Source: Eucommia ulmoides
Taxonomy: Eukaryota > Streptophyta > Magnoliopsida > Garryales > Eucommiaceae
Length of the DNA stretch: 64,000 bases
Assembly (NCBI GenBank): GCA_016647705.1
Contig: CM028327.1
Span: 43,650,017 to 43,714,016 of the forward strand
Direction: 5' to 3'
The notes below the pieces were generated by a model. The model worked only from the letters and a program-made list of their open reading frames with translations, was not told the DNA's origin and ran no database searches. Shown here piece after piece: positions 1 through 64,000 of this stretch (its first letter is position 1; the number at the start of each line of letters is the position of its first letter). Position numbers and translations under genes: made by a program.

Positions 1-456
1 CAACCAGAAATTATGAACTCAAGTTCTTCAGGCATGTTATAAATGTAATGATTTTAGACATCTTGCAGCTGAAAGAGCATATGTTTGGAAGGATAGAGCC
101 CATTGGATAAGGATGTGAAGGAGGAGTCTACAAACATTAGAAACATATATTGGTGGTCAGTTCACGTAGGAGACGAGCATGTTGAATGGCCAACAGGCAG
201 CTAAGAAGCTAGACAGAGGGACAAAGTGCTATGGACATAAACCGAATAAAGAATCTAACGAATGAGAAGAGATAAATCTGAAAAGGTATATAATTAGATT
301 CCTCGTATGTTAAGCTTATAATGAAAGGCATCAGTAATACGGAAGCGAACCAATCGATGTTTCACCTCACTGGCTTACAAGAGTAGTGCTGCCACCAGCA
401 CAAAAGCTTTACGATGAGTTAGGTTACAAACTAATATGGCATGACTTCATTGGCTC

Positions 457-766
457 TGTTAGGAGGTTCCAACTTAAAACCATACGGTTTCAAGTGGAAT
501 AACTCATTTAACTTATATAGTAGTTTGAGAACTCTTAATTGATTAATGTGAGATAGGAATCTAATACCCGCCCTAACGTGCACCCCCGATTTGCACAGAT
601 GATTTGACTACGAGGGAATGTGAGGCGAATTCCCATAACGTTGGCTCTTGATACCATGTTAGGAGATTCTAACTTAAAAACCACATGATTTCAAGTGGAA
701 TAACTCCTTGACTCATATAGTGGTTTGGGAACTCTCAAGTGATCGATGTGGGACAAGAATCTAATA
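457..766 (-). mobile_element. TRIM-like miniature LTR element with two 110-bp terminal repeats
   Basis: Two similar direct repeats of 110 bp (457-566 and 657-766) both start TGTTAGGAG and end in a run ATCTAATA. Between them is about 90 bp with no coding capacity. On the minus strand, TGGTATCAAGAGCCAA abuts the inner edge of the right repeat; this resembles a primer-binding site for initiator Met-tRNA, so the element reads right to left. A related copy sits at 39404-39883. Confidence 0.7.
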
Positions 767-2063
767 GGTCATAAAGTTGATAATAACGAGCAACTTGCAA
801 GTAGGTCCCATTATATGATTTATCAAATTCATATTAGCAGCTTAGCGCACAAGGAATTCTTTCTGAAAAATTCTATGACCGTAGCATGCATGCTACCAAA
901 ATCTGTATATCAAAATGAAAAACAAAAAGAGAGGTATACATAAGAAAAAGTACTCAAGCGTCAACCTCATAAATTCTCTTGAACTCCATGTATGCCAGGC
1001 TAACTTTTAAAAAGAGAAGTGCAACGAGCTTACGAAGAGTAGAGCTTGTAGAAATCTGCTTCTGAATCCCACTGTAACAGCAAGTGAAGCAATTTAAAAA
1101 ATGTGTTAAAAATCACAGAATTCATCAAGAAGATGATGGAAGATAATATATGCCACAAGCATGACACCAAGAAGGAATTTCATTTAACCTTGAAGGCATC
1201 ATAACAGTCTGAACATTATAATTGCACGAGCAAGGATTTGAGGGATCAAACTTGGATACAAGGCGAAAGATTTCTACAAGAAGAATGAAAAACAGAACCG
1301 AATAAAGCAAAAAAAAAAACTCTACTGTTTGAAAAGGAAGCTAAGTTTTTTGACACACCAAAAAAGGGCAATAAGAGGAAAGGAGGGCGAGGGAGAGAAG
1401 ATAAACTGGTCGTATCTGTCCTATAAAATATTTCTGACAAAAATAAAATAAAATCCTTTTCGTAAGTGTATATTAATATGTATAGATATAGAGTATAGAC
1501 ACGAGTTTATGGGGCTTTGTATAATAATTTGAAACACATAATTAAACCCTAAGACACTAGATTTTATCTTGGAAGTATAAATTATTTTTTCAGATTATCG
1601 GATATTTCATCAGGATAACAAATATAAAATCACATGCACACACGCGTGCACACATAAACCCACGCACACAGATTTTTGTCTAAAGAAAGCTCTTTTTTAT
1701 TTCCCAAAATTTCATCGTTCGGATGCATGCCACATTTATAACATGCAATGACCAAAATATTTCAGGAAAAGGAAGTACCTGTAGAGTGTTTCATAGACTA
1801 GAGGAACAGAAATCAGGTAATGTGGCTGATAACGCCGCAAGTCTTCCTACAAAAGAGGTACTTGCAATGATTCAGAGAGAGAATTCTAAGATAAACATTT
1901 TAAAAACAGTAACTACCTGATCTTATTATCATCACTCAACTGTCTAGAAAAGCAATCTGAGATACTTAATATACGTCTCTGATTAAGTATGTGTGCTTGT
2001 GTGTGACAGTGTGTGTGTGAGACAGAAAGATGATCACCACAATCATTTCATAAACTCTTCAAT

Positions 2064-2180
2064 TTTTAGGTCTGTCAGAATCCCACATCGAATCTGTCAG
2101 ACTTACCAAAGTAGTTTATATATGAAAGGAGTTAGTCCACTTAACACCATGTGATTTTAAGATGAAATCCCCTAACAAGG
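2064..2180. repeat. Fragment related to the TRIM / CCCACATCG repeat families
   Basis: The stretch contains GTCAGAATCCCACATCGAAT and ACACCATGTGATTTTAAG, words shared with the terminal repeats at 457-766. No second repeat is found beside it, so it is a solo or partial copy inside the AAE16 intron. Confidence 0.45.
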
Positions 2181-2276
2181 TCCATTGCAAAAAAATAGGT
2201 TAATAGATCAAGTTGCAATCAAAGAAAAGGAAAATATTTTGCAAGGCCAAAAAGGAAAAAGAATCAAACGGTATAC

Positions 2277-5200
2277 CTTCAAGGCTTTCACAGTTGTGTA
2301 AACTTGCTCAATTCCATATGTAAATATGAAATATTCACAAGCGCGCTCGTATGCATGCCAAGAAGGAAGCATGCTAAGAAATCTATCCCCAGGTTCAGCA
2401 GGTACAATGTCCCATAAATTTTTAACCTAGAAAGGAGGGGGTGGAAGATGGAAGTAGAGCACCAAACAATAAGCTGATATATATTCAATTTTGATAATAA
2501 CAAAAAACATAATCAACCAGAGCTTATGTATTCAATGGCACTGCAACCCGAAAAAAGAAAAAAAAAAGGGAGACTGGAGCTCAATCACCTAAACCCTAAT
2601 TGCGAAAGGAAATAAAGCAAGCTTGTCCTCAAATGCAAAAAGGAAAAATACAAGAACAAATGCTCGAATTTTCTTCCTGATAAGAACGCATGTGGTTGTT
2701 AATATATGTATATGGGCCTTGGCCCACTAATGTTAAACCCTAATCTCACTAGGAAAACCAAACCTTAACTCTACCAGAGTTACTCTAGTCACCTCCTATA
2801 TATAGATCACTGTATATCTCCGTAATTGTATCTTTCTCATAAATCAATACAAGTCTCTCATGTTTTCTCAACATTTTGCCTCACAGTTAGTTTAACAGTG
2901 GTAATGGAAGTTCTAAGAATACATCAGTAGAAAAATCTGAAATTTTGAAGCATGTGGTGTGCATGGAAGTTCTAATGAAATTCTCATTCGTTCTCCCTCA
3001 AAAAATAGAAGAAACTGCAGAAGTAGCACACATCCAAACCTGGTGTAAGAGATTTTTATGTGTAAGCATTACGCCTTTTGGATTTCCAGTGGTCCCACTT
3101 GTGTACATAAGAGTGGCAATATCATCAGAGCTTATGGCTTCATAACTATATTTTTGCCCTGTAATTATATTAGTTGGTTGTTAAGTGTGCTGCACTTGAT
3201 GAAAACCAATCTATGAAAAAACAAAAAAGCTTCAAGATTTATTATAATTCCAAAACACTAGAAATATCATGGTTAAAAAGTTGTCTACAAAGATCATGCA
3301 ACAATATCTTTCATATGCATCTTCTTATGCTGACAAATAAAGTACATGAAAGTTCCTCCGCATTATCTTGAGGCACTACAGTGTATTACTGTATGAGAAA
3401 ACTAAGGGTGCGTTTGGTTGGGTGGGAAAAGGATGGATAAGAAAATGAAAAGGAAAATAGGATGAAAAAAAAAAACTTGTTGGTATGGATGGAAAATGGG
3501 AGGAAAAATAAAATAGAAAGGAAAATGCACAATTTTCGAAACAATTTTTTTCCACACAAATTTGGAAGGAAAATGAAGAAAAAGGCGGGGGAATGAGTAA
3601 AATTACAATTATACCCTTGAAAATAGAATTTTTGATTTATTTTTATAATATATGAGGGTAAAATAGTAAATTACATTAAAGCTAAATTATTTTCCTTCCT
3701 TTTATTTCTCTTTCCTAGCCAAATAACACTAGGGAAAATAGTAGATAAAAATATTATCCTCTCATGTTTCTTTTTTCTTTTTCTTTTTCTTTTTCTTTTT
3801 CTTTTTCATCTTTCCAACCAAAGGTACCCTAAAGAACTAGAACAGGATATGCCCCCCCCCGACACAAACACCAAAAAAAAAAAAAGGGAAAAAATTGATG
3901 GTCCAATTTTTATGATATAACATTTGTGGGAGGTGTTGAATCCCACACTGATGTTGGGCCCCCCGATATCCGTTCATAGTGGTTTTTCAAAGTTCATCCT
4001 GCCCGTAAGGGGGCGTGTTAAATCTCACATCGCTTGTGTTACCTGAACCTAAACTATATATAAGTCTAGAGGTAATCCTCCTCTTTGAAGGCGTCTTTTA
4101 AGATTGAGCTAGGTCCATTGGATTTCCAAATGGGGTATAAGCATGCATAGTACAACCTATTGCTACTAAAGAATGAAGAGCAACCAATCCTAGATTCAAG
4201 GGCTTCTTTCATAATTAGCCCTTAATATAATGCTTGAAACCTCAACAGATTATACGAAAAAATCCATCCACATGCAGCCACAGGGTGACTGATTGCATTA
4301 AATGTTCATTGACTGATTCGGATCATTGAGAAATGAGAAAGGGCAGGAAGTATAATACCACATACACCATTATTGCACGGTAAAATAATAGTTTTTTTTT
4401 TTTAATATCATAACTTCAAATAATTAAGATAAAATTTCCTTCACTGTTGAATAGAAATGTGTTACAATAGCTTTTTGTGGAAACAAATGGCAAATCTGAA
4501 AAAAAAAAAATTGCATGGTGCACAAGCATTACTGCATTCCTACAGGAAAAAATAAAGCTTTAGGCCCCGTTTGGTCACTGTTTCCGTTCCTTGATTTCTG
4601 TTCTCGCTCCTAAAATTTAGAGATTAATGTATAGAAATGTGTTTCGTAAACACATTTTTGTTCCCAAAATTTGAGAGTAATTCATGTTGTCCTTAAGAAT
4701 GTGAGAAACAAAAAAAAATGTTGATTCCTATACATTCTCAAAAAACTATTCCCACTATCACCCCGCCGGCCACCAACACCCGCTGACCACCATACATTTA
4801 AACGTGTTTCTTGTTTTTGTTCTCATAAATTAAAAGAAACTATTTCAAGAACATGGTTGTTACCAAACATGTTTCTATTTTAGGAATACTCCAGTACGGA
4901 AACAAAATTACCATCCTAGTTGATTTTAAGTAGAAATAGAAAAGTAGAAACACTAACCAAATGCCACCTTAGTGTTCCACTTCCATTGGCTGATAGAATA
5001 TACTTACTAGCATCGTGAGAATTAAGCAGAGCCATACGGCTTTGACGGCCCAAGTCTATAATCTCTCTATAGTCATAGACAGGTAATGACTCGCTTGCTT
5101 CACCAGTTAGGCATGGTTTCTCCCCCCAGAGTAGGATGATGAATCTCATAGTTGCCCGGGAACGGAAGGCCTCCACAATGCGGTTGCACATTTCAGGATT

Positions 5201-8200
5201 GTCCACAGCAAGTGCAACACTGTATAGTAAACAATATTGAACAATATATGGTGATTCCATAAAAAGTAAAGATTTCAATGCACATATCGCTTCAAAGAAA
5301 TGGTAAAAGGAGACATGAATTTTGGTTGTTAATATATGTATTTTGTCCTCGGCCCACTAGGTTAACCGAACCCTAATCCTACTAGCAAAACCCTAGTAAC
5401 TCTATATAAAAACTCTTTGTATATCTTTGTATATTATAACTTTCACAAATATCAATGCAATCGTCCCATATTCTCTCTCAATATTCCACCTCTCAATTAT
5501 TCTAACACGGGTCATTCTAAATTGGAACGGAGGTATTAGCAAACTCCCCCCAACACGCGCACAATAAAAAGGGGAAAAATAAAAGAAACATAACGATGAC
5601 ATGTTTGGATGGAGGTAATAGAATGACGTTTTAATGGAAGGAATCGATTTTTGAATGAGCTTCCATTCAAATTTTGATTCCATTCCATCAGAATTCAATT
5701 CCATTGCCTCTAACTAAACATGCCAGAAGAGTATCACAACCTTTCACATAAGCAACAAACTAACGTGAAATCCTGTGTACTTTAAAACGATAAAGAGATA
5801 TCTACTTAATTGAGTAAAAGAAGTCAATAACAAACATCTGGAAAGGAATTTCTTCCTAACCTTTCAGAGTGGGTGTATATTTGCAACAGCTCCTCAATGG
5901 ATGACCTTGACCCCCTCACCACATTAATTGCTCCAGTTGCCATTATACCTAAGGCAAAAAAGGATGGCAATAAAATTAATTGTTTTATAACTAAGAAGTT
6001 CAACAATGAAAGAGAAAAATACGCATAGATATTTGTTACTGAAAACGAATCTTCTATACATGTAGATGAACAATATTTAGTAAAAGGTTAATGATTATGA
6101 AATATGAACACCTAAACATTTAGCAAACACTGTCTCTATAAGCCAGAAGCCAATGATTCGACAAATTATATAAGATGGTGATATGCATGATAAATCATAA
6201 GATCATGTGTAAATCATAATGATTAACTGCAAAGATGGGAAAAAATGTCCGGAAGCTGGAAGCAATAGTTGCTTATCTACGAAGATCTAGCTTTCAGGCA
6301 CCGAATTCAAACATGGGATGGACCCTTGATACCTTGATCGGCAACAAGCCACCGGCAAGAATTATCAGCAAAAAGTGCAAGTTTTTCATCAGGCTTTACT
6401 CCAATAGATCTTAGACCTTCAGAGAAATCTAAAATGTCCTGCTCAAGCTGCAATTACACAAAGAATGTGGAATTCAGACAAGCAATCAGCCAAGAAACAA
6501 TAGAATTCGTTTCTCTAAGAGCAGACAAGGTGAGCCCATAAAGGTAAAGTAACTGATAACATCAACAGTGAAACACACCAGAAGGAAACAGAACTAATAG
6601 AAGTACCGACTAAGTTAATGACGAACATAAAATTTGATTCATTCAGCATACGGAATTTAACTGTGTATAAACTAATTGAATTGTCGATATTAGAGTCTAG
6701 CAAATGATATTGGCTAAATAAATCCATTTTTGACACTCTATTCTATCACATTAAGCTTAATATTTATACTCGTAAGTAAATGTGAAAAATACGTGTTCAC
6801 TGACAACACAACTCAAGGGGTTACTACACATAAGATACAATGATTACCAAGTAGAAGCTCACAAATCAAAAGGCAACTACCGCATTACAAGAAAATCACA
6901 TATAAAAGGTCAATGGCTTTTCAGATCATTAAGCGTTGTCCGTTACCTTGTGTCATTACTTTCTTTTAAGTGCATTTTGAGAAAACTGATGACAAGAACT
7001 TTAGACTGTAACAGTCATCATTACAAGATGTATCACTGTCATCAAATGTTTAAATAAAGTAAATTGATAGATCATAAATATACAACTCAGTGTGAGATTC
7101 TGACTACAATTCTAAATCTACACGGACAACAATACTGGGAGAAAGGGGCTGGAATGGTGGGCATGGGCTAGGTCGGAGAGTGTCTTTATGAACATATTGT
7201 AGGAAACCAATGGGGCCTAACTCACTCTCAAAAGACACCTTGAAAGATGAGGATTACCCCTAGACTTTATATATAGCTCAGGATCAGGTAACACAAGCGA
7301 TGTGGGATTCAACACGCCCCCTCACGCGCAAGGTGAACTTTGACAAACCACTACAAACGGATATCGGGAGGCCCAACATCAATGTGGGATTCAACACAAA
7401 CAGTTTCTAATATAAAATAAGTAATTTTGAATTTCTCGTAACTTCAAGTTCAAAGCAACCAACATTACATATAAACAATATTATTTCGTTTTAGATATAA
7501 AGTACATCAAAACCCTACAATTTACCTCTTTATAAGTCATACTTGTAGGCGGGTCGTGATATGGGTCCACAAGAGCTACCCGGTCACCAAATTTTTCTGC
7601 TGAAGATCTCCAAATATCAGGAACAGCTCTCCACTCTGCAGAGGAAAAAGCACCATTTCCTGGAAGCAACACACTCTCTAATAAAGGTGAACACCTTCTA
7701 ACTTGTAGTTCCTCTGTCTACAAAATAACATAAAACATGCCCATTAAATGCTAGTCCCTTTCAATCTACAAAGGCTTTCCAAATCATAGAGTACCACATT
7801 AAAATGACATGTATAAAGAAGAATTTATGGGAAAATCAAGTAAAAGCAACCGGGACATAGAAACGAAAATATTGTAACAAAATAATTACTGCAGACTATG
7901 ACTCTTAACATTGTTTCCTATTTTGAGAAGTGTCAAGCCTGCTTGTGACGTAAAATACATCTTAGGGCATTTATTTAAGCATAGAAAGTGGATTATCTAC
8001 ACTATTTAATTCATTCATAAACCTTCCTATAAAATTAGTTCCCTGGTACGCACACCATTTGGAGACCTACAGTATGATTCTTTTAAAGAAAAACGAAAAA
8101 TTGGTTTTATATTTCCAAACAGACTAAGATGCCAAACTAGTACTTAGTATCATAAAAGTTCAAAGCTAATAAATGAAATTTCCACTTTCATTGCTCCCCA

Positions 8201-9883
8201 TTCCTCTTATTTGTTTCCTTTTCTACTTTCTACCCTCTCATGATTGAACGCCATTGAAGTGACCTCCAAGGCTCCAATCCTCTTATCTTATCTTATCCAA
8301 TATCTAACCTCTTGTAAATAATTTTACCTTTTTTTTTTTTTTTTTTTCGTTTTTAATACTGATGTGAAACTTATCAAACTCAAGATAGGCCCATCTAATT
8401 GAAACTTTCTGCGGTATCATGAATGTTTATGCAAGTTGTACCATATGAAAAGCAGTTAAAAGTTTTTGCGAAATGATCTAAACAATTGTCACTGTGGATT
8501 CCAAGTTTCCAACTTAATGGACAAGTCTGTCAAGAAAGATGGTGGTGTAGAACAAAAAGGAGAGGAGAATAGAAACGAAACAGGGAACGGAGACCATAGT
8601 GTCAATTTTCAAATAATCAATGAATACAAATTTATTAGTTCCAAATCCGAATAATGCTCACAAAAGCAGTGGCGGAGCTACTAAGGGCCGGAGAGGGGTC
8701 TCAAGTCCTCCCAACTTTTGAAAAATTTCACTATTACCCTATGCTTATAGGAAAAATCAATTAAAATCTCTTAAAATTTTACATAACCCCTCTAAAAATT
8801 ATAAAAATTTATAAAATTAAATATGGAAATAACAATGAGAATACTAAATATTCATACCCATAAATATGGCTTTCTAGTTAACATACTAGGATTTCTTTAT
8901 ATGCACTTTATATAATCCATTCATTTGTGGCAATTGCGCTGATGGGAATCTGCCATAAAAGGGTTTTACTATCACCTTGACCACCTAATATTCCGGAATG
9001 CTGAAAATGGCATATTTCTTCTCACAACATGCTCCAATACAGCTTGTTTTCACCATCTCATTTCTACTACAAATGCTACTTCATCATAAATTGTTTGGAA
9101 ATTAATTAGCGTATTCCAAGAGCTAAGTGTGTACTAACAGCTATCTTCGTAGAAAAATACTTCACATTTCACATTTTGAACTGCGCAATTCAAATGATGC
9201 AAAACAATTTTAGATGCACTTCACGAAATATCAGCAGAAAAAGAAAAAAAAAATAGGGTGTTTCGGTGACAGGTCCTTATTTTAATCTTAATTTTAAATA
9301 TCAGCAGAAGGCCCGATGCATGGATCCGCACTCTCGCAATTATATGTATCTAATGTGTGTGTAAAAAATATTTATTAAATACAACAAATATTATATAAGT
9401 ACATATAACTACTAATAGTGATATTAGATTTGTAATTATTAACTTGTAACTAATTTGTAAGTTTAGTTATATATAACTAATATTTACTATAATACAAATT
9501 TACACACCAAGTTCTCTCTACCTCTCTACCCTCCACGCAATGAGTGAGGGACCAATACGCGCAATGAGTGCGGGACCAATACAGAACCAAAAACCAGTTT
9601 AAGAAACTAAATCAAAACCCATCTTTACACCCGCTATTTGACACTGATCACCAATTATCCCAAAAAGCTACCTCAATTCTCGAATTCAAACGGAATCAGG
9701 TCATTGTACATTAAACCAATCTAATACGAATTGATCATCGATAATTACCTTGGACTCGCAATAAACTCGCAGTCGCTCAAATCTCGGGTACCGTTTCCTT
9801 CGATCGACGGATCCGCAGCGCGATCGCCTCCGATCACAAGAGCTCGTAAACAACAAGTTGCAGGTCAATACGATCGTCGTCAT
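2277..9883 (-). CDS. AAE16: Plastid acyl-ACP synthetase / acyl-activating enzyme (AAE15/AAE16 type), 5' half
   Basis: Seven exons can be joined in frame on the minus strand: 9883-9749, 7717-7526, 6447-6333, 5948-5861, 5219-5008, 3158-3040 and 2426-2277. All introns have GT-AG ends and the phases agree (337 codons). The ATG at 9883 opens a Ser/Arg-rich stretch ending RVYCESK, which fits a chloroplast transit peptide. Exon 2 holds [20 protein letters not shown], exon 3 [13 protein letters not shown], exon 4 [17 protein letters not shown], exon 6 the AMP-binding loop [11 protein letters not shown], and exon 7 [18 protein letters not shown]. These are hallmarks of the ANL adenylate-forming family, closest in my recollection to Arabidopsis AAE15/16, which activate fatty acids and load them onto acyl carrier protein in plastids. 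Family members are about 700 residues, so the C-terminal half should lie left of base 1. I find no further exon in 1-2276. AAE15 versus AAE16 is not resolved. Confidence 0.9.
2697..2897 (+). mobile_element. Solo LTR with perfect 5-bp target duplication (in AAE16 intron 6)
   Basis: A 201-bp unit begins TGTTAATATATG and ends TTTAACA (TG...CA). It is flanked on both sides by GTGGT (2692-2696 and 2898-2902), the 5-bp duplication expected for LTR retrotransposons. A TATATATA stretch lies in the middle. A related unit is at 5327-5507 in intron 4 of the same gene. Confidence 0.85.
3406..3829. mobile_element. PIF/Harbinger-like (Tourist) MITE
   Basis: A 424-bp element starts GGGTGCGTTTGGTTGG and ends CCAACCAAAGGTACCC, an imperfect terminal inverted repeat. 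It is flanked by TAA on both sides (3403-3405 and 3830-3832), the 3-bp target typical of PIF/Harbinger elements. It lies in intron 5 of the AAE16-like gene and has no coding capacity. Confidence 0.8.
3934..4128 (+). repeat. Dispersed LTR-like repeat, arm 1 of an inverted pair
   Basis: The unit contains TGTTGAATCCCACACTGATG, a GATATCCGTT block, CTCACATCGCTTGTGTTACC, ACTATATATAAG, and a 3' part with GGTAATCCTCCTCTTTGAAG. Nearly the same unit occurs in reverse orientation at 7201-7397. Both sit in introns of the AAE16-like gene. The TATA-like core and short length suggest a solo terminal repeat of a small LTR element. Confidence 0.6.
4563..4968. mobile_element. PIF/Harbinger-like MITE next to the exon 5 donor
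   Basis: A 406-bp element starts GGCCCCGTTTGGTCACTGTT and its other end reads, on the minus strand, GGTGGCATTTGGTTAGTGTT. TTA flanks it on both sides (4560-4562 and 4969-4971). It ends about 36 bp from the 5' splice site of exon 5 (5007/5006) of the AAE16-like gene. Confidence 0.8.
5327..5507 (+). mobile_element. Second solo LTR related to 2697-2897
   Basis: A 181-bp unit begins TGTTAATATATGTA, contains GGCCCACTAGGTTAACC, CTAGTAACTCTATATA and TTCTCTCTCAATATTCC, and ends TCTAACA. It is collinear with the LTR at 2697-2897 with many substitutions. The flanks TTGGT and CGGGT only partly match, so the target duplication has decayed. Confidence 0.7.
5599..5723. mobile_element. Short MITE-like inverted repeat
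   Basis: The ends CATGTTTGGATGGAGGTAAT and, on the minus strand, CATGTTTAGTTAGAGGCAAT form an imperfect inverted repeat bounding about 125 bp of AT-rich DNA in intron 4 of the AAE16-like gene. No certain target duplication is visible. Confidence 0.5.
7201..7397 (-). repeat. Dispersed LTR-like repeat, arm 2 of an inverted pair
   Basis: This is the reverse complement of the unit at 3934-4128, sharing the GGATTACCCCTAGACTTTAT, CACAAGCGATGTGGGATTC and GGATATCGGGAGGCCCAAC blocks with small changes. It lies in intron 2 of the AAE16-like gene, so the two arms flank exons 3, 4 and 5. Confidence 0.6.
7718..9748 (-). other. Intron 1 of the AAE16-like gene
   Basis: The 2031-bp intron starts GTAATTAT at 9748 and ends TTTTGTAG at 7718. 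It holds a poly-T run near 8330, an AT-rich segment with TE-like wording (GTGGCGGAGCTACTAAGGG near 8670) and a stretch of TATATAACTA repeats near 9400-9490. No exon or RNA gene was seen. Confidence 0.75.
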
Positions 9884-10132
9884 TCTATTTGCAGGAGAAA
9901 TAAGCTGCGTATACAACAACAGTCATGCAAACATTTGAATAAGCTCTGCAGAGAGAGAGAGAATTGATCGGTAGAATAAATGTCTTTGCTGTAAGCGTCT
10001 TGTAGAGAGAGAGAGGCGAGAAGGTCGAAGATGGAGGTTTGGGTAAGCTGGTGGAAGATGGTGACTGACACTGTACCGGCTTGAGCTTGACCAATGTTGT
10101 TCTGACGTGTCATTAACCAGAAAAGGACAAGT

Positions 10133-10620
10133 TCTTAACCAACTAATTATAATTATAATATTTAATTACTTAAAACACATATACACACTTATATATACAA
10201 TATAATTATAATATTTAATTACTTAAAACACATATACACACTTATATACACAAAACGCATAAAACGGATTTTCGAAATCCGTATATTGAAAAACCGATTT
10301 CGAAAATCTATTTCTTAATAAAAAAATAAAAACGTGAAACTTGGGAAATAGTAATTGATCTCCGCCTGAGAAACCTAGGAAAAGAAAATTTTATCTTCGT
10401 TAACCTTTTATTTATAGAAATAGAGATAAACAGAGATTTGATCTTCGTTTTTATTACCAAATAAAAAAAAAAAAAAATCAGCATAGAAAATCCGTTTCAC
10501 GCCTTTTTTTTTTTTTTTTTTTTTTAAGAACCGGATTTTCGAAATTCATTTTTCAATAAACGGATTTCGAAAATTCATTTTTTGCGTTTTGTGTATATAA
10601 TTATAATTATCTGGTTAAGG
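10133..10620. mobile_element. MITE-like inverted-repeat element upstream of AAE16
   Basis: The left side (TTAACCAACTAATTATAATT... then ACACAAAACGC and CGGATTTTCGAAATCCG) is mirrored on the right: the minus strand from 10620 reads CTTAACCAGATAATTATAAT, then TACACAAAACGC and TTTTCGAAATCCG. A block of about 51 bp on the left is tandemly repeated (near 10149-10247). The outer edge lies about 250 bp upstream of the AAE16 start codon. No target duplication is clear, so the family is not assigned. Confidence 0.6.
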
Positions 10621-11477
10621 AAAGATTATTAATTGGGTCGAGTGGGTCGGGTCGGGTTAAAATAGTGATTATGGGTTGTAGATCTTTATTATGTAAGTGA
10701 GCCCAAATTCCAATTTGGAAGCCCATAACCCCATAGATTTGGGCCAAACAGCACTTTTGGGTCTATTTTTGTTTTTAGGCTTTTTTTTTTTTTTTTTGGC
10801 CATGTGCCCCGAATTTTGGCGCTCAATATATATGCAGTCTAACGAGTCCAAGTTTAACCAGTTATCTATTTTATATGAATTTTTTGTAATAGGTCCAAAT
10901 TGTTATGTCCAAATTATGCAATATGTCATTTTATTGATTTTTAATAGTAGCCGATCGTTGAATTTGAATATTGCGAGATTATGTTCAGCATCTATTGATC
11001 GATTTTGTTTTTGAAATTGAATTAAGTTTTTCTAACGTTTTTCTTGTTTTATGTGAGAGCTGCAGAAAATGAAAAATAATTTTTTTTTGTAAATTTGATG
11101 AAAAAAAAAAAGTATTTAGTATAAAAGGCCCAAAATTTTTTATCCTAATAGGATAAAATTTTGAAACAGTGGGCTGCTTACCGGAAGTCCATTTTTTTTT
11201 TTTTTTTTTTTTTTTCCTATTTAAATAAAATATAGAGTGTCTGCCTCTTTTGGAGAAAATATTCAATGCTCCTCGTGCACCACGTGACAATACGCACCAG
11301 AATCAATATCAGATTGACATTTCGTATATTTTCCCGATTGGCCCAGATCGACTCAACATTTATTATAGATCCCGTATTTGATTTTTTTTTTTTAATATAT
11401 AATTTGGGCCGAGCAATCAACAGATGATATAAAATTTGGTATCAAACAATTTTTTTATTTTTTATTTTTTATTTTTA

Positions 11478-11735
11478 CCAATAAGGTGTAGATCAAGTAG
11501 TAAAGCACATTTGAGCAAAATCAGTTGAGGAACCTCTGTAAGGACAGAGATTCGAGCCTGCGAAAAAATACTTATTGGGAGGAATAATCACGCACTGCGA
11601 ATAAAATAGTCTTTCACCTTGTGTGAGTTGGGGAACAATCATAGGTATACCGAAAAAAAAAAATGAGATAGTCTTTCACCCTGTGTGAGTAGGAGGATAC
11701 TCGTAAGTATAAAAAAAAAAAAAAAAAAAAAAAAC
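11478..11735 (+). mobile_element. tRNA-derived SINE-like element
   Basis: The 5' part has an A-box-like TAGATCAAGTAGTAAAGC and, about 60 bp on, a B-box-like AGATTCGAGCC, the spacing of a Pol III internal promoter. The 3' end is a long poly-A (about 11710-11733). Inside, a stretch containing ATAGTCTTTCACC and TGTGTGAGT is present twice. No convincing target duplication was found. Confidence 0.6.
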
Positions 11736-12518
11736 CTTGAGATCTTGATCTGAAATATTTGTTCTGTGATTTGAATTTTTACGCTGGACAATTCACGTGA
11801 ATCACAAATATGTTTTTACATTTTTAATCTCAACAAAATTTTTAAACTAAATAATAAATAAAAATAATTTGGGAACAATTTAGTTACGTGGGCATAATGG
11901 AAATTTAGGAACAGTATAAAAATAACTTTTTGTTCTTATATAATATTTATGTTCTCATAATTTTGAGAATAAAAACACAAAACAGATGAAACCTTTTGTA
12001 TTTCACTCTATATCCAGTTTCACATGCTATTTTAAATTTAAAAATTATTGGAGCACAAACCATAGACAATTTAAGAAAAAAAAAAAAAGTTAGAGAACGG
12101 TCAACGAAATTAAAATTTTAAAATTTTAACTCATACAGTTCACGCGTTACGCTATTTTTTTCAGAAGCACAAAATTATTGTCAAAAGTATAAAAGTCACT
12201 GTACACCATAAAAATTACTGTATTTTTTTACATGAATAATAATTTTTATATATTACAATAATTTTGAATTTCTAAAAAAAAAATATTATAATGTGTGAGT
12301 TAAAATTTTAATTTTGTGGATAATTTATCGAAAATAAAAGACCTTTAATTGTGGCATATTTAATTGCTTGATTGTTGCTTATATAAAAGTAGGTGAAGGG
12401 GATTGCTTTCAATTTAGACCCCTCAATTCATGGCACTTCTTGTGCTACAAATTTGTGATTGTTCCTTCTCCTTCATTATTACAAATCAATAAATGATTAG
12501 CATTAATTAAAAAATTAA

Positions 12519-12521
<3 letters not shown>

Positions 12522-12561
<40 letters not shown>
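12522..12561. repeat. (AT)n microsatellite
   Basis: About 20 uninterrupted AT units. Confidence 0.95.
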
Positions 12562-12564
<3 letters not shown>

Positions 12565-12962
12565 TTGCAACTGTTCTCACATGCCATGATCATTAGGTGA
12601 AAAATAAAAATAGTTTAATGTGCAAATAAAAATAAAAATAGTCAATAATGAGAAATGCTAATGGCACTCCATAATATCTATTTACACTCCAATTTTACTA
12701 TTTTATGTGACAAAAATAATATGTATTCTCATGTTTTGGGGGATTTTGATGTTTTGAACAGGTAAAGTTTTATAAAAAAATCATTTTGGTTCTCGTACTT
12801 TCAATTTGAACATATGACATCTTACAGTTTTTTAATCAACTCAGTACCGTTCAAGTCATTATTGTCATTATAATTTTGGTCGGAAAACACCGTGAACTTG
12901 GTTTCTTTAAAAGATTTTATGTGTATTTTCAGCCTTCTTCTTTCCTCTTATTTTCATTCCAA

Positions 12963-12964
<2 letters not shown>

Positions 12965-13008
<44 letters not shown>
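12965..13008. repeat. (TA)n microsatellite
   Basis: About 22 uninterrupted TA units. Confidence 0.95.
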
Positions 13009-13011
<3 letters not shown>

Positions 13012-13055
13012 TGTAGTAAACTGTTTTTAAAGAGGCTTTATAAACCTTTCTTTTT

Positions 13056-13169
13056 TCTCTTTATACAAATCTTTTCTCTGTCTCTCTCTTCACATATATA
13101 TATATATGTATGTGTGTGTGTGTGTGTGTGTGTGTGAAGAGAGAGAAAAAAGATTTGTATAAAGAGAGA
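13056..13169. repeat. Inverted repeat enclosing a TA/TG microsatellite
   Basis: A left arm of about 37 bp (TCTCTTTATACAAATCTTTT and onward) is the reverse complement of the right arm (AAAGATTTGTATAAAGAGAGA, ending near 13169). The loop is (TA)n followed by (TG)n (13092-13136). It can fold into a long hairpin and abuts the end of the copia LTR. Confidence 0.8.
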
Positions 13170-13174
13170 AATAT

Positions 13175-13688
13175 TGGGATTTTATTTTAATCCCTATACA
13201 TCTAAATCTATAACACTTTAATCAATATGTCGAATTACCAAAAGTTCTAATGTACACGTAAACTACGTACCTAGATCTATTACGATCAATTGATTTCTGA
13301 TGCAGAATCCTGTGACAATCGATCACGAGATAAACATGGATCGAGCGGGTACGTGGTCTTCTTCAACTAAATCTCCGCAGTTTCTCGATGGGATTCGCGA
13401 TTCTCTTCTAGATGAGGAGAAGAGAGCCGCAAGATGATTTGGTGTCTTGGAGACCATAATTCTAGTATTAAGTATTTATATAGTGTGATTAGGGTTCCCA
13501 TAATCCTCTAATCACCTCAACAGTTTCCGGTATCTACTCATTTAACTAACATTATTTTGAGTAGTCTATGAACTTACCCAAATTAATTAGATCACTTAAT
13601 TTTTTAGCCCATTAAATTTAAATAGCAAATATAATTGTATTAATAATTATTGCCCAAAATTAGATTATGGAAATAAAATTTCTTAACA
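13175..13688 (-). mobile_element. 3' LTR of a truncated Ty1/copia element
   Basis: On the minus strand the unit starts TGTTAAGAAATTTTATTTCC and ends AAAATCCCA. It is preceded (at + 13689-13700) by a purine-rich CAAGTAGGAGAT tract, a likely polypurine tract. Length is about 514 bp. The matching 5' LTR is not in the window. Confidence 0.7.
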
Positions 13689-14129
13689 ATCTCCTACTTG
13701 GGTTACATATTATTCCTAAAACAATTATATCACAAAATTCTTTAGGCACGCATCTGTATGTTATTTATCTTTAAACTTCTCCTTAAATAATATGGTTCAT
13801 CTCATATACTAGTAATGAAATTACCACAGCTTAAATCACAATATAGTTGTGACTAAACCACGATTATCACCATACTAATATACTCAATGACATAGATCAA
13901 ATGTAGATGAGTAACATGAAACTTACATACAATGTGATTTTAGACATGCCTATTTCCAACTGGTCCAACTTTAGTCTTTAGTGAGATCAATCCAAAGTCC
14001 TTAATACAACGCAAACATTGGAAACAAAATAAACCATCAACTTTATTCTGCAGAAATCTTAAACAATCCAATGGTCAAAGCAAAACATATAGAACAAAAA
14101 TGACTCTCACTAAATCAAGGTATTATTAG

Positions 14130-16643
14130 AAATAACACTCATGTGAGTGGTGTGCTCATGAAAAACTTTAGGGGTTAAACCCTTGGTTAATGGGTCTGCT
14201 AGTATAAAATATGTCCCTATGTGTTTTATAGCAATTTGTTTATCCTAAACTCTCTCCTTAACAACTACAAACTTGATGTCGATAAATTTTGACTTCCTCA
14301 AGCTCCTGTTGTTGTTGGAGTAAAGAACCGTTGAGTTATTGTCACAATAAATTTTCAATGGCCTTTCAATGCCATCTACCACACGCAGCCTAGTGACAAA
14401 GTTCTGCAACCATATTCCATGATTGGAAGCCTCATAACAAGCAATGAACTCCGTTGCCATGGTTAAAGAAGCTATAAGTGTCTGCTTAGCAGACTTCCAT
14501 GAGATAGCTTCTCCGGCCAACATAAAAATGTAGCCTGATGTGGAGCACCTGCTATCATGGCATCCTACAAAATCGGAGTCAGAGAACCCGATGATCTCCA
14601 AACCATCTGATCTCCGATAAGTGAGCATGTAGTCTTTTGTTCTCCTCAAATAACGCATCACGTATTTGGCTGCCTTCCAATGTTGCATACCTGGATCACT
14701 CAAGTATCTATCCAAAACTCCTACTATAAATGCTATGTCAGGACGAGTATAAACTTGAGCGTACATTAGACTCCCTATTGCTGACATATAAAGAATCTTC
14801 TGTATATCTTTTCTTTCAAGGTCATTGTTGAGGCATTAATTGAGACTAAATTTGTCTCCTTTAGTTATGGGCGTATCTCTTGGTTTACTGTCTTTCATAC
14901 CGAATCTACTAAAAACTTTATCGATATAGCTCTTTTGTGATAACCCAAAGATACCTCGATAATGATCTCTCAGTATCTAGATATCTAATACAAAAGAGGT
15001 GTTATCAAGATCTTTCATTTCGAATTTCTTCGTCAGAAATTTCTTGATTTCGTGCAATAAGCCTATATCGCTACTAGCGAGTAGCATATCATTGACATAT
15101 AATATTAGGAAGATATATTTACTCCCTCTGAACTTGTGATATACACAATCATCAACGACATTCACCTCAAAACCGTACGAAGTGATGGCTTGATGAAACT
15201 TGTGATACCATTGACAAGAAGCCTATTTGAGACCATAGATGAATTTCTTTAATTTACAGACCATGGACTTCGGATCTCCCGATATAAAGTTTTTTGACTA
15301 TACCATATAGATCGTCTCGTCAATGTCTCTATTGAGAAACGCAGTCTTAACATCCATCTGATGCAACTCTAGTGCCATTATAGTTCTAAAAGAGTCTTTT
15401 GAAGATACTAGAGAGAAAGTCTATTTGTAGTCTATACCTTTATTTTGAGTAAAGCCTTTGGCGACTAGACGAACTTTATATCTCTCGATGTTACCCTTTG
15501 AATCCCTCTTGATTTTATATATTCATTTACAACCAATAGGTTTCGCACCTTCAGGTAACTCGACGAGATCCCAAACGTCATTGTCTTTTATAGACTTCAA
15601 CTCGTCCTTCATGGCATCGATCTATCTTTGAGAGTTAGAACTGTGCATGGCTTGACAGAAGTTGATTGGGTCATCCTCTGTCAAACTAACGTCATCCTCA
15701 TGCTCTTGAAGAAAGACGATATATTTATTTGAAATCGCACTTCTCCTCTCCCTAGTGGATCTCCTTAATGGCACTTCTTGAGATTGTTGAGTTTGTTCCA
15801 TAGGTTGTGTTTAAGGAAAAATATCATTGTTGTCTTGTTCTGGAACAATGTTAGGAATAAGAGCCTAAGCCTGAACATCGTTATCTAGAACTGGAACAGT
15901 GTCTTGAACGGTGATAGGTATAAAGATCTGATCACCGTCAATAAAATGTTCCCCTTCGAAGAAAACTATGTTTTGAACAGTACAAAGACCTGATCACTGT
16001 CAATAACAGATACTTCTTCAAAGACAACATTCCTTATGTTTCTTTCCCTTTCAAACTCAACACCCTCAAGGAATCTCGGATTTCTCATTTCAAAGAAGGA
16101 TCTTGATGTGAGATCGTAAAACTTGTAGCTCCGAGAACATATAGCACAACGAACAAAATAGCAGCTAACCATTCTTGAGTCCAATTTTCTTTCATGTGGC
16201 CTATAAGGTCGTGCCTTAGCTAGACAACTCCAAATGTGCAAATGCCTAATGCTAAGCTTCTTGCCTCTCCAAAGCTCATAGGGGTTTTAGCAACTGCTTT
16301 GTTAGGTACCCTGTTAAGGATGTATACCGCGGTCTTTAAAGCTTCTCCCCAAAACAATTCTGGTAAGAGAGAATAACTAATCATCTGGGTTTGCCTAGCA
16401 CTGTGTATTGCGGAACAATTCCACACCCATTGAGAAAAATTGCGAAGGGTCTTAGACGTTGTTCTCCTGATCCGTCATTTCTTCTGTAATATTCGCCGCC
16501 ACGATCCGATCTGACGACCTTAATTTTCTTTCCAAGATGAAGTTCAAGGATTTAACCGTTTGTCTCAACCAGCATATCATTTTAGTCTGTTTCTCCTCTA
16601 ATACTCTAAAGATCTTGGAGCTTCTCCACCAGTTTATTTCCAA
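14130..16643 (-). pseudogene. Ty1/copia pol remnant (integrase, reverse transcriptase, RNase H)
   Basis: Read right to left, pieces of integrase (RSDR near 16510, then [17 protein letters not shown] at about 16340), reverse transcriptase (YVNDMLLASS near 15090) and RNase H (SGYIFMLAGEAISWKSAKQ near 14510; KIYCDNNSTVLYSNNNR near 14340) appear in order. The frame is broken several times: for example, a stop replaces a Trp codon after KPIGCK near 15525, another lies near 15425, and integrase is split by a frameshift near 16500. Gag, protease and the 5' LTR are absent. It is a dead, 5'-truncated element; the wording resembles Tork-like copia. Confidence 0.9.
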
Positions 16644-16648
16644 AGGCC

Positions 16649-17093
16649 TGATAGAGGCCCACGGGCTTCTCCAAATGGGCCTAGAAAGCCCAAGCCCAGT
16701 AATTATCTCCTAAACGTCTCAGATTATCGGCTAAACACATATTTTTGCTTAATTAACCGTATTTAAGCCTGACTAGGTAAAACTAATTATCTCCAACGCT
16801 TATATATTTATCAGGGGTTATGCAAGCTCAAGGTAACCCTAACGCTCAAATATTGATTTACACAAGGTAACCCTAATGCTCAAATATTGATTTATATACT
16901 TAACACGTTTCTGTTACTTTTTTTCTCTGAGCTCTTATTCTCAGCTAGAGGGGTTTCGCCGGGACAAATCCCGGCTCAGCCTTGTTCAGGTACAACTCCC
17001 TGAAAGGCAAAACTCTAAACTCTAGTTAGTCAGTCCCCAGGTCGTCAGTTACAGTTTACTCGAAGAATTTTCAGTTCAAGCTCCGATTCGACA
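16649..17093 (+). mobile_element. LTR-like segment abutting the copia remnant
   Basis: Sequence unlike copia starts TGATAGAGGCCCACGGG exactly where the integrase homology stops. It holds a TATATATTTA box and two copies of an approximately 33-bp direct repeat (CAAGGTAACCCTAACGCTCA, 16831-16895), and probably ends TTCGACA. It resembles a solo LTR of a Ty3/gypsy-type element. No target duplication was found, so the right end is approximate. Confidence 0.45.
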
Positions 17094-19093
17094 ATTCCAC
17101 CTTAGAATAAGGATCCATCTATTCATGCCTCGATCACATTTGAAGTGCCGGCCACTTTGGGATATCAAAAATTACCTTTTAAGTACGGAAATTTCTACTA
17201 AAGCTAAAATCAGATTAAATATGATTTTTTAATTTTTTTAAAAAAAGGCTAAAAATATTAGTGGACCCCCACATTAGTTGTCCTAATCAAGGCACCGAAT
17301 AACTACCACGCGCTGTCGTGCAATTAGGACAAGCAGGAATATTGCGCAATTCCACTGTGGATGGATTCAACTATGAAAACCGCGTCATTTTTATCATCCA
17401 AATTTAGATAAAACTACACTTTCACCCCTTATATTATAGGTTGATTTGCATTTCAAATTATTATTTTTTACAATTTGGTCCCTCACTATTATAAGTGATC
17501 CAATTCTCGATATGAGAGAGAATATGAGGGGCACATATGATCCACTTGACTCATTATTTAGAGAATTCGCGCGCATTGGTATCGTCAATGATTGTGCAAA
17601 ATTAAGTCAGTTGAACGAATTTGATAGATAATAGACTAAAAAAAAAGTTACGATTCATGGACAGAAATGCGAATTGAACTATTTTTAAGGATCAAAATTT
17701 AAAACCAACATTTAAATTCGGATAATTTCAATAATGATATTCACGTTCCGTTAATAATAACATCTTATTGGACCGATACTTAATTTTCAATATTAAAATT
17801 GTATCCATCAAATTATTATGTTTTATTGGGTGGAAGTTGGCACCTATCCAAACAATCAAATCAAATAGAGATTTTTACACTTCGTAACCTTAAAGTTTAA
17901 GAAAAATTCTATTTTAGTCCTTAAAGTTTAAGAAAAATTCTATTTTAGTCCTTGTATTTTAAATTTAAACACATTAAATTTTCAAGTATTTAAATCGTGT
18001 CAAGTCAGTCCTTCCGTCATTTTTATGACGAAATTTATCCACGTGAGTGTTTCCCGCGTTTGACACGTAGTTGATTTTTGTCGTTAAAATAACGGAATTA
18101 TCAATTTGAATTGATTTGGCCCGATTTATATACTTAAGAATTTAATATTTTTAAATTAAAAATATAAGGATTAAAGTAAAATTTTTCTACAAATCTTATA
18201 TATAAATATGTATATGTATATATTATTGCAACAAATCCAACCTATGAACACCAGGAATATTAAAAAGATACTCAAAGAAAAAGGTCCCTACAACATGTGC
18301 ACCACGACAAAAAAGTCTAGGGGGAAAGACTTTTAATTTGTTTCCCTCACACCATGTGGAGACGATTATATAGTGTATTTCAAGAGTACATAAAATAAAT
18401 GTATTGACACGGAATCGCAACACGAAATCGATACAAATTTGTATAATTATATTGTGTTTTTTTCATTAAAAATTAATGCAAATTAATAATTTTGAATCGT
18501 TAAACTGTCTGATAAAACAAGATCTTATGTTTAGCCAAACATGATAAATACTGTGTTTAACATCTTGTTTGGTTGCATTTGATTGCAATCGATGGATCAG
18601 TAAAAAATTTTGAATTACGAAATTGCAATTAGAAATCTCTAAATCGTCATTTTGTTTGATTATATTTGACTACAATACTAGATTAAAACCAATTACAGAC
18701 GAGACAACCATTATATTTAATAATTTATGTGGCTGCATTTGATTACAGTTGTTGGATCAATAAGTAGATTTGTATTCATTTAACTAACCGAATAAAAAAT
18801 AGTTAATTAGTCAAATGCAGTAATTAAATCACAACACAAAATCGGCACACGCTCGTGTAATTATATTGGGTTTTCTACCAAAAATTGATACCAAAACAGA
18901 GTTTTAAAACTTTTAAAATTGTCCGATACTAATGAAACAATGACTTTATGTTTAGTCAAACACGATATTTACTGAATTCAAACTACGATTGAACTCTGTA
19001 ATAATGAAACACGATACAGTGCTAGATTAAACCCAATTAGCTACGAGACAACCATTACATATACACATTTGAATAAACATTCAAATTATATAC

Positions 19094-19129
<36 letters not shown>

Positions 19130-19420
19130 TATACTAGATCCAACCATCAATAAACAATAGGGGGCCATAACTTTAAGAAAATAATAATGCCAGACCAAAT
19201 CTAGAAAGAAAACAGCAAAGAAACAATAGACAAAACACATTAGGTAAGCAATAAATACAACTTTTCCTAACATAAAAATTCAAAAGAATTTAATAAAAAA
19301 ATTCACATACATTCGAAAATTAAAAAAATAATAAATAAATAAATAAAAATCGAACCCAAGTTCGGAGGATAAAACTACTTTTCTCAAGTACTGAAAGTGT
19401 TGATCCTCTCACAACGAGAA
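17094..19420. other. Intergenic AT-rich region, no gene seen
   Basis: It contains a transposon-like stretch near 17870-18190 with words such as CGTGTCAAGTCAGTC that recur in the foldback MITEs at 26526 and 40015. A diverged direct repeat (about 18415-18760 and 18830-19060, both with ATTATATTG and CGAGACAACCATTA) and an AT microsatellite (near 19090-19130) are also present. From about 19140 it is homologous to the 3' flank of TMK copy B (about 42010-42290). Confidence 0.55.
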
Positions 19421-19537
19421 ATGTGGGATCCACTAGTTCTTTTTTTCTGATTAGCATCATCTTTAGTACTGAAAGATCAGTACTGAAATTTTATCCAATT
19501 TCAAAACCGTCATTTTTTTTTTTGTTTTTCTCTTTCT

Positions 19538-22500
19538 TCATCTACAATCCATCGAGTCAAACGAATCGGCGAATCCTGAAGGTTTCGATGGTATACTCGT
19601 CTGTGTGTGGCTAAACGACATGTCCATCATTGTCGACGTACCCTCGCTCGCTTGCCATCTCTGCAACACTTGAGGTAGGCTCATGTGTAGGTCGATCCCT
19701 GAGTAACCCTCCTCGTCTTCCCCTCTCGTTGGCTTCCACAGCTCGACAAGTGGGCCTAACACATTGACCGCGTGGCCCATATCGGGCCTCTGGAAGGGCT
19801 CACGGGCTGTGCAGTGGCCCGCCAACTCGGCTGCCTTGGAAACACTCTCTAGGGTTTCTTCGTCGAGGTCAAGAGTGGGGTCCACTGCTTTGTGGAGATT
19901 GTCTTTGTTTATTAGGATTCTTCGGAACCACGTGACGAGGTGTGACCGCTCGTCGGGCATTGTCTCGTCTAGGGCTTTTCGACCGGTGATTATCTCCATT
20001 AGGCAAACTCCGAAAGCGTAGACGTCGACTTTTGTTGTCACTCGGCCGGTGGCTGTTAAAAGAAAGCGCCAATGTAAGAATTACAAAATTATAATGACAC
20101 GACGAAAAACCCTAAATTCTAGAATTCAAATTATGAAATGCGTGTAAATTTTAAGATTTTTACATGCATTTATTTTTTAATTCCAATTCTGAATTTTCAA
20201 TTCAAATTTTGAAGCTCTAATTTTGTGCTACCAAACACTCCCTTAAACCCTCGGCCTTGACTCGATATATAGAGAATCAAATGCAATATATATATATATA
20301 TGTGTGTGAATATATATATATAATTCAAAGATTAAATCATCCAAAAGTCACCAAATCGGTGTATAAATCAGTCATCGGCCTTTCCAAATTGTTAGTCGAG
20401 ACAAAAAAAAATTTGCCCACGGAATTGGAATTCGAAATGAACGCATCTAAATTTTTAGATTTTTAAAATTCCAATTCCGAGACTCTAATTCCATGCAACC
20501 AAAGACTGCCTTAAAAACCGAAATGTTTCAACAGTTTATCAACTATAAGTTCTTACACTAATAACCTTCTGACGCCTAAATTTTATACCGCACGAGAATC
20601 ATACGCTAAACCCTAAACCTAAAATTCACCAACAATCATGTCCAAACCTAGGATATCAAAATCATGTTTTACTCCTATAAACAAAACCTAAACCGAGATT
20701 AAATCATCGAATCGATCACTGGCATTTCCCAATCCTAAAGGTTTCAACCATTTAGCTACTCTTATCTCTTCTTACATTAAACCTAATCGTGTCCAAACCT
20801 AGGATACCACAAACAAAAAAAAAAAAAACCCTATAATCATGCTTTTTTCCTACAAACAAGAACAAACCCATCATTAAATCATAAAACCCAACTCAAAAAA
20901 AAAAATCACACTTACCGGCATACTCGGGCGCAAGATATCCAAAAGTTCCAGCCAAACGGGTCTCAACCGAGTATTTCCCATCAGGAGCATTCCTCACTAA
21001 ACCGAAATCGGCCACTTTCGCCCTCATATCATCCCCTAAAAGTATATTAGATGGCTTCAAATCTCTATGTATAAAGCTTTGTTGAGCCAAGCTATGCAAA
21101 TACTCAACCCCTCTAGCAACATCCAAAGCTATAGTCACCCTTTGCTTCCATGACAATGGTGGATACCCCAATTCACTGTACTCAAACAAATGCTGTGATA
21201 ATGTCCCTTGAGGCATATATTCATATACAAGCAGCCTCTCATTCCCATTGATGCAATACCCCAACAGGGCAACCAAATGCCGGTGTCTTACCTTTGTTAG
21301 GACGGCAATTTCGGCTTGAAATTCATTCATCCCTTTGGTCCCCATTGCTCCTGATTCCATTCTTTTAACAGCTATTTTGGTGCCGTCGTGGAGTTCTCCT
21401 CTGTAGACTGTTCCGAATCCGCCTCTACCTAGGATGTTGTCTTCGCTGAAGTTGTTTGTTACTTGTCTGAGGACTTGGATTGAGATTGAGACGTTTCCTC
21501 CTTCGAAAATGGGGATTTCGCTGTGGTCGCCACTGCTTTGGCTCTGTAATTCGGTGGGTACTCCGGCATAGTAGCCATTGTTTCCGGTGGTTATGTTGGT
21601 TTTGATGAGTTCTTTACCCTTTTCGGGGCTACCCATTTGCTTGAATCGCCGGTGGCGTTTTCGGAGGTAGCATTTGTATGAGAAGAAGAGGATGACGGCG
21701 ACGAAGGCTAGGACGGCAATGATTACCCCAACAATCATTCCGACGGAGGATGACCGGGAATTTCTGGGTGAGGGACCGGAAGGTGAGTTGGAATTTGATC
21801 CAGAACCAGATCCGCCGTTATCTCCTCCACCGCCGGTGCTTCCGTTGTTTCCGATTGATGGGTTGCCGGAGGTGGTGACCCTCACGGTGTGCGGAAATGT
21901 AGGGATTGGGCCGGAGAGATTATTGTTGGAGACGTCGAAAACTTGAAGGTTAGGTAGAGTAGCCAAGCTGGCCGGAATGGAACCGGAGAGGTTGTTGTCG
22001 TTCAGAAATAGACTCCTCAGAGACGTCAGATTCGCGAACGCCGGCGAGATTGTGCCGGAAAATCGCTGCCGAGCGAAATTCACGATGGTCACAATACTCT
22101 CCTGCGAATCGCAGTTGATGAATGTCCAACCGGAACAAGCATCGTTCCCTTTCCAAGAGTCGGCCAGAGACATCGGATACCCAATAGCTCCGGCGACGGC
22201 GAGAAGTGCGGTGACCTGCGGATCGCAATTGCCGGGAGTGCTCCGGCAGAAGCTGTTCGTATCCCCGAGCAAGACCCTAACTCCGGCGGGGAACACAGGC
22301 AAAGGACCCTGCAACTTGTTGTTCTGAAGAGATATGTTGACCAATCTAGGAAGAGCCATAACTGAAGGAGGCACAACTCCGGTTAACTGGTTATCCCTGA
22401 GCTGCAAATCGAAGAGATTCACGCAGCCGGAGAGGTCCGGGATTGGACCGGTGAAAGCGTTAGTTTGAAGCCAAACTTGCGACAACTGGGTCATCGACGA

Positions 22501-23184
22501 CAACACATCGATCGTACCGGAAAACCCATTCCGCTGATTGTTCAGCCATAGATTCTGGATCTCCGACGAACGCAACGAACGGGGCAATGTTCCACTGAGA
22601 TTATTGTAAGACAGCCGGAGATTCTGAAGGTTCGGAAGCGAATCGAAGAAATCCGGCACGGCGCCGACGATATTAGCATTGCTGGCCTGAAAAGTAGCCA
22701 GACTACTGGACTGAGTCAAATCCGTGGGTATCTCCCACGGCGCGAGATTAAGGTTGTCGCTGATGGTGAACGTCTGTAAATTCGTGAGACCCGAGAAGAA
22801 ATCCGATGGGACCGAAGTGAAGTTGTTGCTGTCGAGGTAGATGTCTTGGAGAGAACTGAGATTCGACATGGAAGGGAGATCTCCGGCGAGAGAGTTCCTC
22901 TGGAGCGCGAGGGTTTGGAGCTGTGAGAGCTGATTCAGGCTGGCAGGGAGAGTGCCGGATAGGGATCTGGAGGCCAGATTGAGCGCCGTGACGCGGTTTG
23001 AGTTGTCGCAGTCAACGCCGTCCCAGCTGCAGTAGTCGTTGCCGGTCCAGCTTGAAGGGGGAGTCCTGAGCGAGGCGGCGAACTGGGACATGACGGCGGC
23101 ATCGTCGGCAGAGATGAGAGGGAAAAGAAGAAGGAGGAAGACGATGAGAGAGAGAAGGGATCTGTGGGACGCCATTGTTATCAT
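19538..23184 (-). CDS. TMK4: TMK4/BARK1-like LRR receptor kinase, copy A (intact)
   Basis: Exons 23184-20916 and 20052-19538 join at a phase-1 GT-AG intron of 863 bp to give 927 aa; TMKs are about 890-940 aa. Residues 1-26 are a signal peptide. Two LRR blocks (about 62-305 and 365-430) are separated by a Cys-containing spacer, the TMK layout. A Gly/Ser-rich linker leads to a membrane helix at 482-504. The kinase has GRGGFG (586-591), Lys607, HRDLKPSN (from 706), DFG (726-728) and APE (752-754), and the intron falls right after APEYA. Wording such as [21 protein letters not shown] and the C-terminal [17 protein letters not shown] is nearer TMK4 than TMK1. TMKs are plasma-membrane kinases in auxin and growth signalling. 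A second in-frame ATG at 23175 could also be the start. A GA-rich 5' UTR lies just upstream. Confidence 0.95.
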
Positions 23185-23590
23185 CCTTGGAGGTGGAGAT
23201 AGAGAATATAACGAGAGAGGGAGAGACGGCGAGGGAAGGTGAACAACGATTTACCGTGTGAGTGTGTATGGGGTGTGATAGGGTGACAGCTGCTTACTGT
23301 TCACGCTTTCTATAGATATGATCTTAAATTACGATTTTGCCCCCGTTGCCCCTTTTTGGGGTTGGAATAATTTAGGTCAATTTGGCCAATTTTTAGATCT
23401 TTTTGGTTCAAAACAGATTTTTACAAGGTTTAGGTGAGAAAATATCTTTTTTTTAAGTAATTATATAAAATTTAAAGAATATGATTTTTGTCCTCTACCA
23501 TTTTTGGGTGTAAGACTAAATTTATTCGGGATTTTATGATTATCTCTCCCAACAAGTATTTTTTCACAGATTTGAATTTTTAATCTTTTA
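23185..23590 (-). promoter_or_regulatory. 5' flank of TMK copy A
   Basis: A GAGA-rich stretch (23190-23240) directly precedes the start codon and is likely 5' UTR. The block 23335-23480 (GCCCCTTTTTGGGGTTG, TTGGTTCAAAACAGATTTTTACA) is also present at about 31520-31870, marking shared ancestry with the flank at 30.9-32 kb. No certain TATA box is assigned. Confidence 0.5.
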
Positions 23591-24038
23591 CGCTACGTCT
23601 GGTACGCTGGAATGGAATGAAATGACAATAGGATTGAAATTAATATGGTAATGGAATAGAATGGTTATTGTCATTCCTATGTTTGGTGACGAAAGAGATT
23701 ACATGTGGTATTGAATAACAACAAAGGATAAAATGCTAATTTAATTGAATTTTCAAATAGTATAATAGTTAATTTAATTAAGTTTCATTCGAATTAAAAT
23801 ATTTGTTTTGTATTTGGTCTCATTTTTTAGCCAATTATTGATTAAAACTTAATCCCATGTAATTGGAATTAACCAATACCAATTTTAACTCGGTATTGGT
23901 TAATCCCATGTTTTATGGGATTAAGAATTCTTTGGTAATAGAAATGAGATTAAATCCCATATACCAAACATAGGAATGGAATGACCATTCCAATGGTCAT
24001 TTCAATCCCATCTTGAATTCCGCGTACCAAACGCCACC
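23591..24038. mobile_element. PIF/Harbinger-like MITE
   Basis: A 448-bp element with ends ACGTCTGGTACGCTGGAATG and, on the minus strand, GGTGGCGTTTGGTACGCGGA. TTA lies on both sides (23588-23590 and 24039-24041). Confidence 0.7.
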
Positions 24039-24329
24039 TTAGAGGTTTAAAAACAAGTACTCTAACACACAAATTGCAGGGGCAAATTTTTTAATTTCTA
24101 GACTGTAGATCAATAGCACCTTCTATATTTATCTACTTAAAATTTTCCAACACACAAGTCTATTTTTTGTGATTGAAAAGAATAATCCGGACCCAAGAGG
24201 TATTAGTATAGTTGATAAAAAAAAAAATTTATATTTTATTGTCAATCTACATTCAACTCTCTTAAAAAATATTATAAAAATTAAATATTAAATTTAATTC
24301 TAAATACACCAGACTGATATAAAAGTGTA

Positions 24330-25447
24330 GGCCCCGTTTGGTAACCATTTCTATTTCAGAAATTTTCATTCCATTCCCAAATTTTTGGGAATTCTATTTG
24401 GGAATAGCGTTTGGTAATTTTTGTTTCCGTTTCCATTTCATTCCCATTTGAGAATTGTGCCCACTTTTTTCTTAAGAAATGAGAAACAAAAAAAATTGTT
24501 TCTCATTATTCCCATTCCATTCCCAAAACACATGGTTACCGTCCACCGTCGTCCGCCGTCCATTGCCGCCGCCCACTGTCCGGGCAAAAATTTTCCGGCC
24601 ACTTCCGGCCGTCGCCGGCGATGGCGCCATTGCCTTCCGGCGTCGCCGCCGTCTGGTCATCGCCGGCGCCGGAGCACCGCCGGCCGGCCAAACCAAAAAA
24701 AAAAAAAAAAAAAAAATGATTTTAGGATAAAATCATTACCAAACACAATTCCCTTCTCAAAACAAAAAAAAAATTATCGTTACCAAACGCGATTCTACTC
24801 CCAGTTTTTTGGAAATTCTGTTTAGGAATAGCGTTTGGTAATTTTTGTTTCCGTTTCCATTTCATTCCCATTTGAAAATTGTGCTCACTTTTTTCTTAAG
24901 AAATGAGAAACAAAAAAAAGTTGTTTCTCATTATTCCCATTCCATTCCCAAAATCTATGGTCACTATTCACCTACCGGCCGACCATTGACCGCCGCCGGC
25001 CACCGTCCTCCGCCGCCGACTGCCGTCGGCCACCGGCCACTTCCGGCAGTCGCCGCCGCCGGCGCCACCGCCGTCCGGTCATCGCCGGCGGGGGCACCGC
25101 CGTCTCCGAAGCCGAAGCACCGCTGGCGGCCAGCGACGGCGCCGGAGCACCGCCGGCCGGCCGGCAACAGCGCCACCGCCGTCAAGCCAAAACAGAAAAG
25201 AAAAAAAAAAAATATTTTAGGATAAAATCGTTACCAAACACAATTCCCTTCCCAAAACAAAAAAAAAATTATCGTTACCAAACGCGATTCTACTCTAAAA
25301 AAGAAAACAAAATTTTCATCCCATCCCATCTCATTCCCATTCGATTGCTGGAATGGAAACAGAAACGGTTACCAAACGCTACCAAAATTTTCATCCCATC
25401 CTATCCCATTGCTGGAATAGAAACAGAAACGGTTACCAAACGTAACC
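24330..25447. mobile_element. Composite PIF/Harbinger-like MITE with internal tandem duplication
   Basis: Starts GGCCCCGTTTGGTAACC and ends CGGTTACCAAACGTAACC; GTA flanks both sides (24327-24329 and 25448-25450). A unit of about 424 bp beginning TAGCGTTTGGTAATTTTTG is repeated (from about 24402 and about 24826), and the last 60 bp is also doubled. The core is rich in CCGCCGG words, which create long meaningless frames. Confidence 0.7.
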
Positions 25448-25870
25448 GTAATTATCACCTTATTATTAAAAAAACAAAATCCAACAATATAATAAAAATT
25501 CTTACATGGCAAATATACTTACAACACAAACAAAATCTACTTAATATTTCTCTCTGTTTTTCACAGGTAAATTGTTCGTCTTCCTTTTGTCATTCTTGTC
25601 TTCAATAAGCCTGGAAAATGTCACCCTTGGCCGCTCAAGGCACTGTTTGGCAATAAAATCTAATAAACCTTTAATCAATTTTTGATTCCATGTTTTGAAT
25701 AACCTAAAAAATTAAGATCTAATCCAAGAGAAATTAACATAGCAATTTAACCAAATATTTATCTCAAGAGTCATTTCAACCTTAGGAAAAAATTAACTGA
25801 AAATTTGTGAGAACTTTTAACAACCAATTTGCCTTATTCAATATCAATGTTATCTAGTGTAACGCACACC
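25448..25870. other. Unique flank shared with the copy B region
   Basis: The stretch CTTACATGGCAAATATACTTAC... CACCCTTGGCCGCTCAAGGC (about 25500-25700) is closely matched at about 38880-39070 and 50360-50540, so it belongs to the ancestral duplicated block. No gene is seen. Confidence 0.6.
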
Positions 25871-26364
25871 TAGGGATGGTCATGGGCTGGGCCGGGCTCG
25901 GGCCTAGTTTTGACTAGGGTATTACACAAAAATATTAGACCCTAGTCCGGCCCGGCCCTATGATCGGGCCCTAATTTAATGCCCAAGCCCGGCCCTACAA
26001 AAAAAAAAAAGTTCAGGCCCGGCCCTATAATTTATTTATTTTTAAATTTAAAAACTAAATACGAAAATTACAAAATGATCCCTCAATTCTCTCTCTATGA
26101 ACTGAATGAAACTAGAGTTTGCTAAATTATTTAGCCAAAATTATAAATTACAAAATGGGCCATCAACTCTTTCTCTATGGATATATATATATAAAATATC
26201 TATTTTTAATATTTTAAAATAGTTCGGGCCGGGCCGGGCCGGCCTTAAACAAAAATGATCAAGTCCTAACCCGGCCCATGGGCTCAAACACCAAGCCCAA
26301 GCCCTAAAAAAATAGGGCCGGGCTAGGCGGGCCGATCGGACCTCCGGACCCATGACCATCCCTA
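25871..26364. mobile_element. hAT-like MITE
   Basis: A 494-bp element with terminal inverted repeats TAGGGATGGTCATGGG and its complement CCCATGACCATCCCTA. The flanks CGCACACC (25863-25870) and TGCACACC (26365-26372) are an 8-bp duplication with one mismatch, as expected for hAT. The subterminal DNA is unusually rich in GGGCCGGGC words on both sides. Confidence 0.8.
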
Positions 26365-26525
26365 TGCACACCCAAAATAATATTTTAGCTAATAAAAATA
26401 TTCATTTAAGTTGAGTAGCAAACAAATTGTATTGTAAGTACACATTATTTGCCATGCAAATTTATAATGTAATTGTTACAATTTTTCCCAATTTTGGGAA
26501 AAAAAAAAGAAAAAGAAAAAGAGAA

Positions 26526-26830
26526 TTTTTTGCACTTTGCACTCTTGAAGTTTTGAAGAAATTTTACTTTAATTCTTGTACTTTAAATTTGAGCACATTA
26601 AATCTTAAAGAATCATAATCGTGTCAAGTCAGTCAAAATTAATAACTCCATTTTCATGATGAAAATTAGTCACACGTAAAAAAACGTGGGTGAATTTCGT
26701 TATAAAAAAATAAAAAAAAAAGGGTTAACTTGACCCAATTAAAATACTTGAAGATTTAATGTATTCAAATAAAAAGAAGATGAGCTAAAATGGAATTTCT
26801 CTAAAACTTCCAAGAGTGCAAAGTGCAAAA
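26526..26830. mobile_element. Foldback MITE with long terminal inverted repeats
   Basis: TTTTTGCACTTTGCACTCTT at the left is mirrored by AAGAGTGCAAAGTGCAAAAA at the right, extending to about 27 bp. The same element is at about 40015-40325, at the equivalent place in the copy B block, so it inserted before that duplication. Confidence 0.75.
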
Positions 26831-26850
26831 AATTACTAAAAAAAAATTAA

Positions 26851-27430
26851 GGTGGCGTTTGGTAACTGTTTCTGTTTCCATTCCAGCAGTGGGATGAGAA
26901 TGAGATGGGAATTTTGTTTTTTTCTTGGGAGTAGAATCGCGTTTGGTAACGATATTTTTTTTTTGTTTTGGAAAGAGAATTGTGTTTGGTAACCATTTTA
27001 TCCTAAAATCCCTTTCTTTTTTTTTGGCCTAACGGCTCCGGCGCCGGCGCCGTCCGAAGGAGGTGGCTCCGGTGCTGAAGACGGCCGGAAGGCAATAGCG
27101 CCGGTGCCGGCGTCGGCCGGCGGTGGCGGGTGGGTGACAGTAGCCGAAAAATTTCCGACCGGACGGTGACCGATGACGGTCGTCGGTGGCGGCAGACGGT
27201 GATCGGCCGGCAGGTGAACAGTGATAATGTGTTTTGAGAATGGAATGAGAATAATGAGAAACAATTTTTTTTTGTTTCTCACTTCTTAAGAAAAATGTTG
27301 ACACAATTCTCAAAAGGGAATGAAATGAAAACAGAAACAAAAATTACCAAACGCTATTCCCAAACAGAATTCCCAAAAATCTGAAAATGGGATGAGAATT
27401 TCTGGATAGAAACGGTTACCAAACGGGGCC
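26851..27430. mobile_element. PIF/Harbinger-like MITE with paralogous empty site
   Basis: A 580-bp element starts GGTGGCGTTTGGTAACTG and ends GTTACCAAACGGGGCC; TAA lies on both sides (26848-26850 and 27431-27433). The copy B flank at about 40335-40350 reads AAAATTAAAACTATCAAC without the element, which is the empty site. Confidence 0.85.
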
Positions 27431-27736
27431 TAAAACTATCAACGGATGAAAATCAATTGTAAAAGTTGTACAATGTTTTCCTAAGTAATGGCAACTATCG
27501 AGATTTCATTGACAACTATCACATAAAGTTCCATGTAATTAAAAAATTTGCTACTATGCAGAATGATATTAAGGATTATAACATAAAATTTTAGGAAAAC
27601 TTAGTAAAAATGGATAGGTTTAAAAATAAATAATGTCACGTATTGGGAGTGGCGGACAATATTCCCAAAAGCAAGACAACATGTTCATAAAATGTATCAA
27701 GACATGAAAAAAAAAGAGTACGTAAATAGAACCTAC

Positions 27737-28720
27737 TCTGATTTTGCAGTGAATATTGAGATCATCGTTCATTTCGCAAAGTCGTTTTCTCGCCAATTCC
27801 TCTATTTTCAGCACTCTCGCGCAAGCAACCTAAGGTGGCGTTTGGTAACCGTTTCTGTTTCAATTCCAGCAGTGGGATGGGAATGGAAATTTTGTTTTCT
27901 TCTTGGGAGTAGAATTGCGTTTGGTAACGATAATTTTTTTTTTTGTTTTGGGAAGGGAATTGTGTTTGGTAACGATTTTATCCTAAAATCTTTTTTTTTT
28001 TTTTTTTTTTTTTTCTAGTTTTGGCCTGACGGCGGTAGCGCCGTGGCCGGCCTGCCGGCGGTGCCCCCGCCGGCGATGACCGGATGGCGGTGGCGCCGTC
28101 GCCGGCGACTGCCGGAAGTGGCCGGAAAAATTCCGGCCGGACGGTGACCGGCGACGGTCGCCGGAGATGACCGCCGGCGGCGGCCGGCGGTAAGTGAATA
28201 GTGATAATGGGTTTTGGGAATGGAATGGGAATAATGAGAAACAACTTTTTTTTGTTTCTCATTTCTTAAGAAAAAAGTTGGCACAATTCTTAAATGGGAA
28301 TGAAATGGAAACGGAAACAAAAATCACCAAATGCTATTCCCAAACAGAATTCCCAAAAATCTGGGAATGGAATGGAATGGAAATGGTTACCAAACTGGGC
28401 CTAAAATTACATAAAAGTTGAATTCAACATATGAACTACGTTTTTCACACACACACACATATATATATACATATACATACATATATTTTTTTTACCTTTA
28501 ACAAGAATCTAAGGTCGAAGTAAATATCTCGGTGGTTGGAAGAACCCCATATTTTTTGGCAGGTTTTTCCAACATTTTTCTAAGGCTTGCTAGTTCCTCA
28601 ATCAACTCAAGAGCAACTTCCTCAGTCTCTTGCATTTGATTTCTCGAGAATTCAAATGCTCTCTCAGCATGGAGATGAAACGAGGCACAATTCAGACAAC
28701 TACAGATTGCAATTGAAATC
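27737..28720 (-). pseudogene. Fragment of a conserved plant gene with a CxCLNC motif, left copy
   Basis: Two exon-like pieces lie on the minus strand. About 28720-28530 reads CSCLNCASFHLHAERAFEFS, then a charged helical stretch (LIEELASLRKMLEKPAKK). 27829-27737 reads ARVLKIEELARKRLCEMNDD between AG and GT. I recall the CxCLNC(x)SFRLHAERAFEFSRNQ wording from plant proteins of unknown function. Upstream of the Cys motif the sequence no longer matches the copy at 40583-41336, and no start is found. A MITE (27834-28401) fills the space between the pieces. It is most likely a broken copy. Confidence 0.65.
27834..28401. mobile_element. PIF/Harbinger-like MITE at a 3' splice site
   Basis: A 568-bp element starts GGTGGCGTTTGGTAACCG and ends GGTTACCAAACTGGGCC; TAA is on both sides (27831-27833 and 28402-28404). 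The copy B block shows the empty site near 40682-40690 (CCTAAAATTACATG). The insertion lies immediately upstream of the acceptor of the 27829-27737 exon piece. Confidence 0.85.
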
Positions 28721-28869
28721 CATTGTCTTCTTTGATAGCACCATTTCCATCGGCTTCAGCCTTACTGCAGATATCTGCATCTGGTGGTATGGTCTGAATA
28801 CAATCTTCCATCACATCAACTCTACTCGGAAAGCTCATTATCATTCTGATTCCTTGGCTCTATGTTAAG

Positions 28870-29695
28870 AATTACAGGATTACCTTTAGATTGATCCTTA
28901 CTAATATAATCTAAATCTTGAGAGTTTTAAAGAGTATTTTTAAGTAAAATATACCTATAATGAAAGGTTATGATATATGGGGCCTTAGAGCGTTATTTTA
29001 TGACATATCTTTGAAAAACTAGCCATTGTAGGGCTAGATATTGGTCTATTGATAGAGACCTGCGGGAATTGAATGAAAGACATCAAGAACATCAGTTTGA
29101 GCTATTATAAGAGTGAGATTTTTGTTGAGATTTCTACGAGTGATTCTTTATAAGTTCTTGATTTAAAGCGCTTGCTATTTGGCGTTACGGACCTGAGTTT
29201 TAATTGCGATATTATCATTGTCTTCGGTGTTTTTCCGGTAAGATCCATCCAAACTTTATTATTTACTTTAAAGTTATATTTCTATTGATTGCTTAGTTTA
29301 AGATTGCTAGAAAATTGTTTTAAACCTAAAAGTCTGAAAATCTTTTATAAACGATTTTTGCCTGATTATCTGAATACGTGCTAAATTTGTAATACTTACT
29401 TTATTTATTAATCAGATTTTAATTACCTTACATTGTATCTATCACGTAATAATTATTCAGAAAATTAATCGAGTATATATGTATTGAGGTGGTAGAAGCT
29501 TCTTATGGAAAAAAACTCATATTTTTTTGTATTTGTTGTATTTGTGAGTTTGAGTGGATTAGACACGTTTGAGACAGTGTCTAGTCAGGGTAGCTAGATT
29601 TCAATCTTTTTCATGTAAAAAAAAAATTAGGGTTTGATCTTTGTTATGGTAAAAAAGTTAGATTATTATTTTCCATTGAAAATAATTAGGTTTTG
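28870..29695. other. Unassigned AT-rich stretch
   Basis: No gene, known motif or clear repeat boundary was seen. It lies between the CxCLNC gene fragment and the gypsy remnant and has no counterpart that I recognise in the copy B block. Confidence 0.5.
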
Positions 29696-30931
29696 TGTCA
29701 CACCCCACCCCGGACACCCATCACCCTAGGCCCGGCGTGACGTTGACATGACATCCCCCTGAACGTCAACCAACTAGAAATACGACAAAGAGCATACATA
29801 ATTATACAACCATAAAAATGTAGGTCATATACCTCCTCTCATATGGGGACACACCCGTCCCCGAATATAAGAACAACAAAACAAAATATAATATAATAAC
29901 AAAGAATCCCTCACGGGTTCATCTCAAACAACTCGTCCCAAAAATATCCACGTGACTCCATCGCAGGACTCTACGTAGGGGACCGACTCCTAACAGTTGC
30001 ACCTGAAACCAAAATTTTTATCGGTGTACTGTTTTCATAATAAAAATATTTTTCATGGATCAAGTATAAAACATATAAATTCCACATATCAAACAATAAT
30101 ATAAAAATCACATACCACAAGGAAAACTCTCCTTTTCCTGTCACCACAGAACTAATGCAAATATTTATAACATCCCAATCAAGCAATACAAATCAACCAG
30201 AACAATAGATATATCAACATAAATGGATACACCAAACCAGTATAAAATAATGTATATATATTTGTAAATTTATTCATCTGGTTTACCGTATATGACAAAA
30301 CACCACACCACCCTCTGACTAACCATAGGATCGTTTTAACCTCATGATTGGGAGTTACAACAGTACCGTACCACCCGTAGGATTTGTCTTCCTAGCGGGA
30401 CATAACAACGCTCTACCATAGTAGATAATCAACGCTTTGCAGGTCTATACCTAGCAGATAAACATCACTCTGCAGGACTATGCCTAGCAGGTTAACAACG
30501 CTCTATTGTAGCAGATAATACGGCCTCGCGTCAAAGGTCTACTAGCCAATCCTCTACCACGCTCTTGGGTAGTGCTAAGACCCGCACTACCCATACTGTT
30601 CGCAGGAGGTACAAATGTAGAAGCAAATTTAGGGCAATTCGTAGATATATGACCCGACTCATTGCAACGAAAACATATCGGTACTTCCATAGGACAGTCT
30701 CTGGCGAAGTGACCCGGTGCCCCACACTGATAGCATCTACTTTCCCCAGCTCGACTAGACGGCTGATTCCTCCCCTGCCTCTGCGGACCAACACTTGATT
30801 CCGATACATTCTGTTGTCGCCCAGGGTATGATTGGCGGGGACCATGGCTCTTGACGGATTGGCCAAACGATGAGGCCCAAACAACTGGTGGTCAAGATAC
30901 CGTCCCTCGTGAAGTGCCACCTGTAAATCTG
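29696..30931 (-). mobile_element. Ty3/gypsy remnant with gag zinc knuckles
   Basis: The left edge begins TGTCACACCCCACCCCGG, a word typical of gypsy LTR or junction ends. On the minus strand, about 30740-30620 encodes two CX2CX4HX4C knuckles, CYQCGAPGHFARDC and CFRCNESGHISTNC, followed by a PP/SG-rich tail. This is a gag nucleocapsid. Protease and pol are absent. The element stops abruptly at 30931, where sequence shared with 47120 and 58597 begins. Confidence 0.75.
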
Positions 30932-31435
30932 CTTGTGAGCTTATGGCCACGCGACACGCGACGGCACCTCCACCATCGACTGCCACCACCACACCATTGA
31001 ACCACCACCAAACATTCCCCCCTCCTCCTCACTCTACTCTCTCATTTCCCCTCTCTCTCAGTAATATATACAGATATATATGGGATGAGAGAAAAGAGAA
31101 AGATATAGAGAGAGAAGGCTGCACTGGAGACTCGGAGAGTCGCATGTAGAGACGATGGGGGGATGGGGTAATTTATAAGGAAATAATAACATTTTTATCC
31201 CTAAAATTTTGGATATTTTTTAAATAAAGTCTATTGAATTAGGTATAATAAAATAACAAAATTCCCATTACTTTTTAAGTAAGATGAAAAACAATACCCT
31301 TAATTCTGTTAAATATTTAACTTTTGCACGTAAGTCTTGATGAAAATACTACAAGAATACAAAGTGCAATTAGTCCCAACAATACGAATGTAAAGTGTAA
31401 TTAACCCATTTAACAATTTGGAAGACTTTCCAGCC
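30932..31435. repeat. Left end of duplicated flank block (TMK 5' flank type), copy 1
   Basis: From GCTTGTGAGCTTATGGCCAC onward the sequence matches 47120 onward and 58597 onward, where it lies 30 bp upstream of a TMK start codon. Here no TMK coding sequence is attached; the gypsy remnant takes its place. It contains a CT-rich tract, an ACAGATATATATGGG segment and a GA-rich tract. Confidence 0.8.
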
Positions 31436-32097
31436 AACGCCCTTCTTCCACGATAAAAAAACATGGAAAAATTACAAAGTCATGAAGGTAAACGAGTCAA
31501 CAAGACACGATAAAATTATTGCCCCATTTTTGGGGTTGCAATAATTTAGGCCAATTTTAAGGGTTTTTTTTTCTTTGGTTCAAAACAGATTTTTACACGG
31601 TTTAGGAGAAAGATGATTTTTATTTATTTTTTTACCAACACGAATTGGCCCAAATAAAAGAGACTTGGGTTCCCTTGAACAATGTCCAGAGATCGAAACC
31701 TAAAGATTGTAAAATGGAGAGTGCTCTGTTGGGAGAGGTACCCGCTTCGGCGCCCGACAGTACCTCGAGAGATTAGTCTCCGCTAATCGTGGTGCAGGGG
31801 ATATCCTGGGTTTACCCAAAAAAAAAAAAAAAAAAATGATTTTTTTTTAAGTAATTATATAAAATTTAAAAACTATGACTTTACAAAAGAGGAAAAAAAA
31901 ATATAAATACTTTTTATTTTTTATCCTATTTTAAGATAATTTTTAGTTCTATTGTTAGTCTTGTTGAAATTAATTTTATCAATTAATTGATATTAAGTAA
32001 AAAATTAAACAAATGGTTACTATTTACTGATTATAAAATAATCTAATAATTTTTACTTTAAAAATACATTTAATGGGTTTTTTTATCACCGAATTCA
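31436..32097. other. About 660 bp present only in flank copy 1
   Basis: Relative to the other copies (joins near 47660 and 59140), this segment is extra. It includes the block shared with the TMK A promoter region and a SINE. CCAAC occurs at both edges of the difference. Confidence 0.75.
31622..31835 (+). mobile_element. tRNA-derived SINE with 9-bp target duplication
   Basis: A 214-bp unit ends in poly-A (about 31818-31835) and is flanked by ATGATTTTT (31613-31621 and 31836-31844). It contains GAGATCGAAACC, a B-box-like word, and a GC-rich body (TACCCGCTTCGGCGCCCGAC) typical of a common plant SINE type. The TMK A flank (near 23430) lacks it. Confidence 0.8.
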
Positions 32098-33766
32098 TCC
32101 AACCCAATTAATACAATAATGTTTTTTGAGAAATCCAATTATTATGTAAAAAATCTAAAGTTAATGATGTAACAGTTCGATTTTCCAGGACCACTACTAC
32201 GGTTTCTCCTATATAGAAATTAACCGCTACAACTGATCGACTGAATTTTTCATTCTATAACATCCGATAAATTTATCAGAATTATGTCAGCGACAAGTAA
32301 TTAATAATTCATTGTGTACAAATATTTTTAACTTAGAATCCGGCAACAATAATTATAAGAAATTTTACAAACAATGATGACAATTAAAATTTGATAATCA
32401 GTTATATTATCAATTCAATTTGATCCCCAACCAATTATCCTCAACCGATTATATATATACATACTTATATTTAGCTGGTTATAATAATTGATAATCACAA
32501 TTATAATATATTATTATCCGGGTTACCGATTACCAATTTATCGTTAATAATTACAATCAATCACCAAATTATTTGTATGTTTACCGAAATTTCAGTAATA
32601 AATTATGGACATTGTTCATTTTATTCTGGACACTATTCGCCAGAAAACAAGGGACAAAAATTTGGGAAAAACAAAAATTTTAATAATAATTATATTTATC
32701 AATTCAATTTTACAATCTAAAATATTAAATGCAACTATTTCAAATTAACTATAAATTTGAATAAAATTTCTATCGGAGAATTATTGAGTTAACACTAGAA
32801 CTGAACGACCAATATTTCATTATTAATAAATTCGATAATTTTTACAATGGTAGATAATAAGTATTATTTCAACTACAAATTCACTACTGAACTATTATTT
32901 GAATTATTAAAGCCATTAATATTTGAAAACAATTATTATTTGAATTTATTAAGGCCATTATTGTAGTTTTATTTTTAAATACAACTATTATAAATTCCAA
33001 TTTTGTGTCAGTTCGCCCACAGTAGTTGTAAATAATAAGTATAACTATTACAATTTGATAGAAATCCCTAATAAAAGTTCCGTTGTCTTCTCACTTTCTC
33101 CGGTCTTGCAAACAAAACTATGAGATTGTAAGCCAACACACAGTAGAACTCCAACCCCTCTAATACATGCATTTAATTAAGGGAAACTTGGCAATTAATC
33201 CTGATTATATGGTCTAATCCGCGATTAGTCCTTTTTTATGATTAGGTTTAGAATTAGTCCCTAAATTTGTTTCTCTCTCATGTTTTAGTCCCGCGCGTGC
33301 TCACGTATGATTCTTGGAGCGTAGAGAGCAATTCTTTGAGATCGTTTAGTCGTTGTTGTTTGAATTCGTGCCTATATATAATTTCAGTTTCAGAGTCTTG
33401 GCTTCTATGTTCGGTGATTTTGTTCGTCAGCAAGCTAGGGTTTTGGAGATCTCGGATTCTATTGATTTAGGAGGTCGACTAACGATCAGAGAATCGAATG
33501 TAAGTAACATATATCGTTTTTGCACTGTTTTTAGTTATTTGTTTATTAATCGTTGGTTTGTTATAACGCAATTTTGGTTAGATCTTGATTTTTTGGGATA
33601 TAAATTGATTGTACTTTTTCGCAAAGTATCTGATTGATTTATTATCGAATTTTTAAGTCTTTTTGCATATAGGATGAAATCTTTTAGTAAGGTGATATAT
33701 AAGTTGGATAAACGCGACAGATTTTGACCTTTGTTGATGTGTTTGATCCTTTTGTTGGATTTTTAG

Positions 33767-34030
33767 AGTACGTGTTCGGATCTTCAACTGGATTTTTTTA
33801 GTGAAAAATTTGTTACATTCTACCAGTTTTAGTGTAAGCTTTTAGTTTATATACTAATTGTGTGATCTGTGTTCTGACCTTAGAAATTTTTTAGTGCAAA
33901 TTTAGTTACATGCTACTAGTTTTAGTGTAACTTTTTAGTTACATTTTTAATTGTGTGTTGTTTTTGTTCTGTTTTTTTATGTTATAAATTTAGTTCAAAA
34001 CTTGTTACATTCTACCAGTTTTAGAGTAAG
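33767..34030. repeat. Imperfect tandem repeat
   Basis: Three diverged units carry GTTACATTCTACCAGTTTTA or GTTACATGCTACTAGTTTTA, spaced about 110-125 bp. The same array occurs at about 60835-61090. Confidence 0.7.
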
Positions 34031-34039
34031 TTTAGTTAC

Positions 34040-34570
34040 TGATCACTCAAAACTAATTCTCTTAATTAAGCGCAAAATATCGTAGTATAATGCGTTTAAA
34101 TATAGGAGTCGAACCATAGGGATCGATCTTGTAACTATCGATTTCCGATTATTTTTATTTCCAAAATGAAAACGAAATTTGATTTTTTAATAAAAGAAAA
34201 GTGAGATAAATAAAACTACTAATGCAAACCAAATAAAATAGAAAACCGGATTAAGAGTTATGGATTCGTATTTTGGAATATATGTTTTTCTTGTATTTTC
34301 TATTTAACTCGGATTTGTGTAAACGAGTGTTCCTAATTACAAGTCAGAACTACTTAGAAAGATATGGATTGTTATTTTATGGCATGATTTATCTTCGATA
34401 TTTAATTCCCACACTACGCTAATCTATGGTGAATTAACATCTAGGCATAAATCATCCAACCAATAATCAATCCCCAAAAATACGATTGTATAACCATTAG
34501 ATCGAGACCACATATACACGATCTAATGTTCTTATAGTGATTGGATTCAACCCAAAATCTCTACAAGAAC
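34040..34570 (+). repeat. Dispersed repeat, plus orientation
   Basis: It contains TCGAACCATAGGGATCGATC, a conserved TAAACGAGTGTT stretch and TAGGCATAAATCATCC. A diverged reverse-orientation relative occupies 41340-42000 (and 52820-53480). It looks like an LTR-type or similar high-copy repeat, but no ends were identified. Confidence 0.55.
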
Positions 34571-35339
34571 ATTTTGAAATCAAATCCAACCATAATAATA
34601 TCATTTTAAACACAAACTTCATGTTATACAATTGTTTACACAAAAATTCAACATTAAATAAGAAAAATAAAATATTACATAAATCTAAAATAACTCACCA
34701 TAATCGGAACCCGATAAAAAGAATTTAGCCGCTCATTATCTTGTGGACTAATATTTTTCTAGAGGAGATCCTCAAAAATATTAGTACCTCTTTTTAACTT
34801 CAAACCAAGCTCTCTCCCTTAACAAAATGATGAGGACATAGTGAAGGAGCGGGACTATTCAAAATCGCACTGTTCATTGCAGCGGCTACTGTTCATTCGG
34901 ACACTATTCATCCATGCAGGCCACTATTCATACATACATCAGGTTCAACGTGGTTTGTTCGTTTTTCGTCCTTTTTGTTCCAAATTAACACCGTTTTGTT
35001 CTATTTTCAAAATTCTACAAAAAAAATAAAATTAATTAATTTTTAATATTTTAATTATTTTAATCAATTAACAAAATTAAGTTTAGTGGTATTAATGATA
35101 TTAGGTAAAAAATTAAACGAGTTGTCACTATTTACTTATTATAAAATAATCTAATAATTTTTAATTTAAAAAAAATATTTAATGAGTTTTTATCACCAAA
35201 TTCATCCAACCCAATTAGTATAATAATTTCTAGAGAAATCTAATAATTATGTGAAAAGTCTAAAGTTAATAGATTTTATTTAACTTCGAACTCCTAAAAA
35301 AAATATTGTAATATATAAATTGCAGAGGCAAAAAATTTA

Positions 35340-37191
35340 GGCCCCGTTTGGTTAGGTGACGTTTGGTTAGTGTTCCCATTTTTCTCAACCCAACTGGGAT
35401 GGTTGGATTGAGTTAAGTTGAGAATTTTGTTTCCAACTGGGTACAGAATTGCGTTTGGTAACGACAAAATTTTGTTTTATGCTAAGAACAGAATCGCGTT
35501 TGGTAACACATAATTATGTTTCTTGCTGAGAACAGAATTGCGTTTGGTAATGAATAATTCTAGAATTGTTTCCTCAATTCTTTCACAAGGTTATATTTTA
35601 ATTAAGAATTTAAAACTTTTTTAAGTTTGTTGGGATATATATAATAATATCAATTCTTCCACAAGTTGGGATATATATCATTATATAAAAAAACTTTACA
35701 AAAATTATAAAAATTATATCCTTAATTGTTTTCTTCAAGATCCCAAAATTTACAACTTGAACTTCACAAAAACATCAGCGGCTCAACTAGAACTTTTCAC
35801 CGGGTTCATTGTTCCAAAAAAAAAAAAAAGAATAAAAGAGTGTTAAAAATCCATAGATAAATTTGTATGCAGAAAACAGCAACAACAATAGAAACAGCAA
35901 CAACAACTCAAAGTAGGTATCAACATGAACATGAACAACTATGGTTCAACTATGGACAGGTTCAAACTAGTTGAACCATTAGTTAAAAATACTAATCAAG
36001 CCTAGTTGAACCAAAAAATCCTTTATCAACCTTTATCATAACCTTTAGTTCAATCATCTTGTAAAAATACAAATTAGTTAACAATACAAATAGCAACAGA
36101 AACAGTAACAGCAACAACAACAAAAACGGCAACTCAAAATAGGTATCAACATGAACAACAATCGATTTAGGTATAAACATGAACATCAACATCAACAGAA
36201 ACAACAACTCAAAGCAAACAAGGGAATAATACCAACTCACTTTTGGTATTAGAAGGCGTAGATCTCACAATGCAAAGCAGAGAATCACAATGGAAAGCAA
36301 CGGAATAATAGCAACTCACAATGCAAAGCAAAAAATCTGAAGCAAAAGATACAAATTAGTTACAAATGAGTTGAATCTAATATAGTATTAGGTAGGTATG
36401 CATTTTATCTATTCAAACCAGACAAATAAAACGGTAACAGAGTGATAGAGATAAATGAACATGAACAACAAGGGAAACAACAACAGATCCGATTGCAAAT
36501 CTATGGATTTCAAGCGAAAAATCCATAGATCTGCAGCCAACAAGTGGAAATCTGAAGAAAAAAAAATTAGAGGCCGATTTCGTGAATCCAACAACGAAAT
36601 TCACGAAATCTTAACCTAAATTCAAGAAATAGATTTTGTGAATCCTTAACCTAAATCGATTTTGTGAAGTTTCGAACATGGATTTCGAAGCTAGGGTCTC
36701 GATTTCGACATAAAAACAGCAACAGGGGGGAGAGAAAGAGATAGAGAGAGAAGATTCGAACATGGATTTCGGAGCTAGGTTTTCAACGAACACTGATGCT
36801 TGGGAAGAAGAAGAGCAGCGACGAACACCAACGCTTGGGAAGAAGAAGTTCTTCAGCGATGAACACTCTAGGGAAGAAGAGCAGCGACGAAATGTGATGG
36901 AGGAGGAGGAAGATGATCGGGGATGTGGGAATAAAAAGGAGAATGGATTCTCTCATTAAGAATGTGATTAATACCGAGCGTATCCCTATTTTGAGAAGAC
37001 ATGAGTTGGGCTAAAAAAGAAACAACTATTTTTTGTTTCTATTTTCTTTAGTTTTTCAAGAAACAATTCTCATTTTTGGGTTGGGTTGGGTTGAGTTTTG
37101 TGTGTTGCCAAATACGTTCCCAAAAATCAATCCCAGAATTTTTTGGTTGGGTTGAGTTGGGTTTGGTTGGGAACACTAACCAAACGGGGCC
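35340..37191. mobile_element. Large PIF/Harbinger-like element with TTA target duplication
   Basis: An 1852-bp unit starts GGCCCCGTTTGGTTAGG and ends CTAACCAAACGGGGCC; TTA is on both sides (35337-35339 and 37192-37194). Inside are a CAA/CAG-rich imperfect repeat (35878-36220) and a GAAGAAGAGCAGCGACG-rich segment. No transposase motif was found, so it looks non-autonomous. The second copy starts at 62388 and runs past the right edge. Confidence 0.7.
35878..36220. repeat. CAA/CAG-rich imperfect repeat
   Basis: Three or four diverged units containing GAAACAGCAACAACAACTC and GGTATCAACATGAAC. The minus strand gives Leu-rich meaningless frames. The copy at about 62926-63280 is about 18 bp longer. 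Confidence 0.75.
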
Positions 37192-37194
37192 TTA

Positions 37195-38548
37195 GTGTTT
37201 CCATTCCATTCCAACTCAACTCAACCCAAAAATTATGGGTTCGATTTTTGGGAACGCATTCGGTAAACACAAAACTCAACCCAACCCAATCCAAAAATGA
37301 GAATTGTTTCTTGAAATACTAAAGAAAATGGAAACAAAAAATAGTTTTTTTTGTGCCCAACTCATTCCTTTCTAAAATAAAGACACGCTCGGTATTAACG
37401 TGGTTTTTAATGAGAGAATTCATTATGCTTTTCTATGAACCCATCCCCGATCATTTTCCTTCTCCTCCATCATTTCGTCGTTGCTCTTCTTCTTCCCAAG
37501 CCGGTGTTCGTCGATGCTCTTCTCCGAAATCAGTGTTTGAATCTTCTCTCTCTCTCTCTCTTTATCTCCCCTTTGTTGTTGTTTCTGTACCTAAATCGAA
37601 ACCCTGGGATTGAAATCAATGTTCAAATCTTCACGAAATCGAACAACAAGTTCGATTGAAACTCTATGTGTTTGGCGATGGCAGTAGGGTTCGATTTCCA
37701 AATCTGAACCCTTCCTTCACAACGAACAGTTCTTCGTCGTTCTTCGTCAATCTACGTCACGTCTTCGTCGTCGTTCTTCGTCACGTCTTCAGGCTTGTTC
37801 GTTGTTCTTCGATCGCGTCTTCGTAGTTCTTGGGTTTGTTTGATTCCGATTAGGGTTCGTCGTTCGTCGTTTACCTTCCGCAATCGAAGAACACCTCGCA
37901 ATCGTTCTTGGGTAAGAGTTATTCGTCGTTGCTTTCATCGATTTCATTGATTCCGATTAGTGTTCGTCGTTCGTCATTGATGTTCTTCATTGTCGAATTT
38001 GGGAATTTGGTCGCCGTTCGTCGTCGATTCAGGGTCGCCATTCGTCGTCCTTTCTCTGTTTGTCTCTTTGTTTCCCTTTTTTTTTTTTAAACTCTATTCT
38101 CAATAGTGGATCAGAAAGGGGAAAAAAAAAAATGAACAAACAAACAAAACAAATTTGTGTGTTGTTTGTGATTTGTGTTTTAATTCCAATAAGATTGTTC
38201 TAATAATTCTATTTTGTTCTCATAAATTTATTGTTGAAATTTGGGATTAGAAGAAATTTGCCTTGAAATAAATTATTAGTAAAATCATGGAGTTTGATCG
38301 ACTGATATATATATATATACTAACTTGTAGAAGAATTGACATAATTATATATATCTCAACAAACATAAAAAAATAATAATTAAATTCTTAATTAATACAA
38401 CCTTATGGAAAAATTGATGAAACAATTCTAAAATTACTCATTACCAAACGCAATTCTATTCCCAGAAAGAAACAGAATTCTCAACTACAGCCAACCCTAC
38501 CCATTCCAATTAGGTTGAGAAAAGTAGAAACACTAACCAAATGCCATC
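37195..38548. mobile_element. Inverted relative of 35340-37191
   Basis: Much of this segment is the reverse complement of the preceding element: the 37195-37560 part mirrors 36720-37190, and the right end CACTAACCAAATGCCATC mirrors GACGTTTGGTTAGTG at 35357. It includes a TTCGTCG-rich minisatellite (37725-37990). The pair forms a large inverted structure. The TMK A flank at about 24085 continues without either element. Confidence 0.65.
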
Positions 38549-39403
38549 TTGATTTCTAGATTGTTCGTCAACGACCCCCTTTACGTATTTATCTACTCAA
38601 ATTTTTCCAAACACGTCTCTTTTTTTTTTGTGTTTAAAAAGAACAATTCAAACCCAACAAGTGGTAATCCAATTGGTGAAAAAATGTCTAATTTTCTTAT
38701 CTATCAAAATTCAACTCTCCAAAAAATCACTAAAAAAATTAAATCTCGAATTCAATAATGAATACACCATACTGGTGTGAAAAAATGCACTTAATAAATT
38801 ATCTAGAAAAATTATTCGAGTTGCAGGAAAACTAACCCAAACACACCTTACAAGAAGGGGAAAAACAGTAAAAACAAAAAAACTCTTACATAGCAAATAT
38901 ACTTACAACAAACAAAATCTACTAAAAATTTCTCTTTTTTTTCATAAGTAAATTGTTGATCTTCCTTTTGTCATTTTTTGTCTTCAATAAACCTGGAAAA
39001 TGTCACCCTTGGCCGCTCAAGGCACTGTTTGGCAATAAAATCAAATAAAATATTAATCAATTTTTGATTCCATATTCTAAATAACTATAACCATTTCACC
39101 TAACAGCTATTTCAAGCGCCATTTTTGTCTAAAGTGGAAAAATTAACTAAAAATAAATAAAAAAATTTAACCACCAATTTGTCTATTCAATATCAATGTT
39201 ATCTATTTCAATGCAATAGATAAATATTTGTTTATCCAAAATTGAAATCAAAATATAGAACTCCAACACAAATAGGTATTTTTGTTAGCTAGAACACTAG
39301 CATTATTGGAGAACACGTCGAAATTTTTATTAGGTAAAATACTATTCATGACGCAAAATAGTATTTTAATTAATGAAAATATCTATTTAGGTTGAAGCTG
39401 TTG
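38549..39403. other. Flank DNA shared with the TMK A side
   Basis: It matches 24090-24320 and 25490-25860 on the copy A side, with the MITE at 24330-25447 missing here. No gene is seen. Confidence 0.6.
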
Positions 39404-39883
39404 TTGGAAATTCCAACTTAAAACCATATAGTATTGAGTATAGTAATTCATTTGATTTAAATAGTGCTTGAAAACTCTCAAATAATCGATTAATGAAAAT
39501 ATCTATTTAGGTTAGAGTGGTTCTTGTTAGGAAGTTCGAACTTAAAACTATATGATGTTAAGTGTAGTAATTCATTTGATTTATATGACGACTTGAGAAC
39601 TCCCAAGTAATCAATATGAGAGAAAAATTTAACACCTACCTTTAAATGCAACTCTCGATTTGCACGAATGATTTAACTACGAAAAAATGATGAGAAATGT
39701 GCAACCCTCGACTTGCACGGGTGATTTGACTACGAGGGAACGAGAGACTCGTAACCTTGACTCTGATATCATATTAGGAGATTCTAAATTAAAACCATGT
39801 GATACTAAGTGAAATAACTCTTTTGATTTATATAATAACTTAGAAAGTCTCAAATAATCGACTTGAGACAATGATCTAACAGT
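39404..39883 (-). mobile_element. TRIM-like element with an extra terminal repeat
   Basis: Three related repeats start near 39404, 39525 and 39772 (TTGGAAATTCCAACTTAAAACC and variants) and the last ends CTAACA at 39883. CTTGACTCTGATATCAT next to the last repeat is a Met-tRNA-type primer site on the minus strand. A 25-bp word (ATTAATGAAAATATCTATTT...) is doubled beside the extra repeat. The TMK A flank near 26415 lacks the element. The copy at 50879-51359 lies in the duplicated contig. Confidence 0.7.
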
Positions 39884-40014
39884 TCTAAATAGTAAAAACA
39901 ATTTACATTGTAAATGCACATTATTCTATGACAATGCAAATTTATAATGTAACTGCTAATAAAAATTTCCGACAATTAAATTGTTACAAATGATAATTTC
40001 TTTAAAAAAAAAAG

Positions 40015-40325
40015 AGTTTTTTGCACTTTGCACTCCTGAAGTTTTGGAAAAATTTCAATTTAGCCCATGTATTTTAAATTTGAACACATCAAAACCTTAA
40101 AATATTCAAATCGTGTCAAATCAGTCAAAATCAATAACTACGTCATTTTCATAACGGAAATCAGTCACGCATCAAATACAGAATCACCTACGTGAGTGAA
40201 TTCTATTATAAAAATAATAGAAAGACTATCTTGAGACGAATAAGATATTTCAAAGTTTAATTAGTTCAAATTGAAAAGACAAAGTAAGATTTCTCTAAAA
40301 ACTTGAGGAGTGCAAAAAGTTCCTG
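40015..40325. mobile_element. Foldback MITE, copy in block B
   Basis: TTTTTTGCACTTTGCACTCC at the left is partly mirrored by GAGGAGTGCAAAAAG at the right. It is collinear with the element at 26526-26830. Confidence 0.7.
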
Positions 40326-40582
40326 AAAAAATTAAAACTATCAACAGGTGAAAATCAAATGTTTAAGTTATATAATGTTTTGCTAATTAATAGGAGCTAC
40401 CAGAGATTTCATTGACAATTGTTACATGAAGTTCCACCTAATTAAGAAGTTAGTTACACTATGGAATGATATTAAGGATTATAACATCAAATTTTAGTTT
40501 GGGAGATAATCTCCCCCCAAAGCAAGATAACATGTTCATAAAATGTATCAAGGCATGAAAAAAGAGTGCAAATAGAACTTAC

Positions 40583-41336
40583 TCTGACTTTACAGTGAAT
40601 ATTGAGATCATCGTTCATTTCGCAAAGCCGTTTCCTCGCCAATTCCTCCTTTTTCAGTACTCTTGCGCAAGCTTCCCTAACCTAAAATTACATGAAGGTT
40701 GAATTCAACATATGAAGAAATCAAATTCAACATATGAACTTCATTTTTCATTCATTATGTTTTTATTTTTTTTACCTCATTGGCTGGAAGAACCACGGAT
40801 TTTTTAGCAGGTTTTTCCAACATTTTTCTGAGGCTAGCTAATTCCTCAATCAACTCAAGAGCAACTTCTTCAGCCTCTTGCATCTGATTTCTCGAGAATT
40901 CAAATGCTCTCTCAGCGTGGAGACGAAACGAGGCACAATTCAGACAACTACAGATTCCCCTGCATCCCCTTGGATTTCGTTTTAGGATTCCCTTTGTAAG
41001 AATATGAGCTCCCAGAGGATCATCACATGCTTCAGTTTGAGATGATCCAACTGTTTTAACCGGATTTTCTTAACATTTATCAAGATCGATCCCCTCAATT
41101 GTGCTGTCATTTGCTGAATCGACAGAGTCGAGCTGTGAGATTTCCAATGCACATGCTTTAGGAGAAGACCCATGAACTAAATCGTTTTCTTCCACTTTTC
41201 TTGGAATCTCCGGTACAATCTCTGAATCAAATGGTGTTTGGGCCTCTCTAATACTTTCAGGACATTTGAAATTTGGTTCTTTAGTTTTTGATGAACCGTT
41301 TTCGATTGGCGAAAATTGATCATCAGTTGGTACCAA
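40583..41336 (-). pseudogene. Conserved plant gene fragment with CxCLNC motif, copy B
   Basis: The exon 41336-40776 reads an acidic, Ser-rich stretch, then a TAA stop at 41072-41070 (after GIDLDKC). It resumes in frame through a GCRGICSCLNCASFRLHAER motif and a charged helical part ending VVLPANE at a GT donor. The exon 40681-40583 (VREACARVLKKEELARKRLC) follows in phase 0 with AG and GT ends. The in-frame stop and the lack of an ATG or of downstream exons point to a decayed copy of a plant gene of unknown function. If the stop is bypassed by a different splice, part could still be expressed. Confidence 0.65.
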
Positions 41337-41339
41337 TTT

Positions 41340-42000
41340 TAGATTTATGTAATATTGTGTCTTTAATTTAATTTCAAATTTGTGTATGATATGGATACAC
41401 GAATTTATGTAATATTGTGTATGATATGGTTATTGTTCTTCATTTGGTATTATTATGATTGGATTTATTCTCAAAATGTTCTTCTAGATATTTTGGTTTA
41501 GATCTGATTACTATTAGAATATTAGATCTTATACTTGTAGTTTAGATCTAGTGGTCACACAATAGTATTCTTGAGGATTGATTATTGGTTCAGATGGTTT
41601 ATACCTAGATATTAATTCACCGTAGATTAGTGTAGTATTGGAATTAAATACCGAAAATAAATCATGCCGGAGAATAATCAATCTGATCTTTTTGAGAAAT
41701 TTTGACTATAGTTGGAAACACTCGTTTGCACAAATCCGTTGTGAATAGAAAATACAAAAAATAACATAATACTCAAAATATTAAACCCACAATTCCTAAT
41801 CCGATTCTCTATTTTACTTTGTTTGTAGATTTAATATTTATTTTTCTTGTATTAAAAATCTCAAAATTCAAAATCGAAATCCGTTTTTGTTAAAGAAAGA
41901 AAAATAATTAGAAAATGATAATTACAAGACCGATCCTTGTGGTTCAACACCCCACTTAAACATCGTACTACATCAGTATTACGATACCAATTAAGAGTAT
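41340..42000 (-). repeat. Dispersed repeat, minus orientation
   Basis: The reverse complement shares collinear words with 34040-34570 (atcggtcttgtaattat against atcgatcttgtaactat; the AAACGAGTGTT and CATGATTTAT-type stretches). Both are diverged. Confidence 0.5.
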
Positions 42001-42270
42001 TAAATTTGAGCAATCAATGCCACAACTTTGGAAAAATAATAATCCCAGACCAAATCTTGAAAGAAACCAGCAAATAAACAAAAGACAAACAATATACTGT
42101 AAGCAATAAATATAACATTTATCTAACATAAAAATTCAAAAGAATTTAATATATAAAAAAAAAAAATCACATACACTTGAAAATTTAGAAAAAAAGATAA
42201 AAAAAAAATGAAAATTGAACCCAAGTTCGAAGGACAAAACTTCTTTCAAGCGTTGAAAGTGTAGATCCTC

Positions 42271-45200
42271 TCACAATGAGAAATACGGTTTCGACGGTAT
42301 AATCGTCTGTGTGTGGCTAAACGACATGTTCTTCATCGTCGACGTACCCTCACTTGCTTTCAATCTCTCCAACACTTGAGGTAGGCTCATTTGTAGATCG
42401 ATCCCTGCGTAGTCCTCCTTGTCTTCCCCACTCGTCGGCTTCCACAACTCGACGAGCGGGCCTAGCACGTTGACCGCGTGGCCCATATCGGGTCTCTGGA
42501 GGGGCTCGCGGGCCGTGCAGTGGCCTGCCAACTCGGCCACCTTGGAAACGCTCTCTAGGGTTTTCTCGTCAAGGTCGAGAGTGGGGTCCACCGCTTTGTG
42601 GAGGTTGTCTTTGTTTACTAGCATTCTACGGAACCACGTGACGAGGTGTGACTGCTCATCGGGCATTGTCTCGTCTAGGGCTTTTCGACCTGTGATTATC
42701 TCCATTAGGACAACGCCGAATGCAAAGACGTCGACTTTTGTTGTCACTCGTCCGGTGGCTGTTAGGAAAAAAAAAAGGCCGATGTAAGAATTAGAGTTTA
42801 AGGTTTAGGCCTTTTACTCTAAAAAAATTAAAACGACGCGAGGAAACCCCTAGATTCTAGAATTCAAATATGAAATGCGTGTAATTTTATGATTTTTACA
42901 TGCGTTTTTTTTCAATTCCAATTTGGAAGCTCTAAATTTGTGCTATCAAACACTCCCTCGGCCTCAACTCCTTATAGAGAGCATCCAATACAATATATAT
43001 ATATATATATTTCCCGTTCCTCTTTCATGAAATCGGGGTCTTCATTTGAATGATGTGGTCAGTTTTGATGCTTAGGCGCGGGTAGTTGCTACATAAAGCT
43101 AAAGCATTCTCTAATTTTGAGGAGGGGTGTTCAAATGCTCCAATGCAATATATATATTTACACACTAATTCAAAGATTAAATTATCGAAAACTTATCAAA
43201 TCGATGTTTAAATCGATCATCATCCTTTTCAAATCCTTAGTTAAGACAAAAAATTTGCCCATTGGGTGGTGTTTGGGAGCACATAATTGAAGCCATGGAA
43301 TTTGAATTCGAAATGAACGCGTCTAAATTTTTAGATTTTAAAAAAATTCAATTTCCGAGACTCTAATTCCACGCAACCAAACACTGCCTTAAAAACCGAA
43401 AGGTTTCAACCTTTACCGACTATAATTTCTTCTTACACTAATACCCGTCCAACACCTAAATTTCATACCACTCGAGAATCATATGCTAAACCCTGAACCT
43501 AAGATTCACCAACAATCATGTAAAAACCTAGTAATCGATCCTCTAATCATGCTTTATTCCTATAAACATAACCTAAACCCAGATTAAATCATCGAAACTC
43601 ATGAAAACGACCACCAAAATTTCCGAATCCTAAAGGTTTCAACCATTTAGCTACTCTTATCTCTTCTTACATTAATCCTAATCATGTCCAAATCTTGGGA
43701 AGGGGGGGGAACATAATCATGCTGTTTTTTTTTTTCCCCCTACAAACAAGAACAAACCCGTCATTAAATCATAATACCCAACTAAATATAAATAAATAAA
43801 TCATACTTACAGGCATACTCAGGCGGAAGATATCCCAAGGTTCCGACCAGACGGGTCTTGACCGAGTATTTCCCATCTGGAGTATTCCTCACCAAACCGA
43901 AATCAGCCACTTTGGCCCTCATACCATCCCCTAAAAGTATATTACATGGCTTCAAGTCTCTATGTATAAACGTTTGTTGAGTCAAGCTATGCAAATACTC
44001 AACCCCTCTAGCCACGTCCAAAGCTATAGTCACCCTTTGCTTCCATGACAATGGTGGATACCCCAATTCATGGTACTCAAACAAATGTTGTCCTAATGTC
44101 CCTTGAGGCATATATTCATATACAAGCAGCCTCTCATTCCCATTGATGCAATACCCCAACAGGGCAACCAAATTACGGTGTCTTACCTGTTAGTGATAAT
44201 TATTAAAATTTTAAAATAAATATTTAAATAATTGTAAAATAAAATTAATAATAGTTAAACATTAACTAATCATGTATGTACAATAAAATTAAAATATAAA
44301 AATTCAATGAAACATTATAAAGTGTATACTAAAGCAGAATCGTGGCGTGAATGTTTACGTAAAAGAACTAGAGAGGCAACAATAGAGAAATGAACTAAAC
44401 GTTTATATAAGAGAAATAGAAGACAAGGTAAAGACGGGACATGAACGATAATGTAACAGAAACAATATATTAAACTTTAAATAAAGATTTAAAGTAAATC
44501 AATACTAGAATTTGATTCTATGCTCTTAAAGTAGCTTCACCCCCCACATTGGTCTGATGTTTGATAGTGATATAAAGTGATAATATTGTGAATCAGGCAA
44601 ATGAAATGAATGTGAAGTCTATTATTTATAGAAAAAACCGAAAGACACCTGTGAATTTATACAATTTTGAAAATGCACCTGTTTACATAAATGTTCACGC
44701 GAATAATCACCAATAAACATTCATGTATGTTCATTGGCTCTATTTCAAAAATAATTGTTAAGCAATTAATTAACTACTTAACTATTTTTTAATTAAATCT
44801 TAAGGTTAAGATCCGACCTGAACCTAGACCCGGACACGGGCCTCGGCCCGACCCGATTCAGGTTAAATATTTGTTGCCTAATGGCTTGCCTTTATTTTTA
44901 ATTTTATAACTTTATATAAGCTCAAGTTATTTCCTCACAACGAATGTGGATTAAGTTATAAGTTACATGTCATAACTTTGGTATAGTGCTAAGTTATTCT
45001 TCCACACGATGTGATGTAAGATAACACATCCATTCTACTCTTAAACTAATCTCAAGTAGGTTATTTTGAAAATTAAAATCTCATTTAATTAATCCCCAAT
45101 CAACAATGAACAAAATAGAATACTAACCCTGTTAATTTAATCCCAATTAATTTAATTAATGATTCTATTCACTTGCCAAAAATTCTAACATTACCTTTGT

Positions 45201-47090
45201 TAGGACGGCGATTTCGGCTTGAAATTCTTTCATCCCTTTGGTCCCCATTGCTCCTGATTCCATTCTTTTAACGGCTATTTTGGTGCCGTCGTGGAGGTCT
45301 CCTCTGTAGACTGTTCCGAATCCTCCTCTACCTAGGATGTTGTCTTCGCTGAAGTTGTTTGTTACTTGTCTGAGGACTTGGATTGAGATTGAGACGTTTC
45401 CTCCTTCGAAAATGGGGATTTCGCTGTGGTCGCCGCTGCTTTGGCGCTGAAATTCGGTGGGTACTCCGGCGTAGAAGCCATTGTTTCCGGCGATTATGTT
45501 GGTTTTGACCAGTTCTTTTCCCTTTTCGGGGCTAGCTATTTGCTTGGATCGCCAGTGGCGTTTTCGGAGGTAGCATTTGTATGAGAAGAAGAGGATGACG
45601 GCATTGAATGCTAGGACGGCGATGATTACTCCGGCGATCATTCCGGCAGAGGATGACCGGGAATTTCTGGATGAAGTGCCGGAAGGTGAGTTGGAATTTG
45701 ATCCAGAACCAGATCCGCCGTTATCTCCTCCACCGCCGGTGCTTCCGTTGTTTCCGATTGATGGGTTGCCGGAGGTGGTGACCCTCACGGTGTGCGGAAA
45801 TGTAGGGATTGGGCCGGAGAGATTATTGTTGGAGACGTCGAAAACTTGAAGGTTAGGTAGAGTAGCCAAGCTGGCCGGAATGGAACCGGAGAGATTGTTG
45901 TCGTTCAGAAATAGACTCCTCAGAGACGTCAGATTTGCGAACGCCGGCGAGATTGTGCCGGAAAATCGCTGCCGAGCGAAATTCACGATGGTCACATTCC
46001 TCCCCTGCGAATCGCAGTTGATGAATGTCCAACCGGAACAAGCATCGTTCCTTTCCCAAGAGTCGGCCAGAGACATCGGATACCCAATAGCTCCGGCGAC
46101 GGCGAGAAGTGCGGTGACCTGCGGATCGCAATTGCCGGGAGTGCTCCGGCAGAAGCTGTTCGTATCCCCGAGCGAGACCGTAACTTCGGCGTGGAACACA
46201 GGCAAAGGACCCTGCAACGTGTTGTTCTGAAGAGATATGTTGACCAATCTAGGAAGAGCCATAACTGAAGGAGGCACAACTCCGGTTAACTGGTTATCCC
46301 TGAGCTGCAAATCGAAGAGATTCACGCAGCCGGAGAGGTCCGGGATCGGACCGGTAAAAGCGTTAGCGTGAAGCCAAACTTGCGACAACTGGGTCATCGA
46401 CGACAACACATCGATCGTACCGGAAAACCCATTCCGCTGATTGTTCAGCCATAGATTCTGGATCTCCGACGAACGCAACGAACGGGGCAATGTCCCACTG
46501 AGATTATTGTAAGACAGCCGGAGATTCTGAAGGTTCGGAAGCGAATCGAAGAAATCCGGCACGGCGCCGACGATATTAGCATTGCTGGCCTCAAAAGTAG
46601 CCAAACTACTGGACTGAGTCAAATCCATGGGTATCTCCCACGGCGCGAGATTAAGGTCGTCGCTGATGGTGAACGTCTGTAGATTCGTGAGACCCAAGAA
46701 GAAATCCGATGGGACCGAAGTGAAGTTGTTGCTGTCGAGGTAGATCTCTTGGAGAGAACTGAGATTCGCCATGGACGGGAGATCTCCGGTGAGAGAGTTC
46801 CTCTGGAGCGCGAGGGTTTGGAGCTGTGAGAGCTGGTTCAGGCTGGCAGGGAGAGTGCCGGATAGGGATCTGGAGGCCGGACCGAGCGCCGTGACGCGGT
46901 TTGAGTTGTCGCAGTCAACGCCGTCCCAGCTGCAGTAGTCGTTGCCGGTCCAGCTTGAAGGGGGAGTCCTGAGCGAGGCGGCGAACTGGGACATGACGGC
47001 GGCATCGTCCGCGGAGATGAGAGGGAGAAGAAGAAGTAGGAGGAAGACAATGATAGAGAGAAGGGATCTGTTGGACGCCATTGTTATCAT
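42271..47090 (-). CDS. TMK4: TMK4-like LRR receptor kinase, copy B, kinase exon split by a solo LTR
   Basis: Exon 1 is 47090-45195 (signal peptide, two LRR blocks, membrane helix near 483-505, GRGGFG and the AVK lysine). After AVLTK the copy A frame is interrupted by an LTR. The frame resumes at 44186-43811 ([23 protein letters not shown]) and 42758-42271. If 45194-44187 is removed as an intron (GTAATG...TAACAG), the three exons join in phase to an open 919-aa kinase with the catalytic Lys, Asp and DFG kept. If it is retained, translation ends after LASE, giving 641 aa without a working kinase. Differences from A include APE to PPE, HRDLKPS to HRDLKPC, and loss of the last residues (ends SKPYFSL). 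The 5' flank (from 47119) differs from that of copy A. Confidence 0.85.
42759..43810 (-). other. Last intron of TMK copy B
   Basis: The 1052-bp GT-AG intron matches the 863-bp intron of copy A except for about 150 bp of extra sequence (about 43005-43155), bounded by TCCAATACAATATATATA and TCCAATGCAATATATATA. Confidence 0.75.
44188..45190 (-). mobile_element. Solo LTR inside TMK copy B kinase exon (candidate intron)
   Basis: The 1003-bp insert has ends TGTTAG...CTAACA (perfect 6-bp inverted tips) and a 5-bp target duplication TTACC (44183-44187 and 45191-45195). Copy A reads straight through at 21290-21300 (TCTTACCTTTGTTAG). On the gene strand, a TATA-like CTATAAATAATAG lies at 44632-44620. 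The interior is AT-rich with no coding capacity, so it is a solo LTR, probably of a copia-type element. Confidence 0.9.
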
Positions 47091-47118
47091 CCTGGGAGCC
47101 GGAGATGGAGAATATAAG

Positions 47119-48997
47119 TGCTTGTGAGCTTATGGCCACGCGACACGCGACGGCACCTCCACCATCGACTGCCACCACCACACCATTGAACCACCACCAA
47201 ACATTCCCCCCTCCTCCTCACTCTACTCTCTCATTTCCCCTCTCTCTCTCAGTAATATATACAGATACACATATACAAATATATATGGGATGAGAGAAAA
47301 GAGAGAGATATAGAGAGAGAAGGCTGCACTGGAGACTCGGAGAGTCGCATGTAGAGACGATGGGGGGATGGGGTAATTTATAAGGAAATAATAACATTTT
47401 TATCCCTAAAATTTTGGATATTTTTTAAATAAAGTCTATTGAATTAGGTATAATAAAATAACAAAATTCCCTTACTTTTTAAGTAAGATGAAAAAAATAC
47501 CCTTAATTCTGTTAAATATTTGACTTTTGCACGTAAGTCTTGAGCTCAATAGGGTAAATAATGATGAAAATATTTCAAGAGTACAAAGTGCAATTAGTCC
47601 CAACAATACGAATGTAAAGTGTAATTAACCCATTTAACAATTTGGAAGACTTTCCAGCCAACCCAATTAATACAATAATTTTTTTGAGAAATCCAATTAT
47701 TATGTAAAAAATCTAAAGTTAATGATGTAACAGTTCGATTTTTCCAGGACCACTACTACGGTTTCTCCTATATAGAAATTAAACGCTACAACTGATCGAC
47801 TGAATTTTCCATTCTATAACATCCGATAAATTTATCAGAATTATGTCAGCGACAAGTAATTAATAATTCATTGTGTACAAATATTTTTAACTTAGAATCC
47901 GGCAACAATAATTATAAGAAATTTTACAAACAATGATGACAATTAAAATTTGATAATCAGTATATTATCAATTCAATTTGATCCCCAACCAATTATCCTC
48001 AACCGATTATATATATACATACTTATATTTAGCTGGTTATAATAATTGATAATCACAATTATAATATATTATTATCCGGGTTACCGATTACCAATTTATC
48101 GTTAATAATTACAATCAATCACCAAATTATTGTATGTTTACCGAAAATTTCAGTATAAATTATGGACATTGTTCATTTTATTCTGGACACTATTCGCCAG
48201 AAACAAGGGACAAAATTTGGGAAAAACAAAAATTTTAATAATAATTATATTTATCAATTCAATTTTACAATCTAAAATATTAAATGCAACTATTTCAAAT
48301 TAACTATAAATTTGAATAAAAATTTCTATCGGAAAATTATCGAGTTAACACTAGAACTGAACGACCAATATTTCATTATTAATAAATTCGATAATTTTTA
48401 CAATGGTAGATAATAAGTATTATTTCAACTACAAATTCTACATAATACGACTACTGAACTATTATTTGAATTATTAAAGCCATTAATATTTGAAAACAAT
48501 TATTATTTGAATTTATTAAGGCCATTATTGTAGTTTTATTTTTAAATACAACTATTATAAATTCCAATTTTGTGTCAGTTCGCCCACAGTAGTTGTAAAT
48601 AATAAGTATAAACTATTACAATTTGATAGAAATCCCTAATAAAAGTTCCGTTGTCGTCTCACTTTCTCCAGTCCTGCAAACAAAATTATGAGATTGTAAG
48701 TCAACACTTAGTAGAACTCTGATCCCTCTAATACATGCATTTAATTAGGAAAAATTGACAATTAGTCCTGATTATATGGTCTAATCCGCGATTAGTCCTT
48801 TTTTATGATTAGGTTTAGAATTAGTCCCTAAATTTGTTTCTCTCTCATGTTTTAGTTCCGCGCGTGCTCACGTATGATTCTTGGAGCGTAGAGAGCAATT
48901 CTTTGAGATCGTTTAGTGTGTGTTTTGAATTCGTGCCTATATATATTTTCAGTTTCAGAGTCTTGGCTTCTATTTGGGTGATTTGTTCGTCAGCGAG
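47119..48997. repeat. Flank block at 5' end of TMK copy B, up to the contig end
   Basis: It repeats 30932 onward, without the 660-bp segment present there. Compared with 58596-60482 it differs mainly by small indels in or near homopolymers, denser toward 48997. It carries the presumed 5' UTR and promoter of copy B: a CT-rich tract and a GA-rich tract within 250 bp of the start codon. Confidence 0.75.
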
Positions 48998-49097
48998 NNN
49001 NNNNNNNNNNNNNNNNNNNNNNNNNNNNNNNNNNNNNNNNNNNNNNNNNNNNNNNNNNNNNNNNNNNNNNNNNNNNNNNNNNNNNNNNNNNNNNNNN
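48998..49097. other. Assembly gap of 100 N
   Basis: Exactly 100 N, the usual placeholder for a gap of unknown size. The left edge corresponds to 60482 and the right edge to 37614. Confidence 1.
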
Positions 49098-50878
49098 AAT
49101 CAATGTTCAAATCTTCACGAAATCGACAACAAGTTCGATTGAAACTCTATGTGTTTGGCGATGGCAGTAGGGTTCGATTTCCAAATCAACCCTTCCTTCA
49201 CAACGAACAGTTCTTCGTCGTTCTTCGTCAATCTACGTCACGTCTTCGTCGTTCTTCGTCACGTCTTCAGGCTTGTTCGTTGTTCTTCGATCGCGTCTTC
49301 GTAGTTCTTGGGTTTGTTTGATTCCGATTAGGGTTCGTCGTTCGTCGTTTACCTTCCGCAATCGAAGAACACCTCGCAATCGTTCTTGGGTAAGAGTTAT
49401 TCGTCGTTGCTTTCATCGATTTCATTGATTCCGATTAGTGTTCGTCGTTCGTCATTGATGTTCTTCATTGTCGAATTTGGGAATTTGGTCGCCGTCGTCG
49501 TCGATTCAGGGTCCCATTCGTCGTCCTTTCTCTGTTTGTCTCTTTGTTTCCCTTTTTTTTTTTTTTAAACTCTATTCTCAATAGTGGATCAGAAAGGGGA
49601 AAAAAAAAATGAACAAACAAACAAAACAAATTTGTGTGTTGTTTGTGATTTGTGTTTTAATTCCAATAAGATTGTTCTAATAATTCTATTTTGTTCTCAT
49701 AAATTTATTGTTGAAATTTGGGATTAGAAGAAATTTGCCTTGAAATAAATTATTAGTAAAATCATGGAGTTTGATCGACTGATATATATATATATACTAA
49801 CTTGTAGAAGAATTGACATAATTATATATATCTCAACAAACATAAAAAATAATAATTAAATCTTAATTAATACAACCTTATGGAAAAATTGATGAAACAA
49901 TTCTAAAATTACTCATTACCAACGCAATTCTATTCCCAGAAAGAAACAGAATTCTCACTACAGCCAACCCTACCCATTCCAATTAGGTTGAGAAAGTAGA
50001 AACACTAACCAAATGCCATCTTGATTTCTAGATTGTTCGTCAACGACCCCCTTTACGTATTTATCTACTCAAATTTTTCCAAACACGTCTCTTTTTTTTT
50101 TGTGTTTAAAAAGAACAATTCAAACCCAACAAGTGGTAATCCAATTGGTGAAAAAATGTCTAATTTTCTTATCTATCAAAATTCAACTCTCCAAAAAATC
50201 ACTAAAAAAATTAAATCTCGAATTCAATAATGAATACACCATACTGGTGTGAAAAAATGCACTTAATAAATTATCTAGAAAAATTATTCGAGTTGCAGGA
50301 AAACTAACCCAAACACACCTTACAAGAAGGGGAAAAACAGTTAAAAACAAAAAAAACTCTTACATAGCAAATATACTTACAACAAACAAAATCTACTAAA
50401 AATTTCTCTTTTTTTTCATAAGTAAATTGTTGATCTTCCTTTTGTCATTTTTTGTCTTCAATAAACCTGGAAAATGTCACCCTTGGCCGCTCAAGGCACT
50501 GTTTGGCAATAAAATCAAATAAATATTAATCAATTTTTGATTCCATATTCTAAATAACTATAACCATTTCACCTAACAGCTATTTCAAGCGCCATTTTTT
50601 GTCCTAAAGTGGAAAAATTAACTAAAAATAAATAAAAAAATTTAACCACCAATTTGTCTATTCAATATCAATGTTATCTATTTCAATGCAATAGATAAAT
50701 ATTTGTTTATCCAAAATTGAAATCAAAATATAGAACTCCAACACAAATAGGTATTTTTGTTAGCTAGAACACTAGCATTATTGGAGAACACGTCGAAATT
50801 TTTATTAGGTAAAATACTATTCATGACGCAAAATAGTATTTTAATTAATGAAAATATCTATTTAGGTTGAAGCTGTTG

Positions 50879-51359
50879 TTGGAAATTCCAACTTAAAACC
50901 ATATAGTATTGAGTATAGTAATTCATTTGATTTAAATAGTGCTTGAAAACTCTCAAATAATCGATTAATGAAAATATCTATTTAGGTTAGAGTGGTTCTT
51001 GTTAGGAAGTTCGAACTTAAAACTATATGATGTTAAGTGTAGTAATTCATTTGATTTATATGACGACTTGAGAACTCCCAAGTAATCAATATGAGAGAAA
51101 AATTTAACACCTACCTTTAAATGCAACTCTCGATTTGCACGAATGATTTAACTACGAAAAAATGATGAGAAATGTGCAACCCTCGACTTGCACGGGTGAT
51201 TTGACTACGAGGGAACGAGAGACTCGTAACCTTGACTCTGATATCATATTAGGAGATTCTAAATTAAAACCATGTGATACTAAGTGAAATAACTCTTTTG
51301 ATTTATATAATAACTTAGAAAGTCTCAAATAATCGACTTGAGACAATGATCTAACAGTT
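50879..51359 (-). mobile_element. TRIM-like element, repeat of 39404-39883
   Basis: Same three terminal repeats and primer-site word at an offset of about 11,475. See the entry for the first copy. Confidence 0.65.
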
Positions 51360-52058
51360 CTAAATAGTAAAAACAATTTACATTGTAAATGCACATTATT
51401 CTATGACAATGCAAATTTATAATGTAACTGCTAATAAAAATTTCCGACAATTAAATTGTTACAAATGATAATTTCTTTAAAAAAAAAAGAGTTTTTTGCA
51501 CTTTGCACTCCTGAAGTTTTGGAAAAAATTTCAATTTAGCCCATGTATTTTAAATTTGAACACATCAAAACCTTAAATATTCAAATCGTGTCAAATCAGT
51601 CAAAATCAATAACTACGTCATTTTCATAACGGAAATCAGTCACGCATCAAATACAGAATCACCTACGTGAGTGAATTCTATTATAAAAATAATAGAAAGA
51701 CTATCTTGAGACGAATAAGATATTTCAAAGTTTAATTAGTTCAAATTGAAAAGACAAAGTAAGATTTCTCTAAAAACTTGAGGAGTGCAAAAAGTTCCTG
51801 AAAAAATTAAAACTATCAACAGGTGAAAATCAAATGTTTAAGTTATATAATGTTTTGCTAATTAATAGGAGCTACCAGAGATTTCATTGACAATTGTTAC
51901 ATGAAGTTCCACCTAATTAAGAAGTTAGTTACACTATGGAATGATATTAAGGATTATAACATCAAATTTTAGTTTGGGAGATAATCTCCCCCCAAAGCAA
52001 GATAACATGTTCATAAAATGTATCAAGGCATGAAAAAAGAGTGCAAATAGAACTTACT

Positions 52059-52812
52059 CTGACTTTACAGTGAATATTGAGATCATCGTTCATTTCGCAA
52101 AGCCGTTTCCTCGCCAATTCCTCCTTTTTCAGTACTCTTGCGCAAGCTTCCCTAACCTAAAATTACATGAAGGTTGAATTCAACATATGAAGAAATCAAA
52201 TTCAACATATGAACTTCATTTTTCATTCATTATGTTTTTATTTTTTTTTACCTCATTGGCTGGAAGAACCACGGATTTTTTAGCAGGTTTTTCCAACATT
52301 TTTCTGAGGCTAGCTAATTCCTCAATCAACTCAAGAGCAACTTCTTCAGCCTCTTGCATCTGATTTCTCGAGAATTCAAATGCTCTCTCAGCGTGGAGAC
52401 GAAACGAGGCACAATTCAGACAACTACAGATTCCCCTGCATCCCCTTGGATTTCGTTTTAGGATTCCCTTTGTAAGAATATGAGCTCCCAGAGGATCATC
52501 ACATGCTTCAGTTTGAGATGATCCAACTGTTTTAACCGGATTTTCTTAACATTTATCAAGATCGATCCCCTCAATTGTGCTGTCATTTGCTGAATCGACA
52601 GAGTCGAGCTGTGAGATTTCCAATGCACATGCTTTAGGAGAAGACCCATGAACTAAATCGTTTTCTTCCACTTTTCTTGGAATCTCCGGTACAATCTCTG
52701 AATCAAATGGTGTTTGGGCCTCTCTAATACTTTCAGGACATTTGAAATTTGGTTCTTTAGTTTTTGATGAACCGTTTTCGATTGGCGAAAATTGATCATC
52801 AGTTGGTACCAA
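52059..52812 (-). pseudogene. CxCLNC gene fragment, repeat of 40583-41336
   Basis: It has the same two exon pieces and the same in-frame TAA as 40583-41336 at an offset of 11,476. It is probably the same locus seen twice. Confidence 0.6.
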
Positions 52813-53746
52813 TTTTAGATTTATGTAATATTGTGTCTTTAATTTAATTTCAAATTTGTGTATGATATGGATACACGAATTTATGTAATATTGTGTATGA
52901 TATGGTTATTGTTCTTCATTTGGTATTATTATGATTGGATTTATTCTCAAAATGTTCTTCTAGATATTTTGGTTTAGATCTGATTACTATTAGAATATTA
53001 GATCTTATACTTGTAGTTTAGATCTAGTGGTCACACAATAGTATTCTTGAGGATTGATTATTGGTTCAGATGGTTTATACCTAGATATTAATTCACCGTA
53101 GATTAGTGTAGTATTGGAATTAAATACCGAAAATAAATCATGCCGGAGAATAATCAATCTGATCTTTTTGAGAAATTTTGACTATAGTTGGAAACACTCG
53201 TTTGCACAAATCCGTTGTGAATAGAAAATACAAAAAATAACATAATACTCAAAATATTAAACCCACAATTCCTAATCCGATTCTCTATTTTACTTTGTTT
53301 GTAGATTTAATATTTATTTTTCTTGTATTAAAAATCTCAAAATTCAAAATCGAAATCCGTTTTTGTTAAAGAAAGAAAAATAATTAGAAAATGATAATTA
53401 CAAGACCGATCCTTGTGGTTCAACACCCCACTTAAACATCGTACTACATCAGTATTACGATACCAATTAAGAGTATTAAATTTGAGCAATCAATGCCACA
53501 ACTTTGGAAAAATAATAATCCCAGACCAAATCTTGAAAGAAACCAGCAAATAAACAAAAGACAAACAATATACTGTAAGCAATAAATATAACATTTATCT
53601 AACATAAAAATTCAAAAGAATTTAATATATAAAAAAAAAAAATCACATACACTTGAAAATTTAGAAAAAAAGATAAAAAAAAAATGAAAATTGAACCCAA
53701 GTTCGAAGGACAAAACTTCTTTCAAGCGTTGAAAGTGTAGATCCTC

Positions 53747-56700
53747 TCACAATGAGAAATACGGTTTCGACGGTATAATCGTCTGTGTGTGGCTAAACGA
53801 CATGTTCTTCATCGTCGACGTACCCTCACTTGCTTTCAATCTCTCCAACACTTGAGGTAGGCTCATTTGTAGATCGATCCCTGCGTAGTCCTCCTTGTCT
53901 TCCCCACTCGTCGGCTTCCACAACTCGACGAGCGGGCCTAGCACGTTGACCGCGTGGCCCATATCGGGTCTCTGGAGGGGCTCGCGGGCCGTGCAGTGGC
54001 CTGCCAACTCGGCCACCTTGGAAACGCTCTCTAGGGTTTTCTCGTCAAGGTCGAGAGTGGGGTCCACCGCTTTGTGGAGGTTGTCTTTGTTTACTAGCAT
54101 TCTACGGAACCACGTGACGAGGTGTGACTGCTCATCGGGCATTGTCTCGTCTAGGGCTTTTCGACCTGTGATTATCTCCATTAGGACAACGCCGAATGCA
54201 AAGACGTCGACTTTTGTTGTCACTCGTCCGGTGGCTGTTAGGAAAAAAAAAAGGCCGATGTAAGAATTAGAGTTTAAGGTTTAGGCCTTTTACTCTAAAA
54301 AAATTAAAACGACGCGAGGAAACCCCTAGATTCTAGAATTCAAAATATGAAATGCGTGTAATTTTATGATTTTTACATGCGTTTTTTTTCAATTCCAATT
54401 TGGAAGCTCTAAATTTGTGCTATCAAACACTCCCTCGGCCTCAACTCCTTATAGAGAGCATCCAATACAATATATATATATATATATTTCCCGTTCCTCT
54501 TTCATGAAATCGGGGTCTTCATTTGAATGATGTGGTCAGTTTTGATGCTTAGGCGCGGGTAGTTGCTACATAAAGCTAAAGCATTCTCTAATTTTGAGGA
54601 GGGGTGTTCAAATGCTCCAATGCAATATATATATTTACACACTAATTCAAAGATTAAATTATCGAAAACTTATCAAATCGATGTTTAAATCGATCATCAT
54701 CCTTTTCAAATCCTTAGTTAAGACAAAAAATTTGCCCATTGGGTGGTGTTTGGGAGCACATAATTGAAGCCATGGAATTTGAATTCGAAATGAACGCGTC
54801 TAAATTTTTAGATTTTAAAAAAATTCAATTTCCGAGACTCTAATTCCACGCAACCAAACACTGCCTTAAAAACCGAAAGGTTTCAACCTTTACCGACTAT
54901 AATTTCTTCTTACACTAATACCCGTCCAACACCTAAATTTCATACCACTCGAGAATCATATGCTAAACCCTGAACCTAAGATTCACCAACAATCATGTAA
55001 AAACCTAGTAATCGATCCTCTAATCATGCTTTATTCCTATAAACATAACCTAAACCCAGATTAAATCATCGAAACTCATGAAAACGACCACCAAAATTTC
55101 CGAATCCTAAAGGTTTCAACCATTTAGCTACTCTTATCTCTTCTTACATTAATCCTAATCATGTCCAAATCTTGGGAAGGGGGGGGAACATAATCATGCT
55201 GTTTTTTTTTTTCCCCCTACAAACAAGAACAAACCCGTCATTAAATCATAATACCCAACTAAATATAAATAAATAAATCATACTTACAGGCATACTCAGG
55301 CGGAAGATATCCCAAGGTTCCGACCAGACGGGTCTTGACCGAGTATTTCCCATCTGGAGTATTCCTCACCAAACCGAAATCAGCCACTTTGGCCCTCATA
55401 CCATCCCCTAAAAGTATATTACATGGCTTCAAGTCTCTATGTATAAACGTTTGTTGAGTCAAGCTATGCAAATACTCAACCCCTCTAGCCACGTCCAAAG
55501 CTATAGTCACCCTTTGCTTCCATGACAATGGTGGATACCCCAATTCATGGTACTCAAACAAATGTTGTCCTAATGTCCCTTGAGGCATATATTCATATAC
55601 AAGCAGCCTCTCATTCCCATTGATGCAATACCCCAACAGGGCAACCAAATTACGGTGTCTTACCTGTTAGTGATAATTATTAAAATTTTAAAATAAATAT
55701 TTAAATAATTGTAAAATAAAATTAATAATAGTTAAACATTAACTAATCATGTATGTACAATAAAATTAAAATATAAAAATTCAATGAAACATTATAAAGT
55801 GTATACTAAAGCAGAATCGTGGCGTGAATGTTTACGTAAAAGAACTAGAGAGGCAACAATAGAGAAATGAACTAAACGTTTATATAAGAGAAATAGAAGA
55901 CAAGGTAAAGACGGGACATGAACGATAATGTAACAGAAACAATATATTAAACTTTAAATAAAGATTTAAAGTAAATCAATACTAGAATTTGATTCTATGC
56001 TCTTAAAGTAGCTTCACCCCCCACATTGGTCTGATGTTTGATAGTGATATAAAGTGATAATATTGTGAATCAGGCAAATGAAATGAATGTGAAGTCTATT
56101 ATTTATAGAAAAAACCGAAAGACACCTGTGAATTTATACAATTTTGAAAATGCACCTGTTTACATAAATGTTCACGCGAATAATCACCAATAAACATTCA
56201 TGTATGTTCATTGGCTCTATTTCAAAAATAATTGTTAAGCAATTAATTAACTACTTAACTATTTTTTAATTAAATCTTAAGGTTAAGATCCGACCTGAAC
56301 CTAGACCCGGACACGGGCCTCGGCCCGACCCGATTCAGGTTAAATATTTGTTGCCTAATGGCTTGCCTTTATTTTTAATTTTATAACTTTATATAAGCTC
56401 AAGTTATTTCCTCACAACGAATGTGGATTAAGTTATAAGTTACATGTCATAACTTTGGTATAGTGCTAAGTTATTCTTCCACACGATGTGATGTAAGATA
56501 ACACATCCATTCTACTCTTAAACTAATCTCAAGTAGGTTATTTTGAAAATTAAAATCTCATTTAATTAATCCCCAATCAACAATGAACAAAATAGAATAC
56601 TAACCCTGTTAATTTAATCCCAATTAATTTAATTAATGATTCTATTCACTTGCCAAAAATTCTAACATTACCTTTGTTAGGACGGCGATTTCGGCTTGAA

Positions 56701-58567
56701 ATTCTTTCATCCCTTTGGTCCCCATTGCTCCTGATTCCATTCTTTTAACGGCTATTTTGGTGCCGTCGTGGAGGTCTCCTCTGTAGACTGTTCCGAATCC
56801 TCCTCTACCTAGGATGTTGTCTTCGCTGAAGTTGTTTGTTACTTGTCTGAGGACTTGGATTGAGATTGAGACGTTTCCTCCTTCGAAAATGGGGATTTCG
56901 CTGTGGTCGCCGCTGCTTTGGCGCTGAAATTCGGTGGGTACTCCGGCGTAGAAGCCATTGTTTCCGGCGATTATGTTGGTTTTGACCAGTTCTTTTCCCT
57001 TTTCGGGGCTAGCTATTTGCTTGGATCGCCAGTGGCGTTTTCGGAGGTAGCATTTGTATGAGAAGAAGAGGATGACGGCATTGAATGCTAGGACGGCGAT
57101 GATTACTCCGGCGATCATTCCGGCAGAGGATGACCGGGAATTTCTGGATGAAGTGCCGGAAGGTGAGTTGGAATTTGATCCAGAACCAGATCCGCCGTTA
57201 TCTCCTCCACCGCCGGTGCTTCCGTTGTTTCCGATTGATGGGTTGCCGGAGGTGGTGACCCTCACGGTGTGCGGAAATGTAGGGATTGGGCCGGAGAGAT
57301 TATTGTTGGAGACGTCGAAAACTTGAAGGTTAGGTAGAGTAGCCAAGCTGGCCGGAATGGAACCGGAGAGATTGTTGTCGTTCAGAAATAGACTCCTCAG
57401 AGACGTCAGATTTGCGAACGCCGGCGAGATTGTGCCGGAAAATCGCTGCCGAGCGAAATTCACGATGGTCACATTCCTCCCCTGCGAATCGCAGTTGATG
57501 AATGTCCAACCGGAACAAGCATCGTTCCTTTCCCAAGAGTCGGCCAGAGACATCGGATACCCAATAGCTCCGGCGACGGCGAGAAGTGCGGTGACCTGCG
57601 GATCGCAATTGCCGGGAGTGCTCCGGCAGAAGCTGTTCGTATCCCCGAGCGAGACCGTAACTTCGGCGTGGAACACAGGCAAAGGACCCTGCAACGTGTT
57701 GTTCTGAAGAGATATGTTGACCAATCTAGGAAGAGCCATAACTGAAGGAGGCACAACTCCGGTTAACTGGTTATCCCTGAGCTGCAAATCGAAGAGATTC
57801 ACGCAGCCGGAGAGGTCCGGGATCGGACCGGTAAAAGCGTTAGCGTGAAGCCAAACTTGCGACAACTGGGTCATCGACGACAACACATCGATCGTACCGG
57901 AAAACCCATTCCGCTGATTGTTCAGCCATAGATTCTGGATCTCCGACGAACGCAACGAACGGGGCAATGTCCCACTGAGATTATTGTAAGACAGCCGGAG
58001 ATTCTGAAGGTTCGGAAGCGAATCGAAGAAATCCGGCACGGCGCCGACGATATTAGCATTGCTGGCCTCAAAAGTAGCCAAACTACTGGACTGAGTCAAA
58101 TCCATGGGTATCTCCCACGGCGCGAGATTAAGGTCGTCGCTGATGGTGAACGTCTGTAGATTCGTGAGACCCAAGAAGAAATCCGATGGGACCGAAGTGA
58201 AGTTGTTGCTGTCGAGGTAGATCTCTTGGAGAGAACTGAGATTCGCCATGGACGGGAGATCTCCGGTGAGAGAGTTCCTCTGGAGCGCGAGGGTTTGGAG
58301 CTGTGAGAGCTGGTTCAGGCTGGCAGGGAGAGTGCCGGATAGGGATCTGGAGGCCGGACCGAGCGCCGTGACGCGGTTTGAGTTGTCGCAGTCAACGCCG
58401 TCCCAGCTGCAGTAGTCGTTGCCGGTCCAGCTTGAAGGGGGAGTCCTGAGCGAGGCGGCGAACTGGGACATGACGGCGGCATCGTCCGCGGAGATGAGAG
58501 GGAGAAGAAGAAGTAGGAGGAAGACAATGATAGAGAGAAGGGATCTGTTGGACGCCATTGTTATCAT
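53747..58567 (-). CDS. TMK4-like receptor kinase copy C (probably copy B duplicated by assembly)
   Basis: Exons 58567-56672, 55663-55288 and 54234-53747 have the same protein sequence as copy B, and the same solo LTR is present. The only length difference I saw within the gene is one A in the last intron. Identical coding sequence together with the position across the gap suggests this is the same gene read from the second contig. If it were a real copy it would be a very recent one. Domain content and anomalies are as for copy B. Confidence 0.6.
55665..56667 (-). mobile_element. Solo LTR in TMK copy C
   Basis: Same element, ends and TTACC target duplication (55660-55664 and 56668-56672) as in copy B. 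Confidence 0.85.
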
Positions 58568-58595
58568 CCTGGGAGCCGGAGATGGAGAATATAAG

Positions 58596-61500
58596 TGCTT
58601 GTGAGCTTATGGCCACGCGACACGCGACGGCACCTCCACCATCGACTGCCACCACCACACCATTGAACCACCACCAAACATTCCCCCCTCCTCCTCACTC
58701 TACTCTCTCATTTCCCCTCTCTCTCTCAGTAATATATACAGATACACATATACAAATATATATGGGATGAGAGAAAAGAGAGAGATATAGAGAGAGAAGG
58801 CTGCACTGGAGACTCGGAGAGTCGCATGTAGAGACGATGGGGGGATGGGGTAATTTATAAGGAAATAATAACATTTTTATCCCTAAAATTTTGGATATTT
58901 TTTAAATAAAGTCTATTGAATTAGGTATAATAAAATAACAAAATTCCCTTTACTTTTTAAGTAAGATGAAAAAAAATACCCTTAATTCTGTTAAATATTT
59001 GACTTTTGCACGTAAGTCTTGAGCTCAATAGGGTAAATAATGATGAAAATATTTCAAGAGTACAAAGTGCAATTAGTCCCAACAATACGAATGTAAAGTG
59101 TAATTAACCCATTTAACAATTTGGAAGACTTTCCAGCCAACCCAATTAATACAATAATTTTTTTGAGAAATCCAATTATTATGTAAAAAATCTAAAGTTA
59201 ATGATGTAACAGTTCGATTTTCCAGGACCACTACTACGGTTTCTCCTATATAGAAATTAAACGCTACAACTGATCGACTGAATTTTCCATTCTATAACAT
59301 CCGATAAATTTATCAGAATTATGTCAGCGACAAGTAATTAATAATTCATTGTGTACAAATATTTTTAACTTAGAATCCGGCAACAATAATTATAAGAAAT
59401 TTTACAAACAATGATGACAATTAAAATTTGATAATCAGTTATATTATCAATTCAATTTGATCCCCAACCAATTATCCTCAACCGATTATATATATACATA
59501 CTTATATTTAGCTGGTTATAATAATTGATAATCACAATTATAATATATTATTATCCGGGTTACCGATTACCAATTTATCGTTAATAATTACAATCAATCA
59601 CCAAATTATTTGTATGTTTACCGAAATTTCAGTAATAAATTATGGACATTGTTCATTTTATTCTGGACACTATTCGCCAGAAAACAAGGGACAAAAATTT
59701 GGGAAAAACAAAAATTTTAATAATAATTATATTTATCAATTCAATTTTACAATCTAAAATATTAAATGCAACTATTTCAAATTAACTATAAATTTGAATA
59801 AAATTTCTATCGGAAAATTATCGAGTTAACACTAGAACTGAACGACCAATATTTCATTATTAATAAATTCGATAATTTTTACAATGGTAGATAATAAGTA
59901 TTATTTCAACTACAAATTCTACATAATACGACTACTGAACTATTATTTGAATTATTAAAGCCATTAATATTTGAAAACAATTATTATTTGAATTTATTAA
60001 GGCCATTATTGTAGTTTTATTTTTAAATACAACTATTATAAATTCCAATTTTGTGTCAGTTCGCCCACAGTAGTTGTAAATAATAAGTATAACTATTACA
60101 ATTTGATAGAAATCCCTAATAAAAGTTCCGTTGTCGTCTCACTTTCTCCAGTCCTGCAAACAAAATTATGAGATTGTAAGTCAACACTTAGTAGAACTCT
60201 GATCCCTCTAATACATGCATTTAATTAAGGAAAAATTGACAATTAGTCCTGATTATATGGTCTAATCCGCGATTAGTCCTTTTTTATGATTAGGTTTAGA
60301 ATTAGTCCCTAAATTTGTTTCTCTCTCATGTTTTAGTTCCGCGCGTGCTCACGTATGATTCTTGGAGCGTAGAGAGCAATTCTTTGAGATCGTTTAGTTG
60401 TTGTTGTTTGAATTCGTGCCTATATATATTTTCAGTTTCAGAGTCTTGGCTTCTATTTTGGGTGATTTTGTTCGTCAGCGAGCTAGGGTTTTGTAGATCT
60501 CGGATTCTGTTGATTTAGGAGGTCGACTAACGATCAGAGAATCGAATGTAAGTAACATATATCGTTTTTGCATTGTTTTTAGTAATTTGTTTATTAATCG
60601 TTGGTTTGTTATGACGCAATTTTGATTAAATCTTGATTTTTTGAGATATGAATTGACTGTATTTTTTCGCAAAATATCTAATTAATTTATTATCGAATTT
60701 TTAAGTCTTTTTGCATATAGGATGAGATATTTTAGTAAGGTGATATATATGTTGGATAAACGCAACAGATTTTGACCTTCATTGATGTGTTTAATCCTTT
60801 TGTTGGATTTTTAGAGTACGTGTTCGGATCTTCAACTGGATTTTTTTTGTCAAAAATTTGTTACATTCTACCAATTTTAGTGTAAGCTTTTAGTTTACAT
60901 ACTAATTGTGTTATCTGTGTTCTGACCTTAAAAACTTTTTAGTGTAAATTTAGTTACATGCTACTAGTTTTAGTGTAACTTTTTAGTTACATTTTTAATT
61001 GTGTGTTGTTTTTGTTCCCTTTTTTTATGTTATAAGTTTAGTTCAAAACTTGTTACATTCTACCAGTTTTAGAGTAAGTTTAGTTACTGATGGCTCAAAA
61101 ATAATTCTCTTAATTAAGCACAAAATATCGTAGTATAGTGCGTTTAAATACAGGTATCGAACCATAGGAATCGATCTTGTAACTATCGATTTCCGATTAT
61201 TATTTTTTCCAAAATGAAAATGAAATTTGATTTTTTAATAAAAGAAAAGTGAGATAAATAAAACTACTAATGCAAACCAAATAAAATAGAAAACCGGATT
61301 AGGAGTTATGGATCCGTATTTTGGAATATATGTTTTTCTTGTATTTTCTATTTAACTCGGATTTGTGTAAACGAGTGTTCTTAACTACAAATCAGAAATA
61401 CTCAGAAATATATGGATTGTTATTTTATGGCATGATTTATCTTCGATGTTTAATTCCCACACTACGCTAATCTACGGTGAATTAACATCTAGGCATAAAT

Positions 61501-64000
61501 CATCCAACCAATAATCAATCCCCAAGAATACGATTGTATAACCATTAGATCGAGATCACAGATACATGATCTAATGTTCTAGTAGTGATTGGATTCAACC
61601 CAAAATCTCTACAAGAACATTTTGAAATCAAATCCAACCATAATAATATCATTTCAAACACAAACTTCATGTTATACAATTGTTTACACAAAAATTCAAA
61701 ATTAAATAAGAAAAATACAATATTACATAAATCTAAAATAACTCACCATAATCGTAACCCGATAAAAAGAATTTAGCGGCTCATTATCTTGTGGACTAAT
61801 ATTTTTGTAGAGGAGATCCTCAAAAATATTAGTACCTCTTTTTAACTTCAAACCAAGCTCTCTCCCTTAACAAAATGATGAGGACATAGTGAAGGAGCGG
61901 GACTATTCAAAATCGCACTGTTCATTGCAGCGGCTACTGTTCATTCGGACACTGTTCATCCATGCAGGCCACTATTCATACATACATCAGGTTCAACGTG
62001 GTTTGTTCGTTTTTCGTCCGTTTTGTTCCAAATTAACACCGTTTTGTTCTATTTTCAAAATTCTACAAAAAAAATAAAATTAATTAATTTTTAATATTTT
62101 AATTATTTTAATCAATTAACAAAACTAAGTTTAGTGGTATTAATGATATTAGGTAAAAAATTAAACGAGTTGTCACTATTTACTTATTATAAAATAATCT
62201 AATAATTTTTAATTTAAAAAAAATATTTAATGAGTTTTTATCACCGAATTCATCCAACCCAATTAGTATAATAATTTCTAGAGAAATCTAATAATTATGT
62301 GAAAAGTCTAAAGTTAATAGATTTTATTTAACTTCGAACTCCTAAAAAAAATATTGTAATATATAAATTGCAGAGGCAAAAAATTTAGGCCCCGTTTGGT
62401 TAGGTGACGTTTGGTTAGTGTTCCCATTTTTCTCAACCCAACTGGGATGGTTGGATTGAGTTAAGTTGAGAATTTTGTTTCCAACTGGGTACAGAATTGC
62501 GTTTGGTAACGACAAAATTTTGTTTTATGCTAAGAACAGAATCGCGTTTGGTAACACATAATTATGTTTCTTGCTGAGAACAGAATTGCGTTTGGTAATG
62601 AATAATTCTAGAATTGTTTCCTCAATTCTTTCACAAGGTTATATTTTAATTAAGAATTTAAAACTTTTTTAAGTTTGTTGGGATATATATAATAATATCA
62701 ATTCTTCCACAAGTTGGGATATATATCATTATATAAAAAAATTTTACAAAAATTATAAAAATTATATCCTTAATTGTTTTCTTCAAGATCCCAAAATTTA
62801 CAACTTGAACTTCACAAAAACATCAGCGGCTCAACTAGAACTTTTCACCGGGTTCATTGTTCCAAAAAAAAAAAAAAGAATAAAAGAGTGTTAAAAATCC
62901 ATAGATAAATTTGTATGCAGAAAATAGCAACAACAATAGAAACAGCAACAACAACTCAAAGTAGGTATCAACATGAACATGAACAACTATGGTTCAACTA
63001 TGGACAGGTTCAAACTAGTTGAACCATTAGTTAAAAATACTAATCAAGCCTAGTTGAACCAAAAAATCCTTTATCAACCTTTATCATAACCTTTAGTTCA
63101 ATCATCTTGTAAAAATACAAATTAGTTAACAATACAAATAGCAACAGAAACAGTAACAGCAACAGAAACAGCAACAACAACAGAAACGGCAACTCAAAAT
63201 AGGTATCAACATGAACAACAATCGATTTAGGTATAAACATGAACATCAACATCAACAGAAACAACAACTCAAAGCAAACAAGGGAATAATACCAACTCAC
63301 CTTTGGTATTGGAAGGCGTAGATCTCACAATGCAAAGCAGAGAATCACAATGGAAAGCAACGGAATAATAGCAACTCACAATGCAAAGCAAAAAATCTGA
63401 AGCAAAAGATACAAATTAGTTACAAATGAGTTGAATCTAATATAGTATTAGGTAGGTATGCATTTTATCTATTCAAACCAGACAAATAAAACGGTAACAG
63501 AGTGATAGAGATAAATGAACATGAACAACAAGGGAAACAGCAACAGATCCGATTGCAAATCTATGGATTTCAAGCGAAAAATCCATAGATCTGCAGCCAA
63601 CAAGTGGAAATCTGAAGAAAAAAAATTAGAGGCCGATTTCGTGAATCCAACAACGAAATTCACGAAATCTTAACCTAAATTCAAGAAATAGATTTCGTGA
63701 ATCCTTAACCTAAATCGATTTTGTGAAGTTTCGAACATGGATTTCGAAGCTAGGGTCTCGATTTCGACATAAAAACAGCAACAGGGGGGAGAGAAAGAGA
63801 TAGAGAGAGAAGATTCGAACATGGATTTCGGAGCTAGGTTTTCAACGAACACTGATGCTTGGGAAGAAGAAGAGCAGCGACGAACACCAACGCTTGGGAA
63901 GAAGAAGTTCTTCAGCGATGAACACTCTAGGGAAGAAGAGCAGCGACGAAATGTGATGGAGGAGGAGGAAGATGATCGGGGATGTGGGAATAAAAAGGAG
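58596..64000. repeat. Duplicated flank block, copy related to 30932-36960
   Basis: It is collinear with 30932-36960 apart from the missing 660 bp, and carries the same tandem repeat, dispersed repeat, ACTGTTCAT cluster and PIF-like element. It differs from that block by scattered substitutions (for example several between 60315-60530 and 33267-33480), so this looks like a true, older duplication. No gene is seen inside. It continues beyond the window. Confidence 0.8.
62388..64000. mobile_element. Large PIF/Harbinger-like element, second copy, cut by right edge
   Basis: It starts GGCCCCGTTTGGTTAGG after TTA and is collinear with 35340-36950, including the CAA/CAG-rich stretch and the GAAGAAGAGCAGCGACG segment. 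The right end is outside the window. Confidence 0.7.

Follow-up and report, generated by a model that had tools for sequence, protein, structure and literature searches.

The locus analysed here raises the question of whether an LTR that has landed in the kinase exon of a receptor-kinase gene can serve that gene as a new intron. We analysed a window of 64,000 nucleotides of the Eucommia ulmoides genome (C3:43650017-43714016), and the genome that was searched with its sequences comprised 947 Mb. The window carries TMK-type receptor-kinase genes on its minus strand. One of them, copy B, holds the LTR, and copy A is the same gene without it (Table 1). When exon 1 of copy B was compared with PDB sequences, the best matches were the solved ectodomains of TMK1 (4hq1) and TMK3 (7brc), and a Pfam search of the same exon returned LRR families. 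With an ectodomain nearest to those of TMK1 and TMK3, a kinase domain and the common intron position, copy B was assigned to the TMK receptor kinases. The conserved C-terminal tail of these proteins (GFADSF...) is present in copy A and in the paralogues C9 and C15 and is absent from copy B, which has YFSL instead. At 42271-42300 a deletion took both the tail and the stop codon of copy B, and the YFSL end now falls in sequence that is 3' UTR in copy A. The two copies also differ upstream. The sequence upstream of copy A (23176-30930) is unlike that of copy B, and the homologue of copy B's upstream region lies ~7.7 kb off (30930-33434), with inverted repeats at 24357-28377 between copy A and this displaced homologue. 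The arrangement of the sequence is such that the promoter of copy A may have been displaced.

Table 1. Positions within the window of the TMK-type genes, the LTR insertion and the neighbouring scaffold gap.
Feature	Position	Strand	Description
TMK-type gene copy B, exon 1	45195..47081	-	629 codons; LRR ectodomain and start of the kinase domain, from the translation
Copy B, exon 2	43811..44186	-	Kinase domain, from the HRNL stretch to the PPE motif
Native intron of copy B	42759..43810	-	Position common to copy A and four paralogues
Copy B, exon 3	42271..42758	-	YFSL in place of the conserved C-terminal tail
Solo LTR	44188..45190	-	1003 bp, TGTTAG...CTAACA, sense to the gene; recognised by its ends and duplication
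Upstream target duplication GGTAA	45191..45195	-	Source of the donor AAAG|GTAATG; intron start at 45194
Downstream target duplication GGTAA	44183..44187	-	First G completes the acceptor CTAACAG|GTAAGA
Proposed LTR-derived intron (predicted)	44187..45194	-	1008 bp, GT-AG, phase 0, 72% A+T
Copy A	19538..23175	-	LTR-free counterpart of copy B, 924 aa; coding exons at 23175-20916 and 20052-19538; GGTAA empty site, 21288-21292
'Copy C'	53747..58558	-	LTR at 55665-56667; very probably the B gene doubled by an unmerged contig overlap
Scaffold gap	48998..49097		100 N, between the B and C units

The preliminary description had reported a 1003-bp TG...CA solo LTR with a GGTAA duplication in copy B and an uninterrupted sequence at the same site in copy A. 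Both observations proved correct: GGTAA is found at both ends of the LTR, and the site is uninterrupted in copy A and in the four more distant paralogues that were aligned there. The TG...CA ends, the 5-bp duplication and the absence of internal sequence identify the insertion as a solo LTR, and some of its relatives have internal sequence to one side. At the sequence level we also confirmed the two splice sites that had been proposed, namely a donor AAAG|GTAATG taken from the upstream duplication and an acceptor made of the LTR tip CTAACA and the first base of the second duplication. From donor to acceptor, the minus strand at 44187-45194 reads GTAATGTTAG...CACTAACAG. When the LTR and one duplication (1008 bp) are left out, the codons are restored exactly as claimed, with the codon-boundary frame of copy A. 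Counted from the ATG at 47081, 916 codons stay open, and the 919 given earlier start from the ATG at 47090. The A+T content of the segment is 72%, compared with 47% in exon 1. Paralogues without the insertion, GGTAA/GGTAA flanks, splice sites at the edges of the element and a frame that is restored on its removal are among the marks of an intron created by a transposon.

To rank the splice sites, we used approximate, rounded dicot weights, and all site ranks and scores given here rest on these. On this scale the acceptor ranks first of the 261 AGs in the B gene, and the donor ranks second of the 246 GTs. The new acceptor scored 9.04, compared with 3.99-8.58 for five native acceptors from TMK genes in this genome. 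For 20 relatives of the LTR the 3' end could be located; with GGT placed after the tip, their median acceptor score was 7.27 by the same weights; three of the 20 scored at least 8, and L005, which has a changed tip, scored -1.7. These scores suggest that the end of this LTR family generally makes a reasonable acceptor at targets that begin with G. If the donor comes from the duplication and the acceptor from the tip plus G, a TG...CA element that makes a 5-bp duplication can be excised exactly as GT-AG only from GGTNN targets, which account for 35 of the 2771 five-base windows (1.26%) in the coding sequence of copy A; AAGGTAA occurs there once. A genome search for the LTR tip followed by GGT gave five exact matches, three of them in this gene and two without an LTR, and the reversed control pattern gave eight. 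The two matches outside the gene, on C11 and C14, were taken as chance, as no LTR alignment extends past the tip.

We then compared the LTR with its family. A further 27 family loci were fetched (L008 and L030 being one place), and 40 of the 770 candidates from the genome search were scored. The same LTR 5' end has a polypurine-like tract before it in L005, L008, L012, L014 and L021, and a common sequence comes after the 3' end in L006, L025, L026, L028 and L029. This indicates a sense orientation of the LTR relative to the gene, which makes the LTR's own poly(A) site a hazard. Peptides upstream of L005 and L014 appear by motif to resemble copia RNase H. A copia-type family was not returned for these two peptides by Pfam, nor for that of L005 by PDB or PHROGs. 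Among 14 relatives with both ends readable, two have a perfect 5-bp duplication and one a 4-of-5 match. No near copy of the LTR outside this gene was present among the matches listed in the genome search, where other relatives of more than 100 bp had 82% identity or less. All three places with 100% identity among these matches belong to this gene, and the many near-identical intron copies by which Introners are recognised were not seen there.

The age of the insertion was estimated from divergence within the family. Among the 27 fetched loci, the nearest relative of the LTR is at K2P 0.29. The LTR tree is star-like, with terminal branches of 0.096-0.172 in 18 of 26 relatives and longer ones in eight (several of them partly aligned), and the terminal branch of the B-gene LTR is 0.29, which exceeds those of 23 of the 26. 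Two pairs of relatives each fit a single element: L006/L012 (duplications GCATG/GCATG; K2P 0.202, gaps left out) and L026/L014 (TAATC/TAATT; K2P 0.202 with gaps left out, 76.9% identity with gaps counted). A K2P of 0.202 within LTR pairs amounts to about 0.10 per lineage. Between copies A and B, K2P is 0.177 in the native intron and dS is 0.26 beyond the LTR. Set against this divergence, the values of the LTR pairs suggest activity of the family at around the time of the A/B split, and the insertion probably dates from about then. The long terminal branch could also reflect the late arrival of an element whose lineage has since been lost, in which case the open frame beyond the LTR would be uninformative.

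Divergence between the two copies is uneven along the gene. The dS between A and B is 0.046 in the ectodomain and 0.35 in the last exon, on either side of the value beyond the LTR, and the low ectodomain value against the high last-exon value suggests that the 5' part has recently been homogenised. Per 100 bp, A and B differ by 0-6.5% over coding positions 1-1400, by 10-17% over 1401-1600 and by 2-5% over 1601-1800, a patchwork that suggests gene conversion tracts. Lower identity beyond the LTR was considered as proof of decay of copy B and was rejected, because dS rises there too and 5' homogenisation is the simpler explanation.

Replacements between A and B were polarised by means of the paralogues. 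In the ectodomain, 10 were assigned to B and 5 to A (8 ambiguous, 1 without data), and the corresponding numbers were 5 and 3 for residues 461-629 (9 ambiguous) and 7 and 5 for exon 3 (7 ambiguous). In exon 2, all 11 polarised replacements fell on B and none on A (1 ambiguous), as did six synonymous changes, again with none on A (7 ambiguous). Codon ML under the assumption of equal time on A and B gave an omega beyond the LTR of 0.33 for B and 0.13 for A, and an omega of 1 was rejected on B (p 3.5e-5). Under the same assumption, exon 3 alone gave an omega of 0.18 for B, with an omega of 1 rejected (p 3.8e-6); for exon 2 alone it was not rejected on B (p 0.12). Omega was higher on B than on A beyond the LTR (p 0.042) and in exon 2 (p 0.006), likewise with equal time on both. 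With free branch lengths, an omega of 1 was rejected at p 0.077 only, and per-branch omegas are not identifiable.

The kinase part of copy B was further compared with neutral expectation. Columns that are invariant among TMK paralogues took 8 of the 12 B changes in exon 2, where a neutral model predicts a share of 0.70, 2 of the 13 in exon 3 (0.36 expected, p 0.105) and 10 of the 25 in the two exons together (0.51 expected, p 0.18). Under neutral decay, the frame beyond the LTR was lost by t=0.05 in 77% of simulations that excluded indels and in 99.7% of those with the indel ratio of the intron. The Pfam PF07714 kinase score is 167.7 bits for B and 169.1 for A. Of 24 neutral variants generated, each with 26 replacement steps, 18 were scored, and B lies above all 18 (127.7-164.4), the best attainable rank p being 1/19. 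Three changes are clustered in one motif of exon 2 of copy B (43811-44186). The V and the P of this changed motif are found at matching places in the solved plant kinases 9gfz and 9v71, and the L is not. The PPE and VGT changes were tried as proof of a dead kinase and rejected, as they occur in solved plant kinases. Our own reading of these sequences is that TMK-specific constraint may have loosened in copy B, with general kinase constraint kept.

The geometry by which an LTR and its duplication form an intron is rare but already known in plants. In Arabidopsis, exon 13 of CMT1 carries Evelknievel, and a splice variant, SV2, was described there by RT-PCR and sequencing (PMC6238269). The donor of SV2 lies inside the upstream 5-bp duplication GGCTG, and its acceptor consists of the A of the LTR and the first G of the downstream duplication. 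The two cases are alike in having an LTR retroelement in a plant exon, in the placing of donor and acceptor and in the restored frame, the removal being predicted in copy B. In contrast to copy B, Evelknievel is a full-length element in the opposite orientation with a GC donor; copy B has a solo LTR, probably old, in the sense orientation with a canonical GT donor, and its splicing is predicted. According to the available text on Evelknievel, the frame is restored in 25% of splice events.

This proportion in the nearest precedent also favours mixed, inefficient splicing of copy B, which we consider an unlikely although credible alternative. The LTR would then be removed in a minority of transcripts, and the others would use CAG|GTAAGA or internal LTR sites or would retain the LTR, so that copy B would be a weak, slowly decaying gene with A as backup. 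By the approximate weights, none of the 246 GTs scores higher as a donor than CAG|GTAAGA, which directly follows the new acceptor, and sites of both types within the LTR, GT as well as AG, rank among the 14 best listed of each kind. With a strong donor beside the acceptor and an LTR in the sense orientation, some mis-splicing or early termination is likely. Exon 2 of copy B looks relaxed and the C-terminal tail is lost, which would fit a decaying gene; however, exon 3 shows little replacement excess on B (7 vs 5 on A, 7 ambiguous), and the Pfam kinase fit is retained.

Rather less probable is that copy B is truncated. Transcripts would end at the poly(A) site of the sense LTR, or would retain the LTR and stop after 9 codons, and the product would be the LRR ectodomain with the kinase start only, or nothing, making copy B a pseudogene or decoy. 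An AATAAA lies at 44896 inside the sense LTR, and if the LTR is retained the frame stops at 45165, after 9 extra codons and upstream of the native intron, which would make transcript decay likely. In tomato, exonic COPIA insertions in Ph-3 and XTH9 accompany truncation or expression loss (PMC7426864, in its available text). Three TMK-like paralogues on C13 (L063, L064 and L065) match copy A over the ectodomain only; their match to A stops at about residue 441-449, and no kinase match was found in the fetched flanks. In copy B, however, the exons beyond the LTR are open, and the equal-time model finds constraint in exon 3. Moreover, if B had been dead since the insertion, the neutral share of its branch could be about 23% by omega beyond the LTR (0.49 in exon 2, 0.04 in exon 3), and the insertion would be much younger than the LTR family suggests.

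The LTR with 100% identity is also found in 'copy C' and on contig C376. The B unit (37614-48997) ends, and the C unit (49098-60482) begins, exactly at the 100-N gap. Between B and C there are 0 mismatches or gaps in the coding sequence and the LTR, and elsewhere there are 13 mismatches, which lie near gap openings, and 32 gap openings. C376 holds a third, indel-rich version, with 8 indels in exons relative to B. Given the 100-N gap, the exact dovetail and the identical coding sequence and LTR, copy C was rejected as an independent second case. Judged from these sequences, copy C is almost certainly a second appearance of copy B in the assembly through the unmerged overlap of two contigs, and the count is best read as one insertion in one gene. 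An assembly error that wrongly joined the LTR into the gene is very improbable, for although the unmerged overlap and the scaffold gap lie nearby, the 5-bp duplication is perfect, the LTR ends are complete, and both contigs that flank the gap, and C376 as well, carry this LTR at the same exon.

Collectively, we lean towards the view that a retroelement insertion produced the predicted 1008-bp intron and that this intron is removed in enough transcripts for a full-length kinase to be made and for the gene to survive. That the LTR and one duplication form a new spliceable intron is plausible given the site ranks under approximate weights, the open frame, the kinase-like constraint and the apparently old insertion. 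In the proposed sequence of events, an LTR retrotransposon, of putative Ty1/copia type by motif only, would have entered one of two tandem TMK-type genes within its kinase exon. Insertion at AAAG|GTAAGA would have duplicated GGTAA, and recombination between the LTRs would have left the solo LTR. The upstream duplication would give a U2-type donor, AAAG|GTAATG, and the A+T-rich end of the LTR would form the acceptor with the first G of the second duplication (CACTAACAG). The spliceosome would then remove the LTR and one duplication as a phase-0 intron of 1008 bp, presumably with an efficiency that leaves the kinase functional, and full-length receptor kinase from enough transcripts would account for the survival of the gene under a weakened but real kinase constraint. 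The further proposal that the solo LTR is a stable, efficiently spliced canonical GT-AG intron, under selection since roughly the time at which the tandem genes separated, is put forward tentatively and falls somewhat short of probable.

Insertion of transposons at AGGT is a recognised route of intron gain, and a review tabulates 35 events, from Oryza, Drosophila, Oikopleura and Zea (PMC3443670). Copy B resembles this route in its proto-splice-site target, its duplication and its precise excision, the last being predicted. The main text of that review does not single out LTR elements, and LTR and retrotransposon have 0 occurrences in it. In Symbiodinium microadriaticum, Introner families have 4-bp duplications, and mRNA length is unchanged in most families (PMC9860276). 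Introners occur as families whose intron copies are similar and mostly of the DNA-element type, whereas copy B presents one LTR in one gene. SMART, small LTR retrotransposons of grasses whose genic copies lie mostly in introns (PMC3281118), are similar in being LTR elements in plant genes that are able to alter gene structure. Altered exons are described for SMART in the available text, but no precise new intron of the kind predicted for copy B. An LTR-intron precedent is found in the available text of neither PMC4902974 nor PMC5056178. The large Introner survey, in its available text, reports none in land plants (PMC9860276), and single LTR-derived introns are therefore worth study there.

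We infer that the novelty of this locus may lie in a solo, sense, canonical GT-AG case that has been long retained. The birth of an intron in one step is rarely readable with donor, acceptor, duplication, empty site and frame together. If the intron is efficiently spliced, copy B tests what makes a sense LTR act as an intron and not as a terminator. If the solo LTR is indeed a stable intron under selection, copy B would be a fixed natural LTR-derived intron, made in one step at a proto-splice site, in contrast to the Evelknievel precedent in plants, which is inefficient and uses a GC donor.
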